Assembly: GCA_024682215.1 (NCBI GenBank)
Contig: JAIKZM010000099.1
Coordinates: 1 to 64,000, forward strand
Reading direction: 5' to 3'
Source of the DNA: Saccharofermentans sp.
GTDB lineage: Bacteria > Bacillota > Clostridia > Saccharofermentanales > Saccharofermentanaceae
DNA length: 64,000 nucleotides
Made by a program: the position numbers and the translations under genes. Positions 1 through 64,000 of the stretch are shown here, in pieces. Under the pieces are notes generated by a model, which saw nothing but the letters and a program-made list of their open reading frames with translations, made no database searches and was not told where the DNA came from. Positions within the stretch are counted from its first letter, which is position 1; the number at the start of each line of letters is the position of its first letter.

Positions 1-55
1 CACTGGGTTCGTGGCGTCTTTTTTGTTTTCAAAAACTATTTAAGGAGAACGGTTT

Positions 56-2143
56 ATGAGAACGGTAGAAGAGTATTTTGGTGAGAACGTCTTTAGTGAA
101 TCCGTGATGAAGTCCAGACTCCCCAAGGAAGCCTACAAGGCTGTTAAGGAAGCCGTCGATCACGGCAAGAGATTGACACCCGAGGTAGCCGGCGTAATCG
201 CAAATGAGATGAAGCAGTGGGCTATCGAAAAGGGCGCAACACACTATACACACTGGTTCCAGCCTCTTACAGGAATCACTGCAGAGAAGCACGACAGCTT
301 CATCGCACCTCAGGATGACGGCAGGGTAATAATGCATTTTTCGGGCAAGGAACTTATCCAGGGCGAGCCCGACGCGTCTTCATTCCCTTCAGGCGGCATC
401 CGCGCAACATTTGAGGCAAGAGGATATACCGCATGGGATCCTACTTCCTTCGCATTCATCAAGGACGGCGTGCTCTGCATCCCGACAGCTTTCTGCTCAT
501 ATAACGGCGAGGCGCTCGACAAGAAGACACCTTTGCTCCGCTCAATGGAAGCGATCAACAAGCAGGCTCTGCGCATCATGAAGATATTCGGCAAGGACGA
601 TGTTACTTCAATCAGAACAACAGTCGGCCCTGAGCAAGAATACTTCCTCATCGACAAGAAGATGTACGACCAAAGAAAGGACCTCATCTACACCGGCAGA
701 ACTTTGTTCGGCGCACTTCCTCCGAAGGGCCAGCAGATGGAAGATCATTACTTTGGCGTCATCAAGCCCAGAGTTCAGGCCTTCATGAAAGACCTTAACG
801 AGGAACTCTGGAAGCTTGGAATCCTTGCAACAACAGAGCATAACGAAGTTGCTCCCGCACAGCATGAGCTCGCACCTATCTTCACAACGACAAACATCGC
901 AGCTGATCACAACCAGCTCACGATGGAGATAATGCAGAAAGTCGCAAGAAAGCACGACCTCGTCTGCCTCCTGCACGAAAAGCCTTTCGAGGGCGTCAAC
1001 GGTTCAGGTAAGCACAACAACTGGTCCATCTCGACCGATACGGGAATCAACCTCCTCGATCCGGGTGACACACCGCGCGCCAACGCTTCGTTCCTGCTCT
1101 TCCTGACAGCAGTTATCTCAGCTGTTGATACATATCAGGATCTGCTCAGACTTTCCGTCGCTTCCGCAGGCAACGACCACCGTCTTGGCGCTAACGAGGC
1201 ACCTCCGGCGATCATCTCGATCTTCCTCGGTTCCGAGCTCACAGAGATCATCGATTCCATCGTTGAAGACCGTCCGTACGGCTCAAAGGAAAAGGAGATC
1301 ATGAAGATCGGCGTACACGTTCTGCCCAGATTCCCCAAGGATACGACAGACCGTAACAGGACCAGCCCGTTTGCTTTCACAGGCAACAAGTTCGAGTTCA
1401 GAATGCTCGGCTCCGCTGCATCCATCGCAATGGCTAACACCATCCTCAACGCAGCAGTCGCAGAAGTCCTTTCACAGTTCGCTGATAAGCTCGAGGGAGT
1501 TTCTGATTTCGAGAGCGCTCTCCATGACCTCATCAAGTCTGAGATCACCGCTCACAAGAGGATCCTTTTCAATGGCAACGGCTACGATGATTCATGGGTA
1601 GCCGAGGCAGAGAAGAGAGGTCTTTCCAACTACAAGACTCTGCCTGACGCGGTCAAGCATTATCTTGATCCGAAGAACGTCGAGCTCCTCACAAAGCACA
1701 ACGTTTACTCCGAAGTCGAGATGAACTCACGTCACGAGATCTTCCTCGAAAAGTACTGCAAGCTCCTCAACATCGAGTATCAGACAATGTCCGTCATGGC
1801 TAAGCAGGACATCCTCCCGGCAGTCTCCGCATACTCTGCAGAGCTCGCATCCGGCATCGCCGCGATCGAATCCGCAGGCGGATCTGCAGACTTCGAGAAG
1901 GAGACCTTTGCTGAGATCACTGCCGACATGAACGCTGCAAACAAGTCGCTCAAGGCGCTGAACAAGCTCATCGCAGAGCTCGATAAAGTCGACGATTACG
2001 AAGTTCTTGCAGACAAGATCAAGGACGAGATGATCCCTGCAATGGATGCCCTCCGTGCAAACTGCGACAAATTAGAGCTTGAGACCGCAGCCGAGTACTG
2101 GCCGTTCCCAACTTACGGCGAGCTGCTTTTCGGTGTCAGGTAA
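56..2143 (+). CDS. glnN: Type III glutamine synthetase
   Basis: This enzyme makes glutamine from glutamate, ammonia and ATP in the cytoplasm. The 695-residue length fits the GSIII class, which is much longer than GSI or GSII. Family motifs visible include '[13 protein letters not shown]' near residue 264, 'GSGKHNNWS' near 316 and '[15 protein letters not shown]' near 380, which form the ATP, glutamate and metal site in this family. A C-terminal helical extension of about 150 residues is also typical of GSIII. The start is supported by AAGGAG at 42-47, eight bases before the ATG. A strong terminator follows, so the gene appears to be transcribed alone. No nitrogen-regulatory gene lies beside it in this window, and the upstream promoter is cut off by the window edge. 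Confidence 0.97.
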
Positions 2144-2174
2144 TCTTTTAAAACGCCCGTTCCATACCGCTTTT

Positions 2175-2209
2175 GGGGGCCTGTTTCCTTCGGGGAGCAG
2201 GTCCTCTTT
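2175..2209 (+). terminator. Rho-independent terminator after glnN
   Basis: A 14-bp stem (with G-T wobbles) beginning GGGGGCCTG is closed by a TTCG tetraloop and followed by TTTAAT. It lies 32 bases after the glnN stop codon. The UUCG loop and GC-rich stem make this one of the clearest terminators in the window. Confidence 0.85.
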
Positions 2210-2261
2210 AATCGTGATGTTCGGTATGTTTGCTCACAAAGCAACATCACTCCTGCAGGCG

Positions 2262-2374
2262 ATTCACGAAAAACGATACGATTTAGAGTGTTTTCGTGCC
2301 GGAAATCGTGAATCAGAGGTGAAATTCACGAAAAATGACACGAATATGTGCTATTTCGGACGGAAATCGTGAAT
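2262..2374. repeat. Two tandem ~52-bp units bounded by ATTCACGA/TCGTGAAT arms
   Basis: The units lie at 2262-2313 and 2324-2374. Each begins ATTCACGAAAAA, ends CGGAAATCGTGAAT, and carries perfect terminal inverted arms (ATTCACGA with TCGTGAAT), while the middle differs between copies. In the first unit CACGAAAA can instead pair with TTTTCGTG, so two exclusive folds are possible. The spacer between glnN and the next gene (2144-2445) otherwise holds only the terminator and a promoter-like box. Function unknown. Confidence 0.75.
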
Positions 2375-2381
2375 GCGGAAC

Positions 2382-2411
2382 TTACCTGCCGTTATGGAAA
2401 TGCTTTATAAT
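2382..2411 (+). promoter_or_regulatory. Candidate promoter of the DUF3737 gene
   Basis: A perfect TATAAT lies at 2406-2411, 34 bases before the start codon. The best -35 candidate, TTACCT at 2382-2387 with an 18-bp spacer, is weak. An AAGAAGGA ribosome site follows at the usual distance, so this transcript would have a normal leader. Confidence 0.5.
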
Positions 2412-2445
2412 CTGAAAAGATCACCAAAAGCAAGAAGGAACGGAC

Positions 2446-3282
2446 ATGGAAACCATTCAAGATAAAACATTTGATGAGGAAAGAGCTCTGTACGGCAGCA
2501 GGGATCTGATTGCCGAAAGGTGCCGTTTTGACGGTCCGGCGGATGGCGAGAGCGCGTTCAAGGAGAGCCGTGACATCACCGCGAAGGATTGTTATTTCAA
2601 TCTGAGATATCCGTTCTGGCACGACATAAACCTTCATGTCGACAAGTGCGAAATGACCGAGCTCTGCCGCGCGGCGATCTGGTATTCGACCAATGTGGAG
2701 GTCACCAATACAAAGATGCACGGCATCAAAGCGCTTCGTGAGTGCAGCAATGTGAAGATCACGGATTGCGACATCGTATCGCCCGAGTTCGGATGGTCGG
2801 TGAGCGACCTTACGGTCAAGGATTCCAGCGTTGAGAGTGAGTATGCCTTCATGCGTTCGGACCATCTGTTTTTCGACCACATGAAGCTCAAGGGAAAATA
2901 TTCATTCCAGTACATTTCCGATTCTGTTTTCACCAACTGCGAGTTCGATACGAAGGACGCGTTCTGGCACGCGAAAAACGTTGTCGTCAGGGACAGCGTG
3001 GTCAAGGGCGAGTACCTTGCGTGGTACTGTGAGAATGTTGTTTTCGAGAACTGTAAGATTACAGGCACTCAGCCGCTCTGCTACTGCAAGGGCTTAAAGC
3101 TCATCAACTGCAGGATGGAGGGCTGCGACCTCTCGTTCGAAAAGTCGGACGTTGAGGCGGAGGTCAAGTCAGCCGTAGACAGCATCAAGAATCCCCGGAG
3201 CGGAAAGATCGTCTGCGAGGGCGTTGGCGAGATAATCATGAACGATCCGGAAGCAAAGGGCGAGATCGTTATCAGGAAATAA
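2446..3282 (+). CDS. DUF3737 family beta-helix protein
   Basis: The 278-residue protein has short degenerate repeats of about 20 residues with regularly placed Cys, Asn and Asp (for example 'NVKITDCDI', 'NVVFENCKI', 'GLKLINCRM'). This pattern is characteristic of a right-handed beta-helix. The sequence matches what I know of the DUF3737 family, which is common in Firmicutes and has no proven function. There is no signal peptide or membrane segment, so it is probably cytoplasmic. The AAGAAGGA ribosome site supports the start. It is convergent with the phosphatase gene, with only eight bases between the stop codons, and appears monocistronic. Confidence 0.85.
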   Translation: METIQDKTFDEERALYGSRDLIAERCRFDGPADGESAFKESRDITAKDCYFNLRYPFWHDINLHVDKCEMTELCRAAIWYSTNVEVTNTKMHGIKALRECSNVKITDCDIVSPEFGWSVSDLTVKDSSVESEYAFMRSDHLFFDHMKLKGKYSFQYISDSVFTNCEFDTKDAFWHAKNVVVRDSVVKGEYLAWYCENVVFENCKITGTQPLCYCKGLKLINCRMEGCDLSFEKSDVEAEVKSAVDSIKNPRSGKIVCEGVGEIIMNDPEAKGEIVIRK

Positions 3283-3290
3283 CTGCTTTT

Positions 3291-4103
3291 TTACGCTGCC
3301 TGTTCCAGCATTTTGGCGCGGAAGGCTTCTATGTCTTTGATGTCGATCCCGAGATCGGTCAAAAGGTTTGTGCACTTCTCTTCAAACGTATCGCCTTCGA
3401 ATCCATTCTCGATATATAAGATGAGTTCCTTGAATTTTTTGCCGTCCGTGCCTTTGCCGTATCTACGTTCGCCAATAGGCGAATAGGAAGTCAGTTCGTA
3501 ATCTTGTATCACCTGATCTTTAGTAACGCCCAGCGCGCCCTCTAACAGAGCGATAACGGTTCCGGTGCGGTCGGCACCGCCCCAGCAGTGAACATAAACG
3601 GGCTTGTCTTCAAGGACGCTTGTGATGATCTTTGACAGAGCCTCCTTGTACAGCGCTTTGTTTTCTTTGACGCCCATGTAGGAAGCTATCGAATACCGGT
3701 TGTATTCGGCGAAACCCTTTATCGGATAGTCTGCATTGGAAACTTCGCTTGAGCCACGCAGATCCACTTCGGTCTTTATGCCTTCGGACTTGAGCTGCTC
3801 TATTCCCTTGGCCGTGATATGTGTTGAATGGATGCCGTCGAGCTCGCCGCCCCTGATGATCAGGCCATATCTGACGCGTTTGCCGTCTGTGGTCGTCCAG
3901 CCGCCGATATCCCTGACATTGTTGACGCCGCTGATCTTGAGGATCCTGATCTGTCTGCCCGAATATGCCTCACTGGGAATGTCTGCCCCGCGTGACGGCC
4001 TGCCGAGATACAAAACATAAAGGAAGGCCGAGCATACGAAAAGAAAGACTGCCAGAAGCAGAATGATCCTTAAGTTCTTTTTGCCGGTTTTATCGTGTGA
4101 CAT
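3291..4103 (-). CDS. Membrane-anchored tyrosine-protein phosphatase
   Basis: One transmembrane segment (about residues 11-33) is followed by an extracytoplasmic domain of the bacterial tyrosine phosphatase family (Y_phosphatase3). The family's 'NVRDIGG' motif is at residues 62-68 and the catalytic P-loop 'HCWGGADRTG' at 172-181. This gives nucleophile Cys173 and phosphate-binding Arg179 in the C-x5-R arrangement. The aspartate of 'DLRG' near 114 also fits the family. It would remove phosphate from tyrosine or other phosphate esters outside the membrane; the substrate is unknown. The start has no ribosome site, but a good promoter ends six bases before it, suggesting a leaderless mRNA. Confidence 0.88.
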   Translation of the reverse strand: MSHDKTGKKNLRIILLLAVFLFVCSAFLYVLYLGRPSRGADIPSEAYSGRQIRILKISGVNNVRDIGGWTTTDGKRVRYGLIIRGGELDGIHSTHITAKGIEQLKSEGIKTEVDLRGSSEVSNADYPIKGFAEYNRYSIASYMGVKENKALYKEALSKIITSVLEDKPVYVHCWGGADRTGTVIALLEGALGVTKDQVIQDYELTSYSPIGERRYGKGTDGKKFKELILYIENGFEGDTFEEKCTNLLTDLGIDIKDIEAFRAKMLEQAA

Positions 4104-4109
4104 GAGATA

Positions 4110-4138
4110 TATTTAGCAAACTGTATGTTGCAAGTCAA
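4110..4138 (-). promoter_or_regulatory. Promoter of the tyrosine phosphatase gene (leaderless type)
   Basis: On the minus strand TTGACT (4138-4133), a 17-bp spacer and TAAATA (4115-4110) lie so that the -10 box ends six bases before the ATG at 4103. Transcription would then begin at or next to the start codon. No Shine-Dalgarno sequence is present. Confidence 0.7.
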
Positions 4139-4181
4139 TGAAAGGCAACCCCTGATTAAACTGGTACGATAACTCCTTAAA

Positions 4182-4190
4182 TGTTATAAA
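4182..4190 (+). promoter_or_regulatory. Extended -10 promoter of the GT-C gene
   Basis: TGT-TATAAA forms an extended -10 element 28 bases before the GTG start at 4219. No convincing -35 is seen, as is common for extended -10 promoters. It is divergent from the phosphatase promoter in a 115-bp spacer. Confidence 0.5.
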
Positions 4191-4218
4191 TAAAGAACAA
4201 AAATAAGGAGATCCGGGA

Positions 4219-5787
4219 GTGACACTTAAGCAGGACAAGATCGCAGACGTTTTATACAAGCATCCGTTCAGCATTTCGGCGATGCTCGTATTTGTCGTGC
4301 TCATCTGCACGGGAATGCAGATAGACAACAACTACGCGTGTTGTGCGGTCATGGTACTCGGATATTTGCTCGTTGCCGGATACGGTATTTATTTAAGACA
4401 GACCAAAAAGCTTACGGATGAGGCATTGATCGTTCTGATCTTTGCGCTGGGTTTTGTCTTAAGGCTGGGTTATGTGCTTTACACGGGACTTTATGTGAGG
4501 CAGCACGACTTAGGCGAATTCATCGAGGGAAAATACAACTTATGGCATTCCGGATACCTGCTTTATGTCAGGGATAACTTTAAGGTCCCGGATGTCGACG
4601 TCAGGAATTTCGGCGAGTTCTACCATCCGCCGTTCCACTATTTTGTTAGTGCGGTCTTCTTAAGGATAGTCGATCTTTTCGTTCCGAGGGGAACTGGAAA
4701 CTATGAGACGCTCCAGGCCGTATCGATGCTCTGGACGCACTTCACGTTGATCATGATCTATAAGACTGCCGTTCAGCTCGGCATCAAAAAAGAGAGCCGC
4801 GTGACGGCTGCCCTGATCGTTGCTGCATTCCCCGCGTTCACGCAGATGTCTGCATCAATAAACAACGATATCCTTTCGATCCTGCTGTTCTTTACGGGAT
4901 TTTATTTCGGCGTAAAGTGGTTTAAGGAAGGTACCTGGAAGAACATGATCTTCGCAGGCCTGGCGGTCGGCTTCGGCATGATGACAAAGCTTTCCGTCGG
5001 CATGATCGCGTTCCCTGTGGGATTCCTTTTCATCGTGAAGCTCATCAGGGACCTTATGAACAAAGAGGACAAAAAGGCAGGGAAAAAGTCTTTCCTTCAG
5101 CTCGTAGTGTTCGGCATGATCTGTGCGCCTCTGGGGCTCTGGTTCCAGGTCAGGAATTTCATTTTGCACCGCGTGCCCTTTACGTATGTCTTAAGGTCTG
5201 ACAACATCTATCAGGACGTCAGCAAATACACTCCGGTCCAGAGGATCTTCGGTTTTTACGGTTTTCCGATCGAAGACTTTTTCATCAATCTCGGGTCTGA
5301 CGGCGAGCAGGATTACAACATCTTCATCGCGCAGGTCAAGACGGCGCTTTTCGATGCCGAGAACTGCAGGGACGATTTTGCGATGAGCATGGCGGGCTAT
5401 GCGCTGCTGATCGTTTTCCTGATATTGATCGTTCTCTCGGTCGTGGGTTTTGTTTACACGCTCGTCACGCTCAAAAAGAGAAAGACGCTGTGGGAAGACA
5501 TGTCCATGACCGTTCTTGCGGTCGTTCAGACTGTTTCGGTCATATCGTTTTCGCTGCAGTTCCCGCACATCTGCTCGCAGAATTTCAGATACAGCACGCC
5601 GTTTCTGCTCTGCGGCCTGGTCTTCTTTTTGAGGGCTGGAGAGATAAAGATCCCGGGCACCAAGGACGGCGCTTCCGCGAAGTTCGTCAGGGGCCTGGCA
5701 GTGGCTTTCATGATATTTGCAATCCTTTTCTATACGATACTTTGGACATATGTTAAGGGCGAAGTAACGGTCGTGGATCCGGCCTGA
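4219..5787 (+). CDS. GT-C fold membrane glycosyltransferase (PMT/ArnT-like)
   Basis: The 522-residue protein has about eleven hydrophobic segments. A conserved first external loop carries 'RQHDLGEF' (His96-Asp97) and 'FYHPPFHY' (about 135-141). This layout is typical of GT-C enzymes that move a sugar from a polyprenyl-phosphate carrier onto an acceptor outside the membrane; the loop aspartate is the expected catalytic base. Donor and acceptor cannot be read from sequence. It is a paralogue of the gene at 59281, sharing the QHD and YHPP motifs. The GTG start is supported by AAGGAG at 4205-4210. The EAL-domain gene follows after 16 bases, so the two are probably cotranscribed. Confidence 0.8.
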   Translation: MTLKQDKIADVLYKHPFSISAMLVFVVLICTGMQIDNNYACCAVMVLGYLLVAGYGIYLRQTKKLTDEALIVLIFALGFVLRLGYVLYTGLYVRQHDLGEFIEGKYNLWHSGYLLYVRDNFKVPDVDVRNFGEFYHPPFHYFVSAVFLRIVDLFVPRGTGNYETLQAVSMLWTHFTLIMIYKTAVQLGIKKESRVTAALIVAAFPAFTQMSASINNDILSILLFFTGFYFGVKWFKEGTWKNMIFAGLAVGFGMMTKLSVGMIAFPVGFLFIVKLIRDLMNKEDKKAGKKSFLQLVVFGMICAPLGLWFQVRNFILHRVPFTYVLRSDNIYQDVSKYTPVQRIFGFYGFPIEDFFINLGSDGEQDYNIFIAQVKTALFDAENCRDDFAMSMAGYALLIVFLILIVLSVVGFVYTLVTLKKRKTLWEDMSMTVLAVVQTVSVISFSLQFPHICSQNFRYSTPFLLCGLVFFLRAGEIKIPGTKDGASAKFVRGLAVAFMIFAILFYTILWTYVKGEVTVVDPA

Positions 5788-5803
5788 AATTGAGAGGGTT
5801 AAT

Positions 5804-7975
5804 ATGGCGCAGATCAAAAACAAACGCAACAAGAAAAGGGTCAAGCTTTTCAAGAAGGTCAGGCACAACAGTTCGTGGGGAACGCTCGGCATCCTTCTGT
5901 TTGTTAATCTGCTCTTCTTGAGTTTCGTTATTATCTTCGCAGGTTTTTTCTGCCAGTACCTGATCGAAACGAAGGTCGATGCGGATTATGCCGGCTTACT
6001 CGCTGAGGCGCGCATGTATGAGGCCGCCAATGAGACTAACGGCTATTTGGAATACCTGGAAAAAAGCGACCGCGAATTCATAGTAAAAGACAGTTCCGGA
6101 AATATCATCTACGAAAAGGGCACTAACACCTGCAGCAAAGAAGGCGGCATCGTTGAATTTTCGAACGGATCGGAATCGAGGAAGATCTATAAAGACACTG
6201 AATTTGGATTATTCGAAGCCGATCTGAAAACCCGTCAGATCTCATTTGATTTTGTAAGTGCATTCAGGCTTGCGTTTGACAAAAATTCCGAAAGTCTTCA
6301 GCAAGACAACACCGTAAAGCTTCCGCTCTGGATAGGCATACGAATAAACGGCGGAAACCAGGAGTTTGTCGGCAAGGCGTATTTCACTTTTAATACCTTA
6401 AAGGAAGTCACGCTTGTCGGAGAATTGCTGTTGTTCTTTATTAGCGTGATACTTATTGCTTTTGTGGTCCTGATCGTTTTCATGATCCGAAGCATCATCA
6501 ATTTCAACAGAGTCGTCAGGCTGTTCTATGCCGACCCGATCACGGGCGGCCATAACTGGATGTGGTATGTAATGAACGGCGACGAGCTTTTGCAGAGCAG
6601 GAAGTACAAAAAGCAGAGCCTTGCAGTTGTAAACATCACTTTCGTCAATTACAGGAATTACTGCCTGTGCCACTCTATTGCCGAAGGCGAGGAGATCCTA
6701 GCCAAGCTAAACAGATCACTCGCTGCCCAGGTAAGAGGCTGGGAGATGTGCGCTCACACCACAATGGAAAGCTTTGCGCTCCTGCTTTATTTCGACAGCG
6801 AGGAAAACATCATCAGGAGACTTCAGAACATGATGGACGTGCTCCAGAATACCGACAAGGATCACAACTTCATCTTTGAAGCGGGCGTTGACATAATAAG
6901 GCCTGAGGAAAACAACGGCGTTATAGTCAGGCGCACTGAATGCAGCATCGAAAAGGCATACAATAACGCCTGCACCGCCATCACGGCCCAGGGTGAGACT
7001 GATCCCGGCGGAGTATTCATCTTTGACGATAAGCTCCTTGAAGAACAGCGCTGGTTCGACATCGTTCAGGAGCATCAGATGAAGGCTATCGTGAATCATG
7101 AATTCGAAGTATATTACCAGCCGAAATACGACCCCAAGACGCTGGAGCTCGGAGGCGCAGAAGCGCTCATCAGATGGAACTCCCCCGAGTACGGATTTGT
7201 TTCACCCGGAAGGTTTATCCCCATTTTCGAAAAGAACGGTTTTATCACCGAGATCGACCATTTCATGATCAGCAACGTTGCTGCAAACCAGAGGATGTGG
7301 ATCGACATGGGCTACAAAGTCGGCTGCGTTTCGGTCAACGTTTCGAGAGCCCACTTCGCCGAAAAGGACCTCGCCCTGCAGATCAGGGATATGGTCGATG
7401 CCGCCGGATGCCCGCATAACCTGCTCGAGATCGAGCTCACCGAAAGTGCTTTTTTCGATGACCAGAATGCCATGATCGAAACCATAAAAGCCCTTAAGTC
7501 ATTTGGTTTCAAGGTTTCCATGGATGACTTCGGCGCAGGCTACTCATCCCTTAATTCGCTCAAGGACATGCCGCTTGACGTCCTCAAGCTCGACGCCGGA
7601 TTCTTCAGAGGCGATAAAGCAGGCGACCGCGGCCAGATCGTCGTTTCAGAGACCATCAAGCTTGCCAAGAACCTTAAGATGAAGACTGTTGCTGAAGGCG
7701 TTGACGAGAAGGAGCAGGTTGAGTTCCTTGCAAGCCAGGGCTGCGACCTGATCCAGGGTTATTACTTTGCAAAGCCGATGCCCAAGGCTGAATATGCAGC
7801 AAAACTCACGAAGGCTCCGGTGCAGCAGCAGGCTCAGCCGCCTGTGCAACAGCCTGTGCAGCAACCTGTTCAGCCGGCACCTGTCCAAGCGGCGCCGGTT
7901 CAGCCTGCACCTATTCCGCCTGCACCGGCAAATCCTCAGCCTGAACAGCCGCAGACCGGGCAGTCGCAGCAGTAA
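5804..7975 (+). CDS. Membrane c-di-GMP phosphodiesterase (degenerate GGDEF, intact EAL)
   Basis: The protein has an N-terminal membrane segment (about 25-50), an external region, a second segment (about 205-230), a degenerate GGDEF domain (about 235-400) and an EAL domain (about 420-665). No GGDEF motif remains, so cyclase activity is unlikely. The EAL domain keeps the key residues: 'EALIRW', 'VNVSRAHF', 'ELTES', 'DDFGAGYSS', 'KLD' and 'AEGVDEKEQ'. It should therefore hydrolyse c-di-GMP in response to an external signal. An unusual Pro/Gln-rich tail of about 50 residues, with PVQQP-type repeats, follows the EAL domain. The ribosome site is GAGAGGG. Confidence 0.92.
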   Translation: MAQIKNKRNKKRVKLFKKVRHNSSWGTLGILLFVNLLFLSFVIIFAGFFCQYLIETKVDADYAGLLAEARMYEAANETNGYLEYLEKSDREFIVKDSSGNIIYEKGTNTCSKEGGIVEFSNGSESRKIYKDTEFGLFEADLKTRQISFDFVSAFRLAFDKNSESLQQDNTVKLPLWIGIRINGGNQEFVGKAYFTFNTLKEVTLVGELLLFFISVILIAFVVLIVFMIRSIINFNRVVRLFYADPITGGHNWMWYVMNGDELLQSRKYKKQSLAVVNITFVNYRNYCLCHSIAEGEEILAKLNRSLAAQVRGWEMCAHTTMESFALLLYFDSEENIIRRLQNMMDVLQNTDKDHNFIFEAGVDIIRPEENNGVIVRRTECSIEKAYNNACTAITAQGETDPGGVFIFDDKLLEEQRWFDIVQEHQMKAIVNHEFEVYYQPKYDPKTLELGGAEALIRWNSPEYGFVSPGRFIPIFEKNGFITEIDHFMISNVAANQRMWIDMGYKVGCVSVNVSRAHFAEKDLALQIRDMVDAAGCPHNLLEIELTESAFFDDQNAMIETIKALKSFGFKVSMDDFGAGYSSLNSLKDMPLDVLKLDAGFFRGDKAGDRGQIVVSETIKLAKNLKMKTVAEGVDEKEQVEFLASQGCDLIQGYYFAKPMPKAEYAAKLTKAPVQQQAQPPVQQPVQQPVQPAPVQAAPVQPAPIPPAPANPQPEQPQTGQSQQ

Positions 7976-7983
7976 AAAAGTCA

Positions 7984-8240
7984 TTTACCTATAAAAATCG
8001 GGAATTTTCGGATTTATAGGTAAATTTTCGCCTTAAAACCGGTTTTTGATAGGTGATTTACCTATAAGAAACGGATTTATCCATTTTTATAGGTAAAATC
8101 GTGCCTGAAAACAGATTTTTGACATGAAATTTACCTATAAGAATCCAAAAAACGAATTCTTATAGGTAAATCAGGATTTTAAGAACTGAAAACGCAAAAA
8201 AAACCCATAAGAAATCGAAAAACGGATCCTTATGGGTAAA
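7984..8240. repeat. Four tandem 41-bp palindromic units at about 73-bp spacing
   Basis: Units lie at 7984-8024, 8057-8097, 8130-8170 and 8200-8240. The first three start TTTACCTATAA and end TTATAGGTAAA. The fourth has ACCCATAAG with CTTATGGGT, so both arms changed together and pairing is kept. Starts are 73, 73 and 70 bases apart, and the first two ~32-bp spacers resemble each other. Unit 3 has 16-bp perfect arms (8129-8144 with 8156-8171). The array fills the 327-bp spacer between the EAL gene and nudC, which converge here. I see no open reading frame in it. Confidence 0.85.
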
Positions 8241-8302
8241 ACGGCTCTTAATGAGCGAATAAGTGAATAGATGAATGAGTGAAGGAGAATCGAAGCAAAG
8301 GA

Positions 8303-9130
8303 TCAGACCAGCCCCTGCTTGAAGACCGTCATCATTTCGTTGGTGAGGCTGAACTGGTCGGGCTGGAGCTCGACATCGGCACGGGCGCGCCACTCGGCGA
8401 CCTTGAGTTCTGACTCGTCCATCTTTATCGTGTCGTCGCCGTCGACTTCGCAGAAGAAGCCGACGAGGAGATCGCAGACGATGCCCCAGGGCTGGGACTT
8501 GTAGTAGCGGATATTCTTGACTTTGAGGCCGGTCTCCTCCATGACTTCGCGGGCAACCGTTTCTTCGAGCGTTTCGCCGATCTCGGTGAAGCCTGCGACG
8601 AGCGCGAAATGACCGTAGCCGGTCCTGTATTTCGTGACGAGGATCTTGTCGCCGTTGGTTACGCCTACTATGACGGCGGGCGCGATCACGGGGTAGATGA
8701 CGTTCCCGCAGTCGCAGCGGAGAGCGCGCTCTTTGTCATCTAAGCGGGTCGGTCTGCCGCACTTTCCGCAGAACCTGAAATTCCCGTACCAGTGTGAAAG
8801 ATGAAGGCCGGTGTAGATCGCAAGCGGCATGTATCTTTCGGCAAAGTCCTTGCCGCGCAGGGTCCTGACATTGATGTATTCATATCCTTCCGGGATGTTT
8901 TCGGGAGCGATAACATCGCGCAGCAGGAAGAAATCCTTGTCGTCATCGACGGTGAAAAGGAAGACCAGATTGCCGGGATCGATGCCTTTAAGATCGAAAA
9001 GGCGCGGAAGTGTCTCGTCTTTGATCAGCAGATCGATGCCGCTGAAAGAAAGGATGAGGCTGTTTTCGTCAGGCCGTTTTGAAGGGTCAAAATGGTTGTT
9101 TAGTACGTGCGGATATATGTCCTGGATCAT
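8303..9130 (-). CDS. nudC: NudC-type Nudix hydrolase (NAD/NADH pyrophosphatase)
   Basis: NudC enzymes cleave NAD(H), and in some bacteria NAD-capped RNA, into nicotinamide mononucleotide and AMP. The protein has a divergent N-terminal domain, a zinc ribbon ('FCGKCGRP' ... 'RCDCGN') and a complete Nudix box in 'GFTEIGETLEETVAREVMEE'. The 'SQPWG' sequence just after the box corresponds to the family's SQPW signature. At 275 residues it is the normal length. Its ATG overlaps the stop codon of the upstream PEP-synthase-like gene by four bases, so it is the last gene of a TetR-led operon and probably translationally coupled. Confidence 0.9.
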   Translation of the reverse strand: MIQDIYPHVLNNHFDPSKRPDENSLILSFSGIDLLIKDETLPRLFDLKGIDPGNLVFLFTVDDDKDFFLLRDVIAPENIPEGYEYINVRTLRGKDFAERYMPLAIYTGLHLSHWYGNFRFCGKCGRPTRLDDKERALRCDCGNVIYPVIAPAVIVGVTNGDKILVTKYRTGYGHFALVAGFTEIGETLEETVAREVMEETGLKVKNIRYYKSQPWGIVCDLLVGFFCEVDGDDTIKMDESELKVAEWRARADVELQPDQFSLTNEMMTVFKQGLV

Positions 9131-11433
9131 TTGATCACCACCGTTCCGTTAAGTCCGTCCACTTCGACGGTGTCGCCCGTCTTGAGGACTGTCGTCGCGT
9201 TGCCGCAGCCCACGACCGCGGGGATCCCAAACTCCCTGGCGACGATCGCGGCGTGCGAAAGAGGCGCGCCGATATCAGTAATTATAGCGGAAACTTTCGG
9301 AAATACTCTTGTCCAGCCGATATTGGTTGCGCTTGTTACAAGGATCTCGCCTGTCTCGATCGTGTCGATCAGGTCGATGCTCTCTATCACGCGGACCTTA
9401 CCGGTGACCTTGCCCGCTGCGCCCGGGAAGCCTTTTACGTCGGAAGAAACGGTGACGCCGCTGCCGCTGCAGTAGAAGTCGTTTCTGCGGGCAGGATCGC
9501 TGATCCATTCGTCCGGGTCGAATCTACCGATGATTATGTTCGGGTAAGCGGGGCGCGAGAGATATCTTTCGTAATTAGCCTTTCGGGCGGGAATGACGGC
9601 GGTCACCGAAGTGTCACCGCCTGCAAGGGCGACAGCTTCCCTGATATAGAGCATGAAAACATCGTCGCCGAGGTTGTTCACGCGCCCGAGTGCGAGGAGC
9701 CATTCGCGGAGGACACACATGCACCAGACGCCCTTTGCGCGGATCTCTTCGCGAAAAGCGTTCGCTTCGCGGAAGTCTTCGATCATCTTGCGGACGCGCT
9801 TTGCTTTGCCGGGATTCTCTCTGCAATAAGCCTCAAGCGTTTTCCCGAATTCGCGCTCGCTCTTTGCTTTCAGATTGTGTGCGCTTATGCCCTGTGTCTT
9901 ATAATCTTCGATCGCCTTTGCAAGGTAATCGGGGTCTTCAAACGGATGCTTTTCGCTCAGCTCCATCTCGTTTACCGAGCGCTGTCCGCAAGTGTTCATG
10001 AACTCTTCTTCAGTGATCTTTCCATCGATCACGTCTTCCAGAAAAAGCAGCGGCTTCATGCTCTCTATGATGCCCAGACAGCCGCCCAGAAGGGCTTTCG
10101 CGGTCTCTTCGCCAGTGAGCTTTTCGAGCTTGCCGCGCGTATTGAAAAGCGGGACCATCTTCATTCCGCTCGATGCCATGATGGCGCTCAGGCCGTCAAC
10201 GAGCTTGGGAATGAGCACGCTGCCGCCGTATCTGTACAGTTTTTCGTTCGTATCAAGAGACCTGATCTCGCTTATGAGACCTCTCGAGATCTCGGGAAGG
10301 GTGCGCACCATTTCAAGCTTCTGCGCTTTGCTCATCTTGGACTTAATGCCCTTTGCATGGCCGCCTGTGAGGAGCTTCCAAAGATTCTTTTTGAACTTCT
10401 TTCTGTCGAAAGGGAATATGGGAACGGTCTTTCCGGAAGGGAGGTTTCCGACCAGGTCTTTGACCGCGTCATAGGCTTTTGCCTCTTTCATGCCCATCGC
10501 GATGAGCATCGAGCAGAGGACGCTGACGTTCATGTATGCCTGACCGTCGACGGCGTCGAGCCAGCATGGAAGATACAGCACGGTATTGATCTCTTCGAGA
10601 ACGCTGAAGGTGACGGGAGTCAGAGGCTTCATGAAGATCTCGCCGACGTTTGTCTTGGTGAGAAGAAAGTCGCCCGATCTGCTTCCGTTGATCAGGTAGC
10701 CGGCCGGATCGAAACGCTTGAGCGTGGTTACCGGACGCGCCTGCAGGATATAGAGTCTTCCGCCTGATACCGCCCACTCGATGTCGGTTTCGCAGCCGTA
10801 TTCAGATCTTATCCTGCACGCATATTTATAAAGACTGCGGGCATGCTTCTTCATTGCATCGCTTCCGGAATAGCTGTATCTGATGGTGTTTATCCTGAAT
10901 TCCGAGGCGTTCTTCTGACCGGATACGAGTGCCTCGCCTTCGCCTTCGACGAAGTTTCCGACCATCTCGCGGCTGCTTCCGGTGATTGCGTCTGCAGTGA
11001 ATAAAACGCCTGCATATTCAGGCTTTACGAAACGCTGGATCACTACCGCTATGTCGCTTGCTGCGGTATTTGTATTTGAAAGATATTCCTTTACGCGCGA
11101 ATTTGAGGCAGAACCCGCAACGGTCCTTACTGCTCCGGGCAGATCTGATCTTGCGACATCGGTAACAGTCTCGTACTGGCCCGCGAAAGAATTGTCCGAG
11201 CCGTCTTCGTTGAGTGCGGATGAACGAACCGCATAGGTGTACTTATCGGATAAAGAAGCGAGAGCATCGCGGATATCATTTTCCTCTGCGCCCGAAAGCG
11301 ATCCTGCGGGAATTACCATGCCTTCGGGGACGGGAAGACCCATCCTTGTCATACGGATCAGTGATGCGCCTTTTCCTCCGCAGAGGGGAAGGACTGAATC
11401 CGGTGTGTTGTCAAAGCTGTATACGGATACCAT
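9127..11433 (-). CDS. PEP-synthase/rifampin-phosphotransferase-like dikinase
   Basis: The N-terminus (about 1-290) is an ATP-grasp pyruvate phosphate dikinase domain with 'GGKGASLIRM' and 'AVRSSALNEDGS...SFAGQYET'. A large helical middle region follows. The C-terminal phospho-histidine domain (about 690-768) has 'GAPLSHAAIVAREFGIPAVVG', with His727 as the phosphate carrier. The PEP/pyruvate-binding barrel of true PEP synthase is missing. The ATP-grasp/middle/His order resembles rifampin phosphotransferase, but at 768 residues it is about 100 shorter, so the phosphate acceptor is open. It starts one base after the tetR stop, in the same operon as nudC. I do not assign resistance from sequence alone. 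Confidence 0.75.
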   Translation of the reverse strand: MVSVYSFDNTPDSVLPLCGGKGASLIRMTRMGLPVPEGMVIPAGSLSGAEENDIRDALASLSDKYTYAVRSSALNEDGSDNSFAGQYETVTDVARSDLPGAVRTVAGSASNSRVKEYLSNTNTAASDIAVVIQRFVKPEYAGVLFTADAITGSSREMVGNFVEGEGEALVSGQKNASEFRINTIRYSYSGSDAMKKHARSLYKYACRIRSEYGCETDIEWAVSGGRLYILQARPVTTLKRFDPAGYLINGSRSGDFLLTKTNVGEIFMKPLTPVTFSVLEEINTVLYLPCWLDAVDGQAYMNVSVLCSMLIAMGMKEAKAYDAVKDLVGNLPSGKTVPIFPFDRKKFKKNLWKLLTGGHAKGIKSKMSKAQKLEMVRTLPEISRGLISEIRSLDTNEKLYRYGGSVLIPKLVDGLSAIMASSGMKMVPLFNTRGKLEKLTGEETAKALLGGCLGIIESMKPLLFLEDVIDGKITEEEFMNTCGQRSVNEMELSEKHPFEDPDYLAKAIEDYKTQGISAHNLKAKSEREFGKTLEAYCRENPGKAKRVRKMIEDFREANAFREEIRAKGVWCMCVLREWLLALGRVNNLGDDVFMLYIREAVALAGGDTSVTAVIPARKANYERYLSRPAYPNIIIGRFDPDEWISDPARRNDFYCSGSGVTVSSDVKGFPGAAGKVTGKVRVIESIDLIDTIETGEILVTSATNIGWTRVFPKVSAIITDIGAPLSHAAIVAREFGIPAVVGCGNATTVLKTGDTVEVDGLNGTVVIK

Positions 11434-11434
11434 G

Positions 11435-12022
11435 TCAGACCTCTATATCAGGCAACAGCAGGTCGATCCGCAAGTTGATGTAATGCTTGAGCTGCCTGTC
11501 TTTGGACAGATCGATCCCCAAGTCTTCCGCGATGTCGTCCTTGCGGTATATGATCAGCTGCATCATGGTGGAAAGCTCGTACGCGATGAGGCGGCACTCC
11601 TTGTCGGTCTTTGTGCCGTTGAAGTGCGCTTTCACATAACCGAAGCTGAATGACTCTTCGGACAGGTCGCGCTCGAAAACGACCAGGCTCGTGATCGCCC
11701 TGGTAAGCTTGTGGTTTTCGACCAGGAACCTGGCAACGAGGTAATGCAGCTTCTTCAGTTTATCTTTGGGAGAAGCCGAGGAATTCACGATCTTTGCCAC
11801 CAGATCATCGTGAAGCGATTCCCTGTATTTCCTGTGGTACACCTCATAGATGAGGTTCTCCCTGGAACCGAAGCAGTAGTTGATCATGGCGGCCTGCATG
11901 CCGGATTCTTCGGCTATCTGCCTTGAAGTGACCTTGAAGGGATCATCGTTCCCCTCGATCAGTTTTGCAGCTGCGGCGATCAGTTTTTCTTTTGTTATCT
12001 CTGTCTTAACTTCCTTTTGCAT
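11435..12022 (-). CDS. TetR-family transcriptional regulator
   Basis: The N-terminal helix-turn-helix is recognisable in 'KLIAAAAKLIEGNDDPFKVTSRQIAEESG' followed by 'MINYCFGSRENLIYEVY', the usual TetR DNA-binding layout. The remaining ~140 residues are the variable ligand-binding and dimerisation part, whose ligand cannot be predicted. It is the first gene of the operon with the dikinase-like and nudC genes. A perfect 22-bp palindrome lies 14 bases upstream of its start, which suggests autorepression of the whole operon. A GAGGA ribosome site precedes the ATG. Confidence 0.9.
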   Translation of the reverse strand: MQKEVKTEITKEKLIAAAAKLIEGNDDPFKVTSRQIAEESGMQAAMINYCFGSRENLIYEVYHRKYRESLHDDLVAKIVNSSASPKDKLKKLHYLVARFLVENHKLTRAITSLVVFERDLSEESFSFGYVKAHFNGTKTDKECRLIAYELSTMMQLIIYRKDDIAEDLGIDLSKDRQLKHYINLRIDLLLPDIEV

Positions 12023-12036
12023 AAGTGCCGTCCTCG

Positions 12037-12058
12037 ATTATTAAACATGTTTAATAAT
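12037..12058. promoter_or_regulatory. Perfect 22-bp palindrome, likely TetR-family operator
   Basis: The half-site ATTATTAAACA is followed directly by its exact reverse complement. It lies upstream of the tetR start and overlaps AT-rich -10-like sequence on the minus strand. The size and place are as expected for a TetR homodimer site repressing its own operon. Confidence 0.8.
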
Positions 12059-12102
12059 AAGGTAACACCGTGGAAGCCCTGTGTCAACGGCAGGAAGCTT
12101 TA

Positions 12103-13209
12103 TCAGTAGAAATAGGATGCCTTGAAAAAGACTACCGAGATCACAAAACTCGATAATGCGGAGACTATGGCCAGGAACGTGATGAACTTCGGATTCAGGT
12201 CATAGAGCATCGTAAATGCAGGGAACATGCCCATATAGTATCTGTAGAAACTCCTTGTCGGAGCGCTGGTATTGGGATCGTGTATCGTTGACGAAAAGAT
12301 GATGATCGACATGAGCAGGATCAGAACAGATACGACCGAAACGGCATCGGGCTTTTTGAGTTTTTTGAACTCCTTGATGCACAGAAAAATAAAGAAAAGT
12401 GAAATGAACAGCGTCAGGAGCTCGTTGATCCTGAAGAGTGTCAGGGTATATATATCGAACTCGTAAGTGTCGGTAAAGATCATCTTAAAGCTCGTCAGAT
12501 ACGTGTTGATGACGTTCGAGCGGACCTTGAGCCAGTTTGAAAACTGACAGTCAACGAAGATCTTCCAGTTTCCGAAATGTATCTGCAGATAAATGGGATA
12601 GAGCACGCTTATAAGTGTAGCGGGAACGTATGCGAGGATGATGTCAAGAAACCTGTTCTCTTTCCTGAACCATCTGATGACCATTCCGGCAAATATCGCG
12701 AAGAAGACGATCGAACCGGTGTTTCTCGTAAAAACGGAAAGGCCGATAATGATGCCCATAAGCCACGGGTATTTGTTCTTCATGAACAGATAGAAGGCAA
12801 AGAGGGTCAGGAAGAAGAAAATACTCTCGGTATAGCAGATAAGCGAAAAGTAAGCGACCGGAGAGAATGAAAAGATAAACAGGACCGTCTGTGAGTTCTC
12901 ACTCTTATATTCTTCCATTACCTTTTTGATGAGAACCATGGAAAAGAAGAAGCATACCTGATTGATGACGAGCAGTCCGTACCCGGTAAAGAATCGGATG
13001 ATCAGGGGGATCATCGGGAAGAAGGCCGTGAGGTACTGCTGCGAGTAGCCTTCGTTTGCGATCTGGGTATACAGATGGCTGTCGAAGAAGTCGGTGAGCA
13101 GACTGAAGGGATTGCCGGCCAGTAAAAATATCAGCAGGAAACCGATACGGGATATGAGAAAAAGGAGTATTACATCGGAATACTTTTTGAATATGTTGTC
13201 TTTCTTCAC
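12103..13209 (-). CDS. PIG-V-like mannosyltransferase family membrane protein
   Basis: This polytopic protein has about ten hydrophobic segments. It resembles bacterial members of the PIG-V (GPI mannosyltransferase 2-like) GT-C family: 'FFDSHLYTQIANEGY' in the first external loop, 'FFPMIPLIIRF', 'SPVAYFSLICYTESIFFFL' and 'TRNTGSIVFF'. Such enzymes use polyprenyl-phosphate sugars; the acceptor is unknown. The ORF track starts at a TTG (13239), but AAGGAG eight bases before the GTG at 13209 points to the shorter 368-residue product used here. It lies 42 bases after the lipase-like gene on the same strand and is probably cotranscribed with it. Confidence 0.75.
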   Translation of the reverse strand: MKKDNIFKKYSDVILLFLISRIGFLLIFLLAGNPFSLLTDFFDSHLYTQIANEGYSQQYLTAFFPMIPLIIRFFTGYGLLVINQVCFFFSMVLIKKVMEEYKSENSQTVLFIFSFSPVAYFSLICYTESIFFFLTLFAFYLFMKNKYPWLMGIIIGLSVFTRNTGSIVFFAIFAGMVIRWFRKENRFLDIILAYVPATLISVLYPIYLQIHFGNWKIFVDCQFSNWLKVRSNVINTYLTSFKMIFTDTYEFDIYTLTLFRINELLTLFISLFFIFLCIKEFKKLKKPDAVSVVSVLILLMSIIIFSSTIHDPNTSAPTRSFYRYYMGMFPAFTMLYDLNPKFITFLAIVSALSSFVISVVFFKASYFY

Positions 13210-13251
13210 AGATGCAGCTCCTTGGACGGTTTTGACCAATTATATCATTGT

Positions 13252-14076
13252 TCAGTATCCCATTTCCTTAAGTTCGTTTACGACCTCCACATAGAAAGGC
13301 ACGATGTCGCTGACCTCGGTGTCTGAAGAAGGGGCGCGCTTTGTAAATCTCCTTCGCCTGATATCCACGACGTCGGCATGCGAAATGCCGCGCTTTCTGG
13401 TCGAAGTGCGTACTCCTCTGAAATTTTCCCAGCGCATTGAATCAGTGGAGACGAGGCCGTCATTGTCGCCGTCGAACCTGGTTACGACCGGATTGGTAAT
13501 ACAGAATATCGAATCCGAAAAAGCGCCTTTGACCTTGAAGCCAAAGCTTTGGCAAAGGATGCCGGATGGCGCCGGATTGTCGATGTTGAACTGCTCGGCG
13601 GTCTTCGTGGTGAGGATGTCAAAGCAGGCGTAGCAGTCGGGGTGCCTGTCACCCAGGATCCACATCCAGATGTCTGTGCCTTTTGCGGCGGCTTTCACCA
13701 TCCACTTAGGAGCTTTCATTAAGAAGTCAACGGTCTTGGAGCCGTGGTGCGGTGTATCTATCGTGGTGATTGAGGCGATCTTGTCAGCATAACCGTGACT
13801 TGCGAGCCACCTTGATTCGAGGCCGCCCTTGGAATGCGCAAGGATATTGACCTTCGGTGCCCCCGTGATCCTCAGGACCTCATCGAGGCTCTTGGCAACG
13901 TTCATGGCATTGGCTTCGACCGAGCCTACCGCATCCTGATGCCCGAAATAAACATCTGCCCCGCGGGATCTCAGCGCATTCGGGATCCTGCCCCAGTAGC
14001 ACAGGTGTTTCCTGTCACGGAAGCCCATCCCGTGCACCATCAATAACGGATACTTTAAACAGCAATCGTCGCTCAT
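13252..14076 (-). CDS. Lipase-like alpha/beta hydrolase
   Basis: The protein starts with an oxyanion-hole motif 'LMVHGMGF' (about 12-19). A nucleophile elbow 'ILAHSKGGLES' gives the likely catalytic Ser82, and 'TIDTPHHGS' follows near 117. These match the triacylglycerol lipase / PGAP1-like esterase group. Candidate acid and His partners lie in 'RFDGDNDGLVS' and 'GISHADVVD'. There is no signal peptide, so it is probably cytoplasmic or released by an unknown route. Its substrate is unknown. AAGGGGAG precedes the start, and a strong promoter with palindromes lies upstream. Confidence 0.82.
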   Translation of the reverse strand: MSDDCCLKYPLLMVHGMGFRDRKHLCYWGRIPNALRSRGADVYFGHQDAVGSVEANAMNVAKSLDEVLRITGAPKVNILAHSKGGLESRWLASHGYADKIASITTIDTPHHGSKTVDFLMKAPKWMVKAAAKGTDIWMWILGDRHPDCYACFDILTTKTAEQFNIDNPAPSGILCQSFGFKVKGAFSDSIFCITNPVVTRFDGDNDGLVSTDSMRWENFRGVRTSTRKRGISHADVVDIRRRRFTKRAPSSDTEVSDIVPFYVEVVNELKEMGY

Positions 14077-14113
14077 AAGATAATCTCCCCTTAGGTTTCC
14101 GGCCTATATGGGG

Positions 14114-14142
14114 AGAATAGCATGCTATTGCACAATGTTCAA
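14114..14142 (-). promoter_or_regulatory. Promoter with overlapping palindromes upstream of the lipase-like gene
   Basis: On the minus strand TTGAAC (14142-14137), a 17-bp spacer and TATTCT (14119-14114) form a good promoter. A perfect 14-bp palindrome AATAGCATGCTATT (14116-14129) covers the -10. An imperfect one, TTGCACAATGTTCAA (14128-14142), covers the -35. These are candidate regulator sites. Confidence 0.65.
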
Positions 14143-14155
14143 TACTGAATTTTGA

Positions 14156-15355
14156 TTAAGAGCGTTTTTCCTTAGAATTGCCTAAAACTTTCAAAGCCAC
14201 GAACGCGATCACCAGACCGGCAGTTGTCACCGCGAGGCTCACGATGAGCATGAAGTGGGGGCCTTTGATGTCGAGCAGGCGCCCGCAGATGAGGCTTGAG
14301 AAAACGCCGCCAAGAGTGATGGAGCAGTTGATGTAAGCCTGGCCTTTGACCTGGTCGAGCCTAGCCATCGTCTGATTAACAAAGTAGGCGCCGGCGGGAA
14401 TGAAGACTGCGTAAGCGAACATCTGCATCGCCTGGCTGATATAGACCACGGTCATGTTGGGCGCAACGAGCATCAGCAAAGTCTTGATGAGGAAGGCCGT
14501 TGCCGAGATCAGCAGGAGGTTCTTGACGGTGATCTTCTTCATGATCTTGTCGATCAGAGCCATGGTGGGGAGCTCCAAAAGGGCTGCGATGAAGACCGCG
14601 GTTCCCATGGATGCTTCGGTTCCGCCAAGGGGCGTTATTATCTGGATCATGTAGTCGTTGATGGCATTGTGCGCGAAAAAGAAGCACACACCCGCTACAA
14701 CGAAGAGCATGAAGGCGGGATATGTTTTTGTGAATACAAGAAGATTGTTGTGGGCGACCTCATTTGCGGAAGATGAAGTCTGCGAAGGGACTTCCGGCTT
14801 TTTGAAGAAGTAGAGCACTATGAGCGCGACCGTAAGGAATATGATGTCCAATATCATGAGGATGTTGACGCCGAACCTGCCGATCGCCATGCCGGTGAAG
14901 ACGGAAACGACGGCGAAACCGCATGAGCCCAGGCCTCTTGCGAGTCCGTAGTAGATGTGGCAGCCCGCTGCCTCATACTCGAAATACATTGCCGTGATTA
15001 TCGGCTGGTACACCATCTGAACCATGTAGATCAGTGCGAAGATGATGAATATCACGACGATCCCGCTCTTGATGAGGAGCAGAAGTACTGATCCGATAAG
15101 GAGCAGGGCCGTCGACGCCATGGAGACATTGCGGTTCGTGAGCTTTCCCTGTTTATCGATGAGGCCTGCGACGAACGGCTGAAATATTACCGAAAGGATG
15201 TTGGCGAGAGCGAGCGTTATGCCGATGAGAGTGTTCGAGAAGCCCTTTTCGAGCAGAAAGACAGACGCGTAAGCGTGGATCCCGCTGTACACGGCGAAGT
15301 AGGTCGCGTTTATGATGATGTATCTGAGTGTCCAGAATCTTCCTGTCTTGGTCAT
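14156..15355 (-). CDS. MFS transporter (LacY/nucleoside-symporter-like)
   Basis: The 399-residue protein has twelve predicted membrane segments in two halves. The major-facilitator loop after helix 2 is recognisable ('PFVAGLIDKQGKLTNR'). The overall layout ('YAVYSGIHAYASVFLLEKGF', then a long central loop around 200) resembles the LacY-like/MFS_1-like group. The substrate cannot be assigned from sequence. A perfect TATAAT ends six bases before its ATG and no ribosome site is present, so the mRNA is probably leaderless. It is divergent from loaP. Confidence 0.8.
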   Translation of the reverse strand: MTKTGRFWTLRYIIINATYFAVYSGIHAYASVFLLEKGFSNTLIGITLALANILSVIFQPFVAGLIDKQGKLTNRNVSMASTALLLIGSVLLLLIKSGIVVIFIIFALIYMVQMVYQPIITAMYFEYEAAGCHIYYGLARGLGSCGFAVVSVFTGMAIGRFGVNILMILDIIFLTVALIVLYFFKKPEVPSQTSSSANEVAHNNLLVFTKTYPAFMLFVVAGVCFFFAHNAINDYMIQIITPLGGTEASMGTAVFIAALLELPTMALIDKIMKKITVKNLLLISATAFLIKTLLMLVAPNMTVVYISQAMQMFAYAVFIPAGAYFVNQTMARLDQVKGQAYINCSITLGGVFSSLICGRLLDIKGPHFMLIVSLAVTTAGLVIAFVALKVLGNSKEKRS

Positions 15356-15361
15356 TGGCTG

Positions 15362-15367
15362 ATTATA
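15362..15367 (-). promoter_or_regulatory. -10 box of the MFS gene (leaderless type)
   Basis: TATAAT on the minus strand ends exactly six bases before the ATG at 15355. TTGCAA is present further upstream, but with a 21-bp spacer, so the -35 is uncertain. Confidence 0.6.
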
Positions 15368-15431
15368 CTATTTCATCTCCCGGAAGTGTTGCAAAAAGAC
15401 CTGAAAAATGTACAGTTTCAGATGCCGTGTA

Positions 15432-15440
15432 TGCTAAAAT
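15432..15440 (+). promoter_or_regulatory. Extended -10 promoter of loaP
   Basis: TGC-TAAAAT ends nine bases before the loaP ATG, with no Shine-Dalgarno sequence between. The mRNA would have a leader of only about three bases. Confidence 0.55.
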
Positions 15441-15449
15441 TGTTGCGAT

Positions 15450-16007
15450 ATGGATCAGACAGAGATAAAGACAGACGGCAATAACGGACAGGTCTGGGTG
15501 GTCGCCCAGGTCAATGTCGGCAAAGAGGATGAGATCAGGAAGACATGCGAAGACATGGTCTCCCGGGATATCCTCGAGGATGTTTTCGTGCCCAAACACG
15601 TAAGGCTCAAGAAGTACAAGAGCGAGTGGAGAAGGGAGACGAGGCCGCTTTATTCCGGTTATGTCTTTATGGTCACAAAAGATCCGAAGGCCCTCGAAAA
15701 AGCACTCATTAAAGTGCCCGGCAGACACCGTCTTCTCAAGGCTGACGATGTCATCCTGACCGTCAGCGATGAGGAAAGAGCCTTCATCAACAGGATCGCG
15801 GGACGCGACAATGTCGTTGACATTTCCGTGGGATACAAGGAAGGCGACAGGATCAGGATAGTTTCGGGACCGATGCTGGGCCTTGAGGGAGACATCGTTC
15901 ACGTTGACCGTCACAAACGCCTCGTTACGATAAACATGACACTTTTCGGCCGGTCGGTTAAGACCACGCTCGGCCTTGAGCTTACCTACAAACAGCCTGA
16001 AGAATAG
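15450..16007 (+). CDS. loaP: LoaP, NusG-family antitermination factor
   Basis: LoaP proteins are NusG paralogues that let RNA polymerase read through terminators in long polysaccharide or polyketide operons. The 185-residue protein has an N-terminal NGN domain ('VWVVAQVNVGKEDEI', 'PLYSGYVFMVTKD') and a C-terminal KOW domain ('YKEGDRIRIVSGPMLGLEG'). It is too divergent and badly placed to be housekeeping NusG, which sits with secE and the L11 genes. It precedes the glycan genes at 17724-23600, the usual LoaP setting, so these are its likely target. The start depends on an extended -10 promoter very close to the ATG. Confidence 0.88.
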   Translation: MDQTEIKTDGNNGQVWVVAQVNVGKEDEIRKTCEDMVSRDILEDVFVPKHVRLKKYKSEWRRETRPLYSGYVFMVTKDPKALEKALIKVPGRHRLLKADDVILTVSDEERAFINRIAGRDNVVDISVGYKEGDRIRIVSGPMLGLEGDIVHVDRHKRLVTINMTLFGRSVKTTLGLELTYKQPEE

Positions 16008-16039
16008 CTTTTCGGTATTAATATGTCATATTACGGATT

Positions 16040-16068
16040 CTGAAATGACATATTCCCTAAAGTATACT
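16040..16068 (+). promoter_or_regulatory. Promoter of the triple-repeat membrane protein gene
   Basis: CTGAAA (16040-16045), a 17-bp spacer and TATACT (16063-16068) lie upstream. The -10 ends eight bases before the ATG at 16077 and no ribosome site is present. Confidence 0.6.
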
Positions 16069-16076
16069 GATGGCAT

Positions 16077-17618
16077 ATGGAGAAACGTTTCACTGCCAAG
16101 ACAGACGATAACAGCCTTTCAGAGGCTCCTGACAAAAAGACGAGGATCATCCTTGTCGCTGTCTCATGCGTTCTCATTTTGGGTATCGGAATAGCCGCCG
16201 CCATAGCGATCTCGGCAAAAAAAAATACCGAACCTTCAGACAGTTCTGTAACAGGTGACACCAGGCAGACAAGCACCGCGGATACAACGAATGCGCCTGT
16301 TACAAGATTCGGTGCGGAGTACCCCGAAGGCAGGGTCCCGACTGACTGCATGGCGCTTGAATGGGGACTGCTGCCGGCCGAGATCAAGGTCAGGTTTCCT
16401 GATGTCATGAGCGAAAAGGATTCGAATTCTTCCGAAGAAAAGAACACGGTGAACATAATGTATTCGCGCTCCGCCACCGTCGGAGGTTTTGCGTTTTCCA
16501 AGGTAATGCTCAGCGCCGACAGATCCGGCGGATTATATGCTTTCAGCTATTTTCTCGAAAGCGGAAGGTATTCCGATATACTCGCGGCACTTAACGAAGA
16601 GTACGGAAAACCCGTTTTCAGGAGCGGCGGATCCGCTTACTGGGAACTCGACGGCCAGGTCCTCCTCAATCTGACGTTAAAGAGCGCTGATGATGACGGA
16701 AAGGAATATTCAGTCCTTTGCTACATAAGCACCAAAGAGCCGAAAGCAACGGTAAAACCCGACATGTCGCCTGACATAAAGCTCGGCATGACCACCGACG
16801 ATGCCCGCAAGAAGATCTCCATGATCAAGATCTCCGTTTCGGTCGACGGCACCGAGAGTTACATGTCGGAGAAGAGATATGACTTTTCTTCAGATGCCAA
16901 CCTCGGCAAGTTTGCTGCCGCCAACGCTTCGGCGGTCATACTGAATTTCGATCCGAAGGCTGACCTTGTCTCATATTCGTTCGTCATGAGGGGTGATTAC
17001 CTCTACGAGATCAGGGAAAAGGTTGCCAAAGAATACGGAAACCCCGCGCTCAACAGGGATTACAGTTCTGAATGGAATGTCTGGGACGGCAATGCGGTGA
17101 TCACTGTCACCTACGGCAGGATGACCGGCAGCGGGCGCGGATTTGCTACTGAGATCAAATACAGCATTTCACCTGAAGGGTATAAGGCGCAGGAGTTTGT
17201 CAAGGCCGTCGGAAGGGCCACCCGCAAGGGCACGACATATAAGCAGCTCAAGGACGAGCTCGGGAAATACAGCCCCGCCGAGAAGATAGTCAAGGGCAAA
17301 GGGACCATGTCCATCATGAACAACGACTATGCCGACATCATCATCTTCGGCATGAAGGTCAGATCCGTCGAGATCGAGTTCAGGAAAAACGTGGTCACTG
17401 ACGTTTATTACATTTTCGACGGAAACGCCTATGAGGCGATCAAAAAGAACATCGAATCCAATTACGGCACGGGTGAGAATAAGTACAGTTACAAGGACCG
17501 CATCCACCGCGTCCAGTGGAAGCCGAAGGCCACGGAGAACAACAAGTTCTCGAAGATAATGCTCGATTACGTCAACCTGAAGGTCAATCCGAAGGCCAGA
17601 GTCCACTATTACGACTGA
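16077..17618 (+). CDS. Membrane-anchored protein with three repeated extracellular domains
   Basis: I do not recognise a named family. One membrane segment (about residues 23-46) is followed by a Ser/Thr-rich linker and about 430 extracellular residues. Three internal repeats can be seen. Each has a starting helix, a beta strand ending in a 'LYAFSYFL' or 'LVSYSFVM' type sequence, then 'Y..I...L..EYG.P', a tryptophan and closing strands. The clearest cores are 'LNEEYGKPVF', 'VAKEYGNPAL' and 'IESNYGTGEN'. The gene sits between loaP and the bacillosamine operon, so a role in export or sensing of the glycan is possible, but this is only inference from position. Confidence 0.7.
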   Translation: MEKRFTAKTDDNSLSEAPDKKTRIILVAVSCVLILGIGIAAAIAISAKKNTEPSDSSVTGDTRQTSTADTTNAPVTRFGAEYPEGRVPTDCMALEWGLLPAEIKVRFPDVMSEKDSNSSEEKNTVNIMYSRSATVGGFAFSKVMLSADRSGGLYAFSYFLESGRYSDILAALNEEYGKPVFRSGGSAYWELDGQVLLNLTLKSADDDGKEYSVLCYISTKEPKATVKPDMSPDIKLGMTTDDARKKISMIKISVSVDGTESYMSEKRYDFSSDANLGKFAAANASAVILNFDPKADLVSYSFVMRGDYLYEIREKVAKEYGNPALNRDYSSEWNVWDGNAVITVTYGRMTGSGRGFATEIKYSISPEGYKAQEFVKAVGRATRKGTTYKQLKDELGKYSPAEKIVKGKGTMSIMNNDYADIIIFGMKVRSVEIEFRKNVVTDVYYIFDGNAYEAIKKNIESNYGTGENKYSYKDRIHRVQWKPKATENNKFSKIMLDYVNLKVNPKARVHYYD

Positions 17619-17684
17619 GCCGGGTAACAATGTTACAGGGGGTTACGGGATGCTTTCCGTATATGTTCAGATACCCCGCAAAGG

Positions 17685-17713
17685 TTGCAGTCCGCCCTTT
17701 AATATATTAATAT
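17685..17713 (+). promoter_or_regulatory. Candidate promoter of the bacillosamine-type operon
   Basis: TTGCAG (17685-17690), a 17-bp spacer and TAATAT (17708-17713) end ten bases before the ATG at 17724. A short CAGGAT just before the ATG may act as a weak ribosome site. The upstream spacer also holds GTAAC-AAT-GTTAC (17626-17638 region). A longer leader from an upstream promoter, as LoaP would need, cannot be excluded. Confidence 0.5.
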
Positions 17714-17723
17714 ATGCAGGATT

Positions 17724-19802
17724 ATGAGCTCAGATAATTCACAACAAACGGCAAAGAAGCCGGTCAGGTTAAAGGTTCAGCACTGGCAGAAAGTAATGAT
17801 CTTTCTGATCTTTTACGATATTGCCGCGGTGTCCTTTTCCTATTTCATCGCGCTTGTTTTGCGCTTCGATCTGCGTTTTTCGCTGATCCCTTCCACGTAC
17901 CTCAATCCGTGGATGAAGTTTGCGCCGCTCTATGCGGTCATCTGCCTGGCGGTCTTCTGGATCTTCAGGCTCTACCAGAGTATCTGGCAGTTCGCAAGTC
18001 TCACGGAGTTTATCAGGATCACCGAAGCCTCAGTGGTTACAAGCATCCTGCACATCATACTCATCACGATCCTCTTCCAGAGAATGCCGATCTCGTATTA
18101 CATCATGGGTGCCGGCATACAGTTCTTCCTGTTGCTGATAATCCGTTTCGCATACAGATTCCTGCTCATGTTCAAGGCCGAGAGGAACAAGACCGACGTA
18201 TCCAGGGTCATGCTGGTAGGCGCGGGTTCCGCGGGCCAGACCATTTTAAAGGACATGCGCGGCGCCAAGGAGATCAACGAGAAAGTCGTCTGCTTTATCG
18301 ACGATAACCGCAACAAGTGGGGAAGAGACGTTGAGGGCATCCGCGTCGTCGGAGGCCGCGATTCCATCATCGAAAATGTCCAGAAATACAAGATAGACAA
18401 GATCTACATCGCGCTGCCGAGCGCTTCGGCAAGGTCCAGGAAGAACGTCATCGACATCTGCCGTCAGACCGACTGCGAGATCAAGAACCTGCCCGGTATC
18501 TACCAGCTCGTTCTCGGTGAAGTCTCCGTAAGCAAGATGCGCAAGATCAACGTTGAAGACCTTCTCGGCCGTGAACCCGTCCAGATGGGCACAAAGGAGG
18601 TCACGGATTTCTTAAGCGGAAAGACGGTCCTCGTTACGGGCGGCGGCGGAAGCATCGGAAGCGAGCTCTGCAGACAGGTTGCCGCTGTTCCTTCCGTTAA
18701 GAGGCTCATCATATTCGACATCTATGAGAACAACGCTCACGCCATCAAGCTCGAGCTCCATGACAAATATCCCGATCTCGATCTCGTCGTGCTGATCGGA
18801 TCTGTACGCGACAGCCGCAAGATCAAGGAGGTCTTCAGGGATTACCGCCCGGACATCGTTTTCCATGCCGCCGCGCACAAGCACGTTCCGCTCATGGAAG
18901 ACAGCCCTTGCGAAGCCATCAAGAACAACGCGATCGGAACATACTACACGGCTTTTGCCGCCATGGCCTACAACTGTGAGAAGTTCGTCATGATCTCCAC
19001 GGACAAGGCCGTAAATCCAGTAAATATCATGGGCGCGAGCAAGCGTCTCTGCGAGATGATCGTCCAGACTTTCGCCAGAAAGATCGAGGCCGGCAAGGCT
19101 TCCGAGCTCCCCGACCTCAATGCCCATACCGGCGGCCTGCGTACTGATGAGGACCGCCTCGTCATTCCGGATCATCCGAAGACCGAGTTTGTTGCTGTAA
19201 GGTTCGGAAATGTTCTGGGAAGCAACGGTTCCGTCATCCCCAGATTTACCGAGCAGATCGCGGCGGGCGGCCCCGTTACCGTTACTCATCCCGACATCAT
19301 CCGCTACTTCATGACGATCCCTGAAGCCGCATCACTGGTGCTTACGGCGGCCACGTTCGGAGGCGGCGGAAAGATCTTCGTTCTCGACATGGGTACACCT
19401 GTTAAGATCGCGGATCTCGCAAAGGACATGATCCGCCTCGCAGGCCTCAAGCCCAACGAGGACATCAAGATCGTTTACACGGGCCTTCGTCCCGGCGAGA
19501 AGCTCTATGAGGAGCGCCTGATGGACGAGGAAGGACTGCAGAAGACATCCAACGAACTGATCAATATCGGAAGCCCCATCGCATTTGACGAGGACAAGTT
19601 CATCGACCAGCTCAGAGGCCTGATGGAAGCTGCTTACGAGGACCGTGAGGACATCAGGGATCTCGTGGCTGAAGTTGTTCCGACCTACCATCCGGCAGGC
19701 AGACACGGAACGGAGGAAAAGGGTGAGGCATACAGGCAGCAGCGTGCTGAAATGTATGCGTCCGCACATAAAGGAGATAAGACAGATGGACCTCAGGAGT
19801 GA
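17724..19802 (+). CDS. pglF: PglF/WbpM-like UDP-GlcNAc 4,6-dehydratase
   Basis: Four N-terminal membrane helices (to about 150) are followed by a CoA-binding-like Rossmann domain ('VMLVGAGSAGQTIL'). A large short-chain dehydrogenase domain begins at 'VLVTGGGGSIGSELC' near residue 305. 'SPCEAIKNN' and 'MISTDKAVNP', the latter in place of the usual catalytic tyrosine motif, are typical of PglF/WbpM. The enzyme converts UDP-N-acetylglucosamine to the 4-keto-6-deoxy sugar at the membrane. The next genes encode the matching aminotransferase and acetyltransferase, so the di-N-acetylbacillosamine route is more likely than another deoxysugar. The C-terminal tail is about 40 residues longer than the core enzyme and charged. 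Confidence 0.88.
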   Translation: MSSDNSQQTAKKPVRLKVQHWQKVMIFLIFYDIAAVSFSYFIALVLRFDLRFSLIPSTYLNPWMKFAPLYAVICLAVFWIFRLYQSIWQFASLTEFIRITEASVVTSILHIILITILFQRMPISYYIMGAGIQFFLLLIIRFAYRFLLMFKAERNKTDVSRVMLVGAGSAGQTILKDMRGAKEINEKVVCFIDDNRNKWGRDVEGIRVVGGRDSIIENVQKYKIDKIYIALPSASARSRKNVIDICRQTDCEIKNLPGIYQLVLGEVSVSKMRKINVEDLLGREPVQMGTKEVTDFLSGKTVLVTGGGGSIGSELCRQVAAVPSVKRLIIFDIYENNAHAIKLELHDKYPDLDLVVLIGSVRDSRKIKEVFRDYRPDIVFHAAAHKHVPLMEDSPCEAIKNNAIGTYYTAFAAMAYNCEKFVMISTDKAVNPVNIMGASKRLCEMIVQTFARKIEAGKASELPDLNAHTGGLRTDEDRLVIPDHPKTEFVAVRFGNVLGSNGSVIPRFTEQIAAGGPVTVTHPDIIRYFMTIPEAASLVLTAATFGGGGKIFVLDMGTPVKIADLAKDMIRLAGLKPNEDIKIVYTGLRPGEKLYEERLMDEEGLQKTSNELINIGSPIAFDEDKFIDQLRGLMEAAYEDREDIRDLVAEVVPTYHPAGRHGTEEKGEAYRQQRAEMYASAHKGDKTDGPQE

Positions 19803-21093
19803 CCCGAGATTTAAGGGCATCGAGCCGTTTGAAAAGAAGGTTTGGCTTAGCAGCCCCACGATGCACGGTGAAGAGCAGAAGTGGGTGGATGAGGCCATTC
19901 AGACCAACTGGGTGAGCACTGTCGGCGCAAACATCAACGAGGTCGAAAAGGCCATAGCGGAATATATCGGCGTTAAGCATGCCGTCGCCCTTTCTGCAGG
20001 AACGGCAGCACTTCACCTTGCGACAAGGCTCGCAGGCGAAAAGCTCTACGGACAGGCAAGACCCGACGAGGGAACGCTCGCCGGCCGCCGCGTTTTCTGC
20101 TCTGACATGACTTTCGACGCAACGCTCAATCCCGTCGCTTATGAAGACGGAGAAGCGGTTTTCATCGATACCGAGCGCGATACATGGAACATGGACCCGA
20201 AAGCTCTTGAGAAAGCTTTTGAGACATATCCCGACGTTAAGCTGATCGTTCTTGCACATCTTTACGGTACGCCCGGAAAGATGGAAGAGATCAAGGCTGT
20301 CGCCGACGCTCATGGTGCGATAATAATCGAGGACGCGGCTGAATCTTTCGGCGCGAAATACAAGCTCGGCGGCAAATGGGTCGAGACAGGCGCTCTCGGA
20401 GACTACAACTGCATTTCCTTCAACGGCAATAAGATCATCACGGGTTCTGCCGGCGGCATGTTCCTGACAGACAGCCTGGAAGACGCAAACAAGGTCAGGA
20501 AGTGGTCCACACAGTCACGTGAGGACGCTCCGTGGTACCAGCACGAGGAGATCGGCTACAACTACAGGATGAGCAACATCATCGCAGGTATCGTGAGAGG
20601 ACAGGTTCCTTATCTTGAAGAGCACATCGCGCAGAAAAAGGCGATCTACGAGAGATACAAGGCAGGTCTTGCGGATCTTCCCGTTAAGATGAATCCTTTC
20701 GATGCCGAAAAGTCCGTCCCGAATTTCTGGCTCAGTTGCATAACCATCAACGAGGATGCCATGGCGCCTTTCGTCAGGGGCGAGCAGGACCAGCTCTGGA
20801 AGACCGAACCCGGCAAGTCTTCTCCCGGTGAGATACTTGCTGCTATCGCCGCATTCAACGCTGAGGGACGTCCGGTCTGGAAGCCCATGCACATGCAGCC
20901 CATCTACAGGACGCATGCTTTCATAACCGCCGAAGGAAACGGCAGGGGAAGAAGCAATGCGTATATCGCCGGAAGCGGCGCTGACGTAGGCGCGGACATA
21001 TTCCGCAGGGGTTTGTGCCTTCCTTCTGACAACAAGATGACTCCCGCGCAGCAGGACATTATCATCGACATCATCCACAGATGCTTTGAGTGA
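19786..21093 (+). CDS. pglE: PglE-like PLP sugar aminotransferase (DegT/DnrJ/EryC1 family)
   Basis: The enzyme would transfer an amino group from glutamate to the 4-keto sugar. Family features include 'ALSAGTAALHLATRL' (cofactor phosphate site), 'IEDAAESFGA' near 182-191, and the PLP lysine Lys216 in 'SFNGNKIITG'. The ORF track begins at 19645, but the true start is the ATG at 19786, with AAGGAG at 19771-19776; this gives 435 residues and removes an unrelated N-terminus. The start overlaps the dehydratase gene by 17 bases. A loop with 'TEPGKSSPGEILAAI' is longer than in compact homologues. Pathway role is inferred from the neighbours. Confidence 0.88.
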   Translation: MDLRSDPRFKGIEPFEKKVWLSSPTMHGEEQKWVDEAIQTNWVSTVGANINEVEKAIAEYIGVKHAVALSAGTAALHLATRLAGEKLYGQARPDEGTLAGRRVFCSDMTFDATLNPVAYEDGEAVFIDTERDTWNMDPKALEKAFETYPDVKLIVLAHLYGTPGKMEEIKAVADAHGAIIIEDAAESFGAKYKLGGKWVETGALGDYNCISFNGNKIITGSAGGMFLTDSLEDANKVRKWSTQSREDAPWYQHEEIGYNYRMSNIIAGIVRGQVPYLEEHIAQKKAIYERYKAGLADLPVKMNPFDAEKSVPNFWLSCITINEDAMAPFVRGEQDQLWKTEPGKSSPGEILAAIAAFNAEGRPVWKPMHMQPIYRTHAFITAEGNGRGRSNAYIAGSGADVGADIFRRGLCLPSDNKMTPAQQDIIIDIIHRCFE

Positions 21094-21124
21094 CCCGGGT
21101 TCCCGTCTTTTCCGGTGAAGAAGA

Positions 21125-21754
21125 ATGAAACACAAACCTTACGGTCCATATGAGAAGTTTGTTAAGCGCCCGCAGGATTTTCTCTGCGCTCTGCTTGCGA
21201 TAATCGTTCTCTCGCCCGTTCTTCTGATAACGGTGGTCCTCGTAAGGATCAAGCTGGGATCTCCCGTCATTTTCAAACAGGACAGGCCCGGCAGGAACGG
21301 AAAGATATTCAGGCTCTATAAGTTCCGTACGATGCTCCCGCCGAAAGACGGCATCGCGGATCCCGCAACGGATGCCGCAAGGCTCACACCGTTCGGAAAG
21401 AAGCTCAGATCGACTTCATTAGACGAGCTTCCTGAGCTCTTCAACATCCTCAAGGGCGACATGGCAGTTGTAGGTCCCAGACCTCTTCTCGTACAGTATC
21501 TGGAACGTTATAACGAACATCAGGCGCGCCGTCACGAGGTCAGGCCCGGATTTACGGGACTTGCCCAGATAAACGGCAGGAACGCCATAAGCTGGGAAGA
21601 AAAGTTCGACTGGGACGTGAAATATGTTGACAAGATCACCTTCTTAGGTGACTGGAAGATAATATTCGGAACGGTGAAGACCGTATTCAAACGCGAAGGC
21701 ATCAGCAATGAACAATCCGCTACAATGACTGAATTTATGGGGACAAAAGAATGA
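21125..21754 (+). CDS. pglC: PglC-like phosphoglycosyl transferase
   Basis: This monotopic enzyme puts the first sugar-1-phosphate onto undecaprenyl phosphate, starting glycan assembly on the inner face of the membrane. It has one N-terminal re-entrant helix (about 17-42) and the 'PVIFKQDRPGRNGKIFRLYKFRTM' type core. The catalytic Asp-Glu pair is D100-E101 in 'TSLDELPELFNI', followed by 'VGPRPLL' and 'RPGFTGLAQINGRN'. At 209 residues it is the minimal PglC type without extra domains. It overlaps the acetyltransferase gene by four bases (ATGA). The donor is probably UDP-di-N-acetylbacillosamine, by context. Confidence 0.92.
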   Translation: MKHKPYGPYEKFVKRPQDFLCALLAIIVLSPVLLITVVLVRIKLGSPVIFKQDRPGRNGKIFRLYKFRTMLPPKDGIADPATDAARLTPFGKKLRSTSLDELPELFNILKGDMAVVGPRPLLVQYLERYNEHQARRHEVRPGFTGLAQINGRNAISWEEKFDWDVKYVDKITFLGDWKIIFGTVKTVFKREGISNEQSATMTEFMGTKE

Positions 21755-22350
21755 ACAGACTGATCATCATCGGTGCGTCCGGACACGGAAAAGTTGCAGC
21801 TGACATAGCAGGTTTAAACGGCTATACGGATATCGTTTTCCTTGACGATAATGAGAACGTTAAGAGCTGCGGCGGCTACAAGGTCATTGGCGATTCAAAG
21901 ACAGTGACCGACGGTGACGTCTTCATCGCGATAGGAAATGCGGAAGTCAGAAAGCGTCTTTCCGAAGGCAGGAATATAGTCACGCTGATCCATCCGCATG
22001 CTGTGATCGCAAGGGATGCCGTCATCGGTGAAGGCACCGTGGTAATGGCGGGAGCTGTGATCAATCCGGGTGCAAGGATCGGCAGGGGCTGCATCATAAA
22101 CACATGTTCCTCGGTCGATCACGACTGCACGGTAGGCGACTACTGCCACGTGGCGGTGGGCGCTCATCTCTGCGGCACCGTAAAGACGGGTGACTGCACC
22201 TGGATCGGCGCGGGGGCCACTGTCAGCAATAACGTGAACATCTGCGGAAACTGCACCATTGGCGCAGGCTGCGTTGTCGTCAAAGACATCGCGGAACCCG
22301 GCACTTATGTCGGAGTTCCCGCAAGAAAGATAAACGGCGGTCAGGACTGA
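21751..22350 (+). CDS. pglD: PglD-like sugar N-acetyltransferase
   Basis: The 199-residue protein has an N-terminal Rossmann-like UDP-sugar domain ('LIIIGASGHGKVAADIA') and a C-terminal left-handed beta-helix of hexapeptide repeats that binds acetyl-CoA. The likely catalytic base is His124 in 'CSSVDHDCTVGD', matching the PglD/NeuD family. It would acetylate the 4-amino group to complete UDP-di-N-acetylbacillosamine. The start overlaps the phosphoglycosyl transferase gene by four bases, and its stop overlaps the next start by one base, showing tight translational coupling. Confidence 0.9.
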   Translation: MNRLIIIGASGHGKVAADIAGLNGYTDIVFLDDNENVKSCGGYKVIGDSKTVTDGDVFIAIGNAEVRKRLSEGRNIVTLIHPHAVIARDAVIGEGTVVMAGAVINPGARIGRGCIINTCSSVDHDCTVGDYCHVAVGAHLCGTVKTGDCTWIGAGATVSNNVNICGNCTIGAGCVVVKDIAEPGTYVGVPARKINGGQD

Positions 22351-23600
22351 TGGGCAAAAAGGTCTGGATACTTAATCACTATGCCGGGAACATGTTTACC
22401 GTCGGAGGCGGCAGGCATTACTGTCTGGCCAAGTATCTGAAGGAAAGCGGTTACGAGCCCGTAATCTTCTGCAGCAATTACGACCATTTCACACGTAAGA
22501 ATACGGTTGAAGGTGTGGATTCATTTGTTACTAAAACCGAGCCCGTAACCGGCGTACCGTATGTGTTCCTTAAGACCCGTGAATACCCGAACAACGGCAT
22601 CAAGCGCGTTTTCAACATGTGGGATTTTTACCGCGGAATGAGAAAGCTCGCGAAAAGATATGCGGCCGAAAACGGCGCTCCTGACGTCATCTATGCGTCG
22701 TCGGTGCACCCGCTGACCCTTGTCGCGGGCATAAAGCTCGCAAAGAGATTCGGCGTCAGATGCGTGAGCGAAGTCAGGGATCTCTGGCCTGAGAGCATAG
22801 TCGCATATTCGACGAAATGGACCAGGAAGAGCCTTGTCATGAGGGTGCTCTACAAAGGTGAGAGATGGATATACAGAAAGTCTGACGCAGTCATAATGAC
22901 GATGGCGGGCGGATACGATTACATAAAGGATCAGGGCTGGGACAACGTTATCCCGGAATCAAAGATCGTGCACATAAGCAACGGCGTTGATCTCGAGCCG
23001 TTCTGCGAAAACATAAGCGAACATCCTTTTGCGGATCCCGATCTGTCTGACAGGACGCATAAGAACTTCGTCTACACGGGCTCGGTCAGAAAGGTCAACG
23101 ATCTTTCGATGCTGGTCTCGGCTGCCCGAAAGCTCAAGGAAGCCGGAAATGATACCGCGAGGATCCTTGTTTTCGGTGACGGTGATGAGCTTGAGGCCAT
23201 GAAGGAAGAGGCAAAGGGTCTCGACAACATAATCTTCAAGGGAAGGGTTCCGAAGCAGGACATTCCGTCGATCCTTTCACAGGGCTATGTCTCGATCCTT
23301 CATAACAGGAGCACGGAACTCGATAAATACGGCCATTGCCAGAACAAGTTCTTTGAGTACCTCGCTGCCGGAAGGCCGATACTCCTTACTTATCCCGAAG
23401 GACACAGTGTCGTGAAACAGTACGGATGCGGCATCGAGACCGACAGACAGGAGTCCGGTGCGATCGCAAAAGCGATCGGGGATCTCTGCGGATTAAGCGA
23501 AGGAGATTACGAAAGATACTGCAGGAATACTGCGGATTGCGCCAGACTGTTCGATTACAGGGAACTCACAAAACAGCTTATTAATGTTATAGACGCGTAA
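22350..23600 (+). CDS. GT4-family glycosyltransferase (WbuB-like)
   Basis: This GT-B fold enzyme has an N-terminal acceptor domain with the WbuB/WcaI-like opening 'WILNHYAGNMFTVGGGRHY' and 'VRDLWPES'. The C-terminal nucleotide-sugar domain has 'NGVDLEPF', 'YTGSVRKVNDL', 'FGDGDELEAM' and the E-x7-E-like stretch 'DKYGHCQNKFFEYLAAGRP'. It would add the second sugar to the lipid-linked bacillosamine; donor and linkage are unknown. It is the last gene of the operon and converges with the DnaJ-domain gene five bases later, with no clear terminator between. Confidence 0.85.
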   Translation: MGKKVWILNHYAGNMFTVGGGRHYCLAKYLKESGYEPVIFCSNYDHFTRKNTVEGVDSFVTKTEPVTGVPYVFLKTREYPNNGIKRVFNMWDFYRGMRKLAKRYAAENGAPDVIYASSVHPLTLVAGIKLAKRFGVRCVSEVRDLWPESIVAYSTKWTRKSLVMRVLYKGERWIYRKSDAVIMTMAGGYDYIKDQGWDNVIPESKIVHISNGVDLEPFCENISEHPFADPDLSDRTHKNFVYTGSVRKVNDLSMLVSAARKLKEAGNDTARILVFGDGDELEAMKEEAKGLDNIIFKGRVPKQDIPSILSQGYVSILHNRSTELDKYGHCQNKFFEYLAAGRPILLTYPEGHSVVKQYGCGIETDRQESGAIAKAIGDLCGLSEGDYERYCRNTADCARLFDYRELTKQLINVIDA

Positions 23601-23604
23601 ATAA

Positions 23605-24336
23605 TTACGCGTTTCCAAGGACCGCCCTGAGTATCAGGGTAAGTATCAGCGCCCACAGAGGAACCGCAAAGATCGTCACGATCTTCAGTGACGTGATCGA
23701 ATCCTTATAGTGATGGCTCTTGGGATAGATCGCGAGCGAATCCTTCATATGCTTATGGACTATCGGTATCAGGAGAGGGAAGAGCACGCACATCGCGATC
23801 GAAAGGTCTTCGAGGCGCTTTTCTCCGGAAGTGAGCTTATCGGTGGCTTCGCGGGATGCGGGCGCTGCTGAAGGAGCGCTTTTCGCGGGTTCTTCATACA
23901 AAGAACGCCTGCTGTTTCCGTAATCCACGAATGGTGATCTGGTGAAATCCTCGTAGGATGAATCAGCTGAACCGGAGTATGAGCCTGACGGGTAGTCCGG
24001 GTCTTTATGCACCTGCTGTTTCCTGATGGCCGAACTTGCTGCAGCTGCTGCGGCCGCTGCCTGTGCAGCTTCCCTGCGGGCCTGTTCCGCCTGCTTTGCG
24101 CGGATCTGAGCACGCTTTCTTGAAAGATCGTCATCGTACTTCCACTTCTTTGCCTGATCGGAAAGAACGGTATATGCCTCATTGATCTCCGCCATGCGCT
24201 TCTCGGCGGACATGTCGTCGGGATGAAGATCCGGATGCCAAAGCTTTACCAGCCGGCGGTATGCCTGCTTTATCTCTTCTGGAGAAGCGTCTTCTGACAC
24301 CCTTAATACGCTGTATAGTGTAGTCTCGTGAGCCAT
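23605..24336 (-). CDS. DnaJ-domain membrane protein
   Basis: The N-terminal J-domain (about residues 4-68) has the essential HPD motif in 'LVKLWHPDLHPDD' and 'EINEAYTVLSD', so it can stimulate an Hsp70 partner. A charged Ala-rich linker (about 75-105) and a Ser-rich region follow. One or two C-terminal hydrophobic segments (about 176-193 and 214-238) anchor it to the membrane. There is no Gly/Phe region or zinc finger, so it is a type III J-protein, not DnaJ itself. TATACT ends six bases before the ATG without a ribosome site. Confidence 0.82.
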   Translation of the reverse strand: MAHETTLYSVLRVSEDASPEEIKQAYRRLVKLWHPDLHPDDMSAEKRMAEINEAYTVLSDQAKKWKYDDDLSRKRAQIRAKQAEQARREAAQAAAAAAAASSAIRKQQVHKDPDYPSGSYSGSADSSYEDFTRSPFVDYGNSRRSLYEEPAKSAPSAAPASREATDKLTSGEKRLEDLSIAMCVLFPLLIPIVHKHMKDSLAIYPKSHHYKDSITSLKIVTIFAVPLWALILTLILRAVLGNA

Positions 24337-24342
24337 ATCGTC

Positions 24343-24348
24343 AGTATA
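24343..24348 (-). promoter_or_regulatory. -10 box of the DnaJ-domain gene (leaderless type)
   Basis: TATACT on the minus strand ends six bases before the ATG at 24336, with no ribosome site between. The -35 is weak. Confidence 0.6.
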
Positions 24349-24379
24349 CAGTGCTAACCTTAAGCAGACTTAAAAAAGC

Positions 24380-25933
24380 TTAAGGATTCTGGTTGTTCTG
24401 CTGAGCGTTCGGATCGGTCGTAGGAGCCTTTGTCGGTTTTTTTGTAGGCTTCTTCGTGGGTTTCTTCGTCGGCTTCTTGGTAGGCTTCTTTGTCGGCTTC
24501 TTGACTGTAACCGGCTTTCTCGTGGGAACTGCAGTAGGCTTTGTGGTCTCGCCGCTGACAGAGAGGGAATGGCCGTTAAGATTGACGCTGTCCATGTTTC
24601 CGGAGAAAGACGTAATATATGTGTCTTCCGTAAGTGTCCATGTTGCGCCGGGAGCGAGGTTAACGTGGATGATGCCGGGCTCCTTTGAAACGGATTTGCC
24701 GTCCTCATCGTTGATAACGCCCCTGAATGCACCGGTGAACTTGGTGCCGGTCGAGAAGTTGACCGTGAGCTTGCCTTCCTTTGCGACAAGGATGTTGCCG
24801 TTCAGCACGGTGTTGGTGGCATTGAGGATCGCAACGTTGTTTCCGCCGCTCCAGCCGTCGGGGCATATAGAAAGGAGAACGCCTTCCTTATCCTCGTTTG
24901 TGATGACGGTGCCGCTCAGATTGATAACGCCCTTGGTATTCGTGACATGGAAAACATGTCCTGCCTTGTTGGTGATCGTTCCGCCTGCCATCGTAAAGAC
25001 AGCCATGGTGTTGTTGTCGAAATATCCTGCCGGTTCTTTCTGATAGAGAAGGATGCCGTAACGGAATCTCGCACTCTCATTGCGGACAGTGTTGTTAGCT
25101 GTAAGGACAGAGCTTGCAAGGGATACCGTGCTGTTCTCGTCAACGACGACTGCTTCGGAGTTGTTTGCAGTGATGAACGAACCGCTGACGGTGACCTTCC
25201 CCGTACCGTAGATGACAGGAGAAGCTGTGCCGTTTGTGATGTATGAACCCTTGGTGATGGTGACGTTTCCGCCGTCTTTGCCAAGACGGATCGCAGGAGA
25301 ATTCTTGCCGCTTGTTTCAACAGTGAGGTTCGTAATGCCGAATGTTGCACCGTATGATGTGGCTATGCCTGCGGAATCGTCGCCTGTAGTCGTGACCTTT
25401 GCGTCGCTTAATGTTACGCGGGTACCGTCACCCGTGATGCCGGCAACATTGCCGTGGCCTGCGTATCCGAAGATGCCCGCTGCGCCTTTTGCGGCTGTGC
25501 TGACCGTACCGCCGGCTATATAAAGCCTGGAGTTGTCCATTGCCAGAACGGCGGCATTGGTTCCGAAGATCGAGCTGTTGACGAGGTTGCTTGAATCGCC
25601 CGTTTTCTTGATGTCAGGGGTCGTGAGGTTGATCTTCTTCTTTTCGCCGGTAGCAATGACCGCGCACTCGTCAGCGCCGTTGCTCTGATAAGCCTTCTTT
25701 TTCTCGGTCGTTTCGACTGCGATCTTCTTTACCGCGTTGAAAGCGATCTGAGACTTGTCAGGTTCGGTCTCGGTTGCGGAGGTGGCTGCAGTCGTCGGTT
25801 CAGTGGAAAGCGATGTCGTAACCGTCTCGGAAGACTGGGTCAGCTTGCCGCCCAGATTGCAGGATGAAAGACCGAACACAACCGCTGCGGCTGTGCTTAC
25901 TGCTAAAACTCTAATCAATAAATGTTTATTCAT
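24380..25933 (-). CDS. Surface lipoprotein with beta-helix repeats and a Lys-Pro-Thr tail
   Basis: A lipoprotein signal peptide ends in the lipobox 'LSSC' (Cys about residue 25). A Thr/Ser-rich linker is followed by about 380 residues of short strand repeats rich in Asn, Thr, Val and Gly ('GGTITNKAGHVFHVTN', 'LSGTVITNEDKEG'), resembling a right-handed beta-helix as in adhesin-like or carbohydrate-binding proteins. The C-terminus has seven KKPT-type tetrapeptides and a short Asn/Gln tail. This basic tail could bind negatively charged wall polymer, which is inference. AGGGGGAT lies just before the ATG. The exact function is unknown. Confidence 0.75.
   Translation of the reverse strand: MNKHLLIRVLAVSTAAAVVFGLSSCNLGGKLTQSSETVTTSLSTEPTTAATSATETEPDKSQIAFNAVKKIAVETTEKKKAYQSNGADECAVIATGEKKKINLTTPDIKKTGDSSNLVNSSIFGTNAAVLAMDNSRLYIAGGTVSTAAKGAAGIFGYAGHGNVAGITGDGTRVTLSDAKVTTTGDDSAGIATSYGATFGITNLTVETSGKNSPAIRLGKDGGNVTITKGSYITNGTASPVIYGTGKVTVSGSFITANNSEAVVVDENSTVSLASSVLTANNTVRNESARFRYGILLYQKEPAGYFDNNTMAVFTMAGGTITNKAGHVFHVTNTKGVINLSGTVITNEDKEGVLLSICPDGWSGGNNVAILNATNTVLNGNILVAKEGKLTVNFSTGTKFTGAFRGVINDEDGKSVSKEPGIIHVNLAPGATWTLTEDTYITSFSGNMDSVNLNGHSLSVSGETTKPTAVPTRKPVTVKKPTKKPTKKPTKKPTKKPTKKPTKAPTTDPNAQQNNQNP
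24431..24502 (-). repeat. Six 12-bp repeats coding for Lys-Lys-Pro-Thr
   Basis: Six 12-base units in frame encode KKPT. Third-position differences show the repeat is not freshly expanded. It forms the tail of the lipoprotein. Confidence 0.9.
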
Positions 25934-26097
25934 AAAGATCCCCCTGGGTAATCAACCACTAACTTTACCATGAAGAACGCAAGTTTGAGAAGTGTCATAA
26001 TAGGCAATATTTAGTTAATGAAAGGCTGCTGTTATGTATTTTACGCACGAGAAAAAGGGACTTTCCGGCTTTGCCTTATATAAATAATAAAAACAGG

Positions 26098-26126
26098 TTG
26101 AATCCCCCGATTTATGGGTGTAGAAT
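26098..26126 (+). promoter_or_regulatory. Promoter of the phosphonate/LtaS-like cluster
   Basis: TTGAAT (26098-26103), a 17-bp spacer and TAGAAT (26121-26126) form a good sigma-A promoter 40 bases before the first cluster gene. The two internal cluster promoters also use TAGAAT. The rest of the 233-bp spacer upstream (25934-26097) showed me nothing else clear. Confidence 0.7.
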
Positions 26127-26166
26127 AGGCGAGCCTTAAAAATACGGCATTTTCGAGAGTTAGCGG

Positions 26167-27426
26167 ATGATAAATCTTTATATAGATCCCGGTACGGGAA
26201 GCATGTTGTTTACGATAGTCATCAGTGCGATCAGCGCTGTTGTCTATCTCATACGCATACTCATCATCAAAGCCAAGAACATGGCGGGTATCAAGAGCGC
26301 AAACGAGAGAAACGCCAAGAAGATCCCGATCGTCATTTTTTCCGACAACAAGAGATACTGGTCCACGTTCAGACCTATCTGCGAAGAGCTCGAAAAGCGC
26401 GGCCAGAATGCTGTTTACATGACGGCTTCTCCCGACGATCCGGCTCTTGAGGCCAAGTTCGAGCACATCAAATGCGAGTTCATCGGTGAGGGCAACAAGG
26501 CCTTTGCAAAGATGAACATGTTAAACGCCGGCATAGTCCTTTCGACGACGCCCTCCCTTGACGTTTTCCAGTGGAAGCGCTCGAAGACCGTAGATTATTA
26601 TGTCCATGTCGTCCACACGAGCGGCGACATTACTTTATACAGGCTTTACGGCGTCGACTATTATGACGCGCTCCTGCTTTCCGGAGAGTTCCAGGAAAAG
26701 CAGGTCAGAGAGCTTGAAAGACAGAGGAACCTTCCCGCAAAAGAGATCAGGATGATGGGCATCCCTTATCTCGATACGATGCTCAAGCATGCGCAGAATT
26801 TCCAGAGACCCGTGTCTGACACTACGACGGTGCTGCTCTCACCAACATGGGGATCCAATTCACTTCTCGTAAAATACGGCGAGAAGCTTATCGATAAGCT
26901 CGTTGAGACCGGATATGACATAATCATCCGTCCGCACCCGCAGTCTTTTACCGCCGACAGGGAGACCATCAAGCATCTCATGGAGAAGTATCCCGAAAGC
27001 AAGAGACTTCACTGGAACAGGGATAACAACAACTTCGATGTCCTTGCAAAATCAGACATCATGATCACGGATTATTCGGGCATCATGTACGATTTCACGC
27101 TGATATTCAACAAGCCGGTCATCTATACAGAAGCCGGTTTCAAGAAGGACCCTTATGACTGCTGGTGCATCGAAGGCGACACTTGGATGCTCAGCACCAT
27201 CAAAAAGATCGGCACGGAACTCAATGATGAGAATATCGGCCGTATCAAAGAGGTCATCGATACGAGCATCAAAGCAAGCAAGGAAACGACTCTGATCGAA
27301 GAGGCACGCAAAGAGACCTGGTGCAACATCGGCAAGAGCAGCGAACTCATTGCCGGCTATCTCATCGACAAACTTGCCGAGCTCGGGAACAAGGACAAAC
27401 CCGTCATAAAGGAGGAAAAAGCATGA
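26167..27426 (+). CDS. TagF/TagB-like CDP-alcohol phosphotransferase, membrane-anchored
   Basis: The N-terminus has the motif 'NLYIDPGTGSMLFT' followed by one membrane segment (about 12-35). The rest is a GT-B-like CDP-glycerol:poly(glycerophosphate) glycerophosphotransferase domain. Family positions include 'VVHTSGD' (candidate base His), 'MGIPYLDTM', 'LSPTWGSNSLL', 'IIRPHPQS' and 'DIMITDYSGIMYDF'. Known members build teichoic acid from CDP-glycerol or CDP-ribitol on the inner membrane face. Here the neighbours make CMP-linked phosphonates or CDP-amino alcohols, so the donor may differ. The stop overlaps the next gene's ATG by four bases. Paralogue at 44212. Confidence 0.85.
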   Translation: MINLYIDPGTGSMLFTIVISAISAVVYLIRILIIKAKNMAGIKSANERNAKKIPIVIFSDNKRYWSTFRPICEELEKRGQNAVYMTASPDDPALEAKFEHIKCEFIGEGNKAFAKMNMLNAGIVLSTTPSLDVFQWKRSKTVDYYVHVVHTSGDITLYRLYGVDYYDALLLSGEFQEKQVRELERQRNLPAKEIRMMGIPYLDTMLKHAQNFQRPVSDTTTVLLSPTWGSNSLLVKYGEKLIDKLVETGYDIIIRPHPQSFTADRETIKHLMEKYPESKRLHWNRDNNNFDVLAKSDIMITDYSGIMYDFTLIFNKPVIYTEAGFKKDPYDCWCIEGDTWMLSTIKKIGTELNDENIGRIKEVIDTSIKASKETTLIEEARKETWCNIGKSSELIAGYLIDKLAELGNKDKPVIKEEKA

Positions 27427-30044
27427 GTTTTCTGCATATCCTCTATCTCATAGCGCTTTACCCGATCGAATACCTCCTCGAGATGATCTTTTCGATCATA
27501 TCGAAGATGTCAGGCAACACCATTCTCTCGATCGTCATCCTCAGCCTTGTGGTAAACATCATCGTCCTGCCGCTGTATAACCGTGCGGACAAGATCCAGG
27601 AAGAGGCGAAGGACAAGGAGAATGCGATCGCCCCGATGGTGAAGCACATCAAGCAGACCTTCAGCGGTGACGAGAGGTTCATGCTCCTGCAGACCTGCTA
27701 CAGGCAGAACAACTACAGCCCTTTAAACGTAATGAAGAGCTCTGTTTCCATCCTTCTGCAGGTACCGTTCTTCATGGGCGCGTACAACATGCTTTCCGGA
27801 AACAAGCTCCTCGCGGGCGTCAGCCTCGGTCCCATTGCAAATCTCTCAAACCCTGACGCGCTTCTCACAGTCGGAGGCATCACGCTGAATGTCCTGCCGA
27901 TAATCATGACGCTGATAAACGTTGTATCGAGCTTTATCTATGCCAAGGGATTCCCGCTCAAGACCAAGATCCAGATGTACGGTCTTGCCGCGGTATTCCT
28001 CGTGCTGCTCTACCAGTCTCCTTCGGGACTCGTCCTTTACTGGATCTGCAACAACCTTTTCTCTCTCGGAAAGAACATCGTAAACAAGATCCTCAGCAAG
28101 AGGAAGAAGGCGCCCGCAGCAGAGCACGTCACCAGGGCTCCCGCTGTCAAGAACGACAAGAGATACAAGGCGGTCTTTACTTTCTCATGCCTTACGCTCG
28201 CCATCTATACAGGCTTCTATATTCCGGTCCTTACGGTTGCTGCCGCTCCGGAGGAATTCGTAAACCTCTACAGCATGGCAAATCCCATGATCGACATCAT
28301 CGACTCGACAGCCAAGGGATTCGGCCTTTTCATGCTCTGGCCGGTGATCTTCTTCGCGCTTGCTTCCGAAAAGGGAAAGAAGATCATGTCCTATGTCATG
28401 TTCATGCTCGCGGCATCGGCAATACTGAACTCAAAGCTTTTCAGCAATGATTTCGGCGACATCTCAAACTATCTCGAATACAAGGACAGCCCGTCATTTA
28501 CGCTTAAGGCAAAGCTCCTGAGCCTTGCCGTCACTCTGGGCGGCATCGCGGTCTGCTTCCTAATCAACCGTTTCGGCAAATACGTTGCCCCGGTCATCTG
28601 CCTTTCCGCTGCGATCGGATTTGCAGCCCTCGGCTTGACCAATGTCGGAAAGATCAGCGCAGGCTACAAAGAGGCTGAGAAATCCACTACCTCCAAGGCT
28701 GAATTCACTTTCTCAAAGAACGGAAAGAACGTTATCGTCATGATGGTGGACAGAGCGGTCGGCCCGATGGTCCCTTACATATTCAAGGAGAAGCCGGACC
28801 TCGCCAAGACCTATGACGGCTTTGTCTATTACCACAACGCGGCATCTTTCGGAACACATACGAATTCCGCGGTTCCCGCGCTCCTCGGAGGCTATGAATA
28901 CACTCCTGAGGCAATGAATGCCAGATCCGACAAACTCCTGCCCGACAAGTATGACGAGGCGCTCAAGCTCATGCCTTCCATCTTTACGAAGAGCGGCTTT
29001 GACGCGACGATGGTCAACCCTACATACGCCGGATACAAGTGGTATCCGGATCTCTCGGTATTCGACGGAATGGAGAACGTAAAGGCTTACAGCACCAAGT
29101 ATTCCTACCTCCCCGATGAGACGAAGGAGATCTATGAGAGCGAGCACAGCGAAGTCTTCAGACACAACCTGTTCTGCTATTCGATCTTCCAGTCGGCTCC
29201 GGTAGCGCTCCAGAAGGCCCTCTACGACGGCGGCAACTACAATGACACCAGAAGCGTTGACCCTTCACGCATGATCTCCCAGAAGAGGAACGGCAACTCC
29301 GTGGCTTACGGTCACGAGCAGACCTTCATGTGGGAATACTACATGGTAAAGAGCCTCGACCAGATGACAAAGATCGACGACGGCAGCGGAAATCATTACG
29401 TATACCTCGCGACCGACATCGCGCATGACGTCGAGATGCTCCAGGAGCCCGAGTACGAGCCCGGCAACACAGTCGACAACAGGAAGTACGACAAGAACCA
29501 TGCCAACAGGTTCATGCGCAGGGGCGAATTCATGTGGATGCGTGACGCCAAGGACTACAAGCACTACCAGTGCGACGTCCTTGCCTACACCCTCATAGGC
29601 AGATGGCTCGATTACCTTAAGGAGCAGGGCGTTTACGACAACACCAGGATCATCATCGTCGCCGATCACGGATACTATCTCGAGAATTTCCCCGAGATGC
29701 TCCAGCACGATGAGATAGGCACGAAGCTCGACGGCGAGGCATTCGCGCCGCTCCTCATGTTCAAGGATTTCGGCAGTCACGGTGACCTCAAGACTTCAGA
29801 GGAGTTCATGACGAATGCCGATACGCCTTATCTTGCCACTAAGGATCTCGTAAAAGATCCCGTCAACCCTTTTACCGGAAAACCGATAACGGATCAGGGA
29901 AAGAAGGGTACAATAACTGTATTCCATTCGAACAACTGGAATATCAGGAACAACAACGGATATGTTTATCAGCCCGGAGACTGGTTCAGTCTGAAGGACA
30001 GCATCTGGAAGAAGGAAAACTGGGGATATCTGGGAAATCATTAA
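27423..30044 (+). CDS. YidC/Oxa1-like domain fused to LtaS-like phosphotransferase, copy 1
   Basis: Residues 1 to about 226 match the YidC/Oxa1 membrane core: 'LPLYNRADKIQEEA', 'YSPLNVMKSSVSILLQVPFF', 'LGPIANLSNPD' and 'SPSGLVLYWICNNLFSL'. A further five-helix bundle (about 245-410) precedes an extracellular alkaline-phosphatase-superfamily domain (about 430-873). Candidate active residues are Asp443 ('MMVDRA'), Thr480 ('THTNS'), His668 ('DIAHD') and Asp748-His749 ('VADHG'), the order found in LtaS. The groove arginine of true YidC is Asn45 here. AAAGGAGG supports the ATG at 27423; the ORF track began too early at 27321. Copy 1 is the most divergent in its membrane part. Likely role: moving a phospho- or phosphono-group to a surface polymer. 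Confidence 0.85.
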   Translation: MSFLHILYLIALYPIEYLLEMIFSIISKMSGNTILSIVILSLVVNIIVLPLYNRADKIQEEAKDKENAIAPMVKHIKQTFSGDERFMLLQTCYRQNNYSPLNVMKSSVSILLQVPFFMGAYNMLSGNKLLAGVSLGPIANLSNPDALLTVGGITLNVLPIIMTLINVVSSFIYAKGFPLKTKIQMYGLAAVFLVLLYQSPSGLVLYWICNNLFSLGKNIVNKILSKRKKAPAAEHVTRAPAVKNDKRYKAVFTFSCLTLAIYTGFYIPVLTVAAAPEEFVNLYSMANPMIDIIDSTAKGFGLFMLWPVIFFALASEKGKKIMSYVMFMLAASAILNSKLFSNDFGDISNYLEYKDSPSFTLKAKLLSLAVTLGGIAVCFLINRFGKYVAPVICLSAAIGFAALGLTNVGKISAGYKEAEKSTTSKAEFTFSKNGKNVIVMMVDRAVGPMVPYIFKEKPDLAKTYDGFVYYHNAASFGTHTNSAVPALLGGYEYTPEAMNARSDKLLPDKYDEALKLMPSIFTKSGFDATMVNPTYAGYKWYPDLSVFDGMENVKAYSTKYSYLPDETKEIYESEHSEVFRHNLFCYSIFQSAPVALQKALYDGGNYNDTRSVDPSRMISQKRNGNSVAYGHEQTFMWEYYMVKSLDQMTKIDDGSGNHYVYLATDIAHDVEMLQEPEYEPGNTVDNRKYDKNHANRFMRRGEFMWMRDAKDYKHYQCDVLAYTLIGRWLDYLKEQGVYDNTRIIIVADHGYYLENFPEMLQHDEIGTKLDGEAFAPLLMFKDFGSHGDLKTSEEFMTNADTPYLATKDLVKDPVNPFTGKPITDQGKKGTITVFHSNNWNIRNNNGYVYQPGDWFSLKDSIWKKENWGYLGNH

Positions 30045-30070
30045 TATCTGCGGATGATGAGGTGTGATAT

Positions 30071-31873
30071 ATGCAGGCATTGATACTCGCGGCCGGAATG
30101 GGCAAAAGGCTCAAGGAACTGACACAGAACAATACCAAGTGCATGGTCAAAGTCGGCGGGGTAACGCTCATTGACCGCATGCTCCATCAGATAGAGAAAC
30201 AGGACATCTCAAGGATCGTCATAGTAGTCGGATACGAGGGCAAAAAGCTCATCGACTACATTTCCACGCTTGATATAAAGACTCCGATCGAGTATGTCGA
30301 AAACCCGATCTACGACAAGACCAACAACATCTATTCGCTCGCGCTTGCCAAGGACTGGCTCTGCAAAGAGGATACGCTTCTTTTCGAGTCAGACCTGATC
30401 TTCGAGGATTCGGTCCTGGATCTTCTGGTCAATGACCCCAGGGACACCCTGGCACTCGTCGACAAGTTCGAGAGCTGGATGGACGGTACCTGCGTCAAGC
30501 TTTCAAAAGACGACAGGATCACGTCCTTCGTTTCGAAAAAGGAATTCCGTTTCGAGGACAAGGACGAGTATTTCAAGACGGTCAACATAAGCAAGTTCAG
30601 CAGGGACTTCTCCGAGAGGTACTATGTACCTTTCCTCGATGCTTACGAGAAGGCCCTCGGCAACAACAAATACTATGAGGAAGTCCTCAAGGTCATTACG
30701 ATCCTTGACGTTCCGAGGATCAGGGCAAGACGCCTTGAGGGACAGCTTTGGTATGAGATCGACGATGCGCAGGATCTGGACATCGCCGAATCGCTTTTCG
30801 CAGGCACGCCTGACGAGCAGGCTGCGCTTATCCAGGGAAGATACGGCGGATACTGGAGATATCCGAAGATGAAGGATTTCTGCTATCTGGTAAATCCTTA
30901 TTTCCCGCCCAGGAAGATGCTCGATGAGATCAAGGCAAACTTTGACATACTGATCTCGCAGTATCCGTCGGGGATGCGCGTAAATTCGCTCCTCGCGGCA
31001 AAGAACTTCAATGTTCACACCGAGAACATCATCGTCGGCAACGGTGCCGCGGAGCTCATCAAGTCGCTGATGTCACAGTTCAGCGGCAAGACAGGCTTTA
31101 TCAGGCCGACTTTCGAGGAATATCCGCACAGATACAGCGAACCCGATGCGGTAAGCCTCGTTCCGAACAACCCCGATTTCTCATACACGGCGGATGACAT
31201 AATGACCTTCTTTGAAGGCAAGGGCATCTCCCAGATCGTAATAGTCAACCCCGACAACCCGTCAGGCAACTACATCCCGAAGAAGGATCTTTTAAGGCTC
31301 GTTGACTGGACCGGGGAAAAGGGCATCAAGCTCGTCATCGACGAGTCATTTGTTGATTTCGCGGATGAGCAGGATCCCACCCTCATCGACCGTGAGCTCC
31401 TCGACAGCAACCCGCATCTCTATGTCATGAAGAGCATCTCAAAGTCCTACGGCGTTCCGGGCTTAAGGCTCGGCGTGCTCGCATCCGGTGACATCGCCAC
31501 GATCGCGAGGATGAAGAAGGACGTTTCGATCTGGAACATCAACTCCTTCGCCGAGTTCTACATGCAGATCGAGGAGAAGTACAACAGTTATTATGACGAG
31601 GCACTGGTAAAGATCAGGGCAGAGAGGGCAAGGTTTGCCGGAGAACTCGGCAAGATCGAGGGCATCCGCATAATACCTTCCCAGGCCAATTACATTATGG
31701 TCGAGCTTAAGAACGCTTCGCCGAGAGAACTGCTCAAGGCACTTCTTTTCAAGCATCAGATCCTGGTCAAGGACCTTTCGTCCAAGACCGGAGGAAGATA
31801 TCTGAGGATCGCCGTAAGGAACACCGAAGACAACGATCTGCTCATTGAGGCTCTCAAAGAAGAACTCAAGTGA
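30071..31873 (+). CDS. LicC-like nucleotidyltransferase fused to CobD-like aminotransferase (PntC-like)
   Basis: Residues 1 to about 235 form a sugar-nucleotidyltransferase fold of the LicC type ('LAAGMGKRLKELT', 'VENPIYDKTNNIYSL', 'ESDLIFEDS'). Residues 260-600 are a fold-type I PLP enzyme close to CobD/HisC ('NPDNPSGNY', 'IDESFVDF', 'KSISKSYGVPGLRLG' with PLP lysine Lys458). The arrangement resembles PntC, a cytidylyltransferase/aminoethylphosphonate transaminase fusion, suggesting synthesis of CMP-2-aminoethylphosphonate. The CobD-like features also allow decarboxylation of phosphoserine or phosphothreonine followed by CDP-amino-alcohol formation. GAGGTG precedes the start. Confidence 0.82.
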   Translation: MQALILAAGMGKRLKELTQNNTKCMVKVGGVTLIDRMLHQIEKQDISRIVIVVGYEGKKLIDYISTLDIKTPIEYVENPIYDKTNNIYSLALAKDWLCKEDTLLFESDLIFEDSVLDLLVNDPRDTLALVDKFESWMDGTCVKLSKDDRITSFVSKKEFRFEDKDEYFKTVNISKFSRDFSERYYVPFLDAYEKALGNNKYYEEVLKVITILDVPRIRARRLEGQLWYEIDDAQDLDIAESLFAGTPDEQAALIQGRYGGYWRYPKMKDFCYLVNPYFPPRKMLDEIKANFDILISQYPSGMRVNSLLAAKNFNVHTENIIVGNGAAELIKSLMSQFSGKTGFIRPTFEEYPHRYSEPDAVSLVPNNPDFSYTADDIMTFFEGKGISQIVIVNPDNPSGNYIPKKDLLRLVDWTGEKGIKLVIDESFVDFADEQDPTLIDRELLDSNPHLYVMKSISKSYGVPGLRLGVLASGDIATIARMKKDVSIWNINSFAEFYMQIEEKYNSYYDEALVKIRAERARFAGELGKIEGIRIIPSQANYIMVELKNASPRELLKALLFKHQILVKDLSSKTGGRYLRIAVRNTEDNDLLIEALKEELK

Positions 31874-31883
31874 TCTTTATTAT

Positions 31884-31947
31884 TTGGTGATAAAAAACAA
31901 GAGTGTTAGAATTTAACGGTTAATTCCAAGGGAGACAACTAAACGGC
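31884..31947 (+). promoter_or_regulatory. Internal promoter and leader shared with copy 4
   Basis: TTGGTG (31884-31889), a 17-bp spacer and TGT-TAGAAT (-10 at 31907-31912) are followed by TTAACGGTTAA, a small palindrome, then TTCC and AGGGAGA. Nearly the same sequence lies before copy 4, which indicates shared regulation of the two transcripts. Confidence 0.7.
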
Positions 31948-34575
31948 ATGCTGTTTTTTCAATATCTTTACGCACTGGTAATCGGACCTCTTGAACTGGT
32001 CTTCAAGATCATCTTTTCGATATTCAACAAGTACATTCCGTTCACCGGAGTGAACATCCTGCTGCTCAGCCTCGCGTTCAGCCTTCTGGTACTGCCTTTG
32101 TACATGAGGGCGGACAAGATCCAGGAAGAGGCAAGGGAACAGGAAGACAGGCTCGGCCCGACGATCAAGCACATCAAGCAGTATTTCAAGGGCGACGAGC
32201 GCTTCATGATCCTGCAGACGTTCTACAGACAGAACAACTACAGTCCTTTGGGCGTACTGAGAAGCTCAGTTTCACTCCTCCTGCAGGTCCCGTTCTTCCT
32301 TGCGGCTTACAGGATGCTCTCAAACAACACATATCTTCAGAACAAGTCGTTCGGCCCCATCAGCAACCTGAGCCAGCCTGACGCGATGCTCGCTATCGGC
32401 GGAGTTGCCATAAACGTCCTGCCTTTCGTGATGACCGCGATCAACCTCATATCTGCTGCGGTATACGCGAACAAGATGCCCGTCAAATCAAAGATCCAGC
32501 TCTGGATCATGGCGGCTCTTTTCCTTGTCCTGCTCTACAGATCACCTTCGGGAATGGTCCTCTACTGGACATGCAACAACCTGTTCTCGCTGGTCAAGAA
32601 CATCATCAACAGAATCATCTCATCGAAGAAGAAAGTTAAGGCAGAGAAGTCCGCGAAGGCAAAGAAGACTCTTAAGAACGAGCCCGCATACAGGGGCGTA
32701 TTCTTCTTCTCCTGCCTCACATGCGCCGTTTACATCGGCTTCTATCTCCCCATGATCACGGTAGCTTCCGCACCTGAGGAATTCGTTAACCTTTATACGA
32801 TGGCTCATCCGATCCTGGACATCCTCGAAGCAACATGCAAGGGCTTTGGACTCTTCCTTCTCTGGCCGACGATCTTCTACGCTATGGCATCGAAGACCGG
32901 CAGGAAGATCATGTCTTACGTAATGTTCAGCATCGCGATCTCTTCGATCCTGAATTCAAAGCTCTTCAGCAGCGGCTCCGGCGACATGTCGAACACGCTG
33001 ATCTATAAGGATACTTCACTCAAGATCAATCTGCAGAACACTCTCCTGAGCCTCGGCATTACTCTTGGCGCAATAGCGGTCGCATTCCTTCTGACCCGTT
33101 TCGGCAGGAACATAACGCCGGTCATATGCTTCTCGGCAGCCCTGGTCTTCGCGGTGCTCGGACTGACCGAGATCGGAAAGATCAACGCCGGTTATGCGGA
33201 AGACTTAAGATCAGAGACATCCAAGGCGGAGATCCCGCTCTCCAAGGACGGAAAGAACGTTGTTGTCATCATGACGGACAGGGCGATAGGACCCATGCTG
33301 CCTTACATCTTCAACGAGAAGAAGGAATTAAGGACCGTTTACGACGGTTTTACCTATTATCACAACACTGCTTCTTTCGGAACACATACGAACTTCGGTG
33401 TTCCTTCGCTCCTCGGCGGATATGAATATACTCCCGCGGAGATGAACAAGCGCTCAGACAAGCTCCTCGGCGACGATCATCTTGAAGCACTTAAGCTCAT
33501 GCCCAAGATCTTCACCCAGGCAGGCTTCAAGGCAACCGTCATCAACCCGAAATATGCCGGCTACCAGTGGTATCCGGATCTTTCCGTTTTCAATGACATT
33601 GAAAACATGAAGGCATACAGCACGAAATACTCTTATCTGCCTGAAGAGATGAAGGAAGGATACAAGGAGGAGCAGACGACCGCATTCAGGTTCAACCTGT
33701 TCGGTTATTCGCTCTTCAGATCCGCTCCCGTGGCACTTCACAAGACCCTGTATGACGAAGGAAACTACAACGAGACAAGAGTCATCGATCCTTCGCGCCT
33801 CATGGATCAGAGAAGATCGGGCAACTCAAAGGCAACAGGTCATGAACAGGTCTTCATGTGGGATTATCACACGCTGAAGGCAATGAACAGCATGACGAAG
33901 ATAGAGGACGGCGGAACAGGCAATTTCGTATACATCGGCTTTGATACATGCCATGACTCGGAGTTCCTCCAGGAGCCCGAATATGAGCCTGCTGACGTAG
34001 TCGACAACACAAAGTTCGACAAGTCCCAGAAGGGCCAGTCAAGGTTCCTTCTTAAGGGCGAGATGATGTGGATGAGAGATGCAAAGGACTTCAGAAACTA
34101 CCAGTGCAATCTCGCTACGTTAAGAGAACTCGGAAAGTGGCTCGATCACCTCAAGGAGACCGGCTGCTATGACAACACGAGGATCATCATCGTCGCCGAC
34201 CACGGTTATTACATCGAAAACTTCCCGAACCTTCTGATGTATGACATCGGAGCAAAGCTCGACGGCGAGGCCTTCGCGCCGCTCCTTCTCGTCAAGGATT
34301 TTAACAGCCGCGGCAAGCTTAAGACATCCGAAGAGTTCATGACGAATGCCGATACTCCTTATCTTGCGACAAAGGATATCATCAGCAACCCCACGAATCC
34401 TTTTACGGGTAATCCGATAACCGACGAAGGAAAGAAGAACGGGATCACCGTATTCCATTCCGAATCCTGGAAGGTTCACTATAACAACGGAACAACTTAC
34501 AAGCCCGGTGACTGGTACACAGTCAAGGACAGCATTTGGAAGACCGAGAACTGGAAATATCTCGGACACTATTGA
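31948..34575 (+). CDS. YidC/Oxa1-like domain fused to LtaS-like phosphotransferase, copy 2
   Basis: This 875-residue paralogue has the same three parts: YidC-like core, five-helix bundle and extracellular domain. The active-site set is kept: 'IMTDRAIGP', 'GTHTNFGV', 'DTCHDSEFL' and 'VADHGYY'. The groove position is Ser45 ('LSLAFSLLVLPLY') instead of arginine. It ends with 'SIWKTENWKYLG', a C-terminal motif found in all four copies. It has its own promoter and AAGGGAGA, 12 bases from the ATG. Copies 2 and 3 look closest to each other. There is no sign of frameshift, so all copies seem functional. Confidence 0.85.
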   Translation: MLFFQYLYALVIGPLELVFKIIFSIFNKYIPFTGVNILLLSLAFSLLVLPLYMRADKIQEEAREQEDRLGPTIKHIKQYFKGDERFMILQTFYRQNNYSPLGVLRSSVSLLLQVPFFLAAYRMLSNNTYLQNKSFGPISNLSQPDAMLAIGGVAINVLPFVMTAINLISAAVYANKMPVKSKIQLWIMAALFLVLLYRSPSGMVLYWTCNNLFSLVKNIINRIISSKKKVKAEKSAKAKKTLKNEPAYRGVFFFSCLTCAVYIGFYLPMITVASAPEEFVNLYTMAHPILDILEATCKGFGLFLLWPTIFYAMASKTGRKIMSYVMFSIAISSILNSKLFSSGSGDMSNTLIYKDTSLKINLQNTLLSLGITLGAIAVAFLLTRFGRNITPVICFSAALVFAVLGLTEIGKINAGYAEDLRSETSKAEIPLSKDGKNVVVIMTDRAIGPMLPYIFNEKKELRTVYDGFTYYHNTASFGTHTNFGVPSLLGGYEYTPAEMNKRSDKLLGDDHLEALKLMPKIFTQAGFKATVINPKYAGYQWYPDLSVFNDIENMKAYSTKYSYLPEEMKEGYKEEQTTAFRFNLFGYSLFRSAPVALHKTLYDEGNYNETRVIDPSRLMDQRRSGNSKATGHEQVFMWDYHTLKAMNSMTKIEDGGTGNFVYIGFDTCHDSEFLQEPEYEPADVVDNTKFDKSQKGQSRFLLKGEMMWMRDAKDFRNYQCNLATLRELGKWLDHLKETGCYDNTRIIIVADHGYYIENFPNLLMYDIGAKLDGEAFAPLLLVKDFNSRGKLKTSEEFMTNADTPYLATKDIISNPTNPFTGNPITDEGKKNGITVFHSESWKVHYNNGTTYKPGDWYTVKDSIWKTENWKYLGHY

Positions 34576-34596
34576 TAAGGAGAACGCGAGACCTAC

Positions 34597-37221
34597 ATGC
34601 AGATACTATCGTGGCTATACCAGCTGATAATCGGACCGATACAGCTCATATTCGGTATTATATTTTCGGTATTAAATAAATATATCCATATTCCCGGAGT
34701 GAACATCATGCTCCTGAGCCTCGTGTTCAGCCTTATCGTTCTGCCGCTGTACATGCGTGCGGACAAGATCCAGGAGGAAGCCAGGGAAGACGAGGAGCGC
34801 TTAGGACCCGTCATCAAGCACATCAAGCAGTACTTCAAGGGCGATGAGCGCTTCATGATACTGCAGACATACTACAGGCAGAACAACTACAGCCCCCTCG
34901 GAGTCTTGAGAAGTACTGTCTCACTGCTTTTGCAGGTTCCGTTCTTCCTCGCGGCATACAGGATGCTCCACGACAACATCTATCTCGCAGGCGCTTCATT
35001 CGGCCCGATCAAGGACCTGGGAAGCCCTGATGCTCTGCTCACAGTCGGTGCGGTAACCATCAACATCCTGCCTTTTGTCATGACCGCGATCAACCTGATC
35101 TCAGCTGCGGTCTATGCAAACAAGATGCCGCTGAAATCGAAGATCCAGCTTCTCGCGATGGCTGCGGTATTCCTCGTGCTGCTCTACAATTCCCCTTCGG
35201 GAATGGTCCTCTACTGGACATGCAACAATCTGTTCTCGCTCGTAAAGAACATCATCAACAGGATCGTTTCCTCAAAGAAGAAGGTTAAGGCTGAAAAGCC
35301 TGCAAAGGAAGGGAAGAGCCTCAAGAACGCTCCCGCTTACAAGGCAGTGTTCATCTTCGCGTGCCTCACATGCGCTGTCTACATGGGCCTGTATCTGCCT
35401 ATGATGACGGTCGCTGCAGCACCTGAAGAATTCGTCAACCTCTACACTTACCAGCACCCCATGTATGACGTTCTGGATTCCGTTGCAAAAGGTTTCGGAC
35501 TCTTCCTTCTCTGGCCGTCGATCTTCTATGCGATGGCATCAAAGGGCGGCAGAAAGATCATGGCTTATGTCATGCCGATGCTCGCTGTTTCGGCTATCCT
35601 TAACTCAAAGCTCTTCAGCAACAACTTCGGAAACATGTCGAAGCACCTTGTTTATAACGGCGATCCCGAATTTACTGTGAAGAACATCCTGATCAGCCTT
35701 GCAGTTACGGCAGCCGGCTGTATTGTGATCTTCCTTGCCGTACGTTTCGGAAGAATGGCCACACCGATGATTTTCTTCTCGGCGGCACTTGTTTTCGCGA
35801 TCCTCGGACTGACCAACATCGGAAAGATCGACGACGGATACAAAAAGTCTGCAAGATCAACCACTTCCAAGGCTGAAATGACCCTTTCCAAGAACGGAAA
35901 GAACGTCGTGGTCATCATGGCGGACAGAGCCGTAGGACCTTTCATCCCGTTCCTTTTCAATGAGAAAAAAGAGCTCAGGACACAGTTTGACGGCTTTACC
36001 TACTATCACAACACGGCTTCTTACAGCGCACATACGAACTCCGCTGCTCCGGGTCTTCTCGGAGGATATGAATATACTCCTACCGAGATGAACAAGCGCG
36101 ACAACAAGCTGATGCCCGAGAAGTTCGATGAAGCTTTGAAGGTCATGCCGCTCATCTTTACGAAGGAAGGCTATGACGCGACTCTCATCAATCCTAAATT
36201 TGCAGGCTATCAGTGGTACCCTGACGTCAGCGTATTTGACGGCATGGAGAACGTTAAGGCATACAGCACGAAGTACTCTTATCTGCCCGAAGAACTTAAG
36301 GAAGGCTACAAGCAGGAGAATACGGAGTGCTTCAGACTGCACCTGTTCTGCTATTCGCTCTTTAAAGCGGCTCCCGTAGCGCTCCAGTCCACGCTCTACG
36401 ATGACGGCAACTACAACGACGTAAGGAATGTTCCGCCTTCAAGGCTCATTGACCAGCACAGGAGCGGAAACTATATAGCCAAGGGTCATGAGCAGCCTTT
36501 CATCTGGGATTACTACACGATGAAGGCGATCAACTCGTTCACCAATGTTGAAGACAACGATAAGAATCACTTTATCTATTTCGGAACCGACATGACTCAT
36601 GACACACAGCTCCTTTCAGAGCCTTCTTATGAGCCTGCCGATACCGTCAACAACACAAAGTATGCCAAGTCACCCAAGGGCCAGTCCAGGTTCCTTAACA
36701 AGGGCCAGATGGCATGGGTCAAGGACTCGATGGATTTCAGGCATTACCAGTGTGACATGGCTGCACTCCTCGGCATCGGCAGATGGCTTGATTACCTGAA
36801 AGAGCAGGGAGTCTATGACAACACGAGGATCATCATCGTTTCAGACCACGGATTCCACCTTGAGAACTTCCCTGAAATGATGGAACAGAACCTCGGAAGA
36901 AACCTCGACGGCGAGTCATATGCTCCGCTTCTCATGGTCAAGGATTTTAACAGCCGCGGAAGCCTTGTGACGAACAATGATTTCATGACGAATGCCGATA
37001 CTCCTTATCTTGCGACAAAGGACATCATCAGCAACCCCGTCAATCCTTATACCGGCAATCCCATAACCGATCAGGGCAAGAAGGACGGTGTCATGATCTA
37101 CCGTTCCGACCACTGGAACCCCAAGAACAACATGGGTTACACCTATTCAGAGGGCGACTGGTTCTTCGTAAACAACGACATCTGGAAGATCGAAAACTGG
37201 AAATATCTGGGCACCCGCTGA
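34597..37221 (+). CDS. YidC/Oxa1-like domain fused to LtaS-like phosphotransferase, copy 3
   Basis: The 874-residue paralogue starts 21 bases after copy 2 with AAGGAG at 34577-34582, and is probably on the same transcript. Its YidC-like core ('SPLGVLRSTVSLLLQVPFFLAAYRML') is nearly the same as in copy 2. The extracellular domain keeps 'IMADRAVGP', 'SAHTNSAA', 'DMTHDTQLL' and 'VSDHGFH'. Differences cluster in loops around the likely active site, for example SAHTN where copies 1 and 2 have GTHTN. Different substrates or polymer positions are therefore possible. It ends 'DIWKIENWKYLG'. Confidence 0.85.
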   Translation: MQILSWLYQLIIGPIQLIFGIIFSVLNKYIHIPGVNIMLLSLVFSLIVLPLYMRADKIQEEAREDEERLGPVIKHIKQYFKGDERFMILQTYYRQNNYSPLGVLRSTVSLLLQVPFFLAAYRMLHDNIYLAGASFGPIKDLGSPDALLTVGAVTINILPFVMTAINLISAAVYANKMPLKSKIQLLAMAAVFLVLLYNSPSGMVLYWTCNNLFSLVKNIINRIVSSKKKVKAEKPAKEGKSLKNAPAYKAVFIFACLTCAVYMGLYLPMMTVAAAPEEFVNLYTYQHPMYDVLDSVAKGFGLFLLWPSIFYAMASKGGRKIMAYVMPMLAVSAILNSKLFSNNFGNMSKHLVYNGDPEFTVKNILISLAVTAAGCIVIFLAVRFGRMATPMIFFSAALVFAILGLTNIGKIDDGYKKSARSTTSKAEMTLSKNGKNVVVIMADRAVGPFIPFLFNEKKELRTQFDGFTYYHNTASYSAHTNSAAPGLLGGYEYTPTEMNKRDNKLMPEKFDEALKVMPLIFTKEGYDATLINPKFAGYQWYPDVSVFDGMENVKAYSTKYSYLPEELKEGYKQENTECFRLHLFCYSLFKAAPVALQSTLYDDGNYNDVRNVPPSRLIDQHRSGNYIAKGHEQPFIWDYYTMKAINSFTNVEDNDKNHFIYFGTDMTHDTQLLSEPSYEPADTVNNTKYAKSPKGQSRFLNKGQMAWVKDSMDFRHYQCDMAALLGIGRWLDYLKEQGVYDNTRIIIVSDHGFHLENFPEMMEQNLGRNLDGESYAPLLMVKDFNSRGSLVTNNDFMTNADTPYLATKDIISNPVNPYTGNPITDQGKKDGVMIYRSDHWNPKNNMGYTYSEGDWFFVNNDIWKIENWKYLGTR

Positions 37222-37271
37222 GTTTTTTCGGCAAATTGACCGCGAATTTTCTTTAATATATATATTATAAT

Positions 37272-37338
37272 TTGCTTTATATAGCAGAGAGTAATAGAAT
37301 TAAACGGTTAATTCCTAGGGAGAAAGCTTAAGAGCGGC
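37272..37338 (+). promoter_or_regulatory. Internal promoter and leader upstream of copy 4
   Basis: TTGCTT (37272-37277), a 17-bp spacer and TAGAAT (37295-37300) are followed by TTAAACGGTTAATTCC and AGGGAGA, closely matching the region before copy 2. The conserved part extends to the GCGGCATG start region. Confidence 0.7.
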
Positions 37339-39939
37339 ATGCAATTCTTTTCGGAGCTTTACGCGCTGATAATCGGACCGATAGAACTGGTATTCGAGAT
37401 CATATTCTCGGTGCTTAACAAGCACATCCATATTTCCGGTGTAAACATCATGCTCCTGAGCCTTGTGTTCAGCCTTATCGTCCTGCCTCTTTATATGCGC
37501 GCGGATAAGATACAGGAAGAAGCAAGGGACGCTGAAGAGCGTTTAGGCCCCGTCATCAAGCACATCAAGCAGTACTTCAAGGGCGACGAGCGCTTCATGA
37601 TCCTGCAGACTTACTACAGGCAGAACGATTACAGCCCGCTTTCCGTACTCAAGAGCTCCGTCTCACTGATGCTTCAGATCCCGTTCTTTCTTGCCGCATA
37701 CAGGATGCTCCACGATAACATGTATCTCGTCGGCTCATCATTCGGCCCCATCAAGGATCTGGGAAGCCCCGATGCTCTCATCGCTGCAGGCTCCGTAACG
37801 ATCAACGTTCTCCCGTTCGTAATGACTGCGGTTAACCTTCTTTCAGCAGCCGTCTATGCAAATAAGATGCCTTTCAAGTCAAAGGTCCAGCTCTTCATCA
37901 TGGCTGCTCTCTTCCTTGTACTGCTCTACAATTCCCCTGCGGGAATGGTCCTTTACTGGACATGCAACAACCTGTTCTCACTCGTAAAGAACATCGTGAT
38001 GAAGATCGTCTCCGGCAAAAAGAAGCCCGCTTCCGTATCAGAGAAGCCCAAGAAGGCTCCCAAGGATTCCAAGGGCTACAAGGGACTCTTCATCTTCTCA
38101 TGCATCGCATGCGCCGCGCTTACGGGAATCTACCTTCCGATGTCAGTCCTCTCCGCTTCACCCGAAGAGTTCGTCGATATGCAGACTCTGGCACACCCCA
38201 TGGTCTATGTACTCCGTTCCATTGTCATGGCAACGGGTCTTTTCGTTATCTGGCCTTCAGTCTTCCGCGCGATGTCTTCGCAGAAGGGCAGGAAGGTCAT
38301 TTCTTTTGTAATGTTTGCTCTTGCTGCAGGAATCGTTGTCAACAGCCACCTCTTCAGCAACGGCTACGGAATGATGTCGAACGTTCTTGTTTATGACGTC
38401 TTCCCGGTATTCGATACCAAGACAAAGCTCCTGAGCCTTGCAGCCACAATAGGTGCTGCTGCAGTCGCAGTGGTCATCGCGAAGTTCGGCAGGAACATTG
38501 CGACAGTCATAGCGCTTTCGATGGCTCTCGTTTTCGCAGGACTCGGAATATCCAAGACGGGCGCGATCAACCGCGGTTACATCGATGCAAGGAAGGCCGT
38601 TACCGACAACGATCCTGAGTTCACTCTTTCAAAGAACGGTAAGAACGTAGTCGTTCTCATGCTCGACCGTGCCCTGGGCCCCATGATCCCTTACCTCTTC
38701 AACGAGAACAAGTCACTCGGAAAGTCCTTCGACGGATTTACCTACTATCACAACACCATGTCCTATGGTGCATATACGAATTTCGCAACCCCGGCACTGT
38801 ACGGCGGATACGAATACACTCCCGAGAGGGTCAACGAGCGTTCGTCCGAGCGTCTTGTGGACAAGCAGAACGAGGCACTCAAGGTAATGCCCGTCATGTT
38901 CTCCAAGGCAGGCTTCAACGCAACGATCGTCAATCCTTCCTACGCAGGCTACAAGTGGAATTCAGACCTTACCGTATTTGACGGACTCGAGAGAGTAAGC
39001 GCATACAATACGCTCTTCCGTTACGTTCCGGTCAATTACGGCGAGTCATACCAGACAACGGTAAGACGCAATCTTTTCTGCTATTCGCTCTACAAGGGCG
39101 CGCCTGTAGCTCTTCAGCCTTATCTGTATGACAACGGCACATATAACGAGACTTCCGTGACCGACTGGTCGACCGCACCCCAGGTGCAGCGCGGAAGCAC
39201 CATCGCAAGCGGCCACAACAAAGAGTTCGAGGCCGAGTACTGGGCAGTCAACTCACTCGACAAGATGACGAAGATCGATGAGGGAAGCAGCAACAATTAC
39301 CTGTTCTTCAATTCGCGCGTTGCCCACGAGGAGCAGCTCCTCCAGGAGCCCGAGTACGCGCCTGCCGATCATGTAAACAACACAAAGTATGATCAGGAGA
39401 ACAAGAGCAGGTTCAAGGTCAACGGCAAGATGATGCTCATGATCGACAGCGTCGACTACCAGCATTATCAGGTAAATATGGCTGGTCTCATGGCAGTTGC
39501 GAAATGGCTTGATTATCTTAAGGCAAATGACTGTTATGATAACACCAGGATCATAATCGTTTCGGATCACGGCTTCGGCCTTTCAAACTTCTCCGATCTC
39601 CTGATCACGGGCGCGCACCAGATCGATGCGGAATGGTTTACGCCCCTGCTCATGGTAAAGGATTTCGGAAGCCGCGGTGAGCTCAGCCAGTCCGAAGAGT
39701 TCATGACGAATGCCGATACTCCGTATCTCGCATCACAGGGAGTGATCGAGAACCCCGTAAATCCTTTCACGGGAAAGGCGATCACGAACGATGCAAAGAA
39801 CGGCGAACAGAAGATCATTTACTCCGGCGAGTGGGGCGTAGATAAGAACAACGGAAATACCTTTAAGCCGGGACAGTGGTATTCCGTAAAAGAAAACATC
39901 TGGAAAAAAGGAAACTGGAAATATCTGGGAGGTTATTGA
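37339..39939 (+). CDS. YidC/Oxa1-like domain fused to LtaS-like phosphotransferase, copy 4
   Basis: The 866-residue paralogue has a YidC-like half very close to copies 2 and 3 but the most divergent extracellular half. The nucleophile region is 'GAYTNFATPALYGGYEY' (Tyr in place of His before the likely Thr) and the His motif is 'SRVAHEEQLL', while 'LMLDRALGP' and 'VSDHGFG' are kept. This mix of conserved metal ligands with changed neighbours suggests another acceptor or donor. The TGA overlaps the ATG of the PEP mutase fusion gene by one base, which ties this copy most closely to the phosphonate genes. Confidence 0.85.
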   Translation: MQFFSELYALIIGPIELVFEIIFSVLNKHIHISGVNIMLLSLVFSLIVLPLYMRADKIQEEARDAEERLGPVIKHIKQYFKGDERFMILQTYYRQNDYSPLSVLKSSVSLMLQIPFFLAAYRMLHDNMYLVGSSFGPIKDLGSPDALIAAGSVTINVLPFVMTAVNLLSAAVYANKMPFKSKVQLFIMAALFLVLLYNSPAGMVLYWTCNNLFSLVKNIVMKIVSGKKKPASVSEKPKKAPKDSKGYKGLFIFSCIACAALTGIYLPMSVLSASPEEFVDMQTLAHPMVYVLRSIVMATGLFVIWPSVFRAMSSQKGRKVISFVMFALAAGIVVNSHLFSNGYGMMSNVLVYDVFPVFDTKTKLLSLAATIGAAAVAVVIAKFGRNIATVIALSMALVFAGLGISKTGAINRGYIDARKAVTDNDPEFTLSKNGKNVVVLMLDRALGPMIPYLFNENKSLGKSFDGFTYYHNTMSYGAYTNFATPALYGGYEYTPERVNERSSERLVDKQNEALKVMPVMFSKAGFNATIVNPSYAGYKWNSDLTVFDGLERVSAYNTLFRYVPVNYGESYQTTVRRNLFCYSLYKGAPVALQPYLYDNGTYNETSVTDWSTAPQVQRGSTIASGHNKEFEAEYWAVNSLDKMTKIDEGSSNNYLFFNSRVAHEEQLLQEPEYAPADHVNNTKYDQENKSRFKVNGKMMLMIDSVDYQHYQVNMAGLMAVAKWLDYLKANDCYDNTRIIIVSDHGFGLSNFSDLLITGAHQIDAEWFTPLLMVKDFGSRGELSQSEEFMTNADTPYLASQGVIENPVNPFTGKAITNDAKNGEQKIIYSGEWGVDKNNGNTFKPGQWYSVKENIWKKGNWKYLGGY

Positions 39940-41951
39940 TGAAAGCATTAATTCTTAATTCAGGACTCGGAAAGAGAATGGGAACCCTTACGAGTGAGCA
40001 CCCCAAGTGCATGACGGAGCTTTCCGTCGGCGAGACCATCGTGAGCCGCCAGTTAAAGCAGCTCGCTGAAGTCGGCATCACGGATGTCGTAATGACTACC
40101 GGACCTTTCGTCGACATTCTCGAAGGCTACATCAAGTCGCTGAATCTTGATCTCGACATCAAGTTCGTAAACAATCCCATCTATGACAAGACGAATTACA
40201 TCTATTCGATCTATATGGCAAGAGAGCTCCTCAAGGGTGATGACCTCATCCTGATGCACGGCGACCTTGTTTTCGAGAATGCTGTTCTTGACGGCATCCT
40301 CGCTCAGCAGTCAGCAATGGCTGTATCTTCGACCATCCCGCTTCCCGAGAAGGACTTCAAGGCAGTCATCAAGGACGGTGAGATCAAGAAGGTCGGCATC
40401 GAGTTCTTCGATGATGCTCTCGCTGCACAGCCCCTCTACAGGTTCACAAAGGAAGACTGGGAGACATGGCTCGATTCCATCGTCAAGTTCTGCGAAGAGG
40501 GCACGACAGGCTGCTACGCAGAGAATGCCCTCAATGTCGTAACAGACAATACGCACATCATTCCTTATGACGTTAAGGACGGTCTCTGCGGCGAGGTTGA
40601 CAACCCTGAGGATCTCGCAGTCATGAGCGCAAGACTTGAAGAGGTCAAGTCCAGGAAGGTATATGTCTGCTTCTCAACCGACATCCTTCACTCAGGCCAC
40701 CTCAACATCCTCAGAAGGGCAGCAAGGCTCGGACATCTCATCGTAGGTGTCATGAGCGATGAGGCTGTCGCTTCCTACAAGAGATTCCCGCTCGTTCCCT
40801 GTGAGGAGCGCAAGGCAATGTTCAAGTCCATCAAGAACGTATGGAAAGTTGTTGAGCAGGATACTCTGAGCTACAAAGACGTTATCGAAAAGTATCACCC
40901 CGACATCATCGTTCACGGCGACAACTGGAAGGAAGGCTTCCAGAAGCCGATCAGGGACGAGGTCATAGAGCTCCTCGGAGCATACGGCGGACAGCTCGTT
41001 GAGTTCCCTTATTCGTCAGATCCCAAGTACAAGGAAGTTGACGCAAGGAGCAGACTTGAGCTCTCACTCCCTGACAACAGAAGAGGAAGGCTCAGAAAGC
41101 TTATCGCAATGAAGGGCCTCGTTACCATGATGGAAGCTCATGACGGTATCTCCGGACTCATCGTTGAGAACACCGTTGTTCACGATGACACAGGTGCTTC
41201 CTACCAGTTCGACGGCATGTGGGTATCTTCACTCTGCGACTCCACTGCAAAGGGCAAGCCCGACATCGAGCTCGTTGACATGACATCAAGATTCAGAACT
41301 ATCGACGATATCACGGAAGTCACCACAAAGCCGATCATCTTCGACGGCGATACCGGCGGACTTACCGAGCACTTCGTCTACACAGTCCGTTCACTTGAGA
41401 AGCTCGGCGTATCCGCTGTCATCATCGAGGACAAGAAGGGCTTAAAGAAGAACTCACTTTTCGGTACCGAGGTCAAGCAGACGCAGGCTACGATCGAAGA
41501 GATGAGCGAGAAGATCGCAGCAGGCAAGAGAGCACAGAAGTCAGCAGACTTCATGATCATCGCGCGTATCGAGTCCCTCATCCTCGAGCAGGGAATGGAG
41601 GACGCTCTTACCAGAGCATTCGCTTTCGTCAAGGCAGGCGCTGACGGCATCATGATCCACTCACGCCGCACAGAACCTGATGAGATCATCGAGTTCATCA
41701 ACAAATTCAGGGAGCAGGATAAGATCACTCCGATCGTCATCGTTCCCACTTCATTCCACTCCGTCAAGGAAGAGGAATGGAAGAAGATCGGCGTTAACGT
41801 TGTCATCTACGCAAACCAGCTCATGAGAGCAGAGGTTCCCGCAATGCAGCAGACAGCCGAGGAGATCTTAAAGAACCACAGAGCCCAGGAAGCAGACGAG
41901 CACCTCATGGGCTTCAAGCAGATCATCAGACTGATCCCTGATGAGATCTAA
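39939..41951 (+). CDS. pepM: Triple fusion: LicC-like nucleotidyltransferase, HxGH cytidylyltransferase, PEP mutase
   Basis: PEP mutase makes phosphonopyruvate, the first C-P bond of nearly all natural phosphonates. The C-terminal domain (about 385-670) has the diagnostic EDK-x5-NS motif as 'EDKKGLKKNS' (497-506). The middle domain (about 235-370) is a cytidylyltransferase with 'HSGH' at 251-254. The N-terminal domain (1-230) is a second, structurally unrelated nucleotidyltransferase ('LNSGLGKRMGTLTSEHPKCM'). A cytidylyltransferase-PEP mutase pair is known; the third domain is unusual. The start is 39939 with GGGAGG upstream; the ORF track began 63 bases too early. Its product pairs with the decarboxylase and reductase that follow. 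Confidence 0.9.
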   Translation: MKALILNSGLGKRMGTLTSEHPKCMTELSVGETIVSRQLKQLAEVGITDVVMTTGPFVDILEGYIKSLNLDLDIKFVNNPIYDKTNYIYSIYMARELLKGDDLILMHGDLVFENAVLDGILAQQSAMAVSSTIPLPEKDFKAVIKDGEIKKVGIEFFDDALAAQPLYRFTKEDWETWLDSIVKFCEEGTTGCYAENALNVVTDNTHIIPYDVKDGLCGEVDNPEDLAVMSARLEEVKSRKVYVCFSTDILHSGHLNILRRAARLGHLIVGVMSDEAVASYKRFPLVPCEERKAMFKSIKNVWKVVEQDTLSYKDVIEKYHPDIIVHGDNWKEGFQKPIRDEVIELLGAYGGQLVEFPYSSDPKYKEVDARSRLELSLPDNRRGRLRKLIAMKGLVTMMEAHDGISGLIVENTVVHDDTGASYQFDGMWVSSLCDSTAKGKPDIELVDMTSRFRTIDDITEVTTKPIIFDGDTGGLTEHFVYTVRSLEKLGVSAVIIEDKKGLKKNSLFGTEVKQTQATIEEMSEKIAAGKRAQKSADFMIIARIESLILEQGMEDALTRAFAFVKAGADGIMIHSRRTEPDEIIEFINKFREQDKITPIVIVPTSFHSVKEEEWKKIGVNVVIYANQLMRAEVPAMQQTAEEILKNHRAQEADEHLMGFKQIIRLIPDEI

Positions 41952-41961
41952 AGGAATACAA

Positions 41962-43071
41962 ATGGAACAGTTAGTATTAAGCAGTGAAAACGGTTACGCC
42001 GAGCTGAACGGATATCTTGCAGACAACAACATCTGCAATATCTTCCTTGTCTGCGACAGCGCTTTCGGATTCCTCAAGATCAAGGATTACTTTGACGGAC
42101 TTGAGGAAGACGGAATAGAGATCACGAGGTTCGACGATTTCCAGCCGAACCCGCTCTACGAGTCAGTCGTTGAAGGCGTAAGGCTCTTTAATGAATCCGG
42201 CGCGAAGATCATCATCGCTGTCGGCGGGGGCTCTGCAATGGATGTTGCAAAGTGCATCAAGCTCTACAGCAACATGGATCCCTCAAAGAACTACCTTGAG
42301 CAGGAGATCGTCCCCAACGATGTCGTTCTTCTCGCGGTCCCCACGACTGCGGGAACGGGCTCTGAGGCGACGAGATATGCGGTAATCTATTACGGTGGAA
42401 AGAAGCAGAGCGTTGCGGACTATTCGATAATCCCTTCAGTGGTCCTTTTCGATGAGTCGGCTCTCGAGACGCTTCCTCTGTATCAGAAGAAGGCAACGGT
42501 CCTCGATGCTTTCTGCCATGCGATTGAATCCTACTGGTCAGTCAACAGCAACGATGAGAGCAAGGAATATTCAAGGAAGGCCGTCAGCGGCATCCTTACA
42601 AACCTTGACGCTTATCTTGCGAACGATAAGGATGCGAACCGCGCCATGATGACCGCCGCACACTACGCAGGCAAGGCCATCAACATCACGCAGACGACCG
42701 CAGGCCACGCGATGTGCTACAAGCTCACGAGCCTCTACGGCGTAGCTCACGGACATGCCGCGGCACTCGTTGATACGAAGCTTTTCCCTTACATGGTCTC
42801 CCATACGGAGGGCTGCGTTGATCCGAGAGGCGGGGATTATCTGAAGAAGACATTCGGCGAGATCGCTTCAATGCTCGGATGCGCCACTGTTGACGAGGCA
42901 TGCGCAAAGCTCCAGAAGATCTTTGATTCACTCGAACTCAAAGTGCCTGAGGCAAAGGAAGAGGATTATGCCGAACTCAAGACTTCGGTAAATCCCGTAA
43001 GACTTAAGAACAACCCGGTAAAGCTGACCGAAGATGCGATCGAGTCTCTCTACCGTGAAATACTGAAATAA
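41962..43071 (+). CDS. Iron-containing alcohol dehydrogenase, likely phosphonoacetaldehyde reductase
   Basis: The family III alcohol dehydrogenase features are present: 'VGGGSAMDVAK' for the nucleotide, and metal ligands in 'LDAFCHAIESYW' and 'GVAHGHAAAL'. Related enzymes in phosphonate clusters (PhpC/FomC type) reduce phosphonoacetaldehyde to 2-hydroxyethylphosphonate. Its place between PEP mutase and phosphonopyruvate decarboxylase makes this the best call. The ORF track starts at 41941 inside the previous gene; the ATG at 41962 has AAAGGAA six bases upstream and gives 369 residues. Confidence 0.85.
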   Translation: MEQLVLSSENGYAELNGYLADNNICNIFLVCDSAFGFLKIKDYFDGLEEDGIEITRFDDFQPNPLYESVVEGVRLFNESGAKIIIAVGGGSAMDVAKCIKLYSNMDPSKNYLEQEIVPNDVVLLAVPTTAGTGSEATRYAVIYYGGKKQSVADYSIIPSVVLFDESALETLPLYQKKATVLDAFCHAIESYWSVNSNDESKEYSRKAVSGILTNLDAYLANDKDANRAMMTAAHYAGKAINITQTTAGHAMCYKLTSLYGVAHGHAAALVDTKLFPYMVSHTEGCVDPRGGDYLKKTFGEIASMLGCATVDEACAKLQKIFDSLELKVPEAKEEDYAELKTSVNPVRLKNNPVKLTEDAIESLYREILK

Positions 43072-43094
43072 AACAAGGCAAAGGATGACGAATT

Positions 43095-44219
43095 ATGAAA
43101 GTTGAAAGCCTGATTGAAATCTTAGGTGCGGACTTCTACACGGGAGTTCCGGATTCCCAGCTCAAAGCTCTCTGCAACTTCCTGATGAGCAAGTACGGGA
43201 TCGACAGCAAGCATCACATGATCGCTGCAAACGAAGGAAACTGCGCCGCTCTGGCTGCAGGCTACCATATGGCGACAGGAAAGATCCCTGTCGTTTACAT
43301 GCAGAACTCCGGCGAAGGCAACATCATCAACCCGCTTGCATCTCTCGTAAATGACAAGGTCTATGCCATCCCGACGATCTACATTGTCGGCTGGAGAGGC
43401 GAGCCCGGCACAAAGGACGAGCCCCAGCACATCTATCAGGGAATCGTCACACGCACGCTCCTTGACGACATGGACGTTAAGAATTTCGTCATAACAAAGG
43501 AAACCACCGAAGACGAGCTCAAGTCCGCCATGACAGAGTTCGCACCGATCCTTGCAGCAGGCAAGCAGGTTGCTTTCGTAGTTTCCAAGGGCGCTCTTTC
43601 ATTCGACGGAAAGGTCGATTACAGGAATTCCTACAGCCTCAACCGTGAGGAAGTCATCGGCCATATCGCAAAGGCTGCAGGCGAATCCCCGATCGTTTCA
43701 ACGACGGGCAAGATCTCCCGCGAGCTTTTCGAATACAGAACAAATAACGGCATGAGCCACAAGTATGATTTTCTTACTGTCGGCTCAATGGGCCACTGCT
43801 CATCCATTGCACTGGGCATCGCGATCAACAAGCCCGATCTCAAGATCTGGTGCATCGACGGTGACGGCGCTGCGCTGATGCACATGGGCGCAATGGCAGT
43901 CATCGGATCCAACAAGCCTTCCAACATGATCCATGTCGTCATCAACAACGGCGCGCATGAGACAGTCGGAGGCATGCCTACGGTAGCATCCGATTCTTCC
44001 GTCAACCTTCCCGCTGTCGCTGCGGCATGCGGATATCCTTATACCGTTTCAGTAGATAATTTCGAAGACTTAGACAGAGAGCTTGAAGCTGCAAAGAACA
44101 GGGGAGCCCTCTCGTTGATAGAAGTAAAATGTCAGGTAGGAGCAAGAGACGACCTCGGCAGGCCGACAACGACCGCGCTTGAGAACAAGAATAATTTCAT
44201 GGAGTACATCAATGGCTAA
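43095..44219 (+). CDS. ppd: Phosphonopyruvate decarboxylase
   Basis: This thiamine-diphosphate enzyme decarboxylates phosphonopyruvate to phosphonoacetaldehyde and pulls the unfavourable PEP mutase reaction forward. It opens with 'LGADFYTGVPDSQLKALCNFL', typical of the family, and has the activating glutamate in 'AANEGNCAALAAGY'. The TPP-Mg motif is 'IDGDGAALMHMGAM...VINNGAHETVGGMPT'. At 374 residues it has the normal length for phosphonopyruvate decarboxylase and is shorter than sulfopyruvate or general decarboxylases. Its stop overlaps the next gene by eight bases. AAGGATGA lies before the start. Confidence 0.93.
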   Translation: MKVESLIEILGADFYTGVPDSQLKALCNFLMSKYGIDSKHHMIAANEGNCAALAAGYHMATGKIPVVYMQNSGEGNIINPLASLVNDKVYAIPTIYIVGWRGEPGTKDEPQHIYQGIVTRTLLDDMDVKNFVITKETTEDELKSAMTEFAPILAAGKQVAFVVSKGALSFDGKVDYRNSYSLNREEVIGHIAKAAGESPIVSTTGKISRELFEYRTNNGMSHKYDFLTVGSMGHCSSIALGIAINKPDLKIWCIDGDGAALMHMGAMAVIGSNKPSNMIHVVINNGAHETVGGMPTVASDSSVNLPAVAAACGYPYTVSVDNFEDLDRELEAAKNRGALSLIEVKCQVGARDDLGRPTTTALENKNNFMEYING

Positions 44220-45519
44220 TTTCAATCTTTACATCGACCCGGGCACGGGAAGCATGCTTTTCACGGTACTTATCGGTGTTTTGAGCGCCGCTGTTTACGG
44301 TGCGAGAACCCTGTTCATCAGGCTCCGCACGGGCGCCGGCAGAAAGGCTGACAAGAACAAGATCCCTCTCGTTATCTATTCGGACAACAAGAGATACTGG
44401 AACACGTTCGAGCCTGTCTGCGACGAGCTCGAAAAGCGCGGCCAGGATGCAGTCTTCATGACGGCTTCTCCTGACGACCCGGCTCTCAAGAAAGAGTACA
44501 AGCACATCAAGACAGAGTTCATCGGCGAGGGCAACAAGTCTTTCACAAGACTCAACATGCTCAACGCAAGGCTCGTGTTCTGCACCACTCCGGGACTTGA
44601 CGTTCTCCAGTGGAAGAGATCCAGATCTGTTGATTACTATACGCACATCATGCACGCTCCGAGAGACGCCGCTTCCTACAGAATGTTCGAGCTCGACTAC
44701 TTCGATTCGATTCTCTTCTCAGGCCAGGTCCAGATCGACCAGATCAGGGAGCTTGAGGAATTAAGAGGACTTCCTGCCAAGGAACTCACACTGGTAGGCA
44801 TTCCTTACATGGATGAGATGATGAAGCGTGCCCAGGCACTTCCCCCGGCACCCAAGTCAGACAAGACGACAGTCCTTCTTGCACCTTCATGGGGTAAGTC
44901 ATCACTTCTCGTTAAGTACGGATCCAACTTCATCAGCAATCTTCTGAAGACCGGATATCACGTCATCATCAGACCTCACCCCCAGTCTTTCACGGCTGAC
45001 AAGGAAGTCATCGAAAAGCTCATGGCAGAGTTCCCGAACAGCGATGACCTCGAGTGGAACAGAGACAACGACAACTTCGACGTATTGAACCGTTCCGACA
45101 TCATGATCTCCGATTTCTCCGGCGTCATGCTCGACTTCGCGTTCATCTTCAACAAGCCTGTCATCTATGCAGACATCAATTTCGACAAGGGCCAGTACGA
45201 CTACTACTTCCTTAAGGAAGAGCCCTGGTCACTCACGATGCTCCCCAAGATCGGCATGGCTCTCACAATGGATAACGTAGAGAACGTTAAGGACCTCATC
45301 GAGGAGTGCCTTACAAACCCGAAGTTCAAGGAGACCCGCGAGCAGGCAAGAGACGAGATCTGGCAGCACAGAGGCGAAGGCGCCGTCCGCGTTGCAGACT
45401 ATCTCTGCAACAAGCTCAAGGAGCTTGAAGAGAAGGAAGCTGCCGAGATCAAGGCCGCTGAGAAGAAGTCTTCGAAAAAGTCTTCCAAGAAGGCTGAGAA
45501 GGCTGAAGCAAAAGCTTGA
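44212..45519 (+). CDS. TagF/TagB-like CDP-alcohol phosphotransferase, membrane-anchored, second copy
   Basis: This is a paralogue of the gene at 26167, with the same 'NLYIDPGTGSMLFT' start, one membrane segment and the motifs 'IMHAPRD', 'GIPYMDEM', 'APSWGKSSLL', 'IIRPHPQS' and 'MISDFSGVMLDF'. A basic Lys/Ala/Glu tail of about 30 residues ('KKSSKKSSKKAEK') is unique to this copy. The true start is the ATG at 44212, inside the end of ppd, not 44179. The two copies flank the fusion and phosphonate genes, suggesting they act on the same polymer, perhaps with different donors. Confidence 0.84.
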   Translation: MANFNLYIDPGTGSMLFTVLIGVLSAAVYGARTLFIRLRTGAGRKADKNKIPLVIYSDNKRYWNTFEPVCDELEKRGQDAVFMTASPDDPALKKEYKHIKTEFIGEGNKSFTRLNMLNARLVFCTTPGLDVLQWKRSRSVDYYTHIMHAPRDAASYRMFELDYFDSILFSGQVQIDQIRELEELRGLPAKELTLVGIPYMDEMMKRAQALPPAPKSDKTTVLLAPSWGKSSLLVKYGSNFISNLLKTGYHVIIRPHPQSFTADKEVIEKLMAEFPNSDDLEWNRDNDNFDVLNRSDIMISDFSGVMLDFAFIFNKPVIYADINFDKGQYDYYFLKEEPWSLTMLPKIGMALTMDNVENVKDLIEECLTNPKFKETREQARDEIWQHRGEGAVRVADYLCNKLKELEEKEAAEIKAAEKKSSKKSSKKAEKAEAKA

Positions 45520-45534
45520 GATAACGGTCAGATA

Positions 45535-46284
45535 ATGGAAGATAACAATCTTACAGTAACCAGAAAGCAGAGGGTATTGGGTATCATCCTCTGCCTTCTT
45601 ATTTTTGCGGCAGTAGGTGTGATCTCATATTTCATCTGCAAGCCGATGCTCGAAATGAGCAAGGACCCGGCCGCTTTCCGCGCATATATCGACGAACAGG
45701 GAGTAAAGGGCTACCTGATGCTCATGGTTGCCATGTTCCTGCAGGTCGTTGCGGCAGTAATCCCGGGCGGACCTTTTGAGATCGCCGCAGGCTATGCTTT
45801 CGGCATCTGGAAAGGCGCGTTTGTTGCGGATGTCGCGATGACTCTGGGAAGCCTTTTCGTATTCCTCATGGTCAGAAGATTCGGTGTAAAATTCGCATGC
45901 CTCTTCATCTCAAAGAAGAAGCTCGATTCGGTCAAGTTCTTCCACCATTCATCAAGAAGGGACCTTCTGGCGTTCATCTTCTTTCTGATACCGGGTACCC
46001 CGAAGGACATCTTCACTTATGTAATGGGCTTCACCGACATGAAGATCCCCGTCTGGATCTTCATCACTTTTGTAGGAAGATTCCCCGCGATCCTTCTTTC
46101 CGCGATGAGCGGTGACGCAATCGGCGAAAAGAAGTACACCACGTTCATCATCATGATCGTCCTCATCGTAGTGGTCTGCATTGCAGGCAGCATCTTCTAT
46201 GCCGTCTGGAAAAAGAAGCACGATGCCAAGGAGGCAGCTAAGGATGAAAATGAGACTGATCAGGTAAGTCGGAACGATAAATGA
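45535..46284 (+). CDS. TVP38/TMEM64-family membrane protein
   Basis: The protein has about six hydrophobic segments and the SNARE-associated/DedA-superfamily features 'VIPGGPFEIAAGYAFG' and 'FLIPGTPKDIFTYVMG'. Members of this superfamily are linked to lipid or polyprenyl-phosphate movement across membranes, but this subfamily's exact role is uncertain. It follows the second TagF-like gene by 15 bases and is likely cotranscribed. A recycling role for the lipid carrier of the surface polymer would fit, which is inference. The ribosome site is weak. Confidence 0.85.
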   Translation: MEDNNLTVTRKQRVLGIILCLLIFAAVGVISYFICKPMLEMSKDPAAFRAYIDEQGVKGYLMLMVAMFLQVVAAVIPGGPFEIAAGYAFGIWKGAFVADVAMTLGSLFVFLMVRRFGVKFACLFISKKKLDSVKFFHHSSRRDLLAFIFFLIPGTPKDIFTYVMGFTDMKIPVWIFITFVGRFPAILLSAMSGDAIGEKKYTTFIIMIVLIVVVCIAGSIFYAVWKKKHDAKEAAKDENETDQVSRNDK

Positions 46285-46312
46285 TATCCTATAGATGATA
46301 GGGAGGTGCTTT

Positions 46313-46912
46313 ATGGACGCAAAGACATCAAAGATCATCACCATCGGCAGATCTTTCGGCGCAGGCGGAAAGACTATCGGAAGACTGGTGGCGGACCGGC
46401 TGAACATTCCCTATTACGATTCAGAGCTCCTTAGAGAGACCGCTAAGAACTGCGGCCTTTCAGAGAAATATCTTGAGAGCGTTGATGAAAAGGACATCAC
46501 TGATGCGGCGCTCTACATGTCAGTAGGCTTCATGACACCTGCTTACACCTCTGTCCGCCAGATCGCGGCAAACGCACAGAGTGAAGTCATCGAAAAGATC
46601 GCTTCGGAAGGTCCGTGCGTTATCGTCGGACGCCGCGCGAATGAGATATTAAAACCCAGAAAGAATGTTATCAGCGTCTTTGTCACGGCTTCAGTCGAAT
46701 TCAGGACCAGGAGGATAATGGAGCGCGAAGGCATAAACGAGAAGGTCGCGCGGAAGAAAGTCCTCAGGGTCGACAAAGAAAGAGCCGCTTACTATAACCA
46801 GTTCGGCGGAGACAATTGGGGCTATGCCGCAACTTACGACCTGTGCATAAATACGGAGACCTTCGGCGATGAGAAGGCTGCGGAAATGATAGTGAAGCTG
46901 GTCACTAACTGA
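46313..46912 (+). CDS. Cytidylate-kinase-like protein
   Basis: This belongs to the cytidylate kinase-like family (P-loop NMP kinase fold) with the opening 'IITIGRSFGAGGKTIGRLVA' as its phosphate-binding loop and 'RIMEREG' in the lid region. At 199 residues it is close to the family norm. In this place it could return CMP, released by cytidylyl-dependent transferases, to CDP, but the family is broad and the substrate unproven. The ATG at 46313 has GGGAGGTG upstream, so the ORF-track start at 46295 is rejected. The stop is three bases from the convergent GGDEF-EAL gene. Confidence 0.82.
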   Translation: MDAKTSKIITIGRSFGAGGKTIGRLVADRLNIPYYDSELLRETAKNCGLSEKYLESVDEKDITDAALYMSVGFMTPAYTSVRQIAANAQSEVIEKIASEGPCVIVGRRANEILKPRKNVISVFVTASVEFRTRRIMEREGINEKVARKKVLRVDKERAAYYNQFGGDNWGYAATYDLCINTETFGDEKAAEMIVKLVTN

Positions 46913-46915
46913 TAT

Positions 46916-48721
46916 TTATTCCTTACTGATAAAATCCTTGATCGCATCTGAGCGCATTACGCTGCCCAGATATTTGCCCTGGAAGGCATCGCAGCCGTAG
47001 CCTGAAAGGATCTCAAACTGTTCTTCCTCGCCCACGCCCGTGGCGCACACCTTGATATCGGTGTCGTGCATGAGGTCGATCGCTGATGCGGCAAGTATCC
47101 TGACATCGGAATTATTCGCAAGATCGGAAGTGAAATTGCCGTCGAGCTTGAGGACCGATACCGGCAGGAGCGGGATCGCATTGAATGATGAATAGCCGCG
47201 GCCGAAGTTGTCGAGCGAGATCCTGACGCCTGTTCCCGCGAGTTCCTCAATAACGGAACGGATGCCTGAAAGCTCTGTGATAAGGCTTTCCTCGGGGAGG
47301 TCCAGGATGATGTTCCTGATGTTGCAGTCAGCTGCCGCAACTGTGCTCATGAACGAACGGACGAAGTTTTCTTCCTTGAGCTGGTTAGCGGAAATGTTGA
47401 CGGCCATGCTGAGTTTCGGGTTGATCTTGTTGATCTCTGAAAGCATGTTCAGTGCTTCGAGCATTGAGAACTTTCCGATGCGGCGCATGTAGCCGGTGTT
47501 CTCCGCTGCGGCGATAAATACCTGGGGACTTACGAAGACGCCGTCCTTCTCGAAACGCATGAACGCCTCAAAGCCCAGGAGCTCGCGCTCTGAAGAATAG
47601 CAGGGCTGGTAGACCATGTAGATGTCACCGCTGCGGATAGCACTGTCGAATACGGCAGTTATGTCTTCCTTTGTCATTCCGTCGAAGATATTGTCGCCAC
47701 TGAGCATGTTTTCGGGAGCTCTCATTGAAGTTCCGCGCATTGCCTCTTCGGCCTTTGAAATAAGCTCACTCGCGTTTCTGCTGTCCTGAGGGTACATGGC
47801 AAAACCGTACGAGATGTGAACGTTCATGGAGTCCGAACCGGCCTCGAAAGCCCTGGATGCTTCTCTCATGAGCTTGTCGGCATAGACCGTGAGCTCTTTC
47901 TGGGGAAGCTTTCTTCTCTCGAGGATAAGGAAATCCGCATCGATTATCCTTGCGACCATGTCTGCCGGATCAGCTGCCTCACGGATCTTGTGCGCCATGT
48001 TCTGGATGAAGAGATCCATTGAATTGTGGCCTATCCTGCGGCTGATGATCTCTGAGTTGTCGAGTGAGAGATATATGATGGTGAACGGGCAGGATTCGTT
48101 GTCGGGGATCCTGGATTCACGCTGCGCGTTGATGTCATTTGCGATGAGACGGGAGATCCTTTCGGTGATCATGTCCCTGCCGGGGAGTGTCGTAAGAGGG
48201 TCGAGTGACGAAGCGATGTTGAGACCGATGGCTTCGCTGACCTCTGCACTCGAACCTGATCTGTCATGGCTGACGATAAGGCTCGTACGCTTGAACATTT
48301 CCTCCTCGAGTTCCTTGTTGATGCGCCTGCCGCGCTCTTCACGCTGTTCTTTTGCGATCCTGGTGATCTTCGCCGCGATGCGTGTGATGTAATACTGCAT
48401 CAGCAGGTTGACCATCATGGTGGTGAATGCGATGGCACCAAGGAAAGCCGCGTTCTGGTTGCCGAGTTTCAGGTACTCATACGTGTAGATGAGGCACTGC
48501 ATCAGGTTCAATACGAATGAAATGTAGAAACCGAATTTCCCGAGGAAAACGCTGAGCATGAAAGACAGGAGCATGAGGGAGATACCCAGGAAGAATCTGG
48601 TAAGCGTGCTCGACATGATCTGGAGCGCGCACAGTGCAAAGAACAGGAACACGCCCGCGATCAGAACGGTCATGTAAGCTGCTCCGGATTTGAAGAAGAT
48701 CCTGTCTGTTCTTTTATCCAT
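46916..48721 (-). CDS. Membrane GGDEF-EAL protein with degenerate catalytic sites
   Basis: About four N-terminal membrane helices (14-130) and a short coiled coil precede a degenerate GGDEF domain (about 170-335; 'RIIDADFLIL' where GGDEF should be) and an EAL domain (about 350-600). Many EAL positions are changed: EAL is 'EAF', the 'ELTES' motif is 'DLPEES', 'DDFG' is 'DNFG' and 'AEGVE' is 'ATGVG'. Loss of several metal ligands suggests no phosphodiesterase activity, so it probably acts as a c-di-GMP sensor or scaffold. CATAAT ends six bases before the ATG and there is no ribosome site. Confidence 0.88.
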   Translation of the reverse strand: MDKRTDRIFFKSGAAYMTVLIAGVFLFFALCALQIMSSTLTRFFLGISLMLLSFMLSVFLGKFGFYISFVLNLMQCLIYTYEYLKLGNQNAAFLGAIAFTTMMVNLLMQYYITRIAAKITRIAKEQREERGRRINKELEEEMFKRTSLIVSHDRSGSSAEVSEAIGLNIASSLDPLTTLPGRDMITERISRLIANDINAQRESRIPDNESCPFTIIYLSLDNSEIISRRIGHNSMDLFIQNMAHKIREAADPADMVARIIDADFLILERRKLPQKELTVYADKLMREASRAFEAGSDSMNVHISYGFAMYPQDSRNASELISKAEEAMRGTSMRAPENMLSGDNIFDGMTKEDITAVFDSAIRSGDIYMVYQPCYSSERELLGFEAFMRFEKDGVFVSPQVFIAAAENTGYMRRIGKFSMLEALNMLSEINKINPKLSMAVNISANQLKEENFVRSFMSTVAAADCNIRNIILDLPEESLITELSGIRSVIEELAGTGVRISLDNFGRGYSSFNAIPLLPVSVLKLDGNFTSDLANNSDVRILAASAIDLMHDTDIKVCATGVGEEEQFEILSGYGCDAFQGKYLGSVMRSDAIKDFISKE

Positions 48722-48727
48722 AAAATT

Positions 48728-48733
48728 ATTATG
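48728..48733 (-). promoter_or_regulatory. -10 box of the GGDEF-EAL gene (leaderless type)
   Basis: CATAAT on the minus strand ends six bases before the ATG at 48721. No ribosome site lies between, and the -35 is unclear. Confidence 0.5.
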
Positions 48734-48784
48734 CAGGGAACACTCTAATTATGTATTAAAAATAAGTTAAATTTCTGGGACATT

Positions 48785-49417
48785 CTATGCGTCGTCTGCG
48801 CCGTCATCGGGTTCTTCACCGTCAGGACCTTCGAAATTGCCGTCGAAACCCTCATCATCTCCGTCTTCACCGGGGTCGACGCTTTCGGCCGGATCCGTTT
48901 TAGGAGGCATGCCTTCGGGCTTTGGATTGAGCGACGATCCTGACAGATCGACGGCAGGAGTTCCGTTTCTTATCGAGAGAGGCCATGAAGCCATGACATA
49001 TCCTTCGTTGTCGGTATCACAGAGGACCATTGTGTAATCGCCGTCTTCGACGCCTTCGTACATGATCTTGAAAACAAAGTCATCGTTTTCCGATTCGCGT
49101 TCCTCGAAAAAGGAATATGTTACGCTGGCATCATCGGCATCGTCCTCGTAAACATAGCTGCCCTTTGCGCAGATGCCGATCCAGGAATCGTCGGCAAGAT
49201 CCAGAGTGCCGCTTACCGTGAATATGATGTCCCCGTTTTCGATGGTATAACTGACCGGAACGGACGAAGTATTGCTGCCGGCCTTTACACCTGAAGAACC
49301 TGACACGGCCTGTGTGCCGCTGCCGGAGATCGAGCTTTGGGAGGGCTGTTTCTTTGTGCATGAAGCAAGCGAAACAGCCATTGCCACAGCCAGTAACGTT
49401 GTCAGCATCTTCTTCAT
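48785..49417 (-). CDS. Small lipoprotein with an acidic tail
   Basis: A lipoprotein signal peptide ends in 'SLASC' (Cys about residue 19). A Ser/Gly-rich linker is followed by a domain of about 110 residues that looks all-beta ('YTIENGDIIFTVSG', 'VEDGDYTMVLCDTDNEGYV'). A very acidic Asp/Glu/Gly tail of about 40 residues ends the protein, perhaps calcium-binding. I do not recognise the family. The ORF-track start (49444) would place extra residues before the signal peptide; the ATG at 49417 fits both the signal peptide and a -10 box seven bases upstream. Confidence 0.7.
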   Translation of the reverse strand: MKKMLTTLLAVAMAVSLASCTKKQPSQSSISGSGTQAVSGSSGVKAGSNTSSVPVSYTIENGDIIFTVSGTLDLADDSWIGICAKGSYVYEDDADDASVTYSFFEERESENDDFVFKIMYEGVEDGDYTMVLCDTDNEGYVMASWPLSIRNGTPAVDLSGSSLNPKPEGMPPKTDPAESVDPGEDGDDEGFDGNFEGPDGEEPDDGADDA

Positions 49418-49424
49418 GTGCACG

Positions 49425-49433
49425 ATTTTAACA
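49425..49433 (-). promoter_or_regulatory. Extended -10 promoter of the small lipoprotein gene
   Basis: TGT-TAAAAT on the minus strand ends seven bases before the ATG at 49417. No ribosome site is present, so the mRNA is probably leaderless or nearly so. Confidence 0.6.
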
Positions 49434-49540
49434 TCTAATTCCATATTTGTTGATATAATATCTTCGCAAGTTGAATTTTCACTGCAACATTATCGACCGC
49501 TCATCTGTATTAAGGACAGAAGCGGAAAACGGGAGACGTT

Positions 49541-50203
49541 ATGACATTCGGTTTATCTTTAAGATTTCCGCTTTGGACATTCTTCTCTGCGCTGTTTGCG
49601 CGGGGAGGAAACAGTGGAAATACAATCGGGAAACCGGGTTCGGCAGTTCTTGAAGGCAACGGGCCTGACGAAGCGGACGTGATCTCCGGCAGGAAGATGT
49701 CTCCGGACGAGATATCCGCAATGGCCGAGGAAGTGCTGAACACGATGGGAGATGCGATCTTAAGGCTCGCTTTCTCTTATCTGCATAACAGGGAGGATGC
49801 CGAAGACATCCTTCAGGAGACGATGATAAAACTCGTCACGCAGACTCCGGTTTTCGAAAATGAGAAACACCGCAAGGCGTGGCTCATGACCGTTGCAGCG
49901 AACCTGTCAAAGAACAGGATCGAATACAACAAGGTACGCGACACCGCGGAGCTTAATGAAGAGCTTGCCGGTGCCGAGGAAGAAGACAGGAATGTGAGCG
50001 ATGACCTGTCTGCAATATGGAAGGCTGTCGAGCAGCTGCCCGTCAACCAGCGTGAAGCTATCCACCTGTTCTATCAGGAAGGATACAAGACCGCTGAGAT
50101 CGCAGAGATCACGGGACGCACGGAGGCCACTGTACGCTCCGACTTAAAGCGCGGACGCGACAAGCTAAAATCTATACTGAAGGAGGCAGACGACTTTGAG
50201 TAA
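49541..50203 (+). CDS. ECF-type sigma-70 family factor
   Basis: Region 2 is visible in 'AILRLAFSYLHNREDAEDILQETMIKL' and region 4 in 'LPVNQREAIHLFYQEGYKTAEIAEITGRTEATVRSDLKRG', so the protein should direct RNA polymerase to a small set of promoters. About 55 N-terminal residues before region 2 are unusual for ECF factors; the ATG at 49541 has GGGAGA upstream, but a later start (for example 'MSPDEI' near residue 53) is possible. The next gene overlaps by eight bases and encodes a single-pass membrane protein, the typical anti-sigma arrangement. Confidence 0.88.
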   Translation: MTFGLSLRFPLWTFFSALFARGGNSGNTIGKPGSAVLEGNGPDEADVISGRKMSPDEISAMAEEVLNTMGDAILRLAFSYLHNREDAEDILQETMIKLVTQTPVFENEKHRKAWLMTVAANLSKNRIEYNKVRDTAELNEELAGAEEEDRNVSDDLSAIWKAVEQLPVNQREAIHLFYQEGYKTAEIAEITGRTEATVRSDLKRGRDKLKSILKEADDFE

Positions 50204-51068
50204 GTATAACGACTTTATGAGTCACATCAGAGTTGACGATGCGATGCACCGCCGTATCATGGACGCTGTCTCCGGGGCAATAGAGCAGGGTGCCGAAATA
50301 ACGCCGCTGAATAATGTTAAAGAAGAGGACAGAGTCAAGACACCGATCAAGCGCAAGGCAAAGGTCTCCGTCATAAGGATCATATCGATCGCGGCCGCAG
50401 CTGTCATCGTGGTCGGAGGCGCGGTAATGCTTGCGACCAGGACAATGGGTTCAACCCAGAGTATAAACAAAGCTGCTATGCAGGAAACCAGGGTAATGGA
50501 AGTTGATGCGGTAGCGGGTGCCGACAGGAATAACAACTTGTCGGGCAATAAAAAAGCAAATTCGTTCACTGTTACAAGACCCAAAACGGTCACCGGCAGT
50601 TATGCAGGAGAAAAAACAGATGAAGGTAATTATGACGAAAGCAAACGGGAAAATGTAGAGGAATTCGAGCCTACAGCAGCCGGAGCTCCCGGTCAGAGGA
50701 GCGGTGATATAAAGGATTCGTTGCCGTTTAAGGTTAAGACGACCGGCACGGGATCAATGAAAGACAATATAACCATGACCGTCTATACGGGCGCCGACGG
50801 TGAGAAGATGATCCTTTTCAAAGCTCCCGCAGGTACTGATATCGTTAAAGCGTTCTACCCGGATTTCAAGGGTATTCCCGCGCTGCTCCAGACTGAAGCC
50901 GGCCAGGTCTTCAAGGCGGTCGACACACTTGCCGGAAGAAATGAGCAGGTTAAAAATGCCGGACCTTTCGATGCAGTAACATGGACAAAGGACGGATCTT
51001 CATACATGATCGCGTTCAGCAAAAAAACGGATACGCACGTATTTATCTCCCTCATGGAGAAGATCTGA
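50196..51068 (+). CDS. Membrane protein, likely anti-sigma factor
   Basis: The first 58 residues are cytoplasmic, residues 60-80 form a membrane helix ('VIRIISIAAAAVIVVGGAVML'), and about 200 residues lie outside. The N-terminal part starts 'SKYNDFMSHIRVDDAMHRRIMDAV', a helical region seen in anti-sigma proteins of this operon type. The outer part is low-complexity up to about 175, then a folded domain of about 110 residues. The start is TTG at 50196 with AGGAGG at 50181-50186, giving an overlap with the sigma gene that suggests translational coupling. Its role is inferred from order and topology. Confidence 0.75.
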   Translation: MSKYNDFMSHIRVDDAMHRRIMDAVSGAIEQGAEITPLNNVKEEDRVKTPIKRKAKVSVIRIISIAAAAVIVVGGAVMLATRTMGSTQSINKAAMQETRVMEVDAVAGADRNNNLSGNKKANSFTVTRPKTVTGSYAGEKTDEGNYDESKRENVEEFEPTAAGAPGQRSGDIKDSLPFKVKTTGTGSMKDNITMTVYTGADGEKMILFKAPAGTDIVKAFYPDFKGIPALLQTEAGQVFKAVDTLAGRNEQVKNAGPFDAVTWTKDGSSYMIAFSKKTDTHVFISLMEKI

Positions 51069-51101
51069 ACTTTATTTGATTAAATCCGTTCCTTATAGTG
51101 T

Positions 51102-51107
51102 ATAATC
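51102..51107 (+). promoter_or_regulatory. -10 box of the zinc-ribbon membrane protein gene
   Basis: TATAAT with TTGATT 19 bp upstream (51077-51082) precedes a leader of about 47 bases. Confidence 0.55.
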
Positions 51108-51160
51108 TGCTTAATACTAGCCGGGTGCCCGCAAGCTCCCGCAGAAAGGCAGAGTAATGT

Positions 51161-52009
51161 ATGTTTTGTCCCATTTGTGGTAAAGAGAATCCCGAAGGTT
51201 CAACCTTCTGCGCCGGCTGCGGTAAGCCGCTTTCGGCCCCGACAGCACCCGCAGCACCTGCAGCAGCTCCCGTAGCTCCCCAGCAGCCCGCACCCCAGCA
51301 GTATGCAGCACCTCAGCAGCAGTATGCCCAGCCTCAGCCTCAGTATGCAGCTCCTCAGGCACCTGCAAAGAAGTCTCCGATCCTTCCTTTCGGTGATTTC
51401 TTCAAGTCACTTTTCACAGCTGCACTCAAGCCCGTTACCGGTGCTTCCGATGAAGCTAAGAAGTACGATCACATCGGCAACTCTCTCATCCTTTCCGCGA
51501 TCGTTGTCGGCATCCTCACGATCGCAAACTTCCTGCTCTACATGCTCAGAACAACGCTCTACCAGAGCTGGCCGAGGAATATCGGTGACGCATTCGCAAG
51601 AGTTCTCAGAAACTTCTTCGGTTCGTTCTTTGATTATGCCCTCATGACATTCGGTTTCGCTGCAGTAGTGCTCGTTATCGGCATGATCTTCAAGGAGAAG
51701 TGGTCTTTCTCAAGACTTCTCGCTATCTGCAGCATGGCAGTTTTCCCTTCTGAGGCTGTAAGGATCCTGGTCATCAGATTCTTCACAAGTGTTCCGAGCA
51801 ATGCTGATACTGCATGGTATTACACAATGCTCAGATACTTCCCGATCTCATCAGTCCTTTCTGCAGCAGCTACGATCTATGCGTTCATCCTCCTTTATGA
51901 GGGTGTTACACGCGAGACAAAGCTCGAAGGCAACAAGAAGGGCTTCATTTTCGCGATCGCCTGGGTCGCACTCGAGTTCGTATCTCACTACATCGGACTT
52001 ATTTACTGA
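51161..52009 (+). CDS. Zinc-ribbon membrane protein
   Basis: A small zinc ribbon at the N-terminus has four cysteines (Cys3, Cys6, Cys17, Cys20 in 'CPIC...CAGC'). A Pro/Ala/Gln-rich linker with PQQYA-type repeats (about 25-68) leads to about five hydrophobic segments (107-280) resembling the Yip1-like group. Such proteins are common in Firmicutes and of unknown function; the ribbon would face the cytoplasm. AAAGGCAG precedes the ATG and a strong terminator follows, so it is a single-gene transcript. Confidence 0.8.
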   Translation: MFCPICGKENPEGSTFCAGCGKPLSAPTAPAAPAAAPVAPQQPAPQQYAAPQQQYAQPQPQYAAPQAPAKKSPILPFGDFFKSLFTAALKPVTGASDEAKKYDHIGNSLILSAIVVGILTIANFLLYMLRTTLYQSWPRNIGDAFARVLRNFFGSFFDYALMTFGFAAVVLVIGMIFKEKWSFSRLLAICSMAVFPSEAVRILVIRFFTSVPSNADTAWYYTMLRYFPISSVLSAAATIYAFILLYEGVTRETKLEGNKKGFIFAIAWVALEFVSHYIGLIY

Positions 52010-52031
52010 TAAGACACCCGGTCTTCCGGTC

Positions 52032-52063
52032 AAAGGGACTGCTTCACGGCAGTCCCTTTTTTT
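52032..52063 (+). terminator. Rho-independent terminator after the zinc-ribbon gene
   Basis: An 11-bp perfect stem AAAGGGACTGC with its complement, a six-base loop and a run of seven T form a textbook terminator 22 bases after the stop codon. Confidence 0.93.
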
Positions 52064-52134
52064 CAGGAAGATGCAACAAATCTGTTCCGCAGACTGTATA
52101 TAGGATATGAAAACAGATTCGGAGGAATTGTTAA

Positions 52135-53433
52135 ATGAATCTCAATATCAGAAATAAGGTTGTGGCGGCAGGACTTGCAGCAATGCTTCTCATGACAGGC
52201 TGTGTGGGAAAGACACCTGCAGATCCCGGAGCGTCAAAGACAGATCCTGCGGTAAAGACAGAGCTTAAGCTCGACCGCGTCGCAGATCAGAAATTCGATG
52301 AGAAAAAGTTAAGCGATGAATACGGAAGATACTGCTTTGACATAATGAAGCAGATTTCGGAAAACGCTGAAAAGAACAGCAACATCATGATATCTCCCGC
52401 ATCGATCATGATGGCGCTCGACATGTGCGCCGCCGGCGCAAAGGGAGAGACACTGAAGCAGCTTTCAGATCTTTTCGCAAAGGACACTGACCCTCTTGAG
52501 CAGCAGGCGTTTGCATCCGAAATGATGAAGAGGATCAACAACTCACAGAAGATAAAGTTCAACTGCGCGAATGCCGTCTGGAGCAATGAGGCGTTCATGA
52601 AGGGCAGGATAAACCCGGCATATACGGACTATATCCAAAAGACTTTCGGAGCTGAATTCAACACAACGCAATTCGATCCCACGACTCATGAAAAGATCAA
52701 CAAATGGGTTGACGGCAAGACAAATCACATGATCCCGAAACTGCTCGATGATCCGCTTTCTCCTGATGTTGTAATGGTGCTCGTAAATGCGATCCGCTTT
52801 GAAGCGCAGTGGGCAAAGGAATATCAGGACAGCCAGGTCCGTAAGGATAAGTTCCGCGGAATTGACGGAGAAACTGAAGCGGACATGCTTTCAAGCAATG
52901 AAGAGATCTATTTTCAGTCAGACAAGGCGACAGGATTCTTAAAGTACTATGAAGGAGAAGAATATGCTTTTGTCGCGATACTTCCGGCGGATAAAAATGC
53001 GAACGCAAATGATTTCATGAAGAATTTCTCTTACGATGACTACAGGAAATTCATCAGCAGTTACACCGAGGCAAAAGTCATAACCCGCATGCCGGAATTC
53101 AAATCTGATTACAGTCGGGAATTGAAAGACATTGTCAATAAACTCGGAGTTACCGATGCGTTTGATAAGAAAAAGGCTGATTTCTCCGGCATAGCCGATA
53201 CTAAAGACGGCAGATTTTACATCTCAAAGATCATCCACAAGACGCACATCGAAGTTGACCGCAAGGGCACCAAGGCTGCTGCGGCTACGGCTGTTACAGT
53301 CAAGACCGAGAGCATTGCGGAGCCGAGAGATGAAGTCAGGCAGGTTATCTGCGACAGACCGTACTGCTACGCGATCGTTGATACGGCAACCATGAATCCG
53401 GTCTTCATAGGGACGGTGAATACGGTTAAATGA
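52135..53433 (+). CDS. Serpin-family lipoprotein
   Basis: Serpins trap proteases by a large conformational change. A lipoprotein signal ('LLMTGC', Cys about 23) anchors this one outside the membrane. Family motifs include 'SNIMISPASIMMALDMCAAGAKGETLKQL' near 80-110, 'LVNAIRFEAQW' and the end 'NPVFIGTV'. The reactive-loop hinge 'GTKAAAATA' is of the inhibitory type. Counting from the hinge puts the cleaved bond at Glu392-Ser393, but the loop beyond is about six residues longer than in human alpha-1-antitrypsin, so the bond is uncertain. GGAGGAAT supports the start. It may defend against host or rival proteases. Confidence 0.93.
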   Translation: MNLNIRNKVVAAGLAAMLLMTGCVGKTPADPGASKTDPAVKTELKLDRVADQKFDEKKLSDEYGRYCFDIMKQISENAEKNSNIMISPASIMMALDMCAAGAKGETLKQLSDLFAKDTDPLEQQAFASEMMKRINNSQKIKFNCANAVWSNEAFMKGRINPAYTDYIQKTFGAEFNTTQFDPTTHEKINKWVDGKTNHMIPKLLDDPLSPDVVMVLVNAIRFEAQWAKEYQDSQVRKDKFRGIDGETEADMLSSNEEIYFQSDKATGFLKYYEGEEYAFVAILPADKNANANDFMKNFSYDDYRKFISSYTEAKVITRMPEFKSDYSRELKDIVNKLGVTDAFDKKKADFSGIADTKDGRFYISKIIHKTHIEVDRKGTKAAAATAVTVKTESIAEPRDEVRQVICDRPYCYAIVDTATMNPVFIGTVNTVK

Positions 53434-53443
53434 AACTTAAGGG

Positions 53444-53475
53444 ACCGGGGCTGCCACAAGCCCCGGTCTTGTTTT
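53444..53475 (+). terminator. Rho-independent terminator after the serpin gene
   Basis: A nine-bp perfect stem ACCGGGGCT with AGCCCCGGT, loop GCCACA, is followed by CTTGTTTT. Confidence 0.9.
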
Positions 53476-53540
53476 CAATGGACCAAAAATACCTCTGTAA
53501 TGCCGCTGTTTTTTAGGTTTTTATTTTTATCTAGTTAGGA

Positions 53541-53546
53541 TATAAT
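53541..53546 (+). promoter_or_regulatory. -10 box upstream of the GT2 gene
   Basis: TATAAT lies 42 bases before the ATG at 53589 with AT-rich DNA upstream and no clear -35. The leader has GGTGG about 20 bases before the ATG, too far for a normal ribosome site. Confidence 0.45.
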
Positions 53547-53588
53547 AACAACGATAATTTCAAATGGTGGAATGGGCTTGTTATTGAA

Positions 53589-54617
53589 ATGAAAATATTG
53601 AGTGTCGCTATACCCTGTTATAATTCTCAGGATTATATGGGCAATGCAGTCGAATCGCTTCTTGAAGCCGGCGATGATATAGACATTATCATCGTTGATG
53701 ACGGATCAACTGACGACACTGCTCTTATTGCAGATAAATACGCTGAAAAATATCCCGAACTTATAAGAGTCGTTCATAAGACGAACGGCGGACACGGTTC
53801 GGCTGTAAATGCCGGCATCGAGAATGCGCAGGGACTTTATTTCAAGGTCCTGGACAGTGACGACAGACTTGACCCTGCAGTCCTTGCAGAAGTAATGGAT
53901 TCCTTAAGGTTTTACAGCAAAGAGGAGCAGCCTCTTGATATGCTCGTAACCAATTTCGTTTACGATAAGTTGGGAACACCTGACAGCAAGAAAAAGGTAA
54001 TGAGTTATGAGGGCGAGATCCCCGAGAAGTTCGTCTGCTCATGGGAACTCTGCAATTTCGGCAAGGGTGACTACCTGCTGATGCATTCGGTAATTTTCAG
54101 GACACAGCTGCTCAGAGACTGCGGACTGAAGCTCCCGGAGCATACTTTCTATGTAGACAACATCTATGTTTATGAGCCGCTCCTTAAAGTTGAGCGTATC
54201 TACTATCTAAACCGCAATCTCTATTATTATTTCATCGGCCGTGAGGACCAGTCGGTCAACGAGGCTGTCATGATCAAGCGTGTCGACCAGCAGCTCAAGG
54301 TCAATTACCTGATGCTCGACTACTATCTCGAGAACAGGGATACGATGTGTGAGAACAAGCGCCGTTTTGCATACATGTACAACTATCTTGAGATCATCAC
54401 CACCGTATCGCTCGTCCTTCTTATCCTTGACGGCAGCCCCGAGGCCCTCGCCAAGAGAAAGGATCTTCTCGATTACATCTACAAGCGCAGCAAGAGGCTT
54501 TATGCCAAGTTCAAGCTCGGTGTCATGGGAACGGTCATGACTCTTCCGGGCAAGACGGGAAGACTTGTTGCACAGGAGTCTTACAAACTTTTCCAGAAGT
54601 TCTACGGATTCAACTGA
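53589..54617 (+). CDS. GT2-family glycosyltransferase
   Basis: The N-terminal GT-A domain has 'VAIPCYNSQDYMGNAVESLL', 'IIIVDDGSTDDT' and 'KVLDSDDRLDP', giving the nucleotide- and metal-binding aspartates. The C-terminal ~130 residues are helical and resemble family members without membrane segments. The enzyme would add a sugar from a nucleotide donor to a growing glycan; donor and acceptor are unknown. It stands alone between two terminators. The ribosome-binding site is poor, so expression may be low. Confidence 0.9.
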   Translation: MKILSVAIPCYNSQDYMGNAVESLLEAGDDIDIIIVDDGSTDDTALIADKYAEKYPELIRVVHKTNGGHGSAVNAGIENAQGLYFKVLDSDDRLDPAVLAEVMDSLRFYSKEEQPLDMLVTNFVYDKLGTPDSKKKVMSYEGEIPEKFVCSWELCNFGKGDYLLMHSVIFRTQLLRDCGLKLPEHTFYVDNIYVYEPLLKVERIYYLNRNLYYYFIGREDQSVNEAVMIKRVDQQLKVNYLMLDYYLENRDTMCENKRRFAYMYNYLEIITTVSLVLLILDGSPEALAKRKDLLDYIYKRSKRLYAKFKLGVMGTVMTLPGKTGRLVAQESYKLFQKFYGFN

Positions 54618-54640
54618 TATTTAAAAACGGTAATAAAAAA

Positions 54641-54670
54641 CTTCCGTCCATACGGGCGGAAGTTTTTGTT
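54641..54670. terminator. Bidirectional terminator between GT2 gene and pntB
   Basis: A 10-bp stem ACTTCCGTCC with GGGCGGAAGT (one wobble pair) is preceded by AAAAA and followed by TTTTTGTTTT, so it can serve both converging genes. Confidence 0.85.
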
Positions 54671-54688
54671 TTGGCTGTATGTTACTTA

Positions 54689-56119
54689 TCAGTCGTTCTC
54701 GTATTCGACGACGAGCTGTGATACCGTCTGCTTGGCGTCGCCGTAGATCATGATGGTGTTGTCCATCGTGAACAGAGGGTTCTCGATGCCGGAGAAGCCT
54801 GTACCCTGACCTCTCTTAAGGACGAATACCGTGCGTGCCTCGTAAGCGTTTACGATAGGCATTCCGTAGAGGGGAGAGGACTCGTCGTTGATGGCCGCAG
54901 GGTTAACAACGTCGTTTGCGCCGATGACGATCGCAACGTCAACGTTGCTCATCTGAGGGTTCATCTCGTCGGATGTCTTGAGCTGCTCGTAAGGAACGTT
55001 TGCTTCAGCGAGGAGAACGTTCATGTGGCCGGGCATACGTCCTGCAACCGGGTGGATAGCGAAATTGACTTCGCATCCGTTGTCCATGAGGACGTCGGTG
55101 AGCTCCTTAACTGCGTGCTGGGCCTGTGCGACAGCCATGCCGTAGCCGGGGATGATGACGACGTTCTTTGCTGCCTCAAGGATGAGATAAGCATCCTCGA
55201 CGGACATTGACTTGGGTTCCTTGTGCTCGCCTGCAACTGCCGCGGACTTCTTCTTTGCCGTCTTGAAAAGGAGGGCTGCGAAAGTCTTGTTCATGGCCTT
55301 GCACATGATGAGCGTGAGGATGACGCCGGAAGCGCCTACAAGGCATCCTGAAACGATGAGGACCGTATTGCCGATAGGGAATCCTGCGAATGCCGCAGCG
55401 AGACCTGAGAGTGCGTTGAGGAATGAGATGATGACAGGCATGTCGCCGCCGCCGATGGTGATAACGAGAGTTACGCCGAGGACGAGTGAAGCGATAGTCG
55501 TGATGAGGATGCCTGCAAGTCCGAGGCCGCCGTCAGGAGAGAGCGTATAAAGAACGATACCGAGGACTGCGACAACAAGGATGATGGCGTTGATGAAGTT
55601 CTTGCCGGGGATCACAAAGTTCTTTTTGAACATCTTGAGGCCTGCAAGCTTTGCCCATGCGATGAGTGAACCGGTGAACGCAATCGCACCGATCACGATC
55701 GTGAGACCGAGTGTGATGGATGTGAAAGCATCGGTGTTGATCCTGTCGGAACCGCCGCGGAGAGCGCAGTACTGTGAGATTGCGACGAGCATTGAAGAAA
55801 GACCGCCGAAGCCGTTGAAGAGTGCAACGAGCTGGGGCATTCCGGTCATCTCGACTTTCTTTGCCCAGATGAATCCGACGACTGCACCTGCGATAACTGC
55901 AGCTGCGATGATGCCGTAGCCTACGAGGCCGCCGTCGATGACGTCCTGCGAAATGAGAACGGAGATGACTGCGACTGCCATACCGACAGATGAATAGAGG
56001 TTGCCTTTTCTTGCCGTGTCAGCTTTTCCGAGCTTCTTGATGCCCATGATGAAGAGCACGGCGGAGATCATGTAGAGGATGATGCAGATAAAATTATCCT
56101 TGATAGTCAGGAAATCCAT
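54689..56119 (-). CDS. pntB: NAD(P) transhydrogenase subunit beta
   Basis: PntB binds NADP(H) and carries most of the proton channel. The N-terminal part has about eight or nine membrane helices. The C-terminal NADP domain (about 300-476) has 'VIIPGYGMAVAQAQ', 'HPVAGRMPGHMNVLLAEA', 'GANDVVNPAA' and 'KRGQGTGFSGIENPLF', all typical. Its ATG overlaps the pntAB stop by one base. With the two alpha genes upstream it forms a complete three-polypeptide enzyme that uses the proton gradient to move hydride from NADH to NADP+, supplying NADPH. Confidence 0.97.
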   Translation of the reverse strand: MDFLTIKDNFICIILYMISAVLFIMGIKKLGKADTARKGNLYSSVGMAVAVISVLISQDVIDGGLVGYGIIAAAVIAGAVVGFIWAKKVEMTGMPQLVALFNGFGGLSSMLVAISQYCALRGGSDRINTDAFTSITLGLTIVIGAIAFTGSLIAWAKLAGLKMFKKNFVIPGKNFINAIILVVAVLGIVLYTLSPDGGLGLAGILITTIASLVLGVTLVITIGGGDMPVIISFLNALSGLAAAFAGFPIGNTVLIVSGCLVGASGVILTLIMCKAMNKTFAALLFKTAKKKSAAVAGEHKEPKSMSVEDAYLILEAAKNVVIIPGYGMAVAQAQHAVKELTDVLMDNGCEVNFAIHPVAGRMPGHMNVLLAEANVPYEQLKTSDEMNPQMSNVDVAIVIGANDVVNPAAINDESSPLYGMPIVNAYEARTVFVLKRGQGTGFSGIENPLFTMDNTIMIYGDAKQTVSQLVVEYEND

Positions 56120-56424
56120 TACTTCTTCTTACCCTCCTTTTTCTTGAACATCGCGAGCATTCTGTCGGTTACGAAATAACCGCCGATAACATTGATCGTT
56201 GCGAAGAAGATCGCGATGCCGCCTAAGATCATTCCGAGGATATGATTGTCAACGCAGATTGCACATGCAGCGATGGCACCTACGATGGTGATGCCTGAAA
56301 TGGCGTTCGTACCGCTCATGAGCGGAGTGTGGAGCTGTGAAGGAACCTTTGAGATGAGTTCGACTCCGAGGTATGCCGATATGATGAAAACGAATATCAG
56401 CAGCATTATGGTCTTGGAATCCAT
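56119..56424 (-). CDS. pntAB: NAD(P) transhydrogenase alpha subunit, membrane part
   Basis: This 101-residue protein has three membrane helices and matches the C-terminal membrane section of the alpha subunit ('VPSQLHTPLMSGTNAISGITIVGA'). In this organism the alpha subunit is split into two genes. The ORF track starts at 56481; the ATG at 56424 with AGGAGGG just upstream is the real start. It lies between pntAA and pntB. Confidence 0.95.
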   Translation of the reverse strand: MDSKTIMLLIFVFIISAYLGVELISKVPSQLHTPLMSGTNAISGITIVGAIAACAICVDNHILGMILGGIAIFFATINVIGGYFVTDRMLAMFKKKEGKKK

Positions 56425-56426
56425 TA

Positions 56427-57554
56427 TTAACCCTCCTTGAATCTTTCGTGGATGATGGCGCCGTCCTTTGTGAGGAGGCACCCCTTCATGATCTCGTCAC
56501 CTAAGTTGACCTCGAATTCCTTGCTCTCCTTGTTGTAGAAGTGAGTGAGGAATGCGGAGATGTTGCCGGAGAGCATCTTGGATGCATCCCACGGTACCTG
56601 ACGCTGGAGCTCGTCACCCGGAAGGATGATTACGCCGTTGTCGGTGATGACTTCCTTTGCAGGATCAGAACCTTCGACGTTGCCGCCGGTGGAAACAGCC
56701 ATGTCGACAACGATCGTGCCGGGCTGCATGCGGTCGAGGACGTCCTTCTTGATGAGGACGGGAGCCTTGCGGCCGAAGACCTTTGCGGTCGTGATGACGA
56801 TGTTGGACTTTTCGCAGACCTTAGCCTGAGCTTCCTGCTGTTTTGCGATCTGCTCGGGTGTGAGTTCCTTGGCGTAACCCTGAGCTGTCTGGCCCATTTC
56901 GCCGAGGTCGATCTTTACGAAGTTTGCGCCGAGGGACTTAACCTGCTCTTCAACTACCGGACGTGTATCGAAAGCATCGACTCTTGCGCCCAAGCGCTTT
57001 GCGGTAGCGATAGCCTGAAGGCCTGCAACGCCGACACCGATGACGAAGACTCTTGCGGGGTTGATCGTACCTGCAGGAGTGACCATCATGGGGAGGATCT
57101 TAGGCATCTTTGCAGCTGCATTGAGAACTGCAACGTAACCTGCGAGTGATGTCTGGGAAGACTGAACGTCCATCTTTTGGGCGAGAGTCGTTCTCGGGAT
57201 CATCTCGAGAGAAACTGCCTGGATATTGTTTTCTGCGAATTCATGGAGAAGGGCTTTCTCGTTGAAGGGGTCGAGGAAGCTGACATGGAGTGCACCGGCT
57301 TTAAGGCCTTTTGCTGTCTCCGGCTTAAGGATCCTGACAACGATCTCGGCATCGTCCAGAGCTTCAGCTTCGCTCTTAACGATCTTTGCTCCGACAGCCT
57401 CGTATGCCGCGTCGTCAAATCCGCTCTTAGATCCCGCACCGCTTACGACCGTGAACTCAAATCCCATTCCGGTAAGTTTCTTGATGTCATCCGGAATGAG
57501 GGCCACACGCGTCTCGGCAGGCAGGGTTTCCTTGCACACCAAAACTTTCTTCAT
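56427..57554 (-). CDS. pntAA: NAD(P) transhydrogenase alpha subunit, NAD-binding part
   Basis: The 375-residue protein has the alanine dehydrogenase/PNT fold. It opens 'VLVCKETLPAETRVALIPDDIKKL', and the NAD Rossmann motif is 'VFVIGVGVAGLQAIATAKRLGARVDAFDTR'. The region 'EEQVKSLGANFVKIDL' contacts the beta subunit in known structures. It ends without membrane helices, as expected in the split form. GAGGGG lies before the ATG. The promoter upstream overlaps a long inverted repeat. Confidence 0.96.
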   Translation of the reverse strand: MKKVLVCKETLPAETRVALIPDDIKKLTGMGFEFTVVSGAGSKSGFDDAAYEAVGAKIVKSEAEALDDAEIVVRILKPETAKGLKAGALHVSFLDPFNEKALLHEFAENNIQAVSLEMIPRTTLAQKMDVQSSQTSLAGYVAVLNAAAKMPKILPMMVTPAGTINPARVFVIGVGVAGLQAIATAKRLGARVDAFDTRPVVEEQVKSLGANFVKIDLGEMGQTAQGYAKELTPEQIAKQQEAQAKVCEKSNIVITTAKVFGRKAPVLIKKDVLDRMQPGTIVVDMAVSTGGNVEGSDPAKEVITDNGVIILPGDELQRQVPWDASKMLSGNISAFLTHFYNKESKEFEVNLGDEIMKGCLLTKDGAIIHERFKEG

Positions 57555-57613
57555 TTGATTACCCCTCTTGAAATAGAAATGTGCCCGAAAAATTTAACTC
57601 TTTAGGCGAATAA

Positions 57614-57650
57614 ATTATAAAACATCACCCTGCAATTGCAAAGTGATGTT
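57614..57650 (-). promoter_or_regulatory. pnt promoter overlapped by an inverted repeat
   Basis: On the minus strand TTGCAA (57641-57636), a 16-bp spacer and TATAAT (57619-57614) form the pnt promoter. The inverted repeat AACATCAC / GTGATGTT (57621-57628 with 57643-57650), with TGCAATTGCA in its centre, covers the -35 and spacer. On the same strand it is followed by TTTTATAATTT, so it may also end the transcript of the gene at 57680. It could be an operator, a terminator or both. Confidence 0.65.
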
Positions 57651-57679
57651 TATTAGGTCTTTATATTTTTCCTGTTGTT

Positions 57680-59173
57680 TTATTTCTTGAACCAGGTATC
57701 CCTGATGTCTTCGTAAGCGTTTTTCGCATCGTCCCTGAAAGCCTTGTAGTCGCTGTAGGACATCCTGGTTATTTCTGTATACCTTGAAGGGTTGAACGAC
57801 CTGTCGACGCTGTCAAAAGTAACGGTCAGCCTGTAATCTGTGACAGGTGAAGTGAACTTGTCTGAGATCTTTCTGAACTTTCCGGTGGCCTCAAGGTTCT
57901 CGAAAGACAGAACATAGGTGCCGCCCTTTCTCAGGAGCTTGCCCTCAACGCTGATGATGTCGCCGTTAGAATCTCCCGTCAGGGTGTATCCGCCGGCTTT
58001 CTTGTCCCACTTGAAAGACAGGCTGTCAGATGCCTTCTTTCCGCCGCTCTTAGTGAGATCATAAGCAAAGCCGAAAGAAGCCTTGTAAGCTGTCTTGTCG
58101 TTCTGTCTGACGGAGTATGAGATATCGATGCTGTCGCCCTCGGAAGACTTGAATCCGAAGGAGATCTCCTCGGCCGTCTTGACGTTCTTGCCGAGCTCGA
58201 GACTGATATCATAAGCAACCCTGATGCCGCGGCTGTTTCTTCCGTCGGTGTCGACATCGATCCTTGCGACGCGCTTGCCTGACTTTGTGATGTAGATCCA
58301 GACCGTCATGTCGCCGTCGTAATCTTTGACGGAGCGCTTGAAAGAATCAAGCCTGTCGTAGAAATCGTCGACCATGTCGTCTGCATCCTTGATGCCGTAA
58401 TCGGTGTTGGAGAAGCTCTTGAGAAGGAATGATTCGAGATCCCTGTCGTGCTTTGCGGCGGTTACGAACTGTGACGCTGCTTCTGCCAGTGACTTTCTGT
58501 CGAAATCGAGTGTTACGACGGTGCAGCTGATCTGCTGTCCGCCTGCCGTGATGCGGTCATTTGAAGTGGAGACGCGGGCATTGTCCATGAGGGATGTGAC
58601 AAGGAGTCTCTGATATGTCCTGGCAAGCTTGGCGTACTCTTTCGAAAGATCCTTGTTGCCTGCGACAGTTTTGTCGAGCCTCAGGAGATATTCGTAGAGG
58701 TTCTTGTCCATCTCGACCTTTTCGTCCGGATTCTCGGGATCGAATATCGATCCGGGAAGGTTCTTCCGGATCTTTCTGACCGAAACGCCGTAGGGTTTGC
58801 TGCCGATCTGGGGTGATTCGAAACTGAAGTCGTTTCCGTTGAATGCACCCTTGAAACTTGCTACGGTATCCCTGCCTTCCTTAATCTTTCCTGAAGCTGC
58901 AAATCTCATGCGCGAAAAGTCGGTATAGACCTTCAGTTCGGCATCGGCGTCTTTATCTGAAAGAGGCGCGAGACTGCCGCTTAAAGTTATTGAACCGCCG
59001 TTGAGGAGATTTCTTATATAACTGACGGATTCGATCCCGGAAATATCCCTTGCGGTGTTGGCCAAAGCGCCTTCGGCAAGGCTCCTGGGATTGTTTGATG
59101 CATTAACGCAGATGATGATCAACAGCAGGATGATCAGGACGGCTGCTCCTGCCAGAATACCTTTCTTTTTCAT
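57680..59173 (-). CDS. Membrane-anchored extracytoplasmic protein, unknown
   Basis: One N-terminal membrane segment (about 5-24) is followed by about 470 outside residues of mixed beta and helical type. Repeated amphipathic strands such as 'VWIYITKSGKRVARIDVDTD' and 'ISFGFKSSEGDSIDISYSV' hint at a LolA/lipoprotein-like or beta-sandwich fold, but I do not recognise a family. The start at 59173 is preceded by GGGGGAG; the ORF-track start (59206) would add residues before the anchor. It stands alone and is divergent from the GT-C gene at 59281. Confidence 0.7.
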   Translation of the reverse strand: MKKKGILAGAAVLIILLLIIICVNASNNPRSLAEGALANTARDISGIESVSYIRNLLNGGSITLSGSLAPLSDKDADAELKVYTDFSRMRFAASGKIKEGRDTVASFKGAFNGNDFSFESPQIGSKPYGVSVRKIRKNLPGSIFDPENPDEKVEMDKNLYEYLLRLDKTVAGNKDLSKEYAKLARTYQRLLVTSLMDNARVSTSNDRITAGGQQISCTVVTLDFDRKSLAEAASQFVTAAKHDRDLESFLLKSFSNTDYGIKDADDMVDDFYDRLDSFKRSVKDYDGDMTVWIYITKSGKRVARIDVDTDGRNSRGIRVAYDISLELGKNVKTAEEISFGFKSSEGDSIDISYSVRQNDKTAYKASFGFAYDLTKSGGKKASDSLSFKWDKKAGGYTLTGDSNGDIISVEGKLLRKGGTYVLSFENLEATGKFRKISDKFTSPVTDYRLTVTFDSVDRSFNPSRYTEITRMSYSDYKAFRDDAKNAYEDIRDTWFKK

Positions 59174-59244
59174 CGTATATCTCCCCCGGAATATGCTGAA
59201 AATCAAGAAAATTATAACAGATTTGGAAGGCCCTTTGGGGCGTA

Positions 59245-59273
59245 TTGAAAACAGGCGTCTTCAAGTCTATTAT
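59245..59273 (+). promoter_or_regulatory. Promoter of the second GT-C gene (leaderless type)
   Basis: TTGAAA (59245-59250), a 17-bp spacer and TATTAT (59268-59273) lie directly before the ATG at 59281, seven bases beyond the -10. Transcription should start at or next to the start codon. Confidence 0.75.
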
Positions 59274-59280
59274 TTTTGAT

Positions 59281-61026
59281 ATGGCCACAAAGAAAAAAGA
59301 AATCACAAGTTTAGGACCGTCGTTCCTTTTAGTTACGGCAGCGGTCCTTTTCATTTATTTCGTTACCTTCATGACCGCATCGAACCTGAGAGCGGGGAAG
59401 ACTGCTCTTCTGTTCGGCGTGTGCGTTTCTTTCTGCGGTTTTTATACGGTGAGCCGGATCAAGGACATGAAGACGGGACTGCTCGGCCTTGCTGCGGGAA
59501 TTCCCTGCGGGACCGTGTCGTACTTTGCTCTTAAAGCGGCTTTTGATTCGGTCAACAGAATGACCATCGAATGCTTCGGGATCATGATGAGATTCCTTCT
59601 CTGGGGCGGCATCGGTTCTGTTGTCCTGATGTGCGTACTGCTTATCTGCGCAAAAAAGTTTAAGACAGAAGATGCCGTAACTGCCGTGCTCCTGGCAGGT
59701 TTCGTCCTCCGTACGGTAATGGTCGTCTTCACGCCCATGAATTATTTCCAGCATGACGTATCCGGATTCGGAGGCGGATTCGAGGGCTTCCATGACGATT
59801 ACATCATGTACATCTACGAGCACTGGTCGCTTCCGGTCAATGACGTAAGAGAGCTGGGTCAGCTCTACCATCCGCCGCTCCATCACGCACTGTGTGCCAT
59901 TTTCTTAAAGCTTCACTCGTTCCTTTTCCCGGCTTTCGAAGGTGAGATCAACGTTCTTAAAACGCTCCCGTTCCTTTATACAAGCTGGTTCGTATTGTTC
60001 AGTCACAAGATACTGAAACATTTTAAGATCGGCGGCGCTCCGCTGACCATCTCACTTGCGTTTATCAGCTTCCATCCGCAGCTGGTCTTTCTCGCAATAC
60101 AGATCAACAACGATGCGCTGATGAACATGCTGTTCGCCGCATCGATATATCTTGCGCTCAAATGGTACGAGAAGCCCGAGCTTACGACGATACTCTTTAC
60201 CGCGCTCACGATCGGCTGCGCCATGATGGCCAAGATCTCAGGCGGCCTTGTCGCGATACCTGTTGCATTCCTGTTCCTTTGCAAACTGATCGCGGCAATA
60301 AGGAAGAAGGCCGGCATCAAGACGGGAGAACTGGTAAAGCAGTTCGTGTTCTTCGGATTTCTTGTATTTCCGCTTGGACTGTGGTTTCCTCTGAAGAATT
60401 ACATTATGCACGGCGTTCCGTTTACATATGTTTTCCGGATCGAGTCCACCGCGCATCAGGATCTTTGGATGTTTCCGGCGTGGCAGCGTCTTTTCGCGCC
60501 ATCCGCAGAGTCTCTGAAGACGCCTTTCATGGTGATGAACAATACGGATCCCGCGGTCGATTACAATATCTTCGTTTCTCTGATCAAGACATCGCTTTTC
60601 GACGAGAGGCACTTTGAGGACGGATATCTCATAAATACGGGACGCGTAATGATGGCGCTTGCAGCTGCCGTTGCCCTGGCATGCATCTGCTGTGCCGTTT
60701 TCGTCATCATAAGACTGATCAGGCAGAAGAAGATGACGGTTCCTTTCGCATCGATCCTGATACTGTGCGTGACCATGTGCATAAGCTACATGAACTACTG
60801 TCTCGGATATCAGATCACGAGCACGGAGAGCCTCAGGTTCATCATCCCGGTGCTCCTGCCGGCAGGCCTCTTCTTCGGAATGACACTACAGGATCTGAAG
60901 AAAAAGAATCCGGCCAAAGTCATCATCGCGGCCGTCATAGTGCTTTTCATCTGCGGAGTATTTGCATTCTACGGTTCTTATGCCGAATACAGGCCCGTAT
61001 GGGAAGCATTCATAAAGCCCGCATAA
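59281..61026 (+). CDS. GT-C fold membrane glycosyltransferase, second copy
   Basis: This 581-residue paralogue of the gene at 4219 has about twelve hydrophobic segments, 'FQHDVSGFGGGF' and 'LYHPPLHHALC' in the external loop, and shared stretches such as 'INNDALMNMLF' and 'PLGLWFPLKNYIMHGVPFTYVFR'. It should use a polyprenyl-phosphate sugar. The ORF track uses TTG at 59245, but that TTG is the first part of a -35 box; the ATG at 59281 is preferred. Substrate unknown. Confidence 0.8.
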   Translation: MATKKKEITSLGPSFLLVTAAVLFIYFVTFMTASNLRAGKTALLFGVCVSFCGFYTVSRIKDMKTGLLGLAAGIPCGTVSYFALKAAFDSVNRMTIECFGIMMRFLLWGGIGSVVLMCVLLICAKKFKTEDAVTAVLLAGFVLRTVMVVFTPMNYFQHDVSGFGGGFEGFHDDYIMYIYEHWSLPVNDVRELGQLYHPPLHHALCAIFLKLHSFLFPAFEGEINVLKTLPFLYTSWFVLFSHKILKHFKIGGAPLTISLAFISFHPQLVFLAIQINNDALMNMLFAASIYLALKWYEKPELTTILFTALTIGCAMMAKISGGLVAIPVAFLFLCKLIAAIRKKAGIKTGELVKQFVFFGFLVFPLGLWFPLKNYIMHGVPFTYVFRIESTAHQDLWMFPAWQRLFAPSAESLKTPFMVMNNTDPAVDYNIFVSLIKTSLFDERHFEDGYLINTGRVMMALAAAVALACICCAVFVIIRLIRQKKMTVPFASILILCVTMCISYMNYCLGYQITSTESLRFIIPVLLPAGLFFGMTLQDLKKKNPAKVIIAAVIVLFICGVFAFYGSYAEYRPVWEAFIKPA

Positions 61027-61062
61027 AAGCCTCATCTTATATTTTTATTATTAGTGCCGTCA

Positions 61063-61071
61063 TGCTATAAT
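61063..61071 (+). promoter_or_regulatory. Extended -10 promoter of the SseB-like gene
   Basis: TGC-TATAAT lies 34 bases before the ATG at 61106, with AAAGGGGA as ribosome site between. Confidence 0.6.
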
Positions 61072-61105
61072 CCTTTCTGTAAAAAATTCAAAGGGGACCT
61101 TTTTA

Positions 61106-62518
61106 ATGGCACTTTTCGGAAAGAAAAAGCAGGACGAGAATAATTCCGAGGACAAGAAGCTCGAAGCGGCACAGAAGTCCAAGGAGATGGATATAATCCT
61201 CCAGGCACGTCAGGAGGAAGAGGAAGCGCGGCAGGCCAGGATCGCAGAGCGCGAGGCTGAGCAGGAGAAGTTTAAGAGCGAACTCCAGGCTGATATCGAA
61301 AAAGCCGCTGATGCCGCAAAAGAAGTCACCGGCATGTATCCCGCAAGAGCAGGCGAGGAGCGTTTCTTTATGCTCGTTGAGACACATGTTTATACCGACA
61401 TGGCCGATCCCGAAGATGAGATCGTAAAGGGCATACTCCGCGGAAAGGTCAGGAAGGGACAGGAAATCCTCGTTCTTTCCGGGCTCGATTCAATGAACAA
61501 GGTTACGGTAAATGCTATCCGCAACGACGACCGCGAAATGCTCGAAGAAGCATGTGACGAGATCGTTGAACTCGAGCTCTCAAAGGGCGATTTCAAGGAC
61601 CCTGATTCCCCGGATGAGCAGAACGAATCCAGGATCATGACATATGCGGTCCTTACGAATCTTCCCGAGGAAGAAGGGATCTCGGAAGGTGTCCGTCTTC
61701 CTGCAATGCTTTGCGAATTCTCAAGATTCCAGGGCGATCAGGAGTATTTCGGCCAGCTTATGAATGCTGCAATGACATCCGAATTCGCAGTTCCCGCAAA
61801 GGTCTCCGGCGGCAGCACGAGCCAGAGGAAAGTTTCTTTTGCCGGCATGCGCAGCGAGAACTCCGACGGTAAGCCCATGCTCCCCGCATTTACTTCCGTC
61901 AAGGCATTTGAGAAGCACAAGGACATGCTCGCAAAGGCAGGCGGCTTCAACAGCGCGCTCAAGCTCGATTATTCACAGCTCTGCGGCGTTGCAAGAGACG
62001 ACAACCACGGCGGCGCGGTCATCGATCCGCTCGGTCCCGTTATCTTTGCGCTCCCCAAGGAAGTGCTCGACACTTCAGTAAAGACCGTTCAGTTCCATGC
62101 GCTTTTCGGCCAGAACAAGATCGCCGAGAAGTTCGTACCCGGAGAGGGCGAATCCGCATCTGAACCTGCAAGGCCAGCTCAGAGACTCAGGGAATACAGC
62201 GTAACCAATCCCGTTCCGGGCGGTGAATATACATTCATCGAGGATGCCGTAAAGAAATACGCGGGTTCCCAGGCTGATATCGCAAAGCTCTGCATAGTCG
62301 TCATCATCGCACAGGATGACCCGTCAGACAGGGCTTATGTCTGCATCATCGACTGTCCAAAAGAAAAGTTCAACATGCACTGCAAGGCGATCGAGTCCAA
62401 GGTAAGCCCTTTCCTTAAGGCGATCAGAAAGATCCAGTTCCGTCCTTATGAGAAGGAGAAGTTCAGCGGAGAGTTCTTCGAAAGATATCCCTGGACTTAT
62501 AACAAACTCGGTTTCTGA
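61106..62518 (+). CDS. SseB-like domain protein with coiled-coil N-terminus
   Basis: A charged Glu/Lys/Ala/Arg-rich coiled coil (about 8-75) is followed by a middle part with 'ILRGKVRKGQEILVLSG...VTVNAI', which resembles the second beta-barrel domain of translation GTPases. An SseB-like domain follows ('PMLPAFTSVKAFEKHKDML', about 255-345), with a C-terminal part of about 120 residues. SseB domains are widespread and of poorly known function. No membrane segment is present. The start is supported by AAAGGGGA. The mix suggests a cytoplasmic protein, but no function can be given. Confidence 0.7.
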   Translation: MALFGKKKQDENNSEDKKLEAAQKSKEMDIILQARQEEEEARQARIAEREAEQEKFKSELQADIEKAADAAKEVTGMYPARAGEERFFMLVETHVYTDMADPEDEIVKGILRGKVRKGQEILVLSGLDSMNKVTVNAIRNDDREMLEEACDEIVELELSKGDFKDPDSPDEQNESRIMTYAVLTNLPEEEGISEGVRLPAMLCEFSRFQGDQEYFGQLMNAAMTSEFAVPAKVSGGSTSQRKVSFAGMRSENSDGKPMLPAFTSVKAFEKHKDMLAKAGGFNSALKLDYSQLCGVARDDNHGGAVIDPLGPVIFALPKEVLDTSVKTVQFHALFGQNKIAEKFVPGEGESASEPARPAQRLREYSVTNPVPGGEYTFIEDAVKKYAGSQADIAKLCIVVIIAQDDPSDRAYVCIIDCPKEKFNMHCKAIESKVSPFLKAIRKIQFRPYEKEKFSGEFFERYPWTYNKLGF

Positions 62519-62582
62519 AGCACGATTAACACAGATTCTTCGAAAAATTAACATCTTCTATAAACAAAATCCTGTTGCTGCG

Positions 62583-62591
62583 TGATAGAAT
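62583..62591 (+). promoter_or_regulatory. Extended -10 promoter of the ABC transporter gene
   Basis: TGA-TAGAAT gives a leader of about 37 bases before the ATG at 62635. AAGGGAAT and GAAG precede the start codon. The -35 is weak. Confidence 0.5.
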
Positions 62592-62634
62592 CTCTCACGG
62601 GATAGATCTATAAATTTTTTAAGGGAATAAGAAG

Positions 62635-64000
62635 ATGCTTCAAATCAAAGATATCCGTAAGGAATACAAGACTGGAAATCTTGTACAGAAGGCGCTTGAC
62701 GGCGTTTCGTTAAATCTGCGCGACAATGAATTCGTGGCGATCCTGGGACCTTCGGGCTCCGGCAAGACCACGCTCTTAAACATCATCGGCGGTCTGGACC
62801 GCTACGATTCCGGCGACGTTATAATCAACGGCGTTTCAACGAAGAAATACAGGGACAGGGACTGGGATGCTTACCGCAACCACACGATAGGCTTTGTTTT
62901 CCAGAGTTACAACCTGATCCCTCACCAGACGGTCCTCGCAAATGTCGAGCTCGCGCTCACCATCTCCGGCATCAGCGGCAAACAGAGGCGCGAAAAGGCT
63001 TTGGCAGCGCTCGATAAGGTTGGTCTCAGGGAACAGGCCCACAAGAAGCCGAACCAGATGTCAGGCGGCCAGATGCAGCGTGTTGCCATCGCAAGAGCGC
63101 TGGTAAATGACCCCGATATCCTCCTGGCTGACGAACCGACAGGAGCGCTCGATTCGGATACCAGCGTACAGGTCATGGACCTTCTTAAGGAAGTCGCCAA
63201 GGACAGGCTCGTCGTCATGGTCACCCACAACCCCGAGCTCGCAATGGAATACGCGACCAGGATCGTAAGGGTAAAAGACGGCAAGATCATCGATGACAGC
63301 GATCCTTTCAAGGTTGAGGAATCCGTCCTCAAAGCTCCGGTACACAGACGTCTCGGCAAGGCATCGATGAACTTTTTCACGGCGCTCGCGCTGAGCTTCA
63401 ACAACCTTCTTACCAAGAAGACCAGGACCATTCTGGTTGCTTTTGCAGGCTCGATCGGCATCATCGGCATCGCGCTGATCATGTCTCTTTCCAACGGCGT
63501 CAACAAGTATATCGATGACACTGAGAAGAAGACGCTGTCTCAGTATCCGATCCAGATCGAAAAGTCGTCGATCTCGCTGATGCAGCTCATGATGGTCAGC
63601 ACTGACACGTGGAAGCCGGGCGAACCCGGAACGGTCACCGAGATCCCGAGCGTCAGCCAGATCCTTTCGACCGTAAAGACAAACGACCTCATTTCGCTCA
63701 AGGATCATTTCGACACTAAGGCGCCCGAGATCTATGATCTGACGAACGGCATTGAGTATAAATATTCCCTGCAGCCGCAGATATTCGATTTCGACGGCAA
63801 GACAGGTGATTTCAGGCAGGTCAACCCGAACGAGGATTTCGCTTCCATGGGCATGCAGTCTTCGAGCATGTTCACGAGCGCTTATTCGATGAACGTCTTT
63901 TTCGAACTTCCGGAAAAAGACGATCTCTACATCAACCAGTACGACATAAAGTGCGGAAGGTGGCCCGAGAATTCCAGCGAGGCGGTCCTCGTCCTCAACC
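62635..64000 (+). CDS. ABC transporter, ATPase fused to permease (partial, runs off window)
   Basis: This reading frame is open to the end of the window, so it is missing from the ORF track. The first ~230 residues are an ABC ATPase of the LolD/MacB type: Walker A 'GPSGSGKTT' (38-46), Q-loop 'FQSYNLIP', signature 'MSGGQMQR' and Walker B 'ILLADEPTGALD'. A first permease helix follows ('TILVAFAGSIGIIGIALIMSL', about 262-282), then a large outside domain that continues beyond 64000. Such fused proteins in Firmicutes are often peptide-antibiotic or lipoprotein-type exporters (FtsX-like permease). At least 455 residues are encoded here. Confidence 0.9.
   Translation, partial: MLQIKDIRKEYKTGNLVQKALDGVSLNLRDNEFVAILGPSGSGKTTLLNIIGGLDRYDSGDVIINGVSTKKYRDRDWDAYRNHTIGFVFQSYNLIPHQTVLANVELALTISGISGKQRREKALAALDKVGLREQAHKKPNQMSGGQMQRVAIARALVNDPDILLADEPTGALDSDTSVQVMDLLKEVAKDRLVVMVTHNPELAMEYATRIVRVKDGKIIDDSDPFKVEESVLKAPVHRRLGKASMNFFTALALSFNNLLTKKTRTILVAFAGSIGIIGIALIMSLSNGVNKYIDDTEKKTLSQYPIQIEKSSISLMQLMMVSTDTWKPGEPGTVTEIPSVSQILSTVKTNDLISLKDHFDTKAPEIYDLTNGIEYKYSLQPQIFDFDGKTGDFRQVNPNEDFASMGMQSSSMFTSAYSMNVFFELPEKDDLYINQYDIKCGRWPENSSEAVLVLN

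Follow-up and report, generated by a model that had tools for sequence, protein, structure and literature searches.

The question raised by this locus is what a protein makes when it joins a nucleotidyltransferase to a PLP-dependent enzyme and is encoded close to a PEP mutase. The open reading frame at 30071-31873 (+ strand) of the window, by which is meant the whole 64-kb stretch of DNA that was analysed, encodes 600 aa; it starts with ATG, has the sequence GAGGTG just 5' of the start and contains no internal stops. The product is a PntC/LicC-like nucleotidyltransferase followed by a class I/II PLP enzyme (Table 1), with the conserved domains NTP_transf_3 (MobA/LicC-like; aa 3-120) and Aminotran_1_2 (aa 314-595). 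This is the PntC-like order that a sequence-only reading of the locus had described, and the strings 'NPHLYVMKSISKSYGVPGLRLG' and 'SQANYIMVE', which the same reading had placed in the PLP half, are both present verbatim. The same protein is encoded near full length, at 67-95% identity, by 80 further loci of the genome collection, so the fusion is real and widespread and not an assembly accident. Its hosts are mostly gut Clostridia (MAGs and isolates), with some Erysipelotrichia and Spirochaetes and one Coriobacteriales MAG. The fusion of one locus (L074) was excluded because the coordinates taken for it include a stop within the frame. No activity assay was found in the literature for any member of this family.

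Table 1. Features of the window around the fusion gene (positions in the window)
Feature	Position	Strand	Basis or remark
TagF1, TagF-like (CDP-glycerol glycerophosphotransferase family), candidate transferase for the fusion product	26167..27426	+	PF04464
YidC/Oxa1 + sulfatase-fold fusion, copy 1	27321..30044	+	60KD_IMP, Sulfatase; true start probably ~27420
Fusion, N-terminal nucleotidyltransferase half (aa 1-245), predicted cytidylyltransferase	30071..30805	+	NTP_transf_3, PDB matches, conserved residues
Fusion, C-terminal PLP half (aa 246-600), CobD/SMUL_1544-like fold-type I, predicted O-phospho-L-serine decarboxylase	30806..31873	+	PDB, Foldseek, trees
YidC/Oxa1 + sulfatase-fold fusion, copy 2	31948..34575	+	60KD_IMP, Sulfatase
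YidC/Oxa1 + sulfatase-fold fusion, copy 3	34597..37221	+	Paralogue of copy 2 by sequence
YidC/Oxa1 + sulfatase-fold fusion, copy 4	37339..39939	+	Paralogue of copy 2 by sequence
NTP_transferase - cytidylyltransferase - PEP mutase triple fusion	39939..41951	+	Pfam; TIGR02320 394.6 bits, over cut-off
Fe-ADH, predicted phosphonoacetaldehyde reductase giving 2-hydroxyethylphosphonate	41968..43071	+	Between triple-fusion PEPM and Ppd in L132-L140
Phosphonopyruvate decarboxylase (Ppd)	43095..44219	+	TIGR03297 448.8 bits, over cut-off
TagF2, TagF-like transferase of the phosphonate module	44206..45519	+	PF04464; Ppd-adjacent TagF clade

Among PDB sequences, the N-terminal half is most similar to PntC (6pd1, E-value: 6e-15, aa 2-239), followed by LicC (1jyk, 3e-12). 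R13 and K23 are invariant in the fusions and K157 is conserved in at least 90% of them; they correspond to PntC R15, K25 and K153, whose alanine mutants have less than 10% activity (PMC6697681). E106, also invariant, corresponds to PntC E104, which sits near the primary amine and is replaced by Asp in LicC (PMC6697681). The retention of these residues agrees with a cytidylyltransferase acting on a small primary amine, and this half is predicted to be such an enzyme, with ethanolamine phosphate and 2-aminoethylphosphonate (AEP) both possible substrates. The closeness to PntC and the near-isosteric character of the two compounds speak for a functional analogue of PntC, whose PLP half would convert phosphonoacetaldehyde to AEP and whose N-terminal half would then form CMP-AEP. 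As set out below, the distribution of the fusion makes this unlikely.

The PLP half is most similar to 6oux (E-value: 1e-44), an entry titled 'Structure of SMUL_1544, a decarboxylase from Sulfurospirillum multivorans'. It is followed by 3ftb (4e-32) and Salmonella CobD 1lc5 (3e-31), with HisC at 4e-23 or weaker. A Foldseek search with an AlphaFold model built from 55 sequences (mean pLDDT 87.8; a single-sequence model, with pLDDT 36, was unusable) also gave 6oux as the top PDB match (E-value: 4.9e-27), then CobD and, by its two-domain layout, PntC-AEPT. In a maximum-likelihood tree that is effectively unrooted, the fusions and SMUL_1544 form one clade (100/99) apart from CobD and HisC. Because that tree is silent on proximity to one or the other, aspartate-aminotransferase-type sequences were added as outgroups; in the rooted tree the fusions, SMUL_1544 and CobD form a clade (100/100) that excludes HisC. 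Constraining the fusions and SMUL_1544 to group with HisC was rejected (p = 0.023), as was grouping the fusions with CobD to the exclusion of SMUL_1544 (p = 0.012).

The NCBIfam models rank in the same order, CobD (TIGR01140, 180 bits) above HisC (TIGR01141, 152.8 bits), with both scores under the curated cut-offs (290.55 and 276.55 bits, respectively). The sequence-only reading had called the PLP half CobD-like and had named a clear grouping with HisC in a phylogeny of this domain, together with histidinol-phosphate activity, as the outcome that would speak against it; the rooted clade with CobD and the rank of the CobD model agree with that description, and no grouping with HisC appeared. 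The protein was rejected as CobD proper, since its score lies far under the CobD cut-off and it belongs to its own clade with SMUL_1544 instead of falling inside CobD. A histidinol-phosphate aminotransferase fused to a nucleotidyltransferase can be practically dismissed: HisC is the second NCBIfam model, but its score is under cut-off, the trees exclude it, the window's own genome has a HisC over cut-off on contig C120 (286 bits) and no his gene is found among the recurrent neighbour families scanned.

Motifs are shared by the fusion and SMUL_1544 (CYLVNPY vs CYLSNPY, or CYLxNPY, and WNIN in both) at positions where Salmonella CobD has SANINPL and WSVN. Of the 55 aligned fusions, 54 retain the PLP lysine, K458, and all have R579 near the C-terminus. 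The exception at K458 is the homologue at L083:10001-11809, in which Glu replaces it, reflecting either a sequence error or a dead PLP half. Every aligned fusion (55/55) has Lys567 at the position of CobD Arg323, where SMUL_1544 and the aligned HisC, like CobD, have Arg; the fusions may therefore differ in substrate specificity.

By sequence alone, the PLP half is compatible with either a decarboxylase or a Cj1437-like transaminase. The best reading, to which a probability of roughly 0.6 is given, is that the fusion acts as a phosphoserine decarboxylase and cytidylyltransferase and would make CDP-ethanolamine for a TagF- or LicD-type transferase. Phosphoserine decarboxylation followed by formation of a CDP-amino alcohol had been one option of the sequence-only reading, and it is favoured by the clade with SMUL_1544 and CobD and by the absence of PEP mutase discussed below. 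Decarboxylation of phosphoserine has a precedent in surface glycan synthesis, Cj1436 of C. jejuni (PMC11800397). The evidence that counts against CDP-ethanolamine is the Lys567 change and the position of Ppd directly upstream of the fusion in two genomes (G170 and G106). Lys567 might mark another substrate, and the C. jejuni capsule enzyme Cj1437 transaminates DHAP (PMC11800397); the corresponding reading, in which a DHAP transaminase would form (S)-serinol phosphate for conversion to CDP-serinol, is nonetheless improbable, since the nearest solved relative is titled a decarboxylase and the clade lies on the CobD side in a tree without Cj1437. A phosphothreonine decarboxylase like CobD, giving CDP-1-amino-2-propanol, would agree with CobD as the best named model and with the CobD-side clade. 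This is very doubtful given the score of 180 against 290.55 bits, the changes at the positions of CobD N32 and R323, and the presence in Bilifractor porci of a separate CobD-like gene beside a CobQ-like gene in addition to the fusion.

The relation of the fusion to PEP mutase (PEPM) bears on the choice between CDP-ethanolamine and CMP-AEP. PEPM is over cut-off in 13 of 35 fusion-bearing genomes and absent from the other 22, although single absences are soft because some genomes are incomplete. Isolates with the fusion and without PEPM include Schaedlerella arabinosiphila, Bullifex porci, R. flavefaciens XPD3002, the two Butyrivibrio isolates MC2021 and VCB2006, Bilifractor porci and Erysipelotrichaceae NK3D112. 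In an order-wide count of 188 genomes, 29 have the fusion and 93 have PEPM. Within the window's genus the two occur independently, with PEPM in 21/26 fusion-positive and 47/59 fusion-negative genomes. They lie within ~12 kb of each other in 11 genomes of the genus (the window and 10 others), which favours a PntC analogue; the linkage takes three arrangements, and shared surface islands are therefore common. No column of the fusion alignment divides PEPM-linked from PEPM-unlinked proteins, and PEPM-linked fusions were for this reason rejected as a functional subtype.

Individual genomes point both ways. One (G179) combines the fusion with a true PhnW-AepZ, scoring over cut-off, that belongs to a PEPM/Ppd set on a different contig. 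At two loci (L120 and L121) the fusion adjoins a class V aminotransferase (best model TIGR03301, under cut-off) and a separate nucleotidyltransferase with CTP_transf-PEPM. Both arrangements argue against a PntC analogue, and AEP transamination was rejected as the family function given the true PhnW of G179 and the many fusion genomes without PEPM. In favour of the analogue, Ppd is directly upstream of the fusion at L123 (G170:C81) and L127 (G106:C3), PEPM is visible in G170 in the order PEPM-Ppd-fusion, and no close Fe-ADH was found in either genome (each ~69% complete). The G170 fusion, which shares a contig with L017, does not depart from the others at the invariant residues. Because of these two genomes the phosphonate option, though lowered, is kept. 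Phosphonoacetaldehyde, which the sequence-only reading had offered as a substrate, is left unsupported by the 22 genomes without PEPM and the independent occurrence in the genus. The phosphonate link of the fusion is probably incidental, and domain order together with proximity to PEP mutase is insufficient to call a PntC.

The window's 2-hydroxyethylphosphonate module is complete by gene content (PEPM, Fe-ADH, Ppd and TagF2). Its PEPM - Fe-ADH - Ppd set recurs in nine loci of the genus (L132-L140) with no fusion adjoining, and the predicted fate of phosphonoacetaldehyde is therefore reduction to 2-hydroxyethylphosphonate. The idea that the cluster offers two fates for this compound gains no support, as a dedicated Fe-ADH stands beside Ppd and the module recurs without an adjacent fusion. 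TagFs near fusions are also found in loci that have no PEPM, and the TagF2s next to Ppd are nested as a clade in the TagF tree (support 100), which would fit capture of a TagF copy by the phosphonate module. The PEP mutase of the window carries an NTP_transf_3 and a CTP_transf_like domain, nucleotidyltransferases of different kinds. A 2019 count of RefSeq gave 42 such triple fusions (PMC6697681), and the genus contains several frames of this length. The four tandem YidC/Oxa1-sulfatase/alkaline-phosphatase-superfamily paralogues (~870 aa each) recur with TagF-like genes elsewhere. A profile search of the window's own genome gave no PhnW over cut-off. The nearest candidate is a class V aminotransferase adjoining a SerA over cut-off (L156, G000:C17:10500-19000) and is more likely a phosphoserine aminotransferase, probably a non-canonical one; the SerC model TIGR01364 has no matches in this genome.

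Gene neighbours of the relatives were compared in 73 loci that differ in type from the window locus; genes adjoining the fusion on its strand were set against the other flanking genes. The p values assume independent loci, which these are not fully. A member of the octopine-dehydrogenase (OctDH) family adjoins the fusion 24 times (odds ratio 42, p 3e-17), a member of the ornithine-cyclodeaminase (OCD)/mu-crystallin family 12 times (odds ratio 25, p 3e-8) and LicD 15 times (odds ratio 6.7, p 3e-6). One or the other opine-type dehydrogenase is adjacent in 36/73 loci. The OctDH-like neighbour matches octopine dehydrogenase and N-(1-D-carboxylethyl)-L-norvaline dehydrogenase (CENDH). N-[(R)-1-carboxyethyl]ethanolamine phosphate is known from O-antigens (PMC9630907), and the presence of opine-type dehydrogenases and LicD beside the fusions fits N-(carboxyethyl)ethanolamine phosphate as a surface substituent. 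Mf1, a LicD-family enzyme, transfers phosphoethanolamine from CDP-ethanolamine in vitro (PMC11982090), and one LicD neighbour matches the Mf1 model, under cut-off. The locus L071:8875-11812 is an example of the fusion beside OctDH-like, OCD/mu-crystallin-like and LicD genes, as in many gut Clostridia; no described function was found in the literature for this module. The window's genome (~85% complete) has no octopine-dehydrogenase or LicD matches, and TagF probably replaces LicD there.

The analysis shows the architecture of the fusion, its catalytic residues, its clade, the associations with neighbouring genes and, within the genus, the independence from PEP mutase. In the CDP-ethanolamine pathway proposed on this basis, what we infer are the two substrates and the product, together with the transferase and the acceptor. 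Phosphoserine would be supplied by SerA and the neighbouring class V aminotransferase. The PLP half would decarboxylate O-phospho-L-serine to ethanolamine phosphate, which the N-terminal half would convert with CTP to CDP-ethanolamine. A phosphotransferase (TagF1 here, LicD in many relatives) would then pass ethanolamine phosphate to a cell-surface polymer, and in about half of the relatives the amine is probably carboxyalkylated by the opine-type dehydrogenase encoded beside the fusion. This pathway would be separate from the 2-hydroxyethylphosphonate module and run alongside it. More tentatively, the fusions may constitute an unnamed, widespread family of gut Clostridia that takes phosphoserine directly to CDP-ethanolamine, with no free ethanolamine, ethanolamine kinase or phosphatidylethanolamine, and that, with opine-type dehydrogenases and LicD or TagF transferases, places ethanolamine phosphate or its N-(carboxyalkyl) derivative on surface polymers. 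If so, a single protein would provide a de novo route from an intermediate of the serine pathway to the activated donor with which surfaces receive zwitterionic modifications, and would do so in many species of the gut and rumen in which automatic annotation says only aminotransferase. N-carboxyalkyl ethanolamine phosphate would then be predicted on Clostridial surfaces, where it could be sought by NMR.

Among known systems, PntC-AEPT of Treponema denticola (Tde1415, 6PD1/6PD2) has the same cytidylyltransferase-PLP order in ~600 aa. The N-terminal halves are homologous, and the fusion keeps the catalytic Arg/Lys/Lys and the amine-contacting Glu. PntC-AEPT has a class V AEP transaminase, however, whereas the PLP half of the fusion is class I/II and CobD-like (Aminotran_1_2, no Aminotran_5), and the sequence match of 6pd1 is confined to the N-terminal half. 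PEP mutase is also missing from most of the fusion genomes tested. The phosphocholine cytidylyltransferase LicC is homologous to the N-terminal half as well, and a LicD transferase is encoded nearby in many fusion loci. LicC differs in its Asp105 and its aromatic box for choline, the fusion having Glu106 as PntC does.

For the PLP half, the threonine-phosphate decarboxylase CobD is the sister group of the fusion/SMUL_1544 clade, with the PLP lysine and one C-terminal Arg conserved in both. The CobD family cut-off is far above the fusion score, the N32 and R323 positions are changed, and no cobalamin genes were seen around the fusion. Cj1436 and Cj1437 of Campylobacter jejuni, likened to the fusion by description, are PLP enzymes that make ethanolamine phosphate and serinol phosphate, respectively, for surface polysaccharide. 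Their product goes to amide formation, unlike the CDP route proposed here, and to our knowledge neither is fused to a cytidylyltransferase. By sequence, fold and tree, the nearest solved relative is SMUL_1544 (6OUX) of Sulfurospirillum multivorans, a stand-alone protein encoded in a cobamide cluster, with Arg where all fusions have Lys567. It reportedly governs norcobamide biosynthesis and is said, in work attributed to Keller in 2016, to use phosphoserine, the substrate predicted here for the fusion.
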